Positions 1 to 44,315 of a DNA stretch of 44,315 bases are shown piece by piece. This DNA comes from Bacteroidales bacterium (GTDB lineage Bacteria > Bacteroidota > Bacteroidia > Bacteroidales > Muribaculaceae), in assembly GCA_014800815.1 (NCBI GenBank), contig JAAVFI010000071.1, forward strand, positions 1 through 44,315, read 5' to 3'. The first letter of the stretch is position 1. Every line of letters begins with the position of its first letter. The notes under the pieces were generated by a model that saw only the letters and a program-made list of their open reading frames with translations, ran no database searches and had not been told where the DNA came from. The translations under genes were made by a program, and so were the position numbers.

Positions 1-216
1 ATCGAGCTGCGGCGTGAGGGTCATCAGCCAGTTGATGTAGCCGATGAGCACCTCGGTGGAGTCGGTGTCAGGATAGTCTACGACCTGAACGTTGATGCCG
101 CCGCGACGACGTCGCTGTCGCTCGAGGGTGAAAATAATATTGCGTTCCCACCAACGGAGGGAACGGCCAAACCACCGAGCGAATTCTGCGGTTATGTCGA
201 GGAAGCGGCGTGACAT
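1..216 (-). CDS. Hypothetical protein, N-terminal part (cut by window edge)
   Basis: An open leftward frame of 72 residues runs from an ATG at 216 to the window edge without a stop, so the C-terminus lies outside. I chose this strand because its codons (many GAC, ATC, CTC, GGC, TAC) match the neighbouring real genes. The forward frame over the same bases is also open but has less typical codon use. The visible protein starts MSRRFLDITAEFARWFGRSL, is rich in Trp and Arg at first, has an Arg cluster near residues 33-38, and ends in a hydrophobic stretch (VLIGYINWLMTLTP). No family was recognised. The reading frame stays open upstream of the ATG, so the start is uncertain. Confidence 0.45.
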   Translation of the reverse strand, partial: MSRRFLDITAEFARWFGRSLRWWERNIIFTLERQRRRRGGINVQVVDYPDTDSTEVLIGYINWLMTLTPQLD

Positions 217-284
217 GATGCCGCGAAGATAGTATGCGGTCTGTGGGAAGTGTGCGGGTATATGTCGCGGGGCGGGAAATGGGC

Positions 285-356
285 GTGGGAGGTATGGGAG
301 GCGTGGGATGTGTGGGATGTGTGGGAGGCGTGGGAGGCGTGGGAGGCGTGGGAGGC
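285..356. repeat. 9-bp tandem repeat (GTGGGAGGC), eight units
   Basis: Eight consecutive 9-bp units of the form GTGGGAGGC are visible. Units 1-4 are degenerate (GTGGGAGGT, ATGGGAGGC, GTGGGATGT twice) and units 5-8 are identical. A 9-bp period keeps any reading frame open, which explains the spurious Gly/Val-rich and Pro/Thr-rich frames here. Copy number at such an array commonly varies between strains; that is inference. Confidence 0.9.
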
Positions 357-367
357 GTAGCCTCAGC

Positions 368-646
368 CATGAATCGGCGTCCTTGGCCGGACGCCACGTA
401 TATGGGAGGACTTTCCCGGGACATCCCTTCGCTCCGCTGCGGTATGTCCCGGGTTACGAAGTAATCGATGTCCTAAGTCGGACATCACGTAGATACTCTT
501 GACAATTAGACACTTACGTGCATCTGTATCGCAAAGAACATCCGGAGGACGTTGACTAATTAGTACCCGTACATACCGCAGCAAAGCGGAGGGATGTGCC
601 CGGACAAAGTGCTCCCCTACGTTGGCGTTCAGGACGCCGATTCATG
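368..646. repeat. Large imperfect inverted repeat (two facing element copies)
   Basis: The outer ends are a perfect 16-bp inverted pair (368-383 and 631-646). Similarity continues inward through 415-453 and about 568-606, and more weakly to about 487 and 536, giving arms of roughly 110 bp around a spacer of about 50 bp. The left arm contains its own hairpin (CCCGGGACAT at 415-424 with its complement at 444-453) and another (467-473 with 480-486). This looks like two copies of a dispersed non-coding element in opposite orientation; no transposase frame is visible. Confidence 0.7.
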
Positions 647-710
647 ACTGAATCTATACAGGCACCCGCTTAGGGTACCAATGTTGCCGCTTCCACTCAC
701 CCATATACAA

Positions 711-748
711 GAAAAAAACCGTTCCGACATGTGGATGCCGGAACGGTT
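711..748 (-). terminator. Rho-independent terminator of the rubrerythrin gene
   Basis: A perfect 9-bp stem (717-725 with 740-748, AACCGTTCC/GGAACGGTT) is followed, reading leftward, by a T run (complement of the A run at 712-718). It lies about 24 bp past the rubrerythrin stop. Confidence 0.9.
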
Positions 749-771
749 ATGGACATTATTCTTTAAGAATA

Positions 772-1323
772 TTATTTCTTGAAGAAACGGTTGAAGAGAC
801 CCTGGAAGCCTTTGCCGTGGCGAGCTTCGTCCTTAGCCATTTCGTGAACGGTGTCGTGGATAGCGTCGAGGCCGAGTTCTTTAGCACGACGTGCGATGCG
901 CATCTTGTCTTCGTTTGCACCTGCTTCAGCAGCCATACGTTTTTCGAGGTTGGTTTTGGTATCCCAAACGCATTCGCCGAGGAGTTCGGCAAACTTTGAA
1001 GCGTGTTCTGCTTCTTCGAAAGCGTAGCGCTTGAAAGCTTCTGCGATTTCGGGGTATCCTTCGCGATCGGCCTGGCGGCTCATAGCGAGATACATACCTA
1101 CTTCACCACATTCGCCGTTGAAGTGAGCTGTGAGGTCTTTAATCATCTCTTCGTCGCAGCCTTTGGCTACACCGATTTCGTGTTCGGTAACGAACTTCAG
1201 TTCGGCGCTTTCGTCGAGTTCAACGAACTGGCTTGCAGGAGCACCGCAGATGGGGCACTTCTCGGGAGCGGCGTCACCTTCGTGAACGTAGCCGCACACC
1301 TTGCAGATGAATTTCTTTTTCAT
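772..1323 (-). CDS. rbr: Rubrerythrin, reverse domain order (rubredoxin N-terminal)
   Basis: This 183-residue protein is a rubrerythrin that reduces hydrogen peroxide in the cytoplasm of anaerobes. A rubredoxin-type iron site comes first (Cys7, Cys10, Cys23, Cys26 in CxxCGYVHEG...CPICG). A ferritin-like di-iron helical domain follows, with E74, the pair E104-xxH107 and the pair E166-xxH169. Classical rubrerythrin carries the rubredoxin at the C-terminus, so this is the reverse type known from many anaerobes. It is read leftward, 55 bp downstream of the serine palmitoyltransferase gene, and could be cotranscribed with it. Its own terminator follows. Peroxide reduction is family knowledge; the electron donor is not visible. 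Confidence 0.95.
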
Positions 1324-1378
1324 GTTTTATGTATATAGAATTGTTTGTAAGAAGTGTTTATAGAAAGTGAGTTTCTTA

Positions 1379-2563
1379 TTAGAGAACTCCGTGTTTCTTG
1401 AATACCTTTGTGATTTTTTCAAGACCTTCTTCGATCTGCTCGGGAGTGTGTGTAGCCATGAGCGAGAAGCGGATGAGGGTATCCTGAGGTGCTACTGCAG
1501 GCGAAACTACCGGGTTGACGAAGATGCCTTCTTCGAGTAGGTCGTGTGTGATTGCGAAGGTCTTGAAGTTGTCGCGGATATAGAGGGGGATGATAGGAGT
1601 CGAGGTATTGCCGATTTCGAAACCACGCGAACGGAAGCCTTCGAGTGCCTGGTTGGTCAGCTTCCAGAGCTGTTCCTGACGCTCGGGCTCTTCAATCATG
1701 ATGTCGATAGCCTTGAGAGCGGCAGCTGTCGAGGCGGGTGTGATGCTTGCAGTGAAGATGTATGAGCGCGAGTGGTGGCGGAGGAAGTTGGTAATTTCCT
1801 TGTCTGTAGCGATGAAGCCGCCAAGCGAGGCGAAAGACTTGGAGAATGTACCCATTATAAGGTCTACGTCCTTGGTTACGCCGAAGTGGTCGCAGACACC
1901 GCGGCCACCGTTACCGAATACGCCGATAGCGTGTGCTTCGTCGACCATGACAGCGGCATTGTACTGCTTTGCAAGTTCGGTGATGCGGGGTAGATTTGCC
2001 ACGTCGCCTTCCATAGAGAATACACCGTCGGTGACGATGAGCTTCACTTTGTCGGGTTCGCACTTGCGGAGCTGCTCTTCGAGCGACTCCATATCGTTGT
2101 GCTTATACTTGAGGGACCTGCTGAACGAGAGGCGACGACCTTCGATGATAGAAGCGTGGTCCTGTTCGTCCCAGATGATATAGTCTTCGCGACCTGTCAG
2201 TGTGGATACAACGCCGAGGTTTACACCGAAACCGGTGGAATAAATCATGACGTCCTCTTTTCCGATATATTCGGCGAGGCGCTGTTCGAGCTTCTTGTGT
2301 AGGTCGAGAGTACCGTTAAGGAATGGAGAGCCGGCACATCCTGTACCGTATTTTTTAGTAGCTTCTATAGCAGCCTCTTTGATACGGGGATCGTTTACAA
2401 GACCGGTATAGCAGTTTGAGCCGAACATGAGTACACGGCGGCCGTCGATGGTTACCTCGGGATCCTGCTCCGACGAGATAGCGCGGAAATAGGGATATAC
2501 ACCTGCCGCCTTAGCTTCCTGCGGAGCTGTATACTTTGAAAGTTTGCTTTGTAGAAGTTTCAT
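1379..2563 (-). CDS. spt: Serine palmitoyltransferase (alpha-oxoamine synthase)
   Basis: A 394-residue PLP enzyme of the alpha-oxoamine synthase family. It condenses serine with a fatty acyl thioester, the first step of sphingolipid synthesis. The N-terminus (MKLLQSKLSKYTAPQEAK) and the stretch GVYPYFRAISS match the Bacteroides-type Spt rather than KBL or BioF. Visible motifs are the substrate loop GTGCAGSPFLNGT, the PLP-stacking His in DEQDHASI (about residue 136), DEAHAIGVFG (about 208-216) and the Schiff-base Lys in MGTFSKSFASLGGF (about residue 242). I chose the internal Met at 2563 over an upstream one at 2593 because it matches the family start. KBL or a related 2-amino-3-ketoacid synthase is less likely. 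Confidence 0.88.
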   Translation of the reverse strand: MKLLQSKLSKYTAPQEAKAAGVYPYFRAISSEQDPEVTIDGRRVLMFGSNCYTGLVNDPRIKEAAIEATKKYGTGCAGSPFLNGTLDLHKKLEQRLAEYIGKEDVMIYSTGFGVNLGVVSTLTGREDYIIWDEQDHASIIEGRRLSFSRSLKYKHNDMESLEEQLRKCEPDKVKLIVTDGVFSMEGDVANLPRITELAKQYNAAVMVDEAHAIGVFGNGGRGVCDHFGVTKDVDLIMGTFSKSFASLGGFIATDKEITNFLRHHSRSYIFTASITPASTAAALKAIDIMIEEPERQEQLWKLTNQALEGFRSRGFEIGNTSTPIIPLYIRDNFKTFAITHDLLEEGIFVNPVVSPAVAPQDTLIRFSLMATHTPEQIEEGLEKITKVFKKHGVL

Positions 2564-2642
2564 AATTCTCGGATAATGATTGGTAACAGACATTCAGGCA
2601 CTGCAGTTGCTACACGCCATGGTGCCTGTCCAAGTCAGAGCG

Positions 2643-2650
2643 CAAAGTTA
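2643..2650 (-). promoter_or_regulatory. Candidate -7 box for spt
   Basis: Reading leftward, 2650 to 2643 is TAACTTTG, a perfect match to the Bacteroidetes -7 box TAnnTTTG. It is about 80 bp upstream of the spt start. No good -33 element was found at the usual 19-21 bp spacing. Confidence 0.35.
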
Positions 2651-2728
2651 CAAAAAAAATTGCAATGCGCGTGTAGGCTGTGCCACTTTTTATCTTTCGA
2701 TTTTTCTGATTTTTTCTGCCGATAATTA

Positions 2729-2760
2729 TTTGTTTAGTTCATTAAAATATATTAACTTTG
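2729..2760 (+). promoter_or_regulatory. Bacteroidetes-type promoter of the sugar dehydratase operon
   Basis: TTTG (2729-2732), a 20-bp spacer, then TAACTTTG (2753-2760): both consensus elements at the preferred spacing. The start codon follows at 2817. Confidence 0.75.
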
Positions 2761-2816
2761 CGAATGGATTCCTTTTATTCGGCCGATTGACCAATCGATC
2801 AGGACACGCAACGATT

Positions 2817-4823
2817 ATGAAGAAACGAATTATTAAGGCGCTGGCGGACTCCCGCCTGATTAGAAACTTTGTTGACAAACCTTCGCCACGCTGGATGGTG
2901 TATCTCGCAGACTTGATCCTTATCGCATTCAGCTGCACACTAACCCTTGCATTCGGCAACCACGATGACTTTGGCCCCGGTATCCTCGGCACCGAGGGTG
3001 CGCGTGCTGTATTTGAATTTATCACCTACGCCGCTTTGGCATTCGCATTAGGCACGAGCCACTATATAATACGACTGTCGGTAATCGAGGACACTTACCG
3101 CCTGGTGCTTCTCGTAGTTTCGGCAAGCGCGGTACTGTCGCTGGTATCGCTCGCAACTTACATTACTGCAGGCCAGTTCTACTTCGGATTTTGGAATATC
3201 TTTGTCATCGCTGTGATGACGTTCTCTCTGATGCTGCTTATGCGCCTGAGTATAAAGTATCTGTATCTCACCGTAGCCGATATTTCCAAGTCCAAGCAGC
3301 GTGTCATTGTGCTCGGATCGGCTATCAACTCTTTCTTCCTGGCATCAGCTCTTAAAAGTGAATTCGAGGGTCAGTTCGACCCAGTGGCTCTTCTCAGCCT
3401 CAACTCACGCAACATCGACTCAACGGTGAACGGTATCCCCGTGGTACCTTTCGACGAGGAGCGCATCCCCGAGATTTTCGCCTACTATAAGTGCGATACC
3501 CTGCTTTTCCTCTCCACTCAGCTTGAACTCATGCGCAGCGGCACTGCCGATGTATTCCTCAAGAACCACATCCGCCTGCTGATGCTCAACCAGGTGGAAG
3601 AGTTCGACATGAACAGCAAGCAGATGCCCAACCTCTCCACTCACGTGAAGAATATCCGCATCGAAGACCTTCTGGGCCGCGAACCCATACGCACCGAGAA
3701 TCCTGCAATACGCAGCGTGATCCGCGATCAATGCGTGATGATATCGGGTGCGGCGGGCTCTATCGGCAGTGAGATTGTGCGCCAGGTGGCCGCTCTCGGC
3801 GCCCGCGACATCATCCTCCTCGACCAGGCCGAAACCCCGATGCATGAAATGCAGCTCGAAATGGAAGCTAAATTCCCCGAAATCAAGATTCATCTTTTTA
3901 TCGGCGACGTGAGCAACCGCGAGCGCATGGAGCATGCATTCCAGAAATATCATCCGCGATATGTGTTCCACGCGGCAGCATACAAGCATGTGCCTATGAT
4001 GGAGCGCAACCCGCCCGAAGCTATCCTCACCAATGTATTCGGCACAAAGAATATGGCCGACCTCTCGGTGAAGTACGATGTCGAGAAGTTTGTAATGGTG
4101 TCGACCGACAAGGCCGTAAACCCCACCAACGTAATGGGTGCGAGCAAGCGTATCGCCGAAATCTACGTGCAGAGTCTCTTCTACCACCTCCGCAAGCAGA
4201 GCGACCGCGTGAGCACACGCTTCATAACCACTCGTTTCGGCAATGTACTCGGCTCCAACGGTTCGGTAATACCCCTTTTCCGCAAGCAGATCGAGCAGGG
4301 AGGTCCTGTCACTATCACCCACCGCGACATCATCCGCTACTTCATGACTATCCCCGAGGCCTGCTCGCTGGTGCTCGAAGCCGGTGTAATGGGTAACGGT
4401 GGCGAAATCTTCGTGTTCGACATGGGTCAGCCCGTGAAAATCTGGGACCTCGCCGTGCGTATGATTTCTCTCTCGGGCCTTCGCGTTGATAAAGATATCG
4501 AGATTATCGAAACCGGTCTGCGCCCCGGCGAGAAACTCTACGAAGAGCTCCTCAACGAAAAAGAGCGCACCATTGCAACGCATCACAAGAAGATTATGAT
4601 TGCGCGTGTGCGTACCTACGACTTCAACGACGTATCGCTCCACATGGAGCGCCTGCGTGAGGCCGTGAAGAAGGGTGCAAGCCACGACATTGTGACCGAG
4701 ATGAAGCATATCGTACCTGAATTCAAATCGAACAATTCTATCTGGCAGCAGGTGGATGAAGAAATCAAGGAGTCGCACACCGAAGCCGACGATATGCACG
4801 AAATCGACGTTACGTCGTTTTGA
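2817..4823 (+). CDS. Membrane-anchored UDP-sugar 4,6-dehydratase (CapD/WbpM type)
   Basis: A 668-residue inner-membrane nucleotide-sugar dehydratase for surface polysaccharide or glycoprotein sugar synthesis. The N-terminal third has four hydrophobic segments (about 27-46, 66-88, 95-119, 123-145). A CoA-binding-like Rossmann region (about 160-260) follows, then the catalytic SDR domain with GAAGSIG (311-317), STDK (T430, D431, K432) and the Met440-xxx-Lys444 pair that replaces YxxxK in this family. The start at 2817 is preferred to an earlier in-frame ATG because it follows a strong promoter and opens with MKKRIIKAL; the longer form would place residues before the promoter. The substrate is probably UDP-GlcNAc by family, but this is not proven by sequence. 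A DUF4923-like gene follows 23 bp later. Confidence 0.92.
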   Translation: MKKRIIKALADSRLIRNFVDKPSPRWMVYLADLILIAFSCTLTLAFGNHDDFGPGILGTEGARAVFEFITYAALAFALGTSHYIIRLSVIEDTYRLVLLVVSASAVLSLVSLATYITAGQFYFGFWNIFVIAVMTFSLMLLMRLSIKYLYLTVADISKSKQRVIVLGSAINSFFLASALKSEFEGQFDPVALLSLNSRNIDSTVNGIPVVPFDEERIPEIFAYYKCDTLLFLSTQLELMRSGTADVFLKNHIRLLMLNQVEEFDMNSKQMPNLSTHVKNIRIEDLLGREPIRTENPAIRSVIRDQCVMISGAAGSIGSEIVRQVAALGARDIILLDQAETPMHEMQLEMEAKFPEIKIHLFIGDVSNRERMEHAFQKYHPRYVFHAAAYKHVPMMERNPPEAILTNVFGTKNMADLSVKYDVEKFVMVSTDKAVNPTNVMGASKRIAEIYVQSLFYHLRKQSDRVSTRFITTRFGNVLGSNGSVIPLFRKQIEQGGPVTITHRDIIRYFMTIPEACSLVLEAGVMGNGGEIFVFDMGQPVKIWDLAVRMISLSGLRVDKDIEIIETGLRPGEKLYEELLNEKERTIATHHKKIMIARVRTYDFNDVSLHMERLREAVKKGASHDIVTEMKHIVPEFKSNNSIWQQVDEEIKESHTEADDMHEIDVTSF

Positions 4824-4846
4824 TATCCCCATAAAACACAAACCAT

Positions 4847-5527
4847 ATGAAAAAGCTATTCTCGCTCACTATCGCCATGCTTGCTGCATCGGCAATATCT
4901 GCAAGCGCATTCGACCCCAAAGATCTGCTTAACGGTCTGGGCGGAGGTTCGTCCGACAAGTCCGAAACTACAGACTCCAAATCGGGCTCAGGTCTGCTCG
5001 ATGCCCTCGGCGGATTTGTAAACAACGTGACTGCAAACAGCAAGTTCACCGTCGACGACCTCGTAGGTTCTTGGTCATACACCTCCCCTGCAGTATCGTT
5101 CCAGAGCGAGAATGCACTCAAGAATATCGGCGGCGCCGGCGCGGCAACTGCTGTCGAGGGCAAACTCGAGCCCTACTACACCAAACTCGGTTTCAACAAG
5201 ACCACCCTCACAGTTGCCGAAGACCACACTTTCACTCTCAAAATGGGTGTGCTCACTCTCAAGGGCACCGTTGAGAAAGAAAGCAAAGAGAGCGAACTCG
5301 TGTTCAACTTCAACGCGTTCGGAAAGATTTCTCTCGGCAAAGTCAACGCTCACGCCACAAAGTCGGGCAGCACTCTCAACCTCACTTTCGACGCAACCCG
5401 CATGGTGCAGATACTCACCAAGGTGTCGAGCGTGCTCAACTCTACAGCAGTAAACACTCTCGCATCACTCCTCAACTCTTACGACGGCATCTACATGGGC
5501 TTCAAGCTCAAGAAGGACGCGAAGTAA
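4847..5527 (+). CDS. Secreted DUF4923-like protein
   Basis: A 226-residue exported protein. Residues 1-21 (MKKLFSLTIAMLAASAISAS) form a signal peptide. A Gly/Ser/Asp-rich low-complexity linker runs to about residue 65, and a lipocalin-like domain starts at VDDLVGSWSYTSPAVSFQSE. The pattern of a GxW motif, alternating strands ('KTTLTVAEDHTFTLKMG') and the closing 'YDGIYMGFKLKK' fits DUF4923, a Bacteroidales family of unknown function. It follows the dehydratase gene by 23 bp and is probably cotranscribed, but no functional link is evident. Confidence 0.8.
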   Translation: MKKLFSLTIAMLAASAISASAFDPKDLLNGLGGGSSDKSETTDSKSGSGLLDALGGFVNNVTANSKFTVDDLVGSWSYTSPAVSFQSENALKNIGGAGAATAVEGKLEPYYTKLGFNKTTLTVAEDHTFTLKMGVLTLKGTVEKESKESELVFNFNAFGKISLGKVNAHATKSGSTLNLTFDATRMVQILTKVSSVLNSTAVNTLASLLNSYDGIYMGFKLKKDAK

Positions 5528-5554
5528 GAACCTTCTGAGAATACTAATATGCAG

Positions 5555-5586
5555 CGAGGGGATGCCACAACAGCGGCATCCCCTCG
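5555..5586. terminator. Hairpin between convergent genes
   Basis: A perfect 12-bp stem (5555-5566 with 5575-5586) with an 8-nt loop sits between the convergent DUF4923 gene and the GlsB-like gene. There is no strong T run on either strand, so it may act as a bidirectional block or an RNA 3' end stabiliser. Confidence 0.6.
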
Positions 5587-5611
5587 TGCATATCAAATTA
5601 TATCCGGAAAG

Positions 5612-5908
5612 TTATTTCTTACGGTAGAATCTCAGAAGTCGGGCTACTATAAAGAGCGCCGCGAGGGCGAAGAACACGGCTCCGAGGAGCGAGATGAGGA
5701 AGAGCTGCATCGGAGTGTCGCCGAGGAAGCATATCGAGAGATATCCGCCAATCAGTGCAGCCACCACACCTATAGTAATATTGAACGAGGTGGTGCCGGG
5801 ACCTGTAGCGCGGCTGACCCACAGTCCGATAAAGACACCGAGGAGCGCCCATACAAGCCAGACAAGCCAACCGGCCTGCCCTGCGGCTATTTGCATCATA
5901 TCATCCAT
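5612..5908 (-). CDS. GlsB/YeaQ/YmgE family small membrane protein
   Basis: A 98-residue inner-membrane protein with three hydrophobic segments (about 14-32, 42-61 and 69-90). Glycine-rich motifs such as GVFIGLWVSRATG and GVVAALIGGYL are typical of the GlsB/YeaQ/YmgE (transglycosylase-associated) family. The family is stress-linked in some bacteria, but its biochemical role is not settled. It begins 4 bp after the stop of the upstream 59-residue membrane protein, so the two probably form a bicistronic leftward unit. Confidence 0.8.
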   Translation of the reverse strand: MDDMMQIAAGQAGWLVWLVWALLGVFIGLWVSRATGPGTTSFNITIGVVAALIGGYLSICFLGDTPMQLFLISLLGAVFFALAALFIVARLLRFYRKK

Positions 5909-5912
5909 AGCG

Positions 5913-6092
5913 CTATACGGCAGGTGCCACGGGGGCGTTAACGATATAAGGAGCGAGGAATGCAGCGACGTCGGTGTTGCCGGTAAGGTCGGCGAATGTC
6001 AGCCACACAATCAGGAGGATTATGAGAAAAATGGCGCCAATGGCTACCCATGTACTTACGCGGTTGCGTTTGCGAAGGTCTTTATGTGTCAT
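5913..6092 (-). CDS. Small single-pass membrane protein (59 aa)
   Basis: A 59-residue leftward gene starting MTHKDLRKRNRVSTWVAIGA. A positively charged N-terminus is followed by one hydrophobic helix (about 16-33, WVAIGAIFLIILLIVWLTF) and a tail NTDVAAFLAPYIVNAPVAPAV. Codon use is like that of neighbouring genes, and the stop lies only 4 bp before the GlsB-like gene, which supports a shared mRNA. No family was recognised. The charge pattern suggests the N-terminus is cytoplasmic. Confidence 0.7.
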   Translation of the reverse strand: MTHKDLRKRNRVSTWVAIGAIFLIILLIVWLTFADLTGNTDVAAFLAPYIVNAPVAPAV

Positions 6093-6198
6093 AGTGGATA
6101 ATTCTTAAGGGTTGAAACGTTAATGTTTAATTCTTGCTTTTGTATTAAAAACACGCTGTTAAAGTATATTGTTTAGAGTCTTTTCAAAAAATTTTCGT

Positions 6199-6206
6199 TA
6201 ACTTTG
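6199..6206 (+). promoter_or_regulatory. -7 box of the pta-ackA operon
   Basis: TAACTTTG matches the Bacteroidetes -7 consensus and lies 31 bp before the pta start codon. The -33 element is not clear; the nearest TTG lies at 6169-6171, a long spacing. Confidence 0.5.
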
Positions 6207-6237
6207 CGACACAGAAACATAAACAAATAGATAGACC

Positions 6238-7251
6238 ATGTCTCTTTTTGAACATCTTACGCAGAAGGCCAAAGCACACCGCCAGCGCATCGTGCTCCCC
6301 GAAGGCCTTGAACCGCGTACGCTGACCGCCGCCGACCGCATTCTCGCCGACGGCCTCGCCGACATAATACTTATCGGTAATGCCGACGACATCAAAAAGC
6401 TCGCAGCAGAGCTTAAACTCACTCATATCGACGAAGCTACTATCGTTGACCCGGCCGACGAATCTGTCATTGACCGCTACGCACCGCTCTTCTTCGAGCT
6501 GCGTAAGAGCAAGGGTATATCAATGGAGGAAGCGCGTCTCACCACCGCCAACCCTCTCTACCTCGGCTGCCTCATGGTCAAGGCAGGCGATGCCGACGGC
6601 CAGGTAGCCGGTGCCATGAACACTACAGGCAACGTGCTCCGTGCCGCCTTCCAGGTCATCAAGACTCTGCCGGGAATCAGCGTTGTATCCGGAGCTTTTG
6701 TGATGCTTCTTCCCAAGGATTCGAAGTTCGGAACCGACGGCGTGCTCATCTTCGCAGACTGCGCCGTAGTACCCGACCCCACAGCTCCCGAACTCGCTCA
6801 GATTGCCGTTTCGGCAGCCCGCACCGCACACGACATTGCCGGTATCGAGCCTCGCGTAGCTCTTCTTTCGTTCTCTACCAAGGGTTCTGCCAAGAGCCCC
6901 AACGTGGATAAGGTGATCGAAGCTACCCGTATCGCACACGAAATGGCTCCCGAGCTCATCCTCGACGGCGAACTTCAGGCCGACGCAGCAATCGTACCCT
7001 CCGTTGCATCGTCCAAGGCTCCCAACAGCCCCCTCAGCGGCCGTGCCAACGTGCTTGTATTCCCCTCGCTCGAGGTCGGCAACATCGCCTACAAGCTCGT
7101 ACAGCGTCTTGGCGGCGTAGAAGCCGTAGGTCCCGTACTCCAGGGTCTTGCCGCTCCCGTCAACGACCTTTCGCGCGGATGTTTCCCCGAAGATATCTAC
7201 AAGACAATAATCATCACCTGCAACCAGGCTATCGGCCTTAAAGGACTTTGA
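6238..7251 (+). CDS. pta: Phosphate acetyltransferase
   Basis: A 337-residue cytoplasmic enzyme that converts acetyl-CoA and phosphate to acetyl phosphate in fermentative acetate production. It is the short, single-domain form without the DRTGG/N-terminal regulatory region found in enterobacterial Pta. Family landmarks include the N-terminal [53 protein letters not shown] and [20 protein letters not shown]. It lies only 3 bp before ackA, so the two are almost certainly cotranscribed from the TAACTTTG promoter. The ATG at 6238 gives the expected N-terminus [12 protein letters not shown]. Confidence 0.97.
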
Positions 7252-7254
7252 GAT

Positions 7255-8460
7255 ATGAAGATACTCGTTCTTAACTCGGGCAGCAGCTCGGTAAAATACA
7301 AACTCATCGACACTGCCGGCAAAGAGGCCAAGACTCTTGCCGAAGGTGGCGTGGAAAAAATCGGTCTCCCCGACGGCCTGCTCAAATTCAAGCTCGCCGA
7401 CGGCTCGAAGCAGACTGTAGAACTCGGCCACATCGACCACAAGGACGCTATCAAGGCTATCCTCGCCAACCTCACCGACGAAAAGGTAGGCTGCATCGAC
7501 AGCTACGACTGCATCGACGCTGTAGGTCACCGTATAGTACACGGCGGCGAGAAGTTCAGCGAAAGCGTGCTCATCAACGATGAAGTGATCGACAAGGTAC
7601 GCGAATGCTACGACCTCGCACCCCTCCACAATCCTGCAAACATCACCGGCATCGAGGCTATCACAGCCATTCTCCCCAACGTACCTCAGGTGGGAGTATT
7701 CGACACCGCATTCCACCAGACAATGCCCGCCAAGGCATATATGTATGCCCTCCCCTATAAATATTATAAGGAAGACGGCGTACGCCGCTACGGCTTCCAC
7801 GGCACAAGTCACCGCTATGTAAGCCGCCGCGCCTGCGAATTCCTCGGTGCCGACTACGAAAAGAGCCGCATCATCACCTGCCACATCGGCAACGGCGCGT
7901 CAATGGCCGCTATCGTCGACGGCAAGTGCGTGGATACTTCAATGGGTCTCACCCCCGTGGAAGGTCTTATGATGGGTACACGCGTGGGCGATGTAGACCC
8001 CGGAGCGCTCATCTACCTCATGAACAAGCACTCTCTGACACCCGACCAGCTCCAGAACCTTATCAACAAGGAAAGCGGTGTGGCCGGAGTAAGCGGTCTC
8101 AGCAGCGATATGCGCGAAATCGAAGCAGCTGTTGCTGCCGGCGATAAAATGGCTACCCTCGCACTCGACATGTACGAGCTGCGCATCACCAAGTACATCG
8201 GCGCTTACGCAGCCGAAATGGACGGCGCCGACATCATTGTATTCACCGGCGGTGTAGGTGAAAATCAGACCGGCCTCCGCGCAAATGTATGCAAGACCCT
8301 CGGATTTATGGGTGTGACTATCGACGCAGAAGCCAATAAAGTGCGCGGCGAGGAGAAACTCATCTCTACAGCCGACTCTAAGGTGAAAGTCGTGGTAATA
8401 CCTACCGACGAAGAACTCACTATCGCCCGCGATACCGAAGCTATCGTGTCGGCACTCTGA
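7255..8460 (+). CDS. ackA: Acetate kinase
   Basis: A 401-residue cytoplasmic kinase that transfers phosphate from acetyl phosphate to ADP, making ATP and acetate. Motifs of the acetate kinase/ASKHA fold are complete: LNSGSSSVKYKL at the N-terminus, HRIVHGGEKF, FDTAFHQTMP, RRYGFHGTSHRYV, CHIGNGASMAA and FTGGVGENQTGLR near the C-terminus. The length is normal for the family. It follows pta with a 3-bp gap and ends before a strong terminator. Together the pair is the substrate-level ATP route of a fermenter. Confidence 0.98.
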   Translation: MKILVLNSGSSSVKYKLIDTAGKEAKTLAEGGVEKIGLPDGLLKFKLADGSKQTVELGHIDHKDAIKAILANLTDEKVGCIDSYDCIDAVGHRIVHGGEKFSESVLINDEVIDKVRECYDLAPLHNPANITGIEAITAILPNVPQVGVFDTAFHQTMPAKAYMYALPYKYYKEDGVRRYGFHGTSHRYVSRRACEFLGADYEKSRIITCHIGNGASMAAIVDGKCVDTSMGLTPVEGLMMGTRVGDVDPGALIYLMNKHSLTPDQLQNLINKESGVAGVSGLSSDMREIEAAVAAGDKMATLALDMYELRITKYIGAYAAEMDGADIIVFTGGVGENQTGLRANVCKTLGFMGVTIDAEANKVRGEEKLISTADSKVKVVVIPTDEELTIARDTEAIVSAL

Positions 8461-8511
8461 TGTAAGTACGAGATTCTCTCTCCACTTGACATAAACACAT
8501 TTTTTTCGTTG

Positions 8512-8546
8512 AAGGCGTCGGGCGTGAGCACCGGCGCCTTTCTTTA
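8512..8546 (+). terminator. Terminator after ackA
   Basis: A 10-bp stem (8512-8521 with 8531-8540, one wobble pair) around a 9-nt loop is followed by TCTTT. It lies about 50 bp past the ackA stop. Confidence 0.75.
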
Positions 8547-8610
8547 GTGGGGTAAAACGGGATGATTTTGTAAAAAAATCTTAAAATAGACAATCAAAAA
8601 GGGAAAACAC

Positions 8611-8641
8611 TTGCATGCAAAAAAAATAATGCATAACTTTG
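8611..8641 (+). promoter_or_regulatory. Promoter of the tRNA-Glu/rpsT block
   Basis: TTG (8611-8613), a 20-bp spacer and TAACTTTG (8634-8641) match the Bacteroidetes promoter consensus. The first tRNA starts 17 bp later. Confidence 0.75.
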
Positions 8642-8658
8642 CACTCGCAATTCGATAA

Positions 8659-8730
8659 GGCCCATTCGTCTATCGGCTAGGACGCAAGATTTTCATTCTT
8701 GAAAGAGGAGTTCGATTCTCCTATGGGCTA
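8659..8730 (+). tRNA. tRNA-Glu (anticodon UUC), copy 1
   Basis: A 72-nt cloverleaf. Acceptor arms are GGCCCAT/ATGGGCT with a G1-U72 wobble. The D arm contains GTCTATCGGCTAGGAC, the anticodon stem is CAAGA/TCTTG with loop TTTTCAT (anticodon TTC at 8692-8694), and the T arm is GAG-TTCGATT-CTC. The discriminator base is A and CCA is not encoded. It is identical to the copy at 9081-9152. Confidence 0.95.
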
Positions 8731-8773
8731 CAAATAATAAAAAGAGAATAAAACGAATTTTTCGCAATAAAAA

Positions 8774-9031
8774 ATGGCAAACCACGATTCTTCTAAAAAG
8801 CGTATCCGTCAGACAGCTACCCGCCGTCTCCGTAATCGCTACTATGCCAAAACCGCCCGCAACGCTGTGCGCAATCTCCGCAAGATGACCGACAAGGCTG
8901 CTGCTGAAGCTAAGTATCCCGAAGTAGCCGCTATGCTCGACCGCCTCGCTTCTAAGAACACTATCTCTAAGAACAAGGCATCGAACCTCAAGAGCAAGCT
9001 TGCCAAGCACATCGCAAAAATTTCGGCTTAA
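8774..9031 (+). CDS. rpsT: 30S ribosomal protein S20
   Basis: An 85-residue, Lys/Arg-rich helical protein that binds 16S rRNA early in 30S assembly. The start [20 protein letters not shown] and the region [18 protein letters not shown] are characteristic of bS20. It sits between two identical tRNA-Glu genes and is probably expressed from the promoter upstream of the first tRNA, because only 43 bp separate that tRNA from the start codon and no separate promoter is obvious. Confidence 0.97.
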
Positions 9032-9080
9032 TCGCTAAACTCTTACCGGCGCAAACCTCTACAGGAGCGCCGGATTCAAT

Positions 9081-9152
9081 GGCCCATTCGTCTATCGGCT
9101 AGGACGCAAGATTTTCATTCTTGAAAGAGGAGTTCGATTCTCCTATGGGCTA
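9081..9152 (+). tRNA. tRNA-Glu (anticodon UUC), copy 2
   Basis: Identical over its full 72 nt (and 2 nt beyond) to the copy at 8659-8730, with the same acceptor, anticodon and T arms. It lies 49 bp after rpsT and is followed at once by a terminator-like hairpin. Confidence 0.95.
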
Positions 9153-9158
9153 CAGACC

Positions 9159-9193
9159 GGCTCCAATCTTCATGATCGGAGCCTTTATTTTTG
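9159..9193 (+). terminator. Weak terminator after tRNA-Glu copy 2
   Basis: GGCTCC (9159-9164) pairs with GGAGCC (9178-9183), followed by TTTATTTTT. It overlaps the leader of the next gene, so it may be read through or act as an attenuator. Confidence 0.55.
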
Positions 9194-9198
9194 CCCTT

Positions 9199-9816
9199 AT
9201 GATCAAAAATCTCCTATTCGACCTCGGAGGCGTAATCATAGACATCGAACGCGAAAACTGCGTGAAGGCATTCGAAGCCCTCGGACTTGAGAATGCCGAC
9301 TCCTACTTCGGGCTCTATGCTCAGACCGGCATATTCATGGCCATAGAAGACGGCTCGATGTCGGTAGACGACTTCCACAAGGCCCTACATGAAAAACTGC
9401 CCGCGGGCGTGACTGACTATCAGATCGACACCGCCTTCCAGAAATTCATCACCGGCATACCGGCTCACCGTCTCGAGGCTCTGCGAGCTCTGAGGCGCAA
9501 AGGCTACGGCATATATCTGCTGAGCAACACCAATCCTATAATGTGGCGTGGAATCATTGCCGGCGAATTCGGCAAGGAAGGACTGCGCCGCGAGGACTAC
9601 TTCGACGGCATGGTCACATCGTTTGCCGCAAAGGCCGCCAAGCCTGACCCCAAGATTTTTAAATACACCGTCGAGACCCTCGACATCAAGCCCGAGGAGA
9701 CGCTCTTCTTCGACGACTCCGAGACCAATGTCGAAGCCGCCAGAGCGCTCGGTTTTCAGGCCGTACACGTAAAGCCGGGCACGGAGTTTACCGAATATCT
9801 TCCCGACAAGAGATAA
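9199..9816 (+). CDS. HAD-family phosphatase (YihX-like)
   Basis: A 205-residue cytoplasmic HAD-superfamily hydrolase. Motif I is LLFDLGGVIID with the nucleophile Asp at residue 8; the second Asp of the usual DxD is Gly, as in YihX and epoxide-hydrolase-like HADs. Motif II is LLSNTNP, motif III contains AKPDPKIF and motif IV is FFDDSETNVEAA, so the catalytic set is complete. A helical cap of subclass I lies between residues about 15 and 90. I start at 9199 because an in-frame ATG at 9121 lies inside the tRNA gene and would add an unlikely leader. The substrate is unknown; sugar phosphates are likely for this subfamily. ribF follows 7 bp later. Confidence 0.88.
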   Translation: MIKNLLFDLGGVIIDIERENCVKAFEALGLENADSYFGLYAQTGIFMAIEDGSMSVDDFHKALHEKLPAGVTDYQIDTAFQKFITGIPAHRLEALRALRRKGYGIYLLSNTNPIMWRGIIAGEFGKEGLRREDYFDGMVTSFAAKAAKPDPKIFKYTVETLDIKPEETLFFDDSETNVEAARALGFQAVHVKPGTEFTEYLPDKR

Positions 9817-9823
9817 ATAAGTA

Positions 9824-10735
9824 ATGAAAAGTATGGCTACGGATACCTTTCTTGCCACTGCAGGTATGTTCGACGGCGTGCACCGCGGACACCGCTATGC
9901 GCTGCAGGCTCTCGGCCGCGAAGCCGAGGCGAGAGGTATGCGTCCGGTCGTATTCACCTTCACACAGCACCCGCTGTCGGTGACGGCGCCTGAAAGGGCT
10001 CCCCGCCTCCTCACCACGTGTGCGCAGCGTGTGCAGCTCATCCGCAGCGTGCTCCCCGAAGCCGAAGTGGTGGCACTTAATCCGGCCGACGGTATTCTTG
10101 GCCTCACGAGCCGCGAATTTCTCGAGTCCATAAAAGAAAAATACAAGGTTGGGGCGTTTGCCATGGGGTTCAACAACCACATAGGGTGCGACAGAGCTAC
10201 AGCGGCCTCGCTCGCCGACGCACCCCTCCCCATAGTCCTTTTCGAGGAACTTCCAGACCAAGGCATAAGCAGTTCGGCTATCAGAAAAGCTATCAGCGAA
10301 AGCCGCTTTGACGACGCCGAGCGCGCCCTCGGGCACACATGGCAGTACTGCGGCACCGTGGTGCGCGGCAAGCAGCTCGGCAGGACCATAGGCTTCCCTA
10401 CGGCGAATATCGAAGCGCTCGAGCCCATGCAGCTTCTCCCGCCACTCGGGGTATATGCCGTAGACGTAAGCACCGCCGACGGCGCGACACACCGGGGCAT
10501 GGCAAATATAGGCCGACGCCCCACTGTCGACGGCTCGGATGCACCGATAAGCTTCGAAGTGCACCTCCTCGACGCCAATGACGACCTCTACGGACAGACG
10601 CTCTGCGTGCGCTTTCTCACACGTCTGCGCGACGAAAAACGATTTGACTCTCTCGAGGCCCTCCGTCGTCAGCTCGACGCCGACGCCGAAGCGGCCCGCA
10701 CATTCATATCCTCCACCTCATCATCCGAATTATGA
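9824..10735 (+). CDS. ribF: Bifunctional riboflavin kinase / FAD synthetase
   Basis: A 303-residue cytoplasmic enzyme that makes FMN and then FAD from riboflavin. The N-terminal adenylyltransferase half shows GMFDGVHRGHRYALQ (nucleotidyl-transferase HxGH motif) and GISSSAIRKAI. The C-terminal kinase half shows GKQLGRTIGFPTANIE and the later strand pattern GVYAVDV...GMANIGRRPTV, typical of the flavokinase barrel. The sequence MGFNNHIG replaces the more common GxDFRFG, a variation in the flavin site region. Another start at 9833 (MATDT) is possible. Its stop overlaps the S41 peptidase start in an ATGA. Confidence 0.93.
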   Translation: MKSMATDTFLATAGMFDGVHRGHRYALQALGREAEARGMRPVVFTFTQHPLSVTAPERAPRLLTTCAQRVQLIRSVLPEAEVVALNPADGILGLTSREFLESIKEKYKVGAFAMGFNNHIGCDRATAASLADAPLPIVLFEELPDQGISSSAIRKAISESRFDDAERALGHTWQYCGTVVRGKQLGRTIGFPTANIEALEPMQLLPPLGVYAVDVSTADGATHRGMANIGRRPTVDGSDAPISFEVHLLDANDDLYGQTLCVRFLTRLRDEKRFDSLEALRRQLDADAEAARTFISSTSSSEL

Positions 10736-12393
10736 AGAGATTCCTCACCTTAATCCTCTCCGCCCTCGCCCTGACGGCTGCTATGGGAGCGGCATCGGAG
10801 GCAGTCCGCAAAGACCGCTTCTCGCGTAAGCTCAATACGTTCAATACCATTGTAAAGGAACTCCAGACGGGCTACGTAGACACCCTCGACGCCGTGACTA
10901 TCATGGACAAGACTATCGAGGCCCTGCTCTACCAGATAGACCCCTATACAGAATACTATCCTGCCGACAATCAGGACGAGATACTCTCCATATCGCAGGG
11001 CCAGTACGCGGGCATAGGCTCGTATATAGGCAAACACGATGGCAAGATATTCATCACCGAGCCTCAGTGGACATCTCCGGCTCGTAAGGGCGGCCTGCGC
11101 CCCGGCGACATTATCCTTGCCGTTAACGGCGACTCGGTGACCGCCTCGACCGACGTATCGGATGTGAGCAAGAAGCTCAGAGGCCAGGCCGGAACGGAAG
11201 TTCGCGTAGATGTGAAGCGTCCCTATGCTGCCGACTCGCTACTGTCATTCAACATCACCCGTGCCAATATCAAGGTAAATCCTCTGCCCTACTACGGTCT
11301 GCTCCCCAATGGAATCGGCTACATACTCCTCACCACTTTCAACGAAAGCAGTGCCCGCCAGGTGCGCGAGGCTATACTCGACATGATGCACTCTCCCGAC
11401 TTCAAAGGTCTCGTGATAGACCTGCGCGGCAATGGCGGCGGTCTGCTCGAAAGCGCCGTGCAGATAGCATCCAACTTCGTGCCCAAGGGTACGGAGATAC
11501 TGCGCACCAAAGGTCGCGATGCCCGCGACGAGCGCATCTACAAGACCATAGGCAAGCCCCTCGACACTTCGCTTCCCCTTGTAATACTCACCGACGGCGG
11601 CACGGCATCAGCCTCTGAAATCGTGGCCGGCTCCATGCAGGACCTCGACAGAGCCGTGATAGTGGGTGAACGCTCATTCGGCAAAGGCCTTGTGCAGACC
11701 ACACGCCCTCTACCCTACGACGACCTGCTCAAGCTCACCACCGGCCGCTACTACATACCCTCGGGACGCCTTATACAGGCCCTTGACTATTCGCACAGGA
11801 ATCCCGACGGCACTCCCGCCCGTACGCCCGACAGCCTCACCCATGAGTTTGCAACCAAGGGTGGCCGTATAGTCCGCGACGGCGGCGGCATAACTCCCGA
11901 CGTAATCATCAAGCGACCCGAGGGCAACCGTCTTCTCTACAATATCATGGCTGACTTCTGGGCTTTCGACTTCGCCAACAAATATGTGGCTGAGCACCCC
12001 GACAGCATATCGGCCGACTCCGTGATTGTGACCGACGAGGTATTCGAGGCCTTCAAGGCATCTATCGACCCCGACCGCTTCAAGTACGACCGCCAGTGCG
12101 AAACCGCCATACAGTATCTGCGCGACGCTGCAAAAACCGAAGGCTATATGACCGACTCGGTTGCGGCACAGTTCGACGTGCTGGCATCGCTTCTGAAGCA
12201 CGACCTCAACCACGACCTCGAGATCAACCGCAAGGAGATCTCCGACCTCCTGGAGGACGAAATAGCAATCCGCTACTTCTCCGACGGCGAACGTGTGCGC
12301 CGCACCCTCCCCTCCGACACTGTACTGAAAGAGGCTGTGACGATACTCCTCGACCCCGAGCGCTACAAATCGATCCTCTCGCCCAAGAAATAA
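10732..12393 (+). CDS. S41 family C-terminal processing peptidase
   Basis: A 553-residue exported serine protease of the tail-specific (Prc/CtpA) family. Residues 1-19 form a signal peptide. A helical N-terminal region is followed by a PDZ domain (about 85-175; AGIGSYIG...ARKGGLRPGDIILAVNGDSV) and the peptidase core. The catalytic Ser lies in GGTASASEIVAG and the general-base Lys in GERSFGKGLVQ. A C-terminal extension of about 150 residues follows the core. The start codon overlaps the ribF stop by 4 bp, so translation is probably coupled. Periplasmic cleavage of C-terminal tails is family knowledge; the substrate is not known. Confidence 0.93.
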   Translation: MKRFLTLILSALALTAAMGAASEAVRKDRFSRKLNTFNTIVKELQTGYVDTLDAVTIMDKTIEALLYQIDPYTEYYPADNQDEILSISQGQYAGIGSYIGKHDGKIFITEPQWTSPARKGGLRPGDIILAVNGDSVTASTDVSDVSKKLRGQAGTEVRVDVKRPYAADSLLSFNITRANIKVNPLPYYGLLPNGIGYILLTTFNESSARQVREAILDMMHSPDFKGLVIDLRGNGGGLLESAVQIASNFVPKGTEILRTKGRDARDERIYKTIGKPLDTSLPLVILTDGGTASASEIVAGSMQDLDRAVIVGERSFGKGLVQTTRPLPYDDLLKLTTGRYYIPSGRLIQALDYSHRNPDGTPARTPDSLTHEFATKGGRIVRDGGGITPDVIIKRPEGNRLLYNIMADFWAFDFANKYVAEHPDSISADSVIVTDEVFEAFKASIDPDRFKYDRQCETAIQYLRDAAKTEGYMTDSVAAQFDVLASLLKHDLNHDLEINRKEISDLLEDEIAIRYFSDGERVRRTLPSDTVLKEAVTILLDPERYKSILSPKK

Positions 12394-12408
12394 AATAGAT
12401 ATACGGCA

Positions 12409-12443
12409 ACAGGTGCGGCGAACATATCGTCTCCTGCACCTGT
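12409..12443. terminator. Hairpin after the S41 peptidase gene
   Basis: ACAGGTGC (12409-12416) pairs perfectly with GCACCTGT (12436-12443) about 16 bp past the stop. There is no T run, so it may stabilise the 3' end rather than terminate. Confidence 0.4.
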
Positions 12444-12468
12444 AGCGGGCAGATTGGCTAAAAATCGC

Positions 12469-12476
12469 TAACTTTG
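12469..12476 (+). promoter_or_regulatory. -7 box just upstream of purN
   Basis: TAACTTTG matches the -7 consensus and ends 4 bp before the purN ATG, which would place the transcription start at or next to the start codon. No clear -33 element lies at the usual distance. Confidence 0.4.
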
Positions 12477-12480
12477 CTTC

Positions 12481-13104
12481 ATGAACCTGTCAAGAATAGC
12501 CATATTTGCATCGGGCAGCGGCTCGAATGCCGAAAACATAATCAACTACAGCCTATCGAACCGTGACAGCGGTCTTGAAGTAGCTATGATAGTGTGCAAC
12601 CGCCCCGACGCCGGCGTCATAGACCGCGCCAGGCGCCTCGGCGTACCCGTAAAAGTGATGACGCGAGCCGAGATAAACGACCCTGACGTGATGCTCGCCA
12701 CACTCAGCGATGCCCGTGTCGACGCCATAGCGCTGGCCGGATTCCTATTGATGATACCCGACTTCCTGCTTGAACGCTACCCCGGACGCATCATCAACAT
12801 ACACCCATCGCTGCTCCCCAAATACGGCGGTAAAGGCATGTACGGCCGGCACATACATCGTGCAGTGGTCGAAGCCGGCGATACGGAAACAGGAATCACC
12901 ATACACCATGTAAGCAGCGAGTACGACGGCGGCAGCATCATATTTCAGGCAGCCATCCCGGTCGCTCCCGGCTCGACTCCCGACTCCGTCGAGACCGCCA
13001 TACACGCCCTCGAGCGCGCTCACTACCCCCGCATTCTCGCCGACACCCTCAAATCCGACCTCTCAAATTCATATATATTATTTAGATATGACAAGCAAAA
13101 ATAA
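12481..13104 (+). CDS. purN: Phosphoribosylglycinamide formyltransferase 1
   Basis: A 207-residue cytoplasmic enzyme of purine synthesis that moves a formyl group from 10-formyl-THF to GAR. The N-terminal phosphate loop is FASGSGSNAENII. The catalytic Asn and His lie in RIINIHPSLLPKYGGKGMYG and the catalytic Asp in SSEYDGGSIIFQ. Length is normal. The last 12 or so residues are coded by clearly more AT-rich DNA (13060 onward), and the gene overlaps the following sugar kinase by 17 bp. The C-terminal tail may therefore have been replaced when the next segment was acquired; that is inference. Confidence 0.95.
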   Translation: MNLSRIAIFASGSGSNAENIINYSLSNRDSGLEVAMIVCNRPDAGVIDRARRLGVPVKVMTRAEINDPDVMLATLSDARVDAIALAGFLLMIPDFLLERYPGRIINIHPSLLPKYGGKGMYGRHIHRAVVEAGDTETGITIHHVSSEYDGGSIIFQAAIPVAPGSTPDSVETAIHALERAHYPRILADTLKSDLSNSYILFRYDKQK

Positions 13105-13990
13105 AGATAACGTAGTTGTCGGAATCGGCGAAGCCCTTTGGGACATACTTCCCGACGGTAAGAAGATAGGAGGAGCTCCTGCTAATTTCGCTTATCACGT
13201 TTCGCAGTTCGGACTGCCGGGAATCGCGGTAAGTGCTGTCGGGCATGATAAGCTCGGTAAGGAATTGACCGACACGTTTGCCGAGAGAGGCTTACAGACA
13301 TCAATCTCCGCAGTGGACTATCCAACGGGAACTGTAATTGTGGAAGTAGACAATATGGGCGTTCCTGCGTACGATATCAAGCAGAATGTGGCCTGGGATA
13401 ACATACCCTTCACAACTGAACTTGAATCTCTTGCCAAGCGCACCCGAGCCGTATGTTTCGGCTCACTGGCTCAACGTAATATAGTTTCGAGAGAAACCAT
13501 ACACAAATTTCTGGACGCTATGCCTGATAATGAGGACACGTTGAGAATATTCGACATCAACCTCCGTCAAGGGTTCTATACTCCCGAGCTGATCGATGAA
13601 TCAATGAAAAAGTGCAATGTTCTGAAAATAAATGATGAAGAACTTGTACTTGTGAGCCGTCTATTCGGATATCCCGATATCGATCTGCAGGATAAATGCC
13701 GGATATTATTGGGTAAGTATAATCTTAAAATGCTTATTCTCACATGTGGCGTAAACGGAAGTTATGTATTCACACCGGGTTGTGTGTCGTTTGTGGAGAC
13801 TCCTAAAGTAGAGGTGGCCGATACCGTGGGCGCCGGCGACTCTTTCACGGCAGCTTTCACTGCAGGGATACTCCAGGGGTTACCTGTCGATGAAGCACAT
13901 AAACAAGCAGTGGCAGTATCGGCCTTTGTCTGCACTCAACACGGGGCCATGCCTGTGCTTCCTGAAAAACTTATCCACAACTCCAAATAA
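13088..13990 (+). CDS. PfkB-family sugar kinase, fructokinase-like
   Basis: A 300-residue cytoplasmic ribokinase-fold carbohydrate kinase. It has the N-terminal GIGEALWDILPDGKKIGGAPANFAYH (substrate site, GGAPxNxA as in fructokinases) and the C-terminal ATP/anion-hole motif DTVGAGDSFTAAF with the catalytic Asp. NLRQGFYTPELI and LKINDEELVLV are also typical. The ATG at 13088 overlaps the end of purN by 17 bp. Codon use is visibly more AT-rich than in the genes to the left (for example many AAT, AAA, GAT), like the next three genes, which points to a separate origin. Fructose is the likely substrate by family, but this is not certain. Confidence 0.85.
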   Translation: MTSKNKDNVVVGIGEALWDILPDGKKIGGAPANFAYHVSQFGLPGIAVSAVGHDKLGKELTDTFAERGLQTSISAVDYPTGTVIVEVDNMGVPAYDIKQNVAWDNIPFTTELESLAKRTRAVCFGSLAQRNIVSRETIHKFLDAMPDNEDTLRIFDINLRQGFYTPELIDESMKKCNVLKINDEELVLVSRLFGYPDIDLQDKCRILLGKYNLKMLILTCGVNGSYVFTPGCVSFVETPKVEVADTVGAGDSFTAAFTAGILQGLPVDEAHKQAVAVSAFVCTQHGAMPVLPEKLIHNSK

Positions 13991-14103
13991 TTGAAGACAT
14001 GGATTACTTGCCGATAGTATAGGATCTTGGCAGTGGACATGGTCAAAAGAATATTGCTGCCCGTCGGAGGGAAATTTTGCAATATATAGCAGAATTTCAC
14101 GTT

Positions 14104-14141
14104 AGTAAGTCATGATGATTACCTTATCATCTTGACTTACT
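14104..14141 (+). promoter_or_regulatory. Strong stem-loop before the lipoprotein gene
   Basis: Fifteen bases at 14104-14118 pair with 14127-14141 with a single mismatch around an 8-nt loop. The stem ends 14 bp before the next start codon. It could be the terminator of the kinase gene (only a weak T-rich tail) or a 5' regulatory hairpin of the lipoprotein gene. Confidence 0.6.
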
Positions 14142-14154
14142 TATAAAATCTGCA

Positions 14155-15033
14155 ATGATGAAACAGTTATCAATTCTCTGCTCTATCTTCCTCTTCTTGA
14201 CTCTTGCCTCATGTACAAGCAATGAAGGGCCCGAGTATCCTGCCAAAATGTTGCCGACATCTATCCAAACACAGGATGCGAATGGCGATAACCAAACTTT
14301 CGGGTACGATGATAAGGAGCGAATTGTTTCATGGGATTACATATCCGACAGTCCTAATTCAACCGTATCTTATTCGGCACATTACTCTTATACTGAAGGA
14401 AATACGATAAAAGTGAGGGCAGAAGAGACATTATGGGAAGAGCAGCATCGTGTTTTCGAGGAAACCATTCAGCTGAAAAATGGCAGGGCTGCCCAAGCTG
14501 AGGGAACATTTATTTATACCATACATAGTGGAGAGAGAACGTCGGAAATGCGAAAGACCTATCGCCTAATATTTGACTATCTCCCGAGCAATCACCTCAA
14601 TACCGTTGAGCACTTCGAGGTATATGGTATCGTCGACGAGATAAAGGATAATGAAGCCTGGCGGTGGAAGAATCAACTGGTATGGGAAAACGGCAATCTG
14701 AAAGAGTTTCAGGACTATCAAGGCAATTCTACCGTAGATACATTCGTCAAGTATGAGTATTCTGCCGATAAGGTTGCCAATCCCCTGATTATGCCTATGG
14801 TGACAAACCGCGCACATCATCTGCCACTGCTCATGCAAGGCGTGTTTGGAGCGAATTCTGTCAATTTGGTTAAATCGGTTTCGTGGCTTGACAATAAATA
14901 CAATCCTTACCTTTCCGCAGAGTATTCTTATGAAATTGAAAATTCTCGAATAAGCAAATACACCGCAACACGCTTTATAAATTCCGCAGCCTCAGAACCG
15001 GTGACATATACCGTGACTTGGGCAGGAGAGTGA
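14155..15033 (+). CDS. Lipoprotein of unknown function (DUF4595-like)
   Basis: A 292-residue exported lipoprotein. The signal peptide ends in the lipobox LASC with Cys20 as the lipidation site. The mature part has repeated short strands resembling YD-type or DUF4595 repeats: FGYDDKERIVSWDY, YSYTEGNTIKV, LVWENGNLKEFQDY, VKYEYSADKVANP and AEYSYEIENSRISKY. That pattern is common in Bacteroidales surface lipoproteins of unknown function. Position 14158 is an equally possible start. GC content is low compared with the core genes of this window, as in the neighbouring kinase and toxin genes. Confidence 0.75.
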   Translation: MMKQLSILCSIFLFLTLASCTSNEGPEYPAKMLPTSIQTQDANGDNQTFGYDDKERIVSWDYISDSPNSTVSYSAHYSYTEGNTIKVRAEETLWEEQHRVFEETIQLKNGRAAQAEGTFIYTIHSGERTSEMRKTYRLIFDYLPSNHLNTVEHFEVYGIVDEIKDNEAWRWKNQLVWENGNLKEFQDYQGNSTVDTFVKYEYSADKVANPLIMPMVTNRAHHLPLLMQGVFGANSVNLVKSVSWLDNKYNPYLSAEYSYEIENSRISKYTATRFINSAASEPVTYTVTWAGE

Positions 15034-15100
15034 TTTTACTTCTGAGCCCGATTGTATTATTTTTTAGGGTCGTTAATCCTTATAACTCAGAAAATTGTTG

Positions 15101-15108
15101 TATATTTG
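15101..15108 (+). promoter_or_regulatory. -7 box of the GNAT toxin/antitoxin-like operon
   Basis: TATATTTG matches TAnnTTTG and lies 30 bp before the start of the small first gene. The -33 element is unclear. Confidence 0.45.
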
Positions 15109-15138
15109 CGACATATATAGTAAATAGGAGATACATCT

Positions 15139-15297
15139 ATGGCACGACCGATCAAAGAAACCCCTGTACTGAAAGGGAAAGATGCGGTAAGATTTGCCGA
15201 AAGAATAGCAAATCCCGCTCCCGTCAGCCAGTCTGAAAAAGATGCGGCTCGCGAGGCTTATGAAGCCTTTAAGGCAATAAGCACATTCCAAATGTAA
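15139..15297 (+). CDS. Small antitoxin-like protein (52 aa)
   Basis: A 52-residue protein, MARPIKETPVLKGKDAVRFA to the C-terminus STFQM. It is charged and helical, and its stop lies 2 bp before the GNAT gene. Small proteins of this kind (MxRPIKETPVLxGxDAxxF) precede GNAT acetyltransferases in many Bacteroidales, which is the arrangement of type II GNAT toxin-antitoxin pairs. Its C-terminal half would be expected to wrap the toxin. There is no clear ribbon-helix-helix signature, so self-repression by this protein is uncertain. Confidence 0.75.
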   Translation: MARPIKETPVLKGKDAVRFAERIANPAPVSQSEKDAAREAYEAFKAISTFQM

Positions 15298-15299
15298 AT

Positions 15300-15833
15300 A
15301 TGGATTTTAGCAAATTTACATTCCGACAAATTGAAGCCGACACAGAAATAAAGTCGTTTGATTGCGGAGATACCGACTTAAACGACTTTCTTGTAAGTGA
15401 CGCTAAGAATTATCTCAGCGCCATGATGGCTTTGACATATCTACTTGAGGATAATTCGGAATGTAAAACTGTTGCTTATTACAGTCTATTAAATGATAAA
15501 ATTGTTTTTGACCCGAGTGAAAAACAATTTTGGAATAGGCTTAACCGTAAAATTGTCAATTCCAAACGCCGTAAGGAATACCCGGCAGTAAAGATAGGTA
15601 GACTCGCGGTTTCAAAAGACTATGCAGGCCAACATATCGGTGAGGCTATTTTGTTGCAAATAAAACATATGTTTGCAACAATGCGTCGAAGTGCCTGCCG
15701 GTTTATCACTGTTGATGCCTATGCGGCAGCAGTCCCTTTCTACGAAAAATGTGGCTTTATGTTTCTATCGGAGAAAGATAAAAAAGCCAGAACACGCGCT
15801 ATGTATTTCGATTTAATAAACTTTGTAAACTAA
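15300..15833 (+). CDS. GNAT acetyltransferase, probable TacT/AtaT-type toxin
   Basis: A 177-residue GNAT-fold protein. The N-terminal FDCGDTDLNDFL is a hallmark of the TacT/AtaT group of toxins, which acetylate the amino group of charged tRNAs and stop translation. The acetyl-CoA loop lies in IGRLAVSKDYAGQHIGEAILL, and VPFYEKCGF carries the conserved Tyr near the active site. It follows the small putative antitoxin by 2 bp. The pair lies in the low-GC islet, as expected for a mobile toxin-antitoxin module. A harmless acetyltransferase is possible, but the gene order favours the toxin reading. Confidence 0.8.
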   Translation: MDFSKFTFRQIEADTEIKSFDCGDTDLNDFLVSDAKNYLSAMMALTYLLEDNSECKTVAYYSLLNDKIVFDPSEKQFWNRLNRKIVNSKRRKEYPAVKIGRLAVSKDYAGQHIGEAILLQIKHMFATMRRSACRFITVDAYAAAVPFYEKCGFMFLSEKDKKARTRAMYFDLINFVN

Positions 15834-15901
15834 CATACCTACTTCATATTTTAATATAGTCTAATATACAAGACTTACTGAACAGGTATTTTCAGCATAA
15901 C

Positions 15902-15940
15902 GGGGTCGTGTCACAGGCATGGCCTTTTTTTTTATTTTTT
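15902..15940 (+). terminator. Terminator of the GNAT operon
   Basis: GGTCGTG (15904-15910) pairs with CATGGCC (15918-15924) through two wobble pairs, followed by nine Ts and more T-rich sequence. Confidence 0.7.
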
Positions 15941-15986
15941 TTCGTTTCTATTACGTATATTCAGAATCCGGCGCCGTCAATAAGGC

Positions 15987-17237
15987 ATGACAACCATGAA
16001 AAGACAGGTCGCCGGGCAGCCAAGTACTCCTGCCAAGAAAAAGCTCGGCCTATTTCCTCGAGTCGTTATTGCAATAGCGCTTGGCGCGCTGTTGGGTTTA
16101 ATCATGCCCGACGCATTGCTTCGTGTACTCAAGACGTTCAACATGCTATTCGCCCAGTTGCTCAAGTTTGTGGTGCCACTGCTTGTGTTGGGTCTCGTCA
16201 CACCCGCTATCGCCAATTTAGGTCGCGGTGCCGGCAAGATGCTTGTGTCTGTAGTTGTCCTGTCGTACCTCTCGACGGTGTGTGCGGGTTTCTTCGCTTA
16301 CGAGTGCGCCACATCGCTCTTTCCGCACTACCTGCATGTGGGTGAGATTGATGCGGCCCACCAGGCCGAGGCCGCTGTAGAGCCGTATTTCAAACTCTCC
16401 ATTCCTCCCGTCTGCGATATCCTGACGGCACTCGTGCTGTCGTTTATGGTGGGCGTGGGCATAATATTCACCAATGCCGATATCATAAAGAAAGGATTTG
16501 ACCAGTTTGGTGAAATCGTGAAATTCACTATCGAGAAGGCTATCATCCCTCTGCTGCCCGTGTATATCTTCACTATGATATGCGAGATGAGCGCCGCTGG
16601 CAAGCTCTCGCTCATAATGGGTACGGGTGTGAAAGTGATTCTCACCGGCATAGGCATATCCATAGCTTATCTTATAGTGCAGTATATCATAGCCGCAACT
16701 ATCGCGGGGCGCAATCCTGCGCGCTGCCTGTGGAATATGACTCCGGCGTATCTCACGGGCTTCTCGGTGTGCTCGTCGTCGGTGGTGATACCCGTAACAC
16801 TTGAAAATACGCTGAAGAACGGCGTGCGCAAGGATATCGCGGAGTTTGTGGTGCCTCTGTGCTCTACGGTGCACATGTGCGGCTCTACCATAAAACTTGC
16901 CACGACAGCGGTTGCTGTGATGTATCTCTGCGGCATAGAGCCCGACTTCGCACTCTTTGCCAACTTCGTGCTGCTGCAGGCAATCTCGTCGGTTGCGGCT
17001 CCGGGTGTAATGGGCGGAGTGCTCATGGCATCTGTCGGGCTGCTTGAAACAGTCCTCGGGTTCTCACCCGAACAGAGTGCGCTCCTGATGACTATCTACC
17101 TCGCTCTGGACGGCTACGGCCCCGCCTGCAATGTGACGGGCGATGCCGCAATCGCTCTTATTGCCGACCGATTCTTCGGCCGCAAGACTAAAACAGAAGA
17201 ACAGATACCCGCAACTGTCGAAAATGGAATTGCATAA
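15987..17237 (+). CDS. Dicarboxylate/amino acid:cation symporter
   Basis: A 416-residue inner-membrane transporter of the DAACS family, which imports dicarboxylates or amino acids such as aspartate, glutamate or serine with Na+ or H+. It has about eight membrane segments plus re-entrant loops, for example VVIAIALGALLGLIMPD, LKFVVPLLVLGLVTPAI, PLCSTVHMCGSTIKL and the C-terminal DGYGPACNVTGDAAIALI, which corresponds to the conserved substrate-site helix (usually with an NxxGD motif, here NVTGD). The ATG at 15987 or 15996 may be used. The coding region overlaps the sulfatase by 14 bp. The substrate cannot be read from sequence. Confidence 0.9.
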   Translation: MTTMKRQVAGQPSTPAKKKLGLFPRVVIAIALGALLGLIMPDALLRVLKTFNMLFAQLLKFVVPLLVLGLVTPAIANLGRGAGKMLVSVVVLSYLSTVCAGFFAYECATSLFPHYLHVGEIDAAHQAEAAVEPYFKLSIPPVCDILTALVLSFMVGVGIIFTNADIIKKGFDQFGEIVKFTIEKAIIPLLPVYIFTMICEMSAAGKLSLIMGTGVKVILTGIGISIAYLIVQYIIAATIAGRNPARCLWNMTPAYLTGFSVCSSSVVIPVTLENTLKNGVRKDIAEFVVPLCSTVHMCGSTIKLATTAVAVMYLCGIEPDFALFANFVLLQAISSVAAPGVMGGVLMASVGLLETVLGFSPEQSALLMTIYLALDGYGPACNVTGDAAIALIADRFFGRKTKTEEQIPATVENGIA

Positions 17238-18651
17238 GTATATAGTGCCGGCACTGGCCATGCTGCCCTGCGTGCAGAGTATGCAGGCGCGTCAGCCCAA
17301 TTTCGTAATAATCAATCTCGACGACTCCGGCTACGGCGATTTCTCGTGCAACGGAGCGCGCGGCTACCGCACGCCCGCTATCGACAGCCTTGCCGCCAAC
17401 GGTCTGCGATTCACCAACTTTCTCGCCGCCCAGCCCGTGAGCGGGGCATCGCGTGCGGGACTGCTCACCGGCTGCTACCCCAACCGTATAGGGCTGTCGG
17501 GCGCTCCGGGGCACCACGACGTGCGCGGTATCGCCGCAGAGGAGGTGACTCTGGCCGAGATGCTGCACGATGCCGGATACCGCAGTGCGATCTTCGGCAA
17601 GTGGCACTTAGGCGACGCCATGCAATATCTTCCGCTGCAGAACGGTTTTGACGAGTTCTACGGCCTGCCGTACTCCAACGACATGTGGCCCAATCATCCT
17701 CAGAAGCGCTATCCCGACCTTCCTACAATAGAGGGCAACACTATAATCGGCTACAACACCGACCAGAGCCGTTTCACGACCGACTATACCACGCATGCCG
17801 TGGACTTCATGCAGCGCAATGCCGACCGTCCGTTCCTGCTGTATGTGGCTCACTCCATGCCGCACGTACCCCTTGCTGTTTCGGATAAGTTCAAGGGTAA
17901 GAGCGATATAGGACTCTACGGCGACGTGATGATGGAGCTTGACTGGAGCGTGGGTCAGATAGCGGCAGCCGTCGACAGTCTCGGACTTTCCGACGACACC
18001 TACATCATAGTAATGTCGGACAACGGCCCGTGGCTGCGCTACGGCAATCACGCCGGCTCTACGGCAGGTCTGCGTGAAGCCAAGCAGGCAACTTTCGAGG
18101 GCGGCAGCCGTGTGCCTTGCATCGTTTACTCTCCGCGCAATGTTCGGTCCGGCGTATGCAATCGCCTGGTTTCCAACATTGATATATACCCCACGCTGGC
18201 CGAACTTGCCGGAGCGAAACTTCCGGAACACGACATCGACGGAGTGAGCATCACCTCGCTGCTTGCCGACCCCTCGGCGTCGTCGCCCCGAAAATTTTTC
18301 ACTTACTACTATCGCAAGAACGACCTCGAAGCCGTGAGCGACGGACGATACAAACTTATCTTCCCGCACACATACAACTCCAACGAGGGCTGCCGGCAGG
18401 GTCGCGACGGCATGCCGGGCGACATCCGCGAGGGCCGCGTAGAGGCTATCGAACTCTACGACCTGCGCACCGACCCGGGTGAACGCTACAACATAGCCGG
18501 TACACTGCCTGAAATCGAAAGCACTCTCATGGCTGAGGCCGACCACATGCGCGGTGTTCTTGGCGATGACCTTACGGGTGCGGCCGGCACGGGACGCCGC
18601 CTGCACGCTGTAAAGAAAGAGAATCTTACATATCCCGAGGAAAAACTGTGA
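17224..18651 (+). CDS. Exported sulfatase, serine-type (anSME-dependent)
   Basis: A 475-residue arylsulfatase-A family enzyme with an N-terminal signal (MELHKYIVPALAMLPCVQSM) for export. Metal site residues include D33 and D34 (INLDDSGYGD); GKWHLG, MSDNGPW and TFEGGSRVPCIV are also present. At the formylglycine site the usual Cys is replaced by Ser73 in PVSGASRAGLLTG (S-x-A-S-R). Ser sites of this kind are matured by anaerobic sulfatase-maturating radical-SAM enzymes, so one must exist elsewhere. The start overlaps the end of the symporter by 14 bp; an earlier in-frame ATG would run deep into the symporter. By context it removes sulfate from the glycan handled by the following SusC/D locus; its regiospecificity is unknown. 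Confidence 0.9.
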   Translation: MELHKYIVPALAMLPCVQSMQARQPNFVIINLDDSGYGDFSCNGARGYRTPAIDSLAANGLRFTNFLAAQPVSGASRAGLLTGCYPNRIGLSGAPGHHDVRGIAAEEVTLAEMLHDAGYRSAIFGKWHLGDAMQYLPLQNGFDEFYGLPYSNDMWPNHPQKRYPDLPTIEGNTIIGYNTDQSRFTTDYTTHAVDFMQRNADRPFLLYVAHSMPHVPLAVSDKFKGKSDIGLYGDVMMELDWSVGQIAAAVDSLGLSDDTYIIVMSDNGPWLRYGNHAGSTAGLREAKQATFEGGSRVPCIVYSPRNVRSGVCNRLVSNIDIYPTLAELAGAKLPEHDIDGVSITSLLADPSASSPRKFFTYYYRKNDLEAVSDGRYKLIFPHTYNSNEGCRQGRDGMPGDIREGRVEAIELYDLRTDPGERYNIAGTLPEIESTLMAEADHMRGVLGDDLTGAAGTGRRLHAVKKENLTYPEEKL

Positions 18652-18725
18652 AAAAAGTTTAAGGCTTGTTACGTAATCCGTAATTGCCGATGCGTCAATT
18701 AGTAAGTACATACTATGAAAAAACT

Positions 18726-19703
18726 ATGACAAGCGACGATATAAAAAGTTGGTTCTACGGAGAGTGTTCAGCCGAACGCCGGGCCGAAATGGAAGATTGG
18801 TTTGTAGCCAATATCGACAGCCCGCTGCTCGATGCAACGCTCAACGAGATTCTGAAAAGCTGCGACAAAGCCGACAGAGAGCGCACCCTCAAGGCCTTTC
18901 TCGATACTTGTCACCGCCTCGGAATCGAGCCGCCCGTGCATCGCAGCAGTAAGAACGCATGGCGTATAGCCCTCGGAGGTATGGCCGCCGCTCTCGTAGG
19001 ATTTGTCATAGGTGTTTCCATACAGTCAATCGGCGACTCGGCACACAAGGGCGGTCCCGAATGGGTAGAGGTGTACACCAATGCGGGCACCACCAATACC
19101 GTACTCCTGCCCGACTCGTCGAGCCTGCGCCTCAGCCCCGCCAGTGTACTCATCTACGACTCGGCCACGTTTGCCGAGTGCCGCGAAGTGTATCTCCACG
19201 GCGGAGCGTATGCCGAGATTACCCGCGACAGCGAGCATCCGTTCGTAATCAAGAGCAATCAGGCGTCGATAGCCGTGCTCGGCACGAGATTCGACTTCAG
19301 CAACTACACAGATGACACGGAAATGGAGGTGAGGCTCTACGAGGGAAAAGTGACCGTACTCTCAGGCTTCGCCGAAACGACCGACACTCTGAACCTTATA
19401 CCCGGCGAAGTGATAAAGGTAGACCGCAAGACGGGACACCACAATATCTTCGACATCCGCGGTCTCGAAAGCCATTCGACCGGCAGTTTCCACTTTATCA
19501 ACAAGGAGCTGTGCGACATAGCCAACGAACTCAGCCGCTACTTCGACGCCGATATACTCATTGAAAACGAAGATGTGAAGCATCGAAAATTCTACGCAAT
19601 CTTCGCCAACGGCGAGTCGCTGCCACAGATACTCGACGGACTCAATGCCTCGGGACAGATGGATGTGAGCTTCCTCGACAGCAATACCGTGATAATCCGC
19701 TAA
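18726..19703 (+). CDS. FecR-family anti-sigma factor
   Basis: A 325-residue inner-membrane regulator. The cytoplasmic N-terminal part (about 1-75) would hold an ECF sigma factor. One membrane helix follows (about 80-100, LGGMAAALVGFVIGVSIQSI). A periplasmic FecR domain (about 110-205; VEVYTNAGTTNTVLLPDSSSLRL...PFVIKSNQASIAVLGTRFDF) and a DUF4974 domain (about 255-325; FHFINKELCDIANELSRYF) come last. It would receive the signal from the STN domain of the adjacent SusC protein, which begins 33 bp after it. No ECF sigma gene lies beside it; the only one in the window is about 16 kb away at 34798-35376. The start at 18726 gives the normal MTSDDIKSWF opening. Confidence 0.9.
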   Translation: MTSDDIKSWFYGECSAERRAEMEDWFVANIDSPLLDATLNEILKSCDKADRERTLKAFLDTCHRLGIEPPVHRSSKNAWRIALGGMAAALVGFVIGVSIQSIGDSAHKGGPEWVEVYTNAGTTNTVLLPDSSSLRLSPASVLIYDSATFAECREVYLHGGAYAEITRDSEHPFVIKSNQASIAVLGTRFDFSNYTDDTEMEVRLYEGKVTVLSGFAETTDTLNLIPGEVIKVDRKTGHHNIFDIRGLESHSTGSFHFINKELCDIANELSRYFDADILIENEDVKHRKFYAIFANGESLPQILDGLNASGQMDVSFLDSNTVIIR

Positions 19704-19736
19704 TTCAATACGATCCAAATAAACCAACCAACTATC

Positions 19737-22700
19737 ATGCAACTATTTCCTATCCGCCGGTGCGTGGGTGGCATACTCTTAGCAGGTATGTGTGCTCTCT
19801 GGCCCTCAATAGCATCGGCCGCCGGCATCGACTTCCATGTCAAAGACGCCACAGTGCACGAAGCGGTGCTTCAGCTGCAGCAACAGCAAGAATACTCAAT
19901 AGTCGTGGAGAGCGACAAGGTAGACATGAACCGCGTGGTGAATGTCTCGCTCAAAGACGCCAGCATCGAAGATGTGCTCAAGAGCATTTTTGCCGGACAG
20001 AACGTGAGCTATACCGTAGAAGGAAAGCGCATTGTCGTCAGTAATAGCAAGTCGAAAAACCAGCAAAAAGAGCAGGCCGCGCAGACAACCCGTGTAATCC
20101 GCGGTAACGTATGCGGCGCCGACGACGGCGAGCCTCTCATCGGCGTTTCTATCAAGAACCCCGCCAACGGTCGTGCCGTAACCACCGACCTCGACGGTAA
20201 TTTCGCCATTGAAGCGGCTCCCGGTCAGAGCCTTCACTTCTCCTACGTAGGTTTCGGCGATGTAGAGCGCAAAGTAGGCGACAGCACCACTCTCGACGTG
20301 ATAATGCACGAGACCACCGAAGCACTCAACGATGTGGTTGTGGTGGGCTTCGGCACTCAGAAGAAGGTAAACCTCACCGGCGCCGTCGGCATAATCGACA
20401 ATGAAGAAATCAACGGTCGCCCCGTGGTATCTGCCGCTCAGGCACTTCAGGGTCTCGACCCCTCGCTCAATATCGGCATCAATTCGGGTAAGGCCGACTC
20501 GGGCTATACTATCGACATCCGAGGCACATCGTCGCTCAACGGCGGCACACCACTTATCCTTGTCGACGGTGTTGAAATGGAGCTCAACCGCCTCAACCCC
20601 AACGATATCGAGAGTGTGTCTATCCTCAAGGACGCTTCGGCTGCCGCTGTCTACGGCGCCAAGGCATCGGCAGGCGTGGTGCTCATCACCACAAAAAGCG
20701 GTGGCAACCAGCGTGTGAAGGTATCGTACAACGGTCGCTTCGGCATTCAGCAGAATACCACAAGCACCGACTACATAACCAACGGTTACGACTGGGCTCA
20801 GACTATCAACCAATTCTGGTACTACTCCAATACCGGTCAGGGTCAGAACTATTTCAAGTACAACGACGAAGACTACGAGCAGCTGCTCCTCCGCCGTGGC
20901 GACAAGACCGAAAACCCCGAGCGTCCGTGGGTAGTGACAGCCGAAGACGGCACTTACCGCTACTACGGCAACTTCGACTGGTACGACTATATCTACAAGC
21001 GCACCCGCTTCCAACAGGAGCACAACGTATCCGTCAACGGTGGCAACGACAAGGCAAAGTACTATATCTCGGGCCGATTCTACGATGCCGATGGTATCAT
21101 GAAGATTCACAACGACCCCTTCAACAGCTACAGCATGCGTGCCAAGGTTGACCTCAACCTCTCCAAGTACGTGCGCTTCCACACCAACATCGGCTACAGC
21201 TACGATAAGATGTGGTGGCCCGGTATGAAGAATCAGATGGCCGTGATATCCAACGCATCTATGGGCGGCTCGCCTGTATTCGTACCTACCAACCCCGACG
21301 GCTCTATCGTGCATATGACCAATGTAACGAATCAGGGCGCTGCCGTACTCGGCGGTATGAACCTCATGCTCACCTACGACAAGAATGCCAACGAGGAAGT
21401 TACCAACAACGTAACCATAAAGAACAGTCTTGAGGTAGACCTCGCCAAGGGCCTCACCCTCCACCTGAGCCACGCTTACCGATTCACTCACGAATTCGGC
21501 CAGTACCGCTATACCAACGCTCCCTACTCATCGAAGGTAGGAGAGACTCAGTGGGAGACCACCTCGAAATTCCGCAACGAGCTTATCGAATCGAACCGTT
21601 CGCAGTACAAACACACTTTCGAGGCTTTCGCCGACTACTCGCACACATGGAACAAGGTGCACAATTTCAAGGCAATGGCCGGTCTGCAGTACGACACGCG
21701 CTACTACCGCAAGAATGAAGTAGGCGTCGAAGGCAACCTCTCGGAAGAACTCAACGACTTCAACCTCTCAACCGGCGATTCATACTCCGTAAGCGGCGGT
21801 CAGTCTCGCTACAAGACTCTCGGTATCTTTGCCCGTGTCAACTACGACTATGCAGGCCGCTATCTCTTCGAAGTTTCGGGCCGTGCCGACGGTTCGTCTC
21901 GCTTCTGGAAGAAAAACCGCTGGGGCTACTTCCCCTCGGGTTCTATCGGCTGGCGCTTGAGCGAGGAAAAGTTCTGGGAACCCCTCGCTACATGGTGGAA
22001 CAACGCCAAGGTGCGTTTCTCTGTCGGCAGCCTCGGCAACCAGCAGGTGTCTGACTATCTTTTCGTACAGAAAATCAAGACAGGTCAGACAAACTCAAGC
22101 TTCACCTTCAACGGCTCCGACGACCTCCTCTATGCCCGCGAGGACGCTCCCGTATCGGGCGACCTCACATGGGAGACTATCACCACCTACGACTGGGGTC
22201 TCGATGTAGCTTTCCTCAGCAACCGATTCAACCTCACCGGCGACTACTACATCCGCAATACCACCAATATGATGATGCCCGGCGCATCGCTCCCCGGCGT
22301 CTACGGTGCTTCCGAACCCCGCACCAACGCAGCCGATATGCGCACCAACGGCTGGGAAGTGACACTCAGCTGGCGCGACAGCTTCAAGCTCCTCGGCAGC
22401 ACATTCAACTACGGTATCAATGCCGGCCTCGGCGACTACATCACCGAAGTAACACGCTTCGACAATGAAACCCGCCTCATCTCTCAGCACTACGTAGGCG
22501 AGCGCCTCGGCGAAATCTGGGGCTATCGCGTGGGCGGTCTGTTCCGCACCGACGAAGAAGCTGCGGCTTACGCTCAGGCCGTGGACTGCTCGCTCCTCAC
22601 AAAGCGTATCGACGCCACCTCGACCCGCCCGGGCCTCCACGCCGGTGATATGAAATTCCTCGACCTCGACGGCGACGGCAAACTCACAACAGGCAAGAAC

Positions 22701-23285
22701 ACTATCGACGACCCGGGCGACCGCACCGTAATCGGAAACTCGCTCCCCCGCTACTCCTATACTTTCGGCGGCAACTTACGCTGGTACGGTGTAGACTTCA
22801 GCATCCTCTTCCAGGGTATCGGCCGTCGCTACTGGTATCCGGGCACCGGCGAGGCAAACCTCTTCTGGGGTCCCTACTGCCGCCCTCACAACACCTTCCT
22901 CAGCCAGCAGCTCGTAGACCAGATCTGGAGCGAGAAGAATCCTGACGCTTACTTCCCCTTCCCCCGCGGCTACGAGGCGTACACCGGCAACCAGTCGCAG
23001 GACCGCACCCTCACCGTGGCTAACGACCGCTACCTTCAGAATGTGGCCTATCTGCGTCTTAAGAACCTTACCGTAGGCTATACCCTCCCCTGCCTGAAGC
23101 AGTATGTAGAGCAGATCCGCATCTACTTCACCGGCGAGAATCTCGCTTACTGGTCGCCTATGAAGAAGCACAACAAGTATATCGACCCCGAAGCAGCACT
23201 CTCGGGCTCGGCATACAACGACGGCTCCGGCGAGGTGTACAACTTCAGCAAGGTATTCACCTTCGGTATCGACATCACTTTCTAA
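19737..23285 (+). CDS. SusC-type TonB-dependent transporter with STN signalling domain
   Basis: A 1182-residue outer-membrane glycan importer. In order: signal peptide (1-29), a secretin/TonB short N-terminal (STN) domain (about 30-85, HVKDATVHEAVLQLQQQQEYSIVVESD), a carboxypeptidase-regulatory-like domain (about 100-185), the TonB box and plug (about 193-320, VVVVGFGTQKKVNLTGAV and IDIRGTSSLNGGTPLILVDGV), then a large beta barrel ending in VFTFGIDITF with the aromatic last residue expected of barrel proteins. The STN domain marks it as a trans-envelope signalling transporter working with the FecR protein just upstream. It pairs with the SusD lipoprotein 19 bp downstream. Confidence 0.97.
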   Translation: MQLFPIRRCVGGILLAGMCALWPSIASAAGIDFHVKDATVHEAVLQLQQQQEYSIVVESDKVDMNRVVNVSLKDASIEDVLKSIFAGQNVSYTVEGKRIVVSNSKSKNQQKEQAAQTTRVIRGNVCGADDGEPLIGVSIKNPANGRAVTTDLDGNFAIEAAPGQSLHFSYVGFGDVERKVGDSTTLDVIMHETTEALNDVVVVGFGTQKKVNLTGAVGIIDNEEINGRPVVSAAQALQGLDPSLNIGINSGKADSGYTIDIRGTSSLNGGTPLILVDGVEMELNRLNPNDIESVSILKDASAAAVYGAKASAGVVLITTKSGGNQRVKVSYNGRFGIQQNTTSTDYITNGYDWAQTINQFWYYSNTGQGQNYFKYNDEDYEQLLLRRGDKTENPERPWVVTAEDGTYRYYGNFDWYDYIYKRTRFQQEHNVSVNGGNDKAKYYISGRFYDADGIMKIHNDPFNSYSMRAKVDLNLSKYVRFHTNIGYSYDKMWWPGMKNQMAVISNASMGGSPVFVPTNPDGSIVHMTNVTNQGAAVLGGMNLMLTYDKNANEEVTNNVTIKNSLEVDLAKGLTLHLSHAYRFTHEFGQYRYTNAPYSSKVGETQWETTSKFRNELIESNRSQYKHTFEAFADYSHTWNKVHNFKAMAGLQYDTRYYRKNEVGVEGNLSEELNDFNLSTGDSYSVSGGQSRYKTLGIFARVNYDYAGRYLFEVSGRADGSSRFWKKNRWGYFPSGSIGWRLSEEKFWEPLATWWNNAKVRFSVGSLGNQQVSDYLFVQKIKTGQTNSSFTFNGSDDLLYAREDAPVSGDLTWETITTYDWGLDVAFLSNRFNLTGDYYIRNTTNMMMPGASLPGVYGASEPRTNAADMRTNGWEVTLSWRDSFKLLGSTFNYGINAGLGDYITEVTRFDNETRLISQHYVGERLGEIWGYRVGGLFRTDEEAAAYAQAVDCSLLTKRIDATSTRPGLHAGDMKFLDLDGDGKLTTGKNTIDDPGDRTVIGNSLPRYSYTFGGNLRWYGVDFSILFQGIGRRYWYPGTGEANLFWGPYCRPHNTFLSQQLVDQIWSEKNPDAYFPFPRGYEAYTGNQSQDRTLTVANDRYLQNVAYLRLKNLTVGYTLPCLKQYVEQIRIYFTGENLAYWSPMKKHNKYIDPEAALSGSAYNDGSGEVYNFSKVFTFGIDITF

Positions 23286-23304
23286 TACTCTCAGGAATAG
23301 CACA

Positions 23305-25071
23305 ATGAAACTCTATAAATATATAGCTGCCGGCTGTGCCGCTCTCGCAGTATCGGCCTGCAATCTCGATGAGATGCCGAAGGACTCTATCAGTCCCGAC
23401 TCATTCTTCCGTTCGGAAGCCGACCTCGAGCAATACACCAATCAGTTCTACCTCATGGAGGCAGCAGCTTCGGACCTCTACGATGAAGTATCGAACCTCG
23501 TGGTCGACGGTCTCGCGCAGCCTCCCGTATTGGTAGGCCTCAGCCGTACAGTGCCTGCAAGCGGTGGCGGCTGGTCGTGGAGCAATCTCCGACACATCAA
23601 CTACTATCTGCAGAACTCAGGCCGCTGCGACAACGAACCCGTGCGCAACTACTACGACGGTGTGGCCCTCTACTGGCGCGCACACTTCTACTTCGAAAAA
23701 CTCAAGCAGTTCGGCGATGTGCCCTGGTACGATCAGGTGCTCGCTTCCGACGAAGACGAGCTCCTCGCCAAACCGCGTGACAGCCGCGAGACTATCATCC
23801 GCCACATCATCGCTGACTGCGACGAGGCTGCACGCTTGCTCGAAGTTGAGCGCGTGAAGAGTGTCTACAAAATTTCGCGTAGCGCCGTGCTCGCTCTCAA
23901 AGCCCGCGCCTGCCTCTTCGAAGGTACATTCCGCAAATATCACTCGGGCCTGACCTTCAACCCCGACAAACTCCCCTACGAAGAGCTCCTCACTATTGCA
24001 GCCGAGGCTGCCGATGAAGTTATGTCGTCAGGCAAATACAAGCTCGCCAAGAACGGTAAAACTCCCTACTACTCGTTCTTCGCATCTCCCTCGGCTATCA
24101 CCGACGAAGTAATTCTCGCCCGCTGCTACGGCGGTAACTTCACCCACACCTCCGACGCCTACGCTCTTGTATCGTCGAAGGGTCAGGCAGGCTACACCAA
24201 GGCTCTTGCATTCTCCTATCTCATGGCCGACGGTTCGCGCTTCACCGACCAGCCCGGATATGAAACCAAGACTATGGCTGAGGAGATTGCAGGCCGCGAC
24301 CCTCGTATGGCTCAGACCATGCTCGCCGCAAGCACCAAGTATGCCGACGGAACCGACGCTACTTTCAATTTCGGCACCACCGTTACCGGCTACTCCATGC
24401 TAAAATACGTAAGCGGTCCGTCGTTTACAAGCGCATCTACCGTAGACATGCCTATCTACCGACTCGCCGAGGTTTACCTCAACTTTGCAGAGGCTAAGGC
24501 CGAACTCGGTACTCTCACTCAGGCCGATCTCGACCGCTCTGTAAATCTTCTGCGCGACCGTGTGGACATGCCTCACCTTAATATGGCCGATGCAAATGCA
24601 AATCCCGACCAATTCCTTACCTCCGACCTCTTCGGATACAAGAACGTGGACAAGGGCGCAAACATGGGCGTGATTCTGGAAATCCGCCGCGAGCGCTCTA
24701 TCGAGCTCGTGAGCGAAGGTCTTCGTTTCGCCGACCTCTGCCGCTGGCGCGAAGGTCGTCTGCTCGCTCAGCCCTTCTACGGCCCCTACATGCCCGGCGA
24801 AGGTCGCTACGACATGGACGGCGACGGCAAGATTGACTTCTGTATCTATCTCAACCGACGCAACCCCTCGCCCGGTGTTACTCCCCTCAAAATCGGCGAC
24901 GAGATTATCCTCTCGGAAGGCGAAAAGGGCTACATCGTGGCACACGGCTCACTTGCCCGCGAGTTCAACGAAGAACGCGACTATCTCTACCCGATTCCCA
25001 GCAATGAACGTACTCTCACCGGCGGTATCCTCACTCAGAACCCCGGCTGGAACGACGGTCTAACTTTATGA
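23305..25071 (+). CDS. SusD/RagB-type glycan-binding lipoprotein
   Basis: A 588-residue surface lipoprotein that caps the SusC barrel and binds glycan. The signal peptide ends in VSAC with Cys19 as the lipid anchor, followed by NLDEMPKDSISPDSFF. The helical TPR-like SusD fold shows the usual family landmarks: LRHINYYLQNSG, YYDGVALYWRAHFYFEKLKQFGDVPWYDQ, RSAVLALKARACLFEGTFRKYH, YRLAEVYLNFAEAKAELG and RRERSIELVSEGLRFADLCRWREG. Its stop overlaps the start of the SGNH-GH31 gene (ATGA). Confidence 0.97.
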   Translation: MKLYKYIAAGCAALAVSACNLDEMPKDSISPDSFFRSEADLEQYTNQFYLMEAAASDLYDEVSNLVVDGLAQPPVLVGLSRTVPASGGGWSWSNLRHINYYLQNSGRCDNEPVRNYYDGVALYWRAHFYFEKLKQFGDVPWYDQVLASDEDELLAKPRDSRETIIRHIIADCDEAARLLEVERVKSVYKISRSAVLALKARACLFEGTFRKYHSGLTFNPDKLPYEELLTIAAEAADEVMSSGKYKLAKNGKTPYYSFFASPSAITDEVILARCYGGNFTHTSDAYALVSSKGQAGYTKALAFSYLMADGSRFTDQPGYETKTMAEEIAGRDPRMAQTMLAASTKYADGTDATFNFGTTVTGYSMLKYVSGPSFTSASTVDMPIYRLAEVYLNFAEAKAELGTLTQADLDRSVNLLRDRVDMPHLNMADANANPDQFLTSDLFGYKNVDKGANMGVILEIRRERSIELVSEGLRFADLCRWREGRLLAQPFYGPYMPGEGRYDMDGDGKIDFCIYLNRRNPSPGVTPLKIGDEIILSEGEKGYIVAHGSLAREFNEERDYLYPIPSNERTLTGGILTQNPGWNDGLTL

Positions 25072-28000
25072 ATCTGTCTCTGATGAAACTACCTACAGTA
25101 GCTATAAAAACTTTACTTACAGGCCTGTTGCTGCTCACGGCAGCAACATCGGCCTTTGCAGCAAAGCGTCCTCTGAAAGTGCTTGCAATCGGCAACAGCT
25201 TTACAGTCGACGCCGTGCAGGACGACCTCGTACCTCTTGCCGCGGCCGACAGCATAGACCTTGTCGTAGGATATCCCTACCGCCCCGGCACTCTACTGAA
25301 AGAACATCTTAACTTTCTGAGCGGCGACAGCGCGGTATACACTTACCGCAAGGCTACTCCCGCAGGTGCCGAGCCCTACCGCAAGCACAGCACCATGAAG
25401 CAGGCCATTGCCGATGAAAATTGGGATTGGGTGATAATACAGACCAATCACACCGGCGGCTACGACTTCGATGAGGAATACCTGCCCTATTTCGATCGTC
25501 TTCGCGACAGCATCAGCAGATATCTCACCAACCCTGAAAAGGTGAAGTGGGGTCTGTATATGACCTGGGCCTACGACAAAGATTCGAAGTATCGCTTCTT
25601 CAAGCACTACGACTACGATCAGGCGCGAATGTTCGACAACATCGTGGAAACGACTCCGCGCCTCCTCGCATCTACCAATGTCGACCTCCTCATCCCTGCA
25701 GGAACAGCTATCCAGAATCTGCGCACATCTGCCGCCTTCGGCGACCGTATGAACCGCGACGGCTATCACATGAACCTCGACCACGGTCGCTATACCGTGG
25801 CTTGCGCATGGCTCGAAGCTCTTACGGGTCGTCCTGTAGTCGGAAACAGCTATCATCCCAAGGAGCTGACAGCCTACAAAGCACGGCTCTGTCAGGATGC
25901 CGCACACAAGGCTATCGAGAAGCCCTTCGAGGTGAGTGATATGGACATAGCCAAGCTGCCCGTGCCCGAGAATATGACCAATCCTCTGGTGCTCGGCAAC
26001 AAGCGCATCACGCTTATCACCCCTACCCTTTTCCGTCTTGAATACGCCCGCGAAGGACGGTTTCTCGACGATCCCACGATGTTTGCCATAAACCGCGACT
26101 CGATGCTCCGCGAGGGTTACACGATCGAAGCTCTCGACGGCGGTCGTCGCTACAAAATCGACACCGGCAAACTTCAGCTCGTATTCGACAACGACAATCT
26201 TCCTTTCGGCCAGATCAATACCGAAGTATACTTCACCCGTATGGAGGAGGAAAAGAAGATTTCGGCACGTAATCTCCACTCCAAGAAGCGCAACCTCAAT
26301 CTCGGAGGCAGCATCGCCACCCTCGACGCCGTTCACGGCGAGGTACCTCTCGACGACGGTCTTCTGAGTGAAGACGGCTGGTACTACCTGGTCGACACCG
26401 ACAGCGAAGTGCTCCGCAACGGTTGGTTCGAGCGTCGCGACCCATCGCACGTACAGGACCAGTACTGCTTCGTGTACGGCGACGACTTCCACGCACCCTT
26501 CCGCGACCTCGGCGTTATCTCCGGCAAGGTGCCCATGACCCGCAAGAATGTACACGGCATCTGGTACTCACGCTGGTATCCCTACACTACGGGATATGTG
26601 GACACTCTCGTGGCCGAATACCGCAGCGAGGGCTTCCCCCTCGACAACGTGGTGATGGATATGGACTGGCACACCGTAGACCCTGTTGAATACGGTATCG
26701 GCCACAACTTCACCAAGGGCTGGACCGGCTATACTTGGAACCGCAACCTCATCCCCGACCCGAAGGACCTTATCGACCGCCTGCATGCCGACAGCCTCTA
26801 CGTGAGTGTCAACGAGCACCCGCACGACGGTATCCGTCCGTACGAAGACTGCTACGAGGCATTCATGCGCGACATGGGCTACGACCCCGCCGGCGGCGAG
26901 ACTCTCATTTTCGACGCTTCCGACCCCGTGTATATGGACCGCTTCCTGCATCACTCACGCAAGGAGAACAAGGACCTCGGCGTAGACTTCTACTGGCTCG
27001 ACTGGCAGCAGGACTATCTCTATCCCTGGGTACCCGGCAGCAAGATGCGTCACGTGAAATGGCTCAACAAGCTTTTCTACGAGGACCTCGAGCGCGACAA
27101 TACCCGCGGCATAAGCTACAGCCGCTGGGGCGGCTGGGGCGACCACCGCTATCCTATCAACTTCTCCGGCGATGCCACCGGCAACTGGGATGTGCTCGGC
27201 TTTGAAGTAAAACTCTCTCAGACAGGCGGCAACGGCGGTTGCTACTTCTGGGTACACGATACGGGCGGGTTCCACGGCATCTACGACCCCGAACTCCACG
27301 TGCGCTGGAGCCAGTTCGGAGCTCTCACCGCAGCTCTGCGCGTACACGCTTCGCGCGGCAAAGGTCTCGACCGCCGTCCGTGGCTCTGGGGCGAACAGGC
27401 TACCGAAGGCATGCACTCGGCCTACACATTCCGCTCGCAGGCTATGCCCTATATCTACAGCAGCATCCGCCGCACTCACGAAAGCATGCTGCCGCTCAAC
27501 CGCTGCATGTTCGTCGACTATCCTACCGACAGCGCCGCCTACAACCGCTACGGCCAGTATCTGTTCGGCGACATCCTCCTCGCCGCCCCGATTGTAAAGC
27601 CCGGCAAGGGCGAGCGCAAGGAAGCTTCGGTAGAGGTATGGTTCCCCGCAGACGCTCCCTGGTATGACTACTTCACCGATGAGATGCACGCTGCAGGCGC
27701 CACAGATATGGTGACTAAAGACATCAGCACATTTCCCCTCTTTGTGAAAGGCGGACAGGTGCTGCCCCTCCAACCTTTCAGTCATCGTCCGGCATCGGCT
27801 CCCCTCGACAATCTGATAATGCGCATCTATCCCGGCGTAGACGGCGAAAGCAATACATTCACTCTCTACGAAGACGATGGTATCTCGCTCGACTATCAGA
27901 ACGGCGGCTATGCCAAAACTGACCTTACATATACTCAGAACAACGGCAAAGCTACCGTAACCGTAGCTCCCACTGCCGGAGAATACAACGGTCAGACCAC

Positions 28001-28202
28001 ATCGCGCTCCTACACTCTCGAACTCGGCGGCTATGCCGCGGTGAAAGATGTGCGCGTCGACGGTCGCAAAGCTAAAGCGACACTTCGCGACGGACGCTAC
28101 TATGTGGAAGTTCCCTCACGCTCGGTACGCAAGGGTCTCAAAGTCACTTTCGACTTCACACCCGGAGCCGCCGACAACATCCTTGCAATCAATAACAAAT
28201 AA
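25068..28202 (+). CDS. Exported SGNH-esterase (DUF4886-like) / GH31 fusion enzyme
   Basis: A 1044-residue exported enzyme with two catalytic halves. A signal peptide (about 1-32) precedes an SGNH-hydrolase/DUF4886 domain (about 36-285) with the nucleophile Ser44 in LAIGNSFTVDAV and the D231-xx-H234 pair in DGYHMNLDHGRY. The second half (about 305-1035) is a GH31 alpha-glycosidase: DMDWH (531-535), GWTGYTWN, the nucleophile Asp645 in WLDWQQD, the acid/base Asp702 in SGDATGNW, then C-terminal beta domains (about 880-1035). GH31 includes alpha-glucosidases, alpha-xylosidases and alpha-N-acetylgalactosaminidases, and the sequence alone does not fix the activity. The esterase half probably removes an acyl group from the same glycan. 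It overlaps the susD stop by 4 bp. Confidence 0.9.
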   Translation: MNLSLMKLPTVAIKTLLTGLLLLTAATSAFAAKRPLKVLAIGNSFTVDAVQDDLVPLAAADSIDLVVGYPYRPGTLLKEHLNFLSGDSAVYTYRKATPAGAEPYRKHSTMKQAIADENWDWVIIQTNHTGGYDFDEEYLPYFDRLRDSISRYLTNPEKVKWGLYMTWAYDKDSKYRFFKHYDYDQARMFDNIVETTPRLLASTNVDLLIPAGTAIQNLRTSAAFGDRMNRDGYHMNLDHGRYTVACAWLEALTGRPVVGNSYHPKELTAYKARLCQDAAHKAIEKPFEVSDMDIAKLPVPENMTNPLVLGNKRITLITPTLFRLEYAREGRFLDDPTMFAINRDSMLREGYTIEALDGGRRYKIDTGKLQLVFDNDNLPFGQINTEVYFTRMEEEKKISARNLHSKKRNLNLGGSIATLDAVHGEVPLDDGLLSEDGWYYLVDTDSEVLRNGWFERRDPSHVQDQYCFVYGDDFHAPFRDLGVISGKVPMTRKNVHGIWYSRWYPYTTGYVDTLVAEYRSEGFPLDNVVMDMDWHTVDPVEYGIGHNFTKGWTGYTWNRNLIPDPKDLIDRLHADSLYVSVNEHPHDGIRPYEDCYEAFMRDMGYDPAGGETLIFDASDPVYMDRFLHHSRKENKDLGVDFYWLDWQQDYLYPWVPGSKMRHVKWLNKLFYEDLERDNTRGISYSRWGGWGDHRYPINFSGDATGNWDVLGFEVKLSQTGGNGGCYFWVHDTGGFHGIYDPELHVRWSQFGALTAALRVHASRGKGLDRRPWLWGEQATEGMHSAYTFRSQAMPYIYSSIRRTHESMLPLNRCMFVDYPTDSAAYNRYGQYLFGDILLAAPIVKPGKGERKEASVEVWFPADAPWYDYFTDEMHAAGATDMVTKDISTFPLFVKGGQVLPLQPFSHRPASAPLDNLIMRIYPGVDGESNTFTLYEDDGISLDYQNGGYAKTDLTYTQNNGKATVTVAPTAGEYNGQTTSRSYTLELGGYAAVKDVRVDGRKAKATLRDGRYYVEVPSRSVRKGLKVTFDFTPGAADNILAINNK

Positions 28203-28249
28203 AACGAATCAAACAATTTAATAAACCTGAATCACTAATCACGGAAATC

Positions 28250-30043
28250 ATGAAAAAAATTTCTATCTCCCTGGCCTGTATGGCCCTCCCGGTTCTCATG
28301 TCGGCTGCCGAGTACTATGTAGTCCCCGGCCTCAAAGCCTCCGGTAAGGACGGCTCATCATGGGAAAACGCTCTGACTATGTACGACATCTTCGCCAACG
28401 ATGCCGCAACCAAGAAGAAAGAATCTGAAAGTATCTACAAGCACGGCGACGTATTCTACCTCGCGGGCGGTACATACATCAACTCGCTTCTCGGCGGCAA
28501 GACCGGCGGCGACGACGTGCGCATCTGCCACGGATATACATTTGTAGGCGGTTGCGACCCCACCAAAGGTCCCGTGACCGAATGGCCTACCTATCCTTCT
28601 GCCACCCCCACTATCTTCTCGGGCGACCTCAATGAAAACGGCATTGCCGACGAAGGCGACATGTGCAACCTCGTATGTGTCCGTTCAGGCAGTACCGACG
28701 GTATGGATATCAGCCACCCCGAAAATCCCGAACCCGCTACTACATTTATCGGTGTAGACTTCACCAACTCTTACTCTCCTGCCGGTACAAAAGACGAAGC
28801 AGGTGCCGTACACTGTACTCAGGGCCGCATAGCTCTCAAGTACTGCAATATCTACGGTAACGTGAGCGACGGCGACGGCTCGGGCGACGGTGTTGCCGCC
28901 GGTATCGGCATCCGCGGCGGCCGCTACGAAATCAGCGACTGCAATATCTACGGCAACAAAGGCCGTCAGACAGGTGCCGGTCTGCGCGTGACAAGCCGCA
29001 GCGCCAGCATCAGCCGCGGTGTAGTAGAACGCTGCTACTTCGGTGAAAACGAAATCAGCGGACGCTACGGTGCTGCAATCGCCTACACTTCGGGCGACAG
29101 CCAGTGGCTCGTCAACTCCACTATCGTGGGCAACAAGGCTAAATACGAAGGCGCAGGTATCGCTATCAACGGCAGCAACTTCAGCGGTACCAACGGCTCG
29201 GGCAATACCGACGAACGCTCTGTGCACATCGTCAACTGTACTATCGCCGGCAACATCTGTACCGCCGATCCCGCCGACCTCTACAAAGAGGATACCAACC
29301 CCGGCTCATGGTTCGGTTCGCAGATCCGTATCAGCGCCGACCCCGCAGTTGAAATCTGCAACTCTATCATCGTAGGCGCTGAAGACGACGGCACCATTGC
29401 CAAGGCTGCAATCATGCTCCTCGACGAAGTATCAAGCGACAATGCCTACCTCAATTCTTACGGTGGCAGCATCCTCGGTACATTCGCAACCACAGCAGAG
29501 CCCAAAATCTCTATCAACTGGCTTGCCGACAACATGGACGAGGACGCTCCCTACACCTATGCAACAGTATTCGGCGACGCAGTACCTGCATTCAACGGCG
29601 GTTTCACCAAGACTCTCATCCCCCGCAGTGAATTCCTCGACGAAATCGGTTCTTATCCTCTCTACGGCTTCGAAATCAACGACTTCGTTACCGGTCTCGT
29701 TAGCGCCGGACACAATCTTCCCTTTGAAATTTCCGTAGACGTAGACCAGAACGGTACCAAGCGCGACTTCTCTGACGAGGGTGAAACAGCACCCGGTGCT
29801 TACGACTACCTCGCATACGAAAACGCAGGCGTAGAATCTGCCGTAGCTGCTAAAAACGGTCTCGTTGCAGCAGGTGCATACACCTGGAAGACTGCCGATG
29901 GCTCTGTTGCCGACTTCACAGTATACAGCGTAACAGGTGCTGTAGTAAAGACTGCCAAGGCTTCAAGCGTAAATATCGCCGACCTCGCAGCTGGTGTATA
30001 TGTCGTTACCGACGGCACAAGCACCGTTAAAGCAATCCGTTAA
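28250..30043 (+). CDS. Secreted beta-helix protein with T9SS-like sorting domain
   Basis: A 597-residue exported protein. Residues 1-19 (MKKISISLACMALPVLMSA) form a signal peptide. The middle (about 130-380) has repeated right-handed beta-helix rungs: TTFIGVDFTNS, IALKYCNIYGNVS, YEISDCNIYGNKG, VVERCYFGENEI, WLVNSTIVGNKA, VHIVNCTIAGNI and EICNSIIVG. Its opening resembles pectate-lyase-like or choice-of-anchor-Q proteins. The C-terminal 75 residues (DFTVYSVTGAVVKTAKASSV to GVYVVTDGTSTVKAIR) look like a type IX secretion sorting domain. A polysaccharide-binding or lyase role is inferred; no catalytic residues could be identified. A strong terminator follows. Confidence 0.85.
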   Translation: MKKISISLACMALPVLMSAAEYYVVPGLKASGKDGSSWENALTMYDIFANDAATKKKESESIYKHGDVFYLAGGTYINSLLGGKTGGDDVRICHGYTFVGGCDPTKGPVTEWPTYPSATPTIFSGDLNENGIADEGDMCNLVCVRSGSTDGMDISHPENPEPATTFIGVDFTNSYSPAGTKDEAGAVHCTQGRIALKYCNIYGNVSDGDGSGDGVAAGIGIRGGRYEISDCNIYGNKGRQTGAGLRVTSRSASISRGVVERCYFGENEISGRYGAAIAYTSGDSQWLVNSTIVGNKAKYEGAGIAINGSNFSGTNGSGNTDERSVHIVNCTIAGNICTADPADLYKEDTNPGSWFGSQIRISADPAVEICNSIIVGAEDDGTIAKAAIMLLDEVSSDNAYLNSYGGSILGTFATTAEPKISINWLADNMDEDAPYTYATVFGDAVPAFNGGFTKTLIPRSEFLDEIGSYPLYGFEINDFVTGLVSAGHNLPFEISVDVDQNGTKRDFSDEGETAPGAYDYLAYENAGVESAVAAKNGLVAAGAYTWKTADGSVADFTVYSVTGAVVKTAKASSVNIADLAAGVYVVTDGTSTVKAIR

Positions 30044-30057
30044 ACTATAACTTGCCC

Positions 30058-30092
30058 AAGGGGGTACGCAGCCTCTTGCGTACCCCTTTTAT
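30058..30092 (+). terminator. Terminator after the beta-helix gene
   Basis: GGGGTACGCA (30061-30070) pairs perfectly with TGCGTACCCC (30077-30086), followed by TTTTATT. It sits between the beta-helix gene and the first EEP-beta-helix gene and may reduce expression of the latter. Confidence 0.9.
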
Positions 30093-30110
30093 TCTCCTCA
30101 CTATCAAGCA

Positions 30111-32627
30111 ATGAAGAAAAGAATAGCACTAAGCATAGCAATACCGGCAGCGGCATTTATCGCAGCACAAGCAGCCTCTTTAAATGTCGGAGCATACAAT
30201 ATCCGTTTCCTCACTTCAGGCGACACGGGCGACCGCGCGTGGAACAACCGCAAGGAATACGTAGGCCGGACTATAAAAGACGCTGCCTACGATATTGTCG
30301 CTATCAACGAAATGTCGTGCGGCACTCAGATGGAAGATATGAAGGCCATGCTTCCCGAATATTCCATGTCGGGCTGGGGCACCGATTCCGAGACCGACCC
30401 TACGACCGGTACGTTTACATCCGTGCTCTATCTTACCGATAAATTCGAACTCCTCGACGAAGGCCATTACTGGTTGGCTCTCAACACCGAGAAACCCGGT
30501 ATTTCGTGGGACAATACCAACAATCGACGAATGACAGCCTGGGCCAAACTCCGTGTAAAGGAAAGCGGTGAGATTCTATATTACTTCGCCACACACCTCG
30601 ACAATAAGGGCGACGATGCCCGAAACGAAGGTGCCCGCATCAACATGGAGAAGATCCGTGAAATTGCGGGACACTACCCCGCGATAATCGCCGGCGACCA
30701 CAATTCTTCGGCTATCCGATATCCGTTCTACGACCTTTTCTCGGCATATATGCTCGATGCCCGCAAGGTGGCCAAAACTCCATTCCCCTGGAGCAAAGAC
30801 GGCTCAATGTGCAACTGGGACCCCGAACTTAAAGACAATACCCGTATAGACTACATATGGGTAAAAGGCGCTGAAGTGAACTCCTACGTCCATATCAACG
30901 AAACCTACGGCCGCCCCGTGACTCCCTCCGACCACTTCGCTATCAAAGCCAACATCACTCTCAACGAATACGTGCCCGACCACACCCGATATGTCGATGC
31001 TTCGGCATCATACGGCGGCGACGGCTCGAAAACAAATCCGTACAATACGCTGCAGGCGGCTATCGACAATACCGTGTGCGGCGACACCATATATGTTGCG
31101 GCCGGCGACTACGCCGTGACAGCGACAGGCTCGCTCTCGGGAGCCAAAGCAACAATCAACATCACCCACAGCCTTACCATACTCGGCGGCTACGACCATG
31201 AGTTTGAAAATGTGACAGGGACATCCCGCGTCGACGGCAAAGGTCAGGTCTACCGGGTAATGACTGTGCAGAAGCCCTACGCCCTCGAGCTTCGCGACTT
31301 CGAGATTACAGGCGGACGCGCTGCCGACAACACTACCACAACCACGGGTGCGGGAATCGCTTGTCTCGGTGCACGTCTCGACCTCGAAAGGGTAGCCGTG
31401 TACGGCAACTACGCCAAGAGTAACGGCGGCGGTGTATATGCCGCCGGACAGCTCAACTGCCGCAAGTGCCGCTTCGAAGACAATACTTCCGACGGCTACG
31501 GCGGCGGTGTGTACACCAACTATTCAGGCGACAAACTCTGGTGGCGCTTCGTGATAAGCGACTGCAGCTTCAGCGGCAACTCCGCCATGCAGGGTGCGGG
31601 TGCTTACATCGGAGGTTGCTCGCGCGCCCTCTTCGCCAACAACACGTTCAGCGGCAATACCGCGCGCCAGAACGGCACCGTGACCATATCCGGCGCCACC
31701 TTCGATTGCAAAACCGCTTTTGTAAACAACACCTTCGTCAACAACCGTGTGGAAGCGACATCCGGCGCTATCAACCAGATAAAAGGCGGAGCGGCGATTT
31801 ACGCCAACAATTCATCGGGTTCTCGCATTGTGCTGTTGAACAACACCATTGTCGGCAACACTTCGGTATGCGGCACCTCAGCTCCCGCCGATTTCCGTGG
31901 CGGAGCCGTGAATATATTCGGAGGCACGGCGGCCTTTTTCGCCAATATCATAGCAGCCAACAGCACCAATGCCCCCGACGGCATATGCGACATCGTTACC
32001 GACGGAGGCAAGGCTTCGGGCAAGTCCAATATCTACTCGTTCCGCGAAAGTATCGACTTCAAGAAAGACATCTCCGACGTCGTTGCCAAGGACCATAATC
32101 AGGCTCTCGAAGCTATCGCAACACTCTACGGAGGCTCCGTAGCGGACGGAAATCTGCAGCTCGAGACTGCTGACGAAGGCTATACATTCCCCGTCCTTGC
32201 ACCCGTCACCGGCTTCTACTGCGGCAATCCTATCAACAGCATGCTCTATTCACTCTACCGCGAGAACTATATCGACGCTGATATCGACGGCGACGCCGAC
32301 CATAACGGCACCTTACTCGCCGACCAGCGCGGCGTGGTGAAACGCACCAACGGCACAGGCTCTCTCGGCTCATACGAATACGACCCCAACGCATCTGCAA
32401 GCCTCACAGAAGCAGTAGGGAGCGTGGTGCGCGTACTCGGAAATACTCTCGAGATAAATTCCGACAAGGAAATAGGAAATATCTCTGTCTACACTCCCTC
32501 GGGAGCGCTGACAGCATCATACACAAATCTTACAACAACTAACTTCCGCGCCGACATAAGCTCGCTCTCACCGGGCCTGTACATAGTGGTGTGGAATGGC
32601 GGTTCATCCAAAATTATCAAACACTGA
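30111..32627 (+). CDS. Secreted EEP (nuclease/phosphatase)-beta-helix fusion protein 1
   Basis: An 838-residue exported protein with three parts. After the signal peptide (about 1-21) comes an endonuclease/exonuclease/phosphatase (DNase I-like) domain, about 24-285: N30 in AYNIRF, E67 in AINEM, the His of ATHLDNKG, D and N of AGDHNSSA, and D and H of SDHFAI, so the metal-dependent active site is intact. A right-handed beta-helix follows (about 300-640; VDASASYGGDGSKTNPYNTL, then LERVAVYGNYAKSNGGGVY and further rungs). The last about 75 residues are a T9SS-like sorting domain. EEP enzymes cleave phosphodiesters or phosphomonoesters; target options are nucleic acid, phosphoglycan or phospholipid. 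Confidence 0.88.
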   Translation: MKKRIALSIAIPAAAFIAAQAASLNVGAYNIRFLTSGDTGDRAWNNRKEYVGRTIKDAAYDIVAINEMSCGTQMEDMKAMLPEYSMSGWGTDSETDPTTGTFTSVLYLTDKFELLDEGHYWLALNTEKPGISWDNTNNRRMTAWAKLRVKESGEILYYFATHLDNKGDDARNEGARINMEKIREIAGHYPAIIAGDHNSSAIRYPFYDLFSAYMLDARKVAKTPFPWSKDGSMCNWDPELKDNTRIDYIWVKGAEVNSYVHINETYGRPVTPSDHFAIKANITLNEYVPDHTRYVDASASYGGDGSKTNPYNTLQAAIDNTVCGDTIYVAAGDYAVTATGSLSGAKATINITHSLTILGGYDHEFENVTGTSRVDGKGQVYRVMTVQKPYALELRDFEITGGRAADNTTTTTGAGIACLGARLDLERVAVYGNYAKSNGGGVYAAGQLNCRKCRFEDNTSDGYGGGVYTNYSGDKLWWRFVISDCSFSGNSAMQGAGAYIGGCSRALFANNTFSGNTARQNGTVTISGATFDCKTAFVNNTFVNNRVEATSGAINQIKGGAAIYANNSSGSRIVLLNNTIVGNTSVCGTSAPADFRGGAVNIFGGTAAFFANIIAANSTNAPDGICDIVTDGGKASGKSNIYSFRESIDFKKDISDVVAKDHNQALEAIATLYGGSVADGNLQLETADEGYTFPVLAPVTGFYCGNPINSMLYSLYRENYIDADIDGDADHNGTLLADQRGVVKRTNGTGSLGSYEYDPNASASLTEAVGSVVRVLGNTLEINSDKEIGNISVYTPSGALTASYTNLTTTNFRADISSLSPGLYIVVWNGGSSKIIKH

Positions 32628-32630
32628 TCT

Positions 32631-34808
32631 ATGAAACTGAAGGCACTCTACCTCGGTCTTGCCGCAATGTATGCAGCCGCTCCGCTCGCCGCTGCTGAAA
32701 ACGGCTACGACTACACCATGGGCACCTACAACGTGCGTATAGCAACTGACACCGAACCCGGAAAGGTATGGTCAGACCGTAAAGAAAACGTTGTACGGAC
32801 CATTACCGACACAGGCTTCGACGTTGTCGGCCTCACGGAAGTGCTCGACGGAGAGCAACGCACCGACCTGCAAGCTCTTCTCCCGGACTACGACTCCGAC
32901 TTCCGTCTCGTATATTCAAGCAGCACCAAGAAGCAGATGAACGCCGTGCTCTGGCGTCGCGACCGCTTCGAAGCGCTTGAGAACGGTATGTTCTACCTCT
33001 CGCCCGACATCAACTCTTCTTCTATAAAGTTCACTGGAGCAAGCCAGTCGCGCGCCACTGTATGGGCCAAGCTGCGCGACGTAAACACCGACGAGATTTT
33101 TTACTTCTTCTGCTGCCACATGAACCGCCACGAGCACTACATAGCCCAGCTCGAAGGCAGCCGCGTAGTAGCCCGCATGATTCGCGAGATAGCCGGTGAA
33201 TATCCTGCATTCCTTGTCGGCGACCTCAATTCACTGCCCGGCGAACATCAGGTAGCCGGTATGATAAGCACCGTGATGACTTCGGCTCAGGAAATCTCTG
33301 CGACACCTGTCACCGAACCGCTCATCACTATAAATTTCTGGACCGACGACCCCAACAACAAATATCAGTTCGACTACGTATATGTGAAACATGTCGACGT
33401 CGACCGCTGCTTTACCGTAAAAGAAACCTACGGGCAGAGCTTCAATCCGAGCGACCACCTGCCGCTCGCCATTACCTGCCGCCTTACGGCACCCGAATCG
33501 CGCCGCCCCGACAAGGTTTACGTTCCTGCAGGCGCTTCGATAAACGAGGCTGTAGAAACAGCTGCTCCCGGTGCAACAGTCTACCTTGAAGCGGGCGAAT
33601 ACACTCTCCCCGAGGGTGGACTGAAACTCGACAAGTCGGTAACTCTCGAGGGCGGATACGACGGCGCCTTCACAAATATAAGCGGCTACTCTACCCTGCT
33701 TGCCTCCGACGGCAGCAGAGCCATTGAGGTGCTCGGCTCCAACTTCCTCGAAATGCGTCGCTGCAAAGTAAGCGGCGGAACGACCGAGGGCAACGGCGGT
33801 GCCGTGCTCTGTCACGGCTGGATGCTCGATGCCTCCGATTGCTCGTTCGACGGCAACTCTGCAAGCCACGGAGCGGCGATATTCGCCGAAGGCGACATGC
33901 GCCTCACACGCTGCGGGTTCAGCGGCAACACTGCCGCCGACGGCGGAGCGGCTCTTTATTGGGCGGGAGGTACACGTGCTTTCATCACCGACTGCTCTGC
34001 CGCAAGCAACGACGGCGGCAACGGCTCTGTGATTTCGTTTGCATCACCCTCGGGAGCAGCCACGGTCACAGCCGTCAACTGCTCGGTGTTCGACAATAAG
34101 GGCGGTATTCTCTCCACCCTCACCTCCGACAGCAAAGTCAATATCATCAACTGCACAATTACTGCCAACGAAGCCCACGCCGCAGTGAACGCTGCCGGCG
34201 GCGACCTCAATATCCACAACAGTCTCGTGCTCGCCAACAGCGCCCTCGACGTGACGGGAGCCGCTAAAATCACATCGGCCTACAATGTCTACACCTCTGC
34301 CTCCGACATCAATTTCACGGCAGGGAAAAACGACATCACCGGCACCGACCGCGAATCTGCACTCGCCGAAGCAGCAGCCCTATTCGGAGAGAAAGAGGAA
34401 TGCGGCACCACAGCCCTCTTGCCGATAGCTTCGCCCGATTTTGCCGGTAAAACGGTGAATGCCCTCCCCAACCGCGAGCTCAACGAGTATGCTATCGCCA
34501 CAGACCTCGACAACGACTTCCGCACCACAACATTTACCTACCTCACTCACGACCAGCGCGGCAACGTCCGACCCACCGACGGCACTGCCACTCGCGGCGC
34601 CTGTGAGTACTTGGCAAACAATGGCGCAGACATTGTAGCCATCCCCGACAACGGTATTCTCGACGACTGCCGCATAATCGACCTCGCAGGCCGTACCGTA
34701 GCCACTCCCGGCACTATCACGGTGCAGGAGGCAAAATCACTCTCAGGCATAGCTCCGGGCATATACATACTCGTATGGCGCGGAGGAGCCCTGAAAATCA
34801 AATATTAA
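32631..34808 (+). CDS. Secreted EEP (nuclease/phosphatase)-beta-helix fusion protein 2
   Basis: A 725-residue paralogue of the preceding gene with the same layout. Signal peptide (about 1-22), EEP domain (about 26-285) with N34 in TYNVRI, E70 in GLTEV, His in FCCHMNRHE, D and N in VGDLNSLPG, and D and H in SDHLPL. A shorter beta-helix runs from about 295 to 580 (YVPAGASINEAVETAAPGAT, then rungs such as MRRCKVSGGTTEGNGGAVL), then a T9SS-like C-terminus (CRIIDLAGRTVATPG...APGIYILVWRGGALKI). It begins 3 bp after the first paralogue, so the two are a tandem duplication in one operon. Its 3' end overlaps the convergent sigma gene by 11 bp. Confidence 0.88.
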   Translation: MKLKALYLGLAAMYAAAPLAAAENGYDYTMGTYNVRIATDTEPGKVWSDRKENVVRTITDTGFDVVGLTEVLDGEQRTDLQALLPDYDSDFRLVYSSSTKKQMNAVLWRRDRFEALENGMFYLSPDINSSSIKFTGASQSRATVWAKLRDVNTDEIFYFFCCHMNRHEHYIAQLEGSRVVARMIREIAGEYPAFLVGDLNSLPGEHQVAGMISTVMTSAQEISATPVTEPLITINFWTDDPNNKYQFDYVYVKHVDVDRCFTVKETYGQSFNPSDHLPLAITCRLTAPESRRPDKVYVPAGASINEAVETAAPGATVYLEAGEYTLPEGGLKLDKSVTLEGGYDGAFTNISGYSTLLASDGSRAIEVLGSNFLEMRRCKVSGGTTEGNGGAVLCHGWMLDASDCSFDGNSASHGAAIFAEGDMRLTRCGFSGNTAADGGAALYWAGGTRAFITDCSAASNDGGNGSVISFASPSGAATVTAVNCSVFDNKGGILSTLTSDSKVNIINCTITANEAHAAVNAAGGDLNIHNSLVLANSALDVTGAAKITSAYNVYTSASDINFTAGKNDITGTDRESALAEAAALFGEKEECGTTALLPIASPDFAGKTVNALPNRELNEYAIATDLDNDFRTTTFTYLTHDQRGNVRPTDGTATRGACEYLANNGADIVAIPDNGILDDCRIIDLAGRTVATPGTITVQEAKSLSGIAPGIYILVWRGGALKIKY

Positions 34809-35376
34809 AAAACAGAATCAGAAAGAACAGAAAAGGATTGAGGCGGGCGCGCAAGTCGCGCAGAGCAAGTTCGAGATGTTTCTCGACAGTTCTCACCGAA
34901 AGGCCTGTGCGCACCGCAATTTCCTTAGCCGACATCTGCTCGAAGCGGCTCATCCGGAATATTTCACGGCGTCGCGGAGGCAGAGCCTCTACAGCCTCCT
35001 CAAGAGCATTATGCAACTCAGCCTCACGCATAGTATCTTCCATACTCACGTCTGCCATATCGTATACAGAATGTTCGGGAAGGTGATCGACAATACGCGT
35101 ACTCTTGTAGCGGAAATAATTGAGAACCTCATACTTGGTGAGGACAAAAAGATACACATAGAGCGACTCATCCTCCTTGAGGGTAGCACGGCGAAGCCAT
35201 ACTTTCATAAACACATTCTGAACAATCTCCTCCGCCACCCACTTATCCTTGACAAGACCGAGAGCAAGACTGTAAAAAGTAGGATAATGACGCATAAACA
35301 TCTGCTCGTAAGCCTTTACGCTTCCGTGCATGATGCCTCTGATAAGTTCTCGCTCTATATCTGAATTCAGCTTCAT
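34798..35376 (-). CDS. ECF RNA polymerase sigma factor
   Basis: A 192-residue sigma-70-family extracytoplasmic-function factor. Region 2 (about 25-90) shows YPTFYSLALGLVKDKWVAEEIVQNVFMKVW, and region 4 (about 125-180) has the helix-turn-helix MSAKEIAVRTGLSVRTVEKHLELAL. This is the Bacteroidales RNA polymerase sigma-70 group that normally sits beside a FecR anti-sigma gene. Here it lies on the opposite strand, about 16 kb from the only FecR gene (18726-19703), and just upstream of a divergent EEP gene. I chose the ATG at 35376 (MKLNSDIERELIRG). The C-terminal end (FFLILFFNI) is unusually hydrophobic. Confidence 0.9.
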   Translation of the reverse strand: MKLNSDIERELIRGIMHGSVKAYEQMFMRHYPTFYSLALGLVKDKWVAEEIVQNVFMKVWLRRATLKEDESLYVYLFVLTKYEVLNYFRYKSTRIVDHLPEHSVYDMADVSMEDTMREAELHNALEEAVEALPPRRREIFRMSRFEQMSAKEIAVRTGLSVRTVEKHLELALRDLRARLNPFLFFLILFFNI

Positions 35377-35431
35377 AACATGTCTTTCATGGATATTTGC
35401 GCAGTGCAATAATATTGACGCAACAGCACTT

Positions 35432-35463
35432 CAAAAATACGTAATCAATCATACACACTCCAA
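35432..35463 (-). promoter_or_regulatory. Candidate promoter of the ECF sigma gene
   Basis: Reading leftward, TTG (35463-35461), a 21-bp spacer and TATTTTTG (35439-35432) match the housekeeping promoter pattern, about 55 bp upstream of the sigma start. It lies within the short region shared with the divergent EEP gene. Confidence 0.4.
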
Positions 35464-35464
35464 G

Positions 35465-36391
35465 ATGAAAATTAAATTTTTATTGGCATTAGGCTGTATC
35501 GTACTCGGTATGAACAGCTCCAAAGCATCATCGGTTGTGACAGATTCCACCGCATCGGGCCACAACGCCGCCGTGCGCGTTATGTCGTTCAACATCCGCT
35601 TCATAAATCCCAACGACTCGCTCGACACTTCCTGGGATTCGCGTCGCGAAAGCTGCGCACGCGTCATCAGATTCTTCGCGCCCGACGTGGTAGGCATGCA
35701 GGAACCCCGCGAAGTACAGAAAGACTACTTCTCGGAGATGCTCCCCGAGTACTCGCGCCACAGCATCAACGTGAGCGACAGCATCACTGAAAAGCAGACA
35801 GGCCACGGTGTAATCTACTATCGCAACGATAAATACACCCTCCTCGACAGCGGCTACTTCTGGCTGAGCGAGACCCCCGACGTACCCTCCGCGCCATGGA
35901 ATTCCACCGACCGTCACTACCGTGTGGCCGTATGGGTGCACCTTCTCGACAACGAAACCAACACGGATTTCTACACCGCCACCACTCACTTCCCCTATAA
36001 GAAAGACCCTGTCGACACCGAGGTGCGCGCAAAATGCGCAGCCCTCATCGTAGAAAAGATGAAGGAAAAGGCTGGTGAAGACGCTACCGTATTCGTCACC
36101 GGCGACATGAACGCTTCTCCCAAGATTGAAGACCCCGAAGCTCCCGGCACCCGCAGCCTCGCACCCTTCTACGAGTGGATGCTCGCAGCGCGCAACACTG
36201 CTATCCTCACCGACGACAACAACAGCTTCAACGGTTTCGGCCGTGTAATACCGGGCATGAAAGGCAAAATTCTCGACCACATCTTCTACCGCAACGCCCG
36301 TCCCATCGTGTTCGAAACTCTCGACCGCCCGGACTTCGGCCTGCGCTGGAATTCCGACCACTTCCCCATAATGGCTACATTTACTTATTGA
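35465..36391 (+). CDS. Exported EEP-family phosphodiesterase/phosphatase (single domain)
   Basis: A 308-residue exported enzyme: signal peptide (about 1-22), then a complete EEP domain. Active-site residues are N43 in SFNIRF, E80 in MQEPRE, His in TTHFPYKKDP, D and N in TGDMNASP, D in ILDHIFYR, and D and H in SDHFPIMA. It lacks the beta-helix and the sorting domain found in the two tandem EEP fusions. It is divergent from the sigma gene, with an 88-bp gap. Bacteroidales polysaccharide loci often contain such enzymes, whose substrates are mostly unknown; it may act in the periplasm on what the surface fusions release. A terminator follows. Confidence 0.9.
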   Translation: MKIKFLLALGCIVLGMNSSKASSVVTDSTASGHNAAVRVMSFNIRFINPNDSLDTSWDSRRESCARVIRFFAPDVVGMQEPREVQKDYFSEMLPEYSRHSINVSDSITEKQTGHGVIYYRNDKYTLLDSGYFWLSETPDVPSAPWNSTDRHYRVAVWVHLLDNETNTDFYTATTHFPYKKDPVDTEVRAKCAALIVEKMKEKAGEDATVFVTGDMNASPKIEDPEAPGTRSLAPFYEWMLAARNTAILTDDNNSFNGFGRVIPGMKGKILDHIFYRNARPIVFETLDRPDFGLRWNSDHFPIMATFTY

Positions 36392-36413
36392 TTATAGAGA
36401 AATAAACATGTCG

Positions 36414-36446
36414 AAAAGAGGAGGTTGTGAAACTTCCTCTTTTTTT
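36414..36446 (+). terminator. Terminator after the single-domain EEP gene
   Basis: A 13-bp stem (36414-36426 with 36431-36443, one wobble) with a 4-nt loop is followed by a T run. Confidence 0.85.
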
Positions 36447-36543
36447 GTATTTAATGCCGTATCTGCAAGCCGATTACAGCACAGATTTAAATACTCATTA
36501 AATATTTTTAACACAAGAAACCGCAGCACACCGAGCTACATTA

Positions 36544-36575
36544 TTTGGTGTTTTAACAGATATTTGCTAAGTTTG
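36544..36575 (+). promoter_or_regulatory. Promoter of the M6 protease/adhesin operon
   Basis: TTTG (36544-36547), a 20-bp spacer, then TAAGTTTG (36568-36575): both consensus elements at ideal spacing, 50 bp before the protease start at 36626. Confidence 0.8.
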
Positions 36576-36625
36576 CAGCATCAAAGTCATCCAGAAGTCT
36601 CTCATTTCCCTTAAATACTCCAACT

Positions 36626-39429
36626 ATGACATTTCCAGAAAGGAGCATAATATCATTTCCAAACGCCCGTGAATGCCTGCTTGGCATCGCCCTGTTTACA
36701 GTGTCAACAACTTTTGCCATACCGGCCCGACGCGGCACTATCACAGTACCGCAACCCGACGGAAGCACGGTAGAAGCGGTACTGCACGGCGACGAATTCC
36801 AACACTATTTTACTACTCCCGGCGGCGAGCCGATGATAACGGATGCCGACGGTTTTCTGCGCGTTGCCGATATGGACGCCGAAACATTCAAGGCCGATAT
36901 GGCAGACAAAGCCTTGCGCTCGCCACGTCGTCAACGCGCAGCAGCGGCAATCTCGCGAGCCCTGCCTCAGAACCGCGTTACGGTCTGGTGCCCGATGCGT
37001 CCTTCCCCGTCACGGGCAACCCCCGCGCACTCATTCTACTGGTCGAGTATCAGGATGTGCGATTCACCGTCGACGACCCCGCCGACTACTTCTCCCGCAT
37101 GGTCAACGAACCCGGATTCAGCGACTACGGAGGCACCGGCTCGGCGCTCGATTTCTTCAAGGAAAACTCCTGCGGCCTGTTCGAACCGCAGTTCGATGTT
37201 CTCGGACCCGTCACCCTACCCCAGCCTCAGGCCTACTATGGTGCCAACGACGGCCGCGGCGACGACCTCAGAGCTCATATGATGGTGGTCGACGGCTGCC
37301 GAGCCCTCGACTCCAAGGTCGATTTCTCGGTATATGACAACGACGGAGACGGATATGTCGACAATGTATTTGTATTCTATGCCGGAGAGGCCGAATCGTC
37401 GACCGGCGTTGCCGACCAGGTATGGCCGCACACATTCTTCCTGCGCTATGCATCGTCGGTACCCGTGATACTCGACGGCGTACAGCTCGACCGATATGCC
37501 TGCTCCAATGAGTGGAACGGCGCCAGAGGCTCAAGGCCGGCACGACCCGACGGAGTGGGAACTTTTGTGCATGAGTTCTCACACGTAATGGGTCTGCCCG
37601 ACCTTTATTCTATTACCTACAATTCGGCTTTCACGCCGGGCCCCTGGTCGACACTCGACTACGGCCCCTACAACAACGACGGCTGCACTCCGCCAAACTA
37701 CTCTATCTTCGAGCGCTACGCCCTGGGCTGGATGCAACCTCGCGAAATAACCGAGGCCGCCAACGTACGCCTCGAAACTATCGTGCAGAACTCCGGCGCG
37801 ATGATTCCGACGATAAAGGATACCGAATTTTTCCTTTTTGAGAACCGCCAGCAGGAGGGTTGGGACACATATCTGCCGGGCCACGGCATGCTCGTATGGC
37901 ATATCGACTACGACCCCGGGGTATGGACAACCAACACCGTGAATACCACCGTAGGACATCAGTACGTCGACCTTGAGGAAGCCGACGGTATGGGCTCGGA
38001 GGAGACTCGTGCCGACGATGCTTTCCCCGGAGGCCTCGAGCGTACTTCATTTACAGACACTACAATACCGTCTATGCTGCCGTGGACAGGCCGCTCCATA
38101 GGTCTGCCGGTGACGGATATCACTGAGAGCGCCGACGGAATAATCACCTTCAAAGTTGCCGGCGGACGTCCCGACGTAGAGATACCACAACCATCGGCTG
38201 CCACAGAGGTATATCCGGGTGGCTTCACGGCTCACTGGAGCGCCGTCGACGTGCCCGACTGCAGCTATGCCCTATCGGTTTACACCCGCACGAGTGCCGG
38301 CGCACGTGGCATAGTATATGTACCTGAATACAAGCATCTCAATGTAGGCACGGCAACAAGTTACGCCGTGACCGGCCTCAACCCCGACACTCAATATTAC
38401 TACAGCGTGAGCACTGTGGTGGGTAAGGAGAGCAGCGAACCGTCCGATGAAATTGCAGTCCGCACCGACCCGCCGACATTCGACTATCTTACTCCCGTCG
38501 CCCTCGAAGCAAGCGATATCAGTTTCGACAGCTTCACCGCCCGCTGGGAGGCATTGCCCGGAGCGATAGACTACAAGCTGTATGTGACTACCATGAAGCC
38601 CGACGGCGTTCTCTGCGACCTGTGCGACTTCACAGGAGGTCTGACGACTCTACCGAAGGGCTGGAGCACGACGGCAAACTCCACATACTCCATGACTGCC
38701 AATGCGGGAGCTTCGATACCCTCGCTCCGTTTTACCCGTGAAGGTCAGGAACTGAACACTCCGCGCTATACCGACGGCATCAGCGGTTTCGAATTCTGGG
38801 TGCGCGGCGTGAGCACGGATGCCGAGGCCATGATAGTTCTCAAGGGTATTGACAAGGACGGAGAAGCCCGCGACCTTGCCACCTTTGCCGTGAGCACCAC
38901 GAGCGGAGGCAGCACCTGTTCATTTACCGATATACCCGAAGATGTTGTAGCTCTGGCCCTCAGCGCAAAACACAGCAAGGGCTCCATTGCCGTAGACGAT
39001 GTGAAGGTACACCACGGCACAGCCTACTCACCGGCTCCGATAGAGGGTTACGACGGGCTTGGCACCGGCACCGACACCTCGGCACAAGTCAGCGGCCTGG
39101 ATGCGCTCACTGAATATTTCTACCACGTGGTGGCGAACGACGGTACGCTCTCGTCTCTGAAATCCGAAACGATAAAAGTAACCACAGGCGACTCTGCCGG
39201 CATTAGCCCGGAAGTGGGCGACACAGGCATAAGTGCCACCGTCTACGGACGTACCATATCGGTGCGCGGAGCGGCAGAGGGTACTGTAGTGAGCGTAGTC
39301 AACGCACTCGGCGCAGTCGTAGCCCGCGCGAGCGCCAAAGGAGAAGTTACCGATATCGAGCTTCCCACTTCCGGCATTTACTTCGTGAGCTGCGGTGCGA
39401 CATCTATTCTGAAAACCATAGTAAAATAA
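36626..39429 (+). pseudogene. M6-family secreted metalloprotease, frameshifted
   Basis: The gene opens at 36626 with a signal sequence (MTFPERSIISFPNARECLLG...) and a typical propeptide (IPARRGTITVPQPDGSTVEA...GDEFQHYFTTPGGEPMITDADG). The reading frame then shifts by one base, somewhere about 36950-36985, into the frame encoding ASEPRYGLVPDASFPVTGNP and the rest. The catalytic domain is complete in the second frame: HEFSHVMGLPD (37570-37602, HExxHxxGxxD zinc site). Fibronectin-like beta domains follow, with a T9SS-like C-terminus. Restoring the frame needs one extra base. There is no slippery heptamer or long homopolymer at the site, so a mutation or a sequencing error is more likely than programmed frameshifting. 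The adhesin gene starts 6 bp later. Confidence 0.85.
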
Positions 39430-39435
39430 ACTAAT

Positions 39436-42400
39436 ATGAACAAAATCATTTCTTTCTGCGTGGCTCTCGCCGCCGCAGCAGGGTTTGGCACAGCTGTGGC
39501 GGCGCCTGCTCCGCCCGCTGCCGTGAAGCCCGTACAGGCTGCAGAGCACAACCGTCTGTTCCAACGGCCCTCGTCTCCGGTGCACCCGACTGCTTACAAG
39601 TCTATAATGAAGTCACCGCAGGCCAAGTACATCAACGTATCCAAGGCCGAGGCCGGCACTAAGATTCCCGCAATCATCGGCGGTCTTCTCGACTCCTACT
39701 CCGGCCTTACATATGGTCTCTATCAGCTCCCCGACCACGAAGGCGGAGAGTTTACCTTCATCCGCAACGGAATCTACCCCAACGGCGGCGGTGTAGCTGC
39801 CGACGGTTACTACCACTCCTGTGAGGTGGAAGAAGGAACTGAAGGCGTAGACATCATTATCCGTACCTACGAAATGGATACATGGCGCAATACGCGCTCT
39901 TTCTCTCCATCAGACTACTCGTTTATCGCCACCGACGTGGCTCACGACCCCATTACCGGCCAGATATACGGCTGTCTGTGGGATACCTCCGGCTCGGGAT
40001 ATATGTTCGGTACTATCGACTACGTCAATGGTACCACTCACAAAATCAAGGCTCTCGACAACCTCTGGAATGCCGTTGCTATCGACCGCGACGGTACAAT
40101 CTACGCTATCGAGCAGGTAATGGAAGACCACGGCGCTTATGTGGAATGTGTGAAATCGAGCCTCTACAAAGTAGACCGTACCTCGGGCAGCATGACCCTT
40201 GTAGGCGACACCGGCCTGCTCCCCTACTACGCATCGTCGGCAGTCATCGACCAGCACACGGGTCGCATGTTCTGGAGCGTGACGCCCAAGGACGACAGCC
40301 AGTCGGCTCTCTATGAAGTGGATAAGGCTACAGGACATTGCACCCTGGTATACCGCTATCCCGGCGCCGAGCAGTTTATGGGTATGTACGTGCCCGCACC
40401 TCTCGCCGAGGACGACGCTCCCGCAGCAGCCACAAACCTCAGCACAACGTTCGCCGAAGGAAAACTTACCGGTACGGTCAACTTCACCGTGCCGACACTT
40501 ACCTACAGCGGCGCTCAGGGTTCGGGCGATATCTCGTATGAGATCTACACCGGAAGTGTACGTCTTGCAAGCGGAGCCACTCAGTGGGGCAAAGCCGAAA
40601 AAGTGGCAGTGACTCTTCCTGCCGGCGGCCAGACCGAAATCACGGTGACTCTCCTCAACGCCGCAGGTGCTTCTCCCAAAGAGAAAGTGAGCGTATTTGC
40701 AGGCAGCGATGCTCCTACAGCACCCGCTCCCACTGCCGCTTGGGCCGACGGAACCATGACCCTGACCTGGGATGTACCCGCAGGCTCTGTAAACGGCGGC
40801 TACGTCGACCCCGCAGCTCTTACCTATAAGGTGACACGCTACCCCGGTCCGACAGTAGTTGCCGAGGCTACCACAGCAACTTCTTTCACCGAGGCCGTGG
40901 AAATGCCCGACAAGGTGGTGACTTACTTCTATGCCGTAGAAGCTACATACAACGGCAAGACTTCGGCACCCGGCTACTCCAACCGCGTGGTACTCGGTGC
41001 TTCTACAACTCCGTATATCCTCGATTTCGCCGAACTCGATGACCTCGACGGCCTCACTGTAATCAATGAGAATCCCGACTCGCAGGAGTGGGAACTCAGC
41101 GGCGGCGCAGCCCTCCTCTCCGAAGACCGCGTAATGCCAAAGGACGACTGGCTGATAACAGCTCCCGTACGCCTCGTGCCCGGAGCCGTATATGCCGTGA
41201 CAGTGAAAGCCAGCAGTCAGGGCACCTGGTACCCCGAGCAGCTTGAGGTTAAATACGGCGAAGCCAATACCCCCGAGGCTATGACAGAAACTGTCATTCC
41301 CGTAACAGATATCGCCACCTCCACATCTTCGGCTTATAAGACTCTCTCAGGCTACATCTCTGTACAGAAAGAGACTACCGTATTTGTTGGCGTACACGCC
41401 TGCAGCCCCGCCGACGTATGGAATCTCCGTGTAAGCTACATCGCTATCGAAGCAGCATTCGCCTCTACAGCACCCGGCGCAGCCACCAACTTCAAGGCTA
41501 CCCCCGACGCAACAGGCGCCAATGCCGTGACCGTGACAATGAACGCTCCCACTATCGACTACGACGGTAATAAACTTTCTCAAATCACCCGTCTGGCAAT
41601 TTTCCGCGACGGTACAGAGATTCACAGCGTTGAAGCTCCCGCACCCGGCGAGGAAATCTCTTATACCGACAAAGCTGTGACCACCGGTGAGCACACCTAC
41701 TCTGCTATCGCTTACAGCGGCACAAATCCCGGACGCGAGATTTCGCAGACCGTATTCGTTGGTGTGGCAATCCCCGCCGCTCCCGAATTTGTAAGCGCTG
41801 TAGAGACAGAAACCGAAGGCGAAGTCACCCTCACCTGGACTGAAGTAACCACCGACGCCAACGGCTATCCCATAAGCTCCGACCTTGTAAGCTACACCGT
41901 ATACCAGCCCAACGAACTGGCTACCGCGTGGGTACCCGTGGCTTCGGGCATCAAGGGCAATACCTACACTTTCATGGCATCGCCCGACACTCAGGTATTC
42001 GACATGTACGCCGTGGCAGCGGTAACTTCTGCCGGCACATCGAATGCATGTCCGTCCGACGCTATCCCCGTAGGTCCCTCCTTCAAGGTTCCCTTCTTCG
42101 AAAGCTTCGCCAACGGCCTTATGCAGACACTCTTCACTGCCGAGGGCGCAGGCGCGGATTGGGAAGTGGCAATCAACGATCCTCAGTATCTGGCACAAGC
42201 CGACGACAACGGTTTCGTGCAGATGATCGGCGAGTACTATGGCTCTAACGGCGTACTTCTCTCGGGTAAGATCAATCTCGAAGGTTCGGTGAACCCGACA
42301 CTCTCGTTCGCGACATTCAACTACTTCACCACCGAAACAGGCCCCGACTACAACTCGATAGACGTGTACGCTTGCCCGACAGGTGGCGAATGGACTCTTC

Positions 42401-43968
42401 TGAAACAATTCATCGTCAAAGATATGGCCGATCAGAACCGTTGGGGCACAGTGAATCTCCCTCTCGAGCAGTTCAACGGCAAGAAGATTCAGCTGATGTT
42501 CAAGGTTACGCACTACAGCTACGACCGCACCACAATCGACCAGATCAGCATCGCCAACGGTGTTGACCACAACCTCGGCATCACATCGTTCTCGGCTCCC
42601 GCAATGGTTGCCGCCAACGCTCCCTTCAAGGTAGAGGCTACCGTTGAAAACGCAGGCCTCAACGACGCAGCCGACTTCACTGTAAAACTCTACCGCGACG
42701 GCGAAGTGTGCGACACCAAGACCGTGGAAGCCCTCCGCGCCGGTCGCACCGCAACAGTAGCATTCGAGCAGGTATTCACTCCGCTCGTTGAAGATGAGGT
42801 GGAATACTACGCAGAACTCGTCTACGGCCCCGACATGATTGCCGACGACAATAAATCGGCAAGCATCACGGTGACTCCCGAGGCCAACAACCTCCCCGTA
42901 GTTCCCTACCTCTACGGCGAACTCGAGAACGGCCACGCAGTGCTCAGCTGGGATGAACCCGACACCGACACCTCGGCTCCCGACCCCGTGAACGAAACAT
43001 TCGAAACAGCCGAAAGCTTCGCGACCACCGGCCAGGACGGCTGGATATTTGTAGACGTCGACAAGGCTCCGACCCAGAACGCTGAATACGTACTCGGCGT
43101 TATCGACCCCGACGACCACTCGAAATACATCACCATGCCCGGTATCGGCGACGGTTCGCCTCTCGCTTGGGCTGTAGTAGACCACACTCAGAGCTTCGGC
43201 CGTGTATCGTGGTTCGAACCGCACGCAGGCAGCAAGTTGCTCATCGCTCTCGCAGCCGACGGCAAAGCCAACGACGACTGGGCTATCTCGCCCGAACTCT
43301 ACGGTGGCGAACAGACAATATCATTCTGGGCCAAGGGTAAAGAAGACGATTCCATCTGGGGTGTGGAGAAATTCGAAGTGCTTTACTCAACCGGCAGCAC
43401 CGAACCCGCCGACTTCGTTAAGGTAAGCAGCTTCAGCGTCTGCTCCAAGGACTGGCAGCCCTTCAGCTTCAATGTTCCCGAAGGTGCACGCCGCTTCGCA
43501 GTACGCTATGTATCGGAAGACACTTACTCGTTCATGATCGACGACTTCACCTTTGTTCCCGAAGGCGCTACCGCCGACATCTCGCTCCTCGGCTACAACC
43601 TTTACCGCGACAGCAAACTTGTAAACAAGGCCGCTATCGAAGACAACACCTTCACCGATACAGAAGCAGAAGACGGCGACCACAGCTATGTAGTAACCGC
43701 ACTCTACGACAAGGGCGAAAGCCGCGCCTCAAATGCCGTTAGCCTCACCACAAGCGGTGTTGAAGCGGTCGGAGCCGCACCCGTAATCACCGTATCGGGC
43801 CTCACAATCGCTGTCAGCGCCGATACCGACGCACAGCTTGCACTCACCGCCCTCGACGGCAAAGTCCTCGCCCGTACCACCGGCACACTGCACTTCACAG
43901 TTGCCGCCCCCGGCGTTTACTTAGTCACTGTCAACGGCAAGACCGCCAAAGTAGCCGTCTCCAAGTGA
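39436..43968 (+). CDS. Large surface protein with gingipain-adhesin-like and FN3 domains
   Basis: A 1510-residue exported protein. A signal peptide (about 1-23) is followed by a propeller-like region (about 75-330; DVAHDPITGQIYGCLWDTSG, AIDRDGTIYAIEQVM). Several fibronectin type III domains follow, together with at least three jelly-roll choice-of-anchor-J/cleaved-adhesin domains starting near residues 524 (TPYILDFAELDDLDG), 882 (FKVPFFESFANG) and 1184 (VNETFETAESFATTGQDGW). It ends in a T9SS-like sorting domain (ALDGKVLARTTGTLHFTVAAPGVYLVTV...). The layout recalls haemagglutinin/adhesin parts of Porphyromonas gingipains. It follows an M6 protease gene by 6 bp. Its ligand is unknown; adhesion to host or matrix glycoprotein is inferred. 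Confidence 0.88.
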   Translation: MNKIISFCVALAAAAGFGTAVAAPAPPAAVKPVQAAEHNRLFQRPSSPVHPTAYKSIMKSPQAKYINVSKAEAGTKIPAIIGGLLDSYSGLTYGLYQLPDHEGGEFTFIRNGIYPNGGGVAADGYYHSCEVEEGTEGVDIIIRTYEMDTWRNTRSFSPSDYSFIATDVAHDPITGQIYGCLWDTSGSGYMFGTIDYVNGTTHKIKALDNLWNAVAIDRDGTIYAIEQVMEDHGAYVECVKSSLYKVDRTSGSMTLVGDTGLLPYYASSAVIDQHTGRMFWSVTPKDDSQSALYEVDKATGHCTLVYRYPGAEQFMGMYVPAPLAEDDAPAAATNLSTTFAEGKLTGTVNFTVPTLTYSGAQGSGDISYEIYTGSVRLASGATQWGKAEKVAVTLPAGGQTEITVTLLNAAGASPKEKVSVFAGSDAPTAPAPTAAWADGTMTLTWDVPAGSVNGGYVDPAALTYKVTRYPGPTVVAEATTATSFTEAVEMPDKVVTYFYAVEATYNGKTSAPGYSNRVVLGASTTPYILDFAELDDLDGLTVINENPDSQEWELSGGAALLSEDRVMPKDDWLITAPVRLVPGAVYAVTVKASSQGTWYPEQLEVKYGEANTPEAMTETVIPVTDIATSTSSAYKTLSGYISVQKETTVFVGVHACSPADVWNLRVSYIAIEAAFASTAPGAATNFKATPDATGANAVTVTMNAPTIDYDGNKLSQITRLAIFRDGTEIHSVEAPAPGEEISYTDKAVTTGEHTYSAIAYSGTNPGREISQTVFVGVAIPAAPEFVSAVETETEGEVTLTWTEVTTDANGYPISSDLVSYTVYQPNELATAWVPVASGIKGNTYTFMASPDTQVFDMYAVAAVTSAGTSNACPSDAIPVGPSFKVPFFESFANGLMQTLFTAEGAGADWEVAINDPQYLAQADDNGFVQMIGEYYGSNGVLLSGKINLEGSVNPTLSFATFNYFTTETGPDYNSIDVYACPTGGEWTLLKQFIVKDMADQNRWGTVNLPLEQFNGKKIQLMFKVTHYSYDRTTIDQISIANGVDHNLGITSFSAPAMVAANAPFKVEATVENAGLNDAADFTVKLYRDGEVCDTKTVEALRAGRTATVAFEQVFTPLVEDEVEYYAELVYGPDMIADDNKSASITVTPEANNLPVVPYLYGELENGHAVLSWDEPDTDTSAPDPVNETFETAESFATTGQDGWIFVDVDKAPTQNAEYVLGVIDPDDHSKYITMPGIGDGSPLAWAVVDHTQSFGRVSWFEPHAGSKLLIALAADGKANDDWAISPELYGGEQTISFWAKGKEDDSIWGVEKFEVLYSTGSTEPADFVKVSSFSVCSKDWQPFSFNVPEGARRFAVRYVSEDTYSFMIDDFTFVPEGATADISLLGYNLYRDSKLVNKAAIEDNTFTDTEAEDGDHSYVVTALYDKGESRASNAVSLTTSGVEAVGAAPVITVSGLTIAVSADTDAQLALTALDGKVLARTTGTLHFTVAAPGVYLVTVNGKTAKVAVSK

Positions 43969-43991
43969 TAAATCCCGAAATAACGTAAATC

Positions 43992-44030
43992 AAAGCGGCG
44001 CCTCTGCACTGGAGACGCCGCTTTCTTATT
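43992..44030 (+). terminator. Terminator after the adhesin gene
   Basis: AAAGCGGCG (43992-44000) pairs perfectly with CGCCGCTTT (44016-44024), with an inner CTC/GAG extension, followed by CTTATT. Confidence 0.9.
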
Positions 44031-44060
44031 AGTATTACGGACAATATCACACTAAACAAT

Positions 44061-44315
44061 AATAGAGGCTGTCTAACAACCAAAGTTAGGCAGTCTCTAT
44101 TTTATACATAAAATCGGAAGATTCAGGCTGCATTTGCCACTCCCGAGATATCGTTTGGATAAAAGCTTAAATGAGGGTTCGCATAAAACAGTTTCACTGT
44201 TGCTGAAGACAAAAATTTGTTCAAAAAAGAGGATTTTGCCCATGCAAGAGCAAGTTTCCTCAGATTATGGGCAAGCGCTTTCAGACCGAAGTCGATTTTC
44301 GCTCCGGTCAGCCCC
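44061..44315 (-). mobile_element. End of an IS1182-like insertion sequence (cut by window edge)
   Basis: The left end of an insertion sequence whose transposase runs leftward. At the border, 17-base arms (44061-44077 and 44085-44101, two wobbles) form a hairpin that could be the transposase terminator and include the terminal repeat (AGGCTGTCTAAC style). The other end lies outside the window, so the target duplication cannot be seen. Confidence 0.7.
44123..44315 (-). CDS. IS1182-like transposase, C-terminal part
   Basis: A 63-residue C-terminal fragment read leftward and ending at 44123. It begins GLTGAKIDFGLKALAHNLRK and ends ANPHLSFYPNDISGVANAA. The GxKxxFxLKALAHNLRKL motif is typical of IS1182/IS1380-group transposase C-termini. 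The rest of the gene, including the DDE residues, is outside the window. AT-rich codons differ from the GC-rich adhesin gene next to it. Confidence 0.75.
   Translation of the reverse strand, partial: GLTGAKIDFGLKALAHNLRKLALAWAKSSFLNKFLSSATVKLFYANPHLSFYPNDISGVANAA

Follow-up and report, generated by a model that had tools for sequence, protein, structure and literature searches.

What use would a polysaccharide utilisation locus have for three enzymes of the EEP superfamily, two of them joined to a beta-helix-type region? The question is raised by a Muribaculaceae genome (2.77 Mb), in which the tandem genes EEPBH1 and EEPBH2 and the single-domain EEP3 lie within one SusC/SusD utilisation locus of contig JAAVFI010000071.1 (the whole analysed stretch of 44,315 nucleotides is called the window below). 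Sequence comparisons led us to favour, with a probability of roughly 0.6, the view that the three enzymes provide the phosphoesterase component of a locus that targets a phosphate-bearing glycan. The relevant features are as follows.

15987..17237, + strand: SDF-family symporter, with a neutral-amino-acid-type substrate site
17143..18651, + strand: sulfatase, recognised by eye from the motif SGASR
18684..19703, + strand: FecR anti-sigma factor
19737..23285, + strand: SusC-like TonB-dependent transporter with an STN domain, 71% identical to its B. salyersiae counterpart
23305..25071, + strand: SusD-like lipoprotein, 69% identical to its B. salyersiae counterpart
25068..28202, + strand: fusion of DUF4886 (SGNH hydrolase superfamily) and GH31, the GH31 part being nearest to 7wj9
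28250..30043, + strand: exported BH protein without an EEP domain, with a weak T9SS-type tail
30111..32627, + strand: EEPBH1 (838 aa), with an EEP domain, a beta-helix-type region and a T9SS type A-like tail
32631..34808, + strand: EEPBH2 (725 aa), with an EEP domain, a beta-helix region and a weak tail
34798..35409, - strand: ECF sigma factor, divergent from EEP3
35465..36391, + strand: EEP3, a single-domain exported EEP enzyme
36413..36444, + strand: terminator-like hairpin (14 pairs) and T-run, directly 3' of EEP3

SusC adjoins SusD, and sigma/anti-sigma control as well as carbohydrate enzymes are present, which bears out the glycan locus proposed in the initial annotation. In both G000:C13 and G115, the homologue of EEP3 is likewise preceded by a divergent relative of the ECF sigma factor. 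The hairpin was assumed to close the locus; the terminator consensus scan was statistically weak (7 sites in 19.7 kb vs 19.3 in shuffled sequences). Since this terminator-like site follows EEP3 and no tblastn match was obtained in 12 other loci, the M6 peptidase and the 1510-aa protein encoded downstream were set aside as parts of the locus. The sulfatase was rejected as a core part (a single 25.8% match, in G024, and none in the remaining 11 of the 12 other loci compared). The 5' end of its reading frame overlaps the SDF gene, and thus its true start is probably located downstream of position 17143. The SusD protein was uninformative as a guide to the substrate, its nearest solved chains being weak matches (best 1.6e-11).

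EEPBH1 and EEPBH2 are separated by 3 nt, and each begins with a signal-peptide-like sequence; EEP3 is located 0.65 kb beyond EEPBH2. The listed EEP3 reading frame (35330–36391) is too long at its 5' end, where the first 80 nt overlap the ECF sigma gene (35409–34798), and a signal-peptide-like start is found at 35465. The scores of all three proteins with PF03372 (EEPBH1, 32.8 bits; EEPBH2, 32.3; EEP3, 43.0) lie above the gathering cut-off of 24.5. Together with an intact catalytic set (N30, E67, H162, D196, N198, D247, D274 and H275 in EEPBH1; N34, E70, H163, D198, N200, D248, D275 and H276 in EEPBH2; N43, E80, H175, D214, N216, D271, D298 and H299 in EEP3), they place the proteins in the EEP superfamily. 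The claims that two tandem proteins and a nearby third EEP enzyme share one locus, and that the catalytic residues of all three are intact, were thus both upheld, by the coordinates and PF03372 matches and by the aligned N, E, H, D, N, D, D, H, respectively. These residues are invariant in all 16 aligned EEP-beta-helix (EEPBH) proteins, each of which matches PF03372 at E up to 0.01, and are kept in 12/12 rows of the single-domain EEP alignment. The domains are predicted to act as divalent-metal phosphohydrolases.

The genome contains 9 EEP matches; when these were placed at random 200,000 times, three came to lie inside 6.3 kb in 233 trials. EEPBH1 and EEPBH2 share 29% identity and occupy separate tree branches, which rules out recent tandem duplication; judged from the tree, EEPBH2 is an old paralogue of EEPBH1. 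EEP3 belongs to a separate clade, in which the motif H-[FL]-PYKK-x-PVDTEVR is kept in all five aligned members.

The two tandem proteins had also been described as joining an EEP active site to a beta-helix and a sorting domain, and this description stood in part. The EEP domain is present in both (aa about 25–285 in EEPBH1 and about 28–285 in EEPBH2), only EEPBH2 exceeds the cut-off of a beta-helix profile (Beta_helix, 32.8 bits vs 25.9; aa 401–537), and the tail is marginal: TIGR04183 scored 23.8 bits in EEPBH1 (aa 781–837), just over the cut-off of 23, and 18.7 bits, below it, in EEPBH2. Homology and weak profile matches (DUF1565, 16.6 bits, and Chlam_PMP, 15.9 bits, both below the Pfam cut-off) indicate that the region of EEPBH1 at aa about 290–765 is probably of the beta-helix type. 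Within the set of 16 EEPBH proteins, matches at E up to 0.01 were obtained with Beta_helix in 2, with DUF1565 in 7 and with TIGR04183 in 6. The BH protein was judged to be of beta-helix type from its homologue in locus L041, in which Beta_helix is above the cut-off. The marginal sorting tails and the presence of SprA and GldM in the source genome suggest that the EEPBH proteins may be located at the cell surface. However, SprA and GldM also exceed their cut-offs in B. salyersiae and B. nordii, which weakens them as proof of a working T9SS.

A search for this architecture across genomes revealed that the fusion recurs in several other gut bacteria and is rare, being present in 8 of 297 genomes of the family and 4 of 393 of the order (own genome included), and in 2 of 149 of the genus of B. 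salyersiae. Scanning of genome contigs with a single protein yielded no matches, and scanning with the alignment yielded 28 loci, of which 11 (L054–L064) match both halves and 17 the EEP part only. Both the EEP and the beta-helix half are widely conserved. No paper on an EEP-beta-helix fusion was found among the literature matches listed, which, judged by their titles, were all unrelated. SusC and SusD homologues were detected in 12 of the 14 EEPBH loci with at least 18 kb of sequence (a raw count), and homologues of the BH protein in 11 of these 14, the window locus included. EEP3-type proteins occur in 7 and EEPBH proteins in 8 of 297 genomes, and both in 5 genomes (kinship ignored). A related copy of the locus in B. 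salyersiae DSM 18765 (identity of 71% for SusC, 69% for SusD and 46% for EEPBH) makes these predictions testable in a named, cultured strain.

The gene neighbourhoods of more distant EEPBH copies, in other bacteria, favour a phosphorylated polymer, as the initial annotation had supposed. EEPBH is accompanied by an alkaline phosphatase and a calcineurin-like phosphoesterase in Coprobacter secundus, and by an EEP enzyme and an alkaline phosphatase in locus 2 of B. nordii. In G897 and G1040, which belong to one genus, it is flanked on both sides by NAGPA phosphodiester glycosidases, an adjacency with a chance of 5e-5 and 2e-4, respectively, under random placement. NAGPA (PF09992), to which the mannose-6-phosphate 'uncovering' enzyme belongs, is a different family from EEP and would logically act upstream of a hexose-6-phosphatase. 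It is absent from beside EEPBH in the other 9 of the 11 genomes searched, though NAGPA genes exist there, and from the window contig; no alkaline phosphatase was found among the 24 window proteins scanned. An alkaline phosphatase beside a nuclease could serve phosphate scavenging from DNA as well.

The closer EEPBH copies have further neighbours, in sets that differ from copy to copy: a GH97 alpha-galactosidase, a GH31 resembling alpha-1,3-glucosidases, a DUF4886 protein of the SGNH type, and an SDF transporter with a neutral-amino-acid-type site. The cut-off for retaining alpha-galactosidases is exceeded by four GH97 proteins located next to EEP3 homologues; in the comparison with 12 other loci, GH97 and TIM homologues were lacking from the window locus. 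GH31, DUF4886 and an AP_endonuc_2 TIM barrel were found fused in three different pairings, which suggests that they serve one substrate. The GH31 part of the window protein matches 7wj9, the alpha-1,3-glucosidase LlGH31_u1 of L. lactis, over ~640 residues (4.5e-102); 7wj9 is named alpha-xylosidase in the PDB table. LlGH31_u1 is described as an alpha-1,3-glucosidase, with Asp341, Asp394, Gln343, His280 and His427 as named residues (PMC9061262). Counted along the alignment, the first four positions, i.e. the catalytic Asp pair and two substrate-site residues, are kept in the window protein, and His427 falls at a gap. The window GH31 is exported and fused to DUF4886, whereas LlGH31_u1 has no signal peptide and is possibly intracellular (PMC9061262). 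DUF4886 itself is presented as an SGNH family without known activity (PMC9487903). In the SDF symporter, the Arg of the aspartate transporter is replaced by Gly, a neutral-amino-acid-type site, and copies with 71–81% identity are present in four other EEP-beta-helix loci.

The target polymer may be read as a glycan of alpha-galactose and alpha-glucose that bears phosphate and perhaps also an esterified amino acid. The beta-helix regions of the exported EEPBH1 and EEPBH2 would hold the long polymer, while their N-terminal EEP domains would strip phosphate from it or open an adjacent phosphodiester. The DUF4886-GH31 protein would take off ester groups and alpha-(1,3-)linked glucose, SusC/SusD would bring the fragments into the cell, EEP3 would complete the dephosphorylation, and the SDF symporter may import a small amino acid set free in the process. 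Ordinary glycosidases are probably blocked by phosphate groups, and so a phosphate-clearing enzyme would decide who eats a phosphate-bearing polymer. The locus also offers a concrete candidate substrate class for DUF4886.

A more specific form of the phosphate-glycan reading, which we regard as possible rather than likely, is that the locus serves to consume a polymer resembling teichoic acid, made by Gram-positive gut bacteria. Teichoic acids bear alpha-glycosyl, D-alanyl and phosphodiester groups, and wall teichoic acid is linked by a sugar-1-phosphate diester that is cleavable in principle by a NAGPA-type enzyme. DUF4886 would then cleave D-alanine esters, the SDF symporter would import alanine, GH97 and GH31 would take off alpha-galactose and alpha-glucose, and the EEP enzymes would cut the phosphate backbone or dephosphorylate fragments. 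The occurrence of alpha-galactosidase, GH31, an SGNH-type protein, phosphoesterases and a neutral-amino-acid-type SDF carrier (conserved across the five loci) in one locus group argues for this form. However, alpha-galactose and alpha-glucose occur in many glycans, the best named model for the carrier, SstT, is far under its cut-off (89.8 vs 308 bits), and DUF4886 is without a known activity (PMC9487903); no paper on the use of teichoic acid by a SusC/SusD locus was found among the literature matches listed. The gene content is thus compatible with teichoic acid, short of proof. Were a Gram-positive wall or capsule polymer the substrate, the locus would allow gut Bacteroidales to feed on neighbouring bacteria. 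Somewhat doubtful is the further proposal that the locus is dedicated to phosphate-backbone wall or capsule polymers of gut bacteria, on which EEPBH would act processively as a phosphoesterase at the surface, while the esterified amino acid would be recovered by the SDF carrier; the polymers meant are teichoic-acid-like, alpha-galactosylated or glucosylated, and D-alanylated.

Comparison with solved structures brings in a yeast-type phosphomannan, or a glycan capped by a sugar-1-phosphate diester, which a glycosidase or NAGPA would uncap and on which the EEPs would act as hexose-6-phosphatases. The profile of the 16 EEPBH proteins matched 3mpr (1.7e-52), 4c1r ('mannosyl-6-phosphatase', 3.3e-52), 3g6s (7e-52) and 3l1w (1.4e-42), and no other structure better than 2.8e-8. 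No named function is given for 3mpr, 3g6s and 3l1w in the structure table. The Bacteroides mannosyl-6-phosphatase group of 4c1r, presumably BT3783 of the yeast-mannan locus, is among the closest solved relatives of the window EEPs and is the nearest named one. It has the same catalytic residues, and shares the motif H-x-D-[HN]-x-G-x-x-A-R with EEPBH1, whereas EEPBH2 lacks this motif and EEP3 has the PYKK insertion there; moreover, its members are single-domain proteins without the beta-helix-type region of EEPBH1 and EEPBH2. The NAGPA genes flanking EEPBH in G897 and G1040 fit a phosphomannan, as does a protein close to the Coprobacter copy that weakly resembles GH99 (22.2 bits vs a cut-off of 33). 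Alpha-mannan loci are characterised by GH92, GH76, GH38 and GH125, but none of these was found among the 24 window proteins scanned, on which ground a mannan locus was rejected, and the window-type glycosidases are alpha-gluco and alpha-galacto enzymes. We consider this reading rather unlikely.

The EEP superfamily includes nucleases, among them the exported ExeM/NucH and MnuA, and a nuclease system at the cell surface, acting on extracellular DNA or nucleotides and aided by phosphatases that scavenge phosphate, had to be weighed as well. Alkaline phosphatases neighbour EEPBH in two loci, and weak NCBIfam matches were obtained in the 16 EEPBH proteins with MnuA (4), ExeM/NucH (3) and exoIII (1). 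The matches of EEP3 to exodeoxyribonuclease III models are weak (18.6 bits vs a cut-off of 99), as are those of its profile to tyrosyl-DNA phosphodiesterase 2 (1.7e-4) and exonuclease III. However, the MnuA model gave only 15.5 bits vs a cut-off of 185 for EEPBH2, and at E up to 0.1 EEPBH1 and EEP3 gave no match with this model or with that of ExeM/NucH; the EEPBH profile matched 21 solved sequences at E up to 0.01, and none of these chains is named as a deoxyribonuclease. DNA requires neither alpha-glycosidases nor SusC/SusD. Because the mannosyl-6-phosphatase group is nearest to the EEP domains among solved structures and the nuclease-model matches are weak, DNA was rejected as the first-choice substrate; the extracellular DNA suggested in the initial annotation thus found no support, and a nuclease system appears improbable.

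More improbable still is that the EEPs act on small phosphate esters such as inositol phosphates or phospholipid head groups, on which some members of the superfamily act, with the beta-helix, common among surface proteins, as a mere surface spacer, since EEPBH adjoins glycan-import-type genes in 12 of the 14 well-covered loci and both of its halves are widely conserved. Among such surface proteins, the choice-of-anchor Q, DUF1565 and POMP-type beta-helix proteins are weakly matched by 4, 7 and 3 of the 16 EEPBH proteins, respectively. They share with EEPBH a conserved DQ pair near the end, but EEPBH differs in carrying its beta-helix behind an EEP enzyme.

The EEP-beta-helix fusion family (EEPBH) is a genuine enzyme architecture, both rare and conserved, within a recurrent type of glycan locus. 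The three EEP genes reported by the initial annotation proved to be real: EEPBH1, EEPBH2 and EEP3 all score above the cut-off of the EEP superfamily model (PF03372), and every expected catalytic residue was found in each of them, as had been claimed.

30111-32627, plus strand: EEPBH1, exported EEP-beta-helix fusion
32631-34808, plus strand: EEPBH2, tandem fusion of the same type
35409-34798, minus strand: ECF sigma factor gene, divergent from EEP3
35465 (likely start, not 35330), plus strand: EEP3, single-domain exported EEP enzyme
36413-36444: terminator-like site after EEP3

In both fusions the EEP domain extends over roughly 285 N-terminal residues, and the remainder is of the beta-helix type. 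The predicted beta-helix was recovered above the Pfam cut-off in EEPBH2, while the corresponding region of EEPBH1, although of this type, remained under it; of the sorting domain also predicted, a T9SS-type tail was marginal in EEPBH1 and under the cut-off in EEPBH2. The fusion genes stand at the end of an operon-like run (19737-34808; no gap exceeds 67 nt) encoding SusC, SusD, a DUF4886-GH31 protein, an exported beta-helix-type protein without an EEP domain (BH), EEPBH1 and EEPBH2, upstream of which lie FecR, sulfatase and SDF symporter genes. The whole scan yielded fewer terminator-like sites than shuffled sequences (7 vs 19.3), and it is thus the length of its own stem that supports the site after EEP3. 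Of the nine EEP matches in the genome, three form this cluster, of a kind that arose in 233 of 200,000 random-placement trials. Two more are located on another contig (C13), in a second locus of this type, and five of the nine lie inside such loci.

A search for the architecture across genomes, as the initial annotation had proposed, revealed that the fusion recurs elsewhere but is rare. Single-domain relatives are common (107/297 family genomes match EEPBH1 at E <=1e-10, mostly by the EEP part alone), whereas the fusion was detected (E <=1e-80) in 8/297 family genomes, including this one and two with fragments at contig ends. It was present in 4/393 genomes of the order, again counting this one, and in 2/149 genomes of the B. 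salyersiae genus, both known before that search. Among the 395 genomes of the phylum sample, only this genome gave a full-length match, and a second matched by the EEP part alone. Among the named carriers are Coprobacter secundus, Bacteroides salyersiae and B. nordii, along with several MAGs. In the 14 EEPBH loci covered by at least 18 kb, homologues of SusC plus SusD (12 loci) and of BH (11 loci) were identified, part of them only by a second query; the loci lacking SusC are those of Coprobacter (only a SusD-like match, 25%) and a horse MAG. SusC/SusD pairs are numerous in genomes of this sort. No description of EEPBH in such a glycan locus was found in the literature searched, mostly outside subscription papers.

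Phylogenetic analysis placed EEPBH1 together with its homologues from B. salyersiae and B. nordii (98/93), apart from the second copy of its own genome. The window SusC, SusD and BH are likewise nearest to Bacteroides copies, which suggests that these genes have been exchanged between families. EEP3 falls in a separate clade (100/99) with single EEPs of C13, G115, G012 and B. salyersiae. EEP3-type genes occur in 7/297 and EEPBH in 8/297 genomes, five being common to both (P 6e-8, relatedness ignored); in G092 and G119 the EEP3-type genes are distant from EEPBH.

The EEPBH profile (16 proteins) matched the solved structures 3mpr, 4c1r (mannosyl-6-phosphatase), 3g6s and 3l1w best (1.7e-52 to 1.4e-42), followed by nocturnin (2.8e-8), an unnamed EEP protein, CCR4-type enzymes and 2',5'-phosphodiesterase 12; no chain named as a deoxyribonuclease was among the 21 listed. 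The same four structures ranked first for the EEP3 profile (3g6s, 2.1e-35, to 3l1w, 2.5e-16), ahead of CCR4-type enzymes (7e-5), tyrosyl-DNA phosphodiesterase 2 (1.7e-4) and exonuclease III (0.35). Weak NCBIfam nuclease matches (E <=0.01) were obtained for some EEPBH proteins (MnuA 4/16, ExeM/NucH 3/16, exoIII 1/16), and EEP3 reached at most 18.6 bits against exoIII models (cut-offs of at least 99).

The neighbouring genes of EEPBH speak for phosphorus. In Coprobacter secundus an alkaline phosphatase gene immediately precedes EEPBH and is itself preceded by a calcineurin-like phosphoesterase gene. The second B. nordii locus (L137, G692:C100:35001-54000) runs FecR, SusC, SusD, BH, two EEPs (EEP, then EEPBH) and alkaline phosphatase; none of its frames matched GH31 or GH97 references, and the four proteins scanned included no glycosidase. 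A T9SS GldM gene (G692:C100:33716-35200) lies about 4 kb away. In G897 and G1040, genomes of one genus with 4 and 10 NAGPA genes, EEPBH is flanked by two NAGPA genes, an arrangement within 3.5 kb expected by random placement at 5e-5 and 2e-4, respectively; in the remaining 9/11 genomes NAGPA genes are present away from EEPBH. NAGPA takes the sugar off a sugar-1-phosphate diester, and its action would therefore leave a phosphomonoester, as needed by a hexose-6-phosphatase.

Other neighbours bear on the glycan. EEP3 and GH97 occur together in the second locus of this genome, G115, B. salyersiae, G012 (with the pair on a 3.1 kb contig of its own) and B. nordii (a partial EEP3 match), and the four GH97 proteins tested (L047, L048, L052, L054) exceed the NCBIfam retaining alpha-galactosidase cut-off. 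The nearest relative of the window-type GH31 is LlGH31_u1, whose preference is alpha-1,3-linked glucose according to PMC9061262. The GH31 proteins of G092, G119 and G024 are only 30% identical to this type; in B. salyersiae, GH31 is absent from the 22.5 kb around the locus (the nearest on that contig is >600 kb off), although the locus there includes a GH13. No activity is known for DUF4886 (PMC9487903). Three pairwise fusions, DUF4886-GH31 (window), GH31-TIM (G012) and DUF4886-TIM (C13), tie these domains together; for the TIM domain, the CbiR phosphodiesterase model gave a weak match (42 bits against a cut-off of 105). SDF symporters are encoded in five loci, that of the window and four others whose copies are 71-81% identical to it. 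All five have Gly in place of an Arg of the aspartate transporter 9bgz that reads an acidic side chain, with the neighbouring Asp and Asn kept, and because of this replacement a neutral amino acid is the more likely substrate, judging from sequence.

From the genes, residues, conservation and neighbourhood observed for the EEPBH locus, we infer its activity, order, place and substrate as follows. Outside the cell, the beta-helix would grip a long glycan, from which the EEP domain would strip phosphate or which it would open at phosphodiesters. Trimming by the esterase and glycosidases and import through SusC/SusD would follow, and EEP3 and inner enzymes would complete the breakdown. Among the polymers considered, teichoic-acid-like ones fit the enzyme set best on gene content.

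Other EEP-rich arrangements were also observed. Three tandem EEP genes of G092 (L116 9030-11775), at least two lipoprotein-like by eye, lie near weak SusC/SusD matches and represent another EEP-rich locus type. In G182, a contig with EEP3-like genes (L114 11042-11905, L115 10132-12115) also carries a SusC/SusD pair that is 45% identical to that of the window. EEP proteins with far longer C-terminal regions (1173-1494 aa in total) are encoded at L058 1274-5758 and L059 1257-9254, one carrying GLUG and List_Bact repeats. The EEP-beta-helix protein of L058 7852-10431 appears to end in a dockerin-like region in place of a sorting tail (Dockerin_1 in 1/16 EEPBH).

Within the window, an M6-type metallopeptidase gene (36626-39429) is split into two frames, a signal-peptide part (ORF 36626-37282) and a catalytic part (ORF 36673-39429), which reflects either a broken gene or an assembly error. 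It is followed by a gene for a 1510-aa exported protein (39436-43968) with CARDB and a weak, below-cut-off match to a rhamnogalacturonan-lyase-type beta-sheet domain. At 14001-16000 the G+C content falls to 0.405 (0.50-0.59 in other 2-kb steps), over a 292-aa ORF without a Pfam match and a GNAT acetyltransferase gene.
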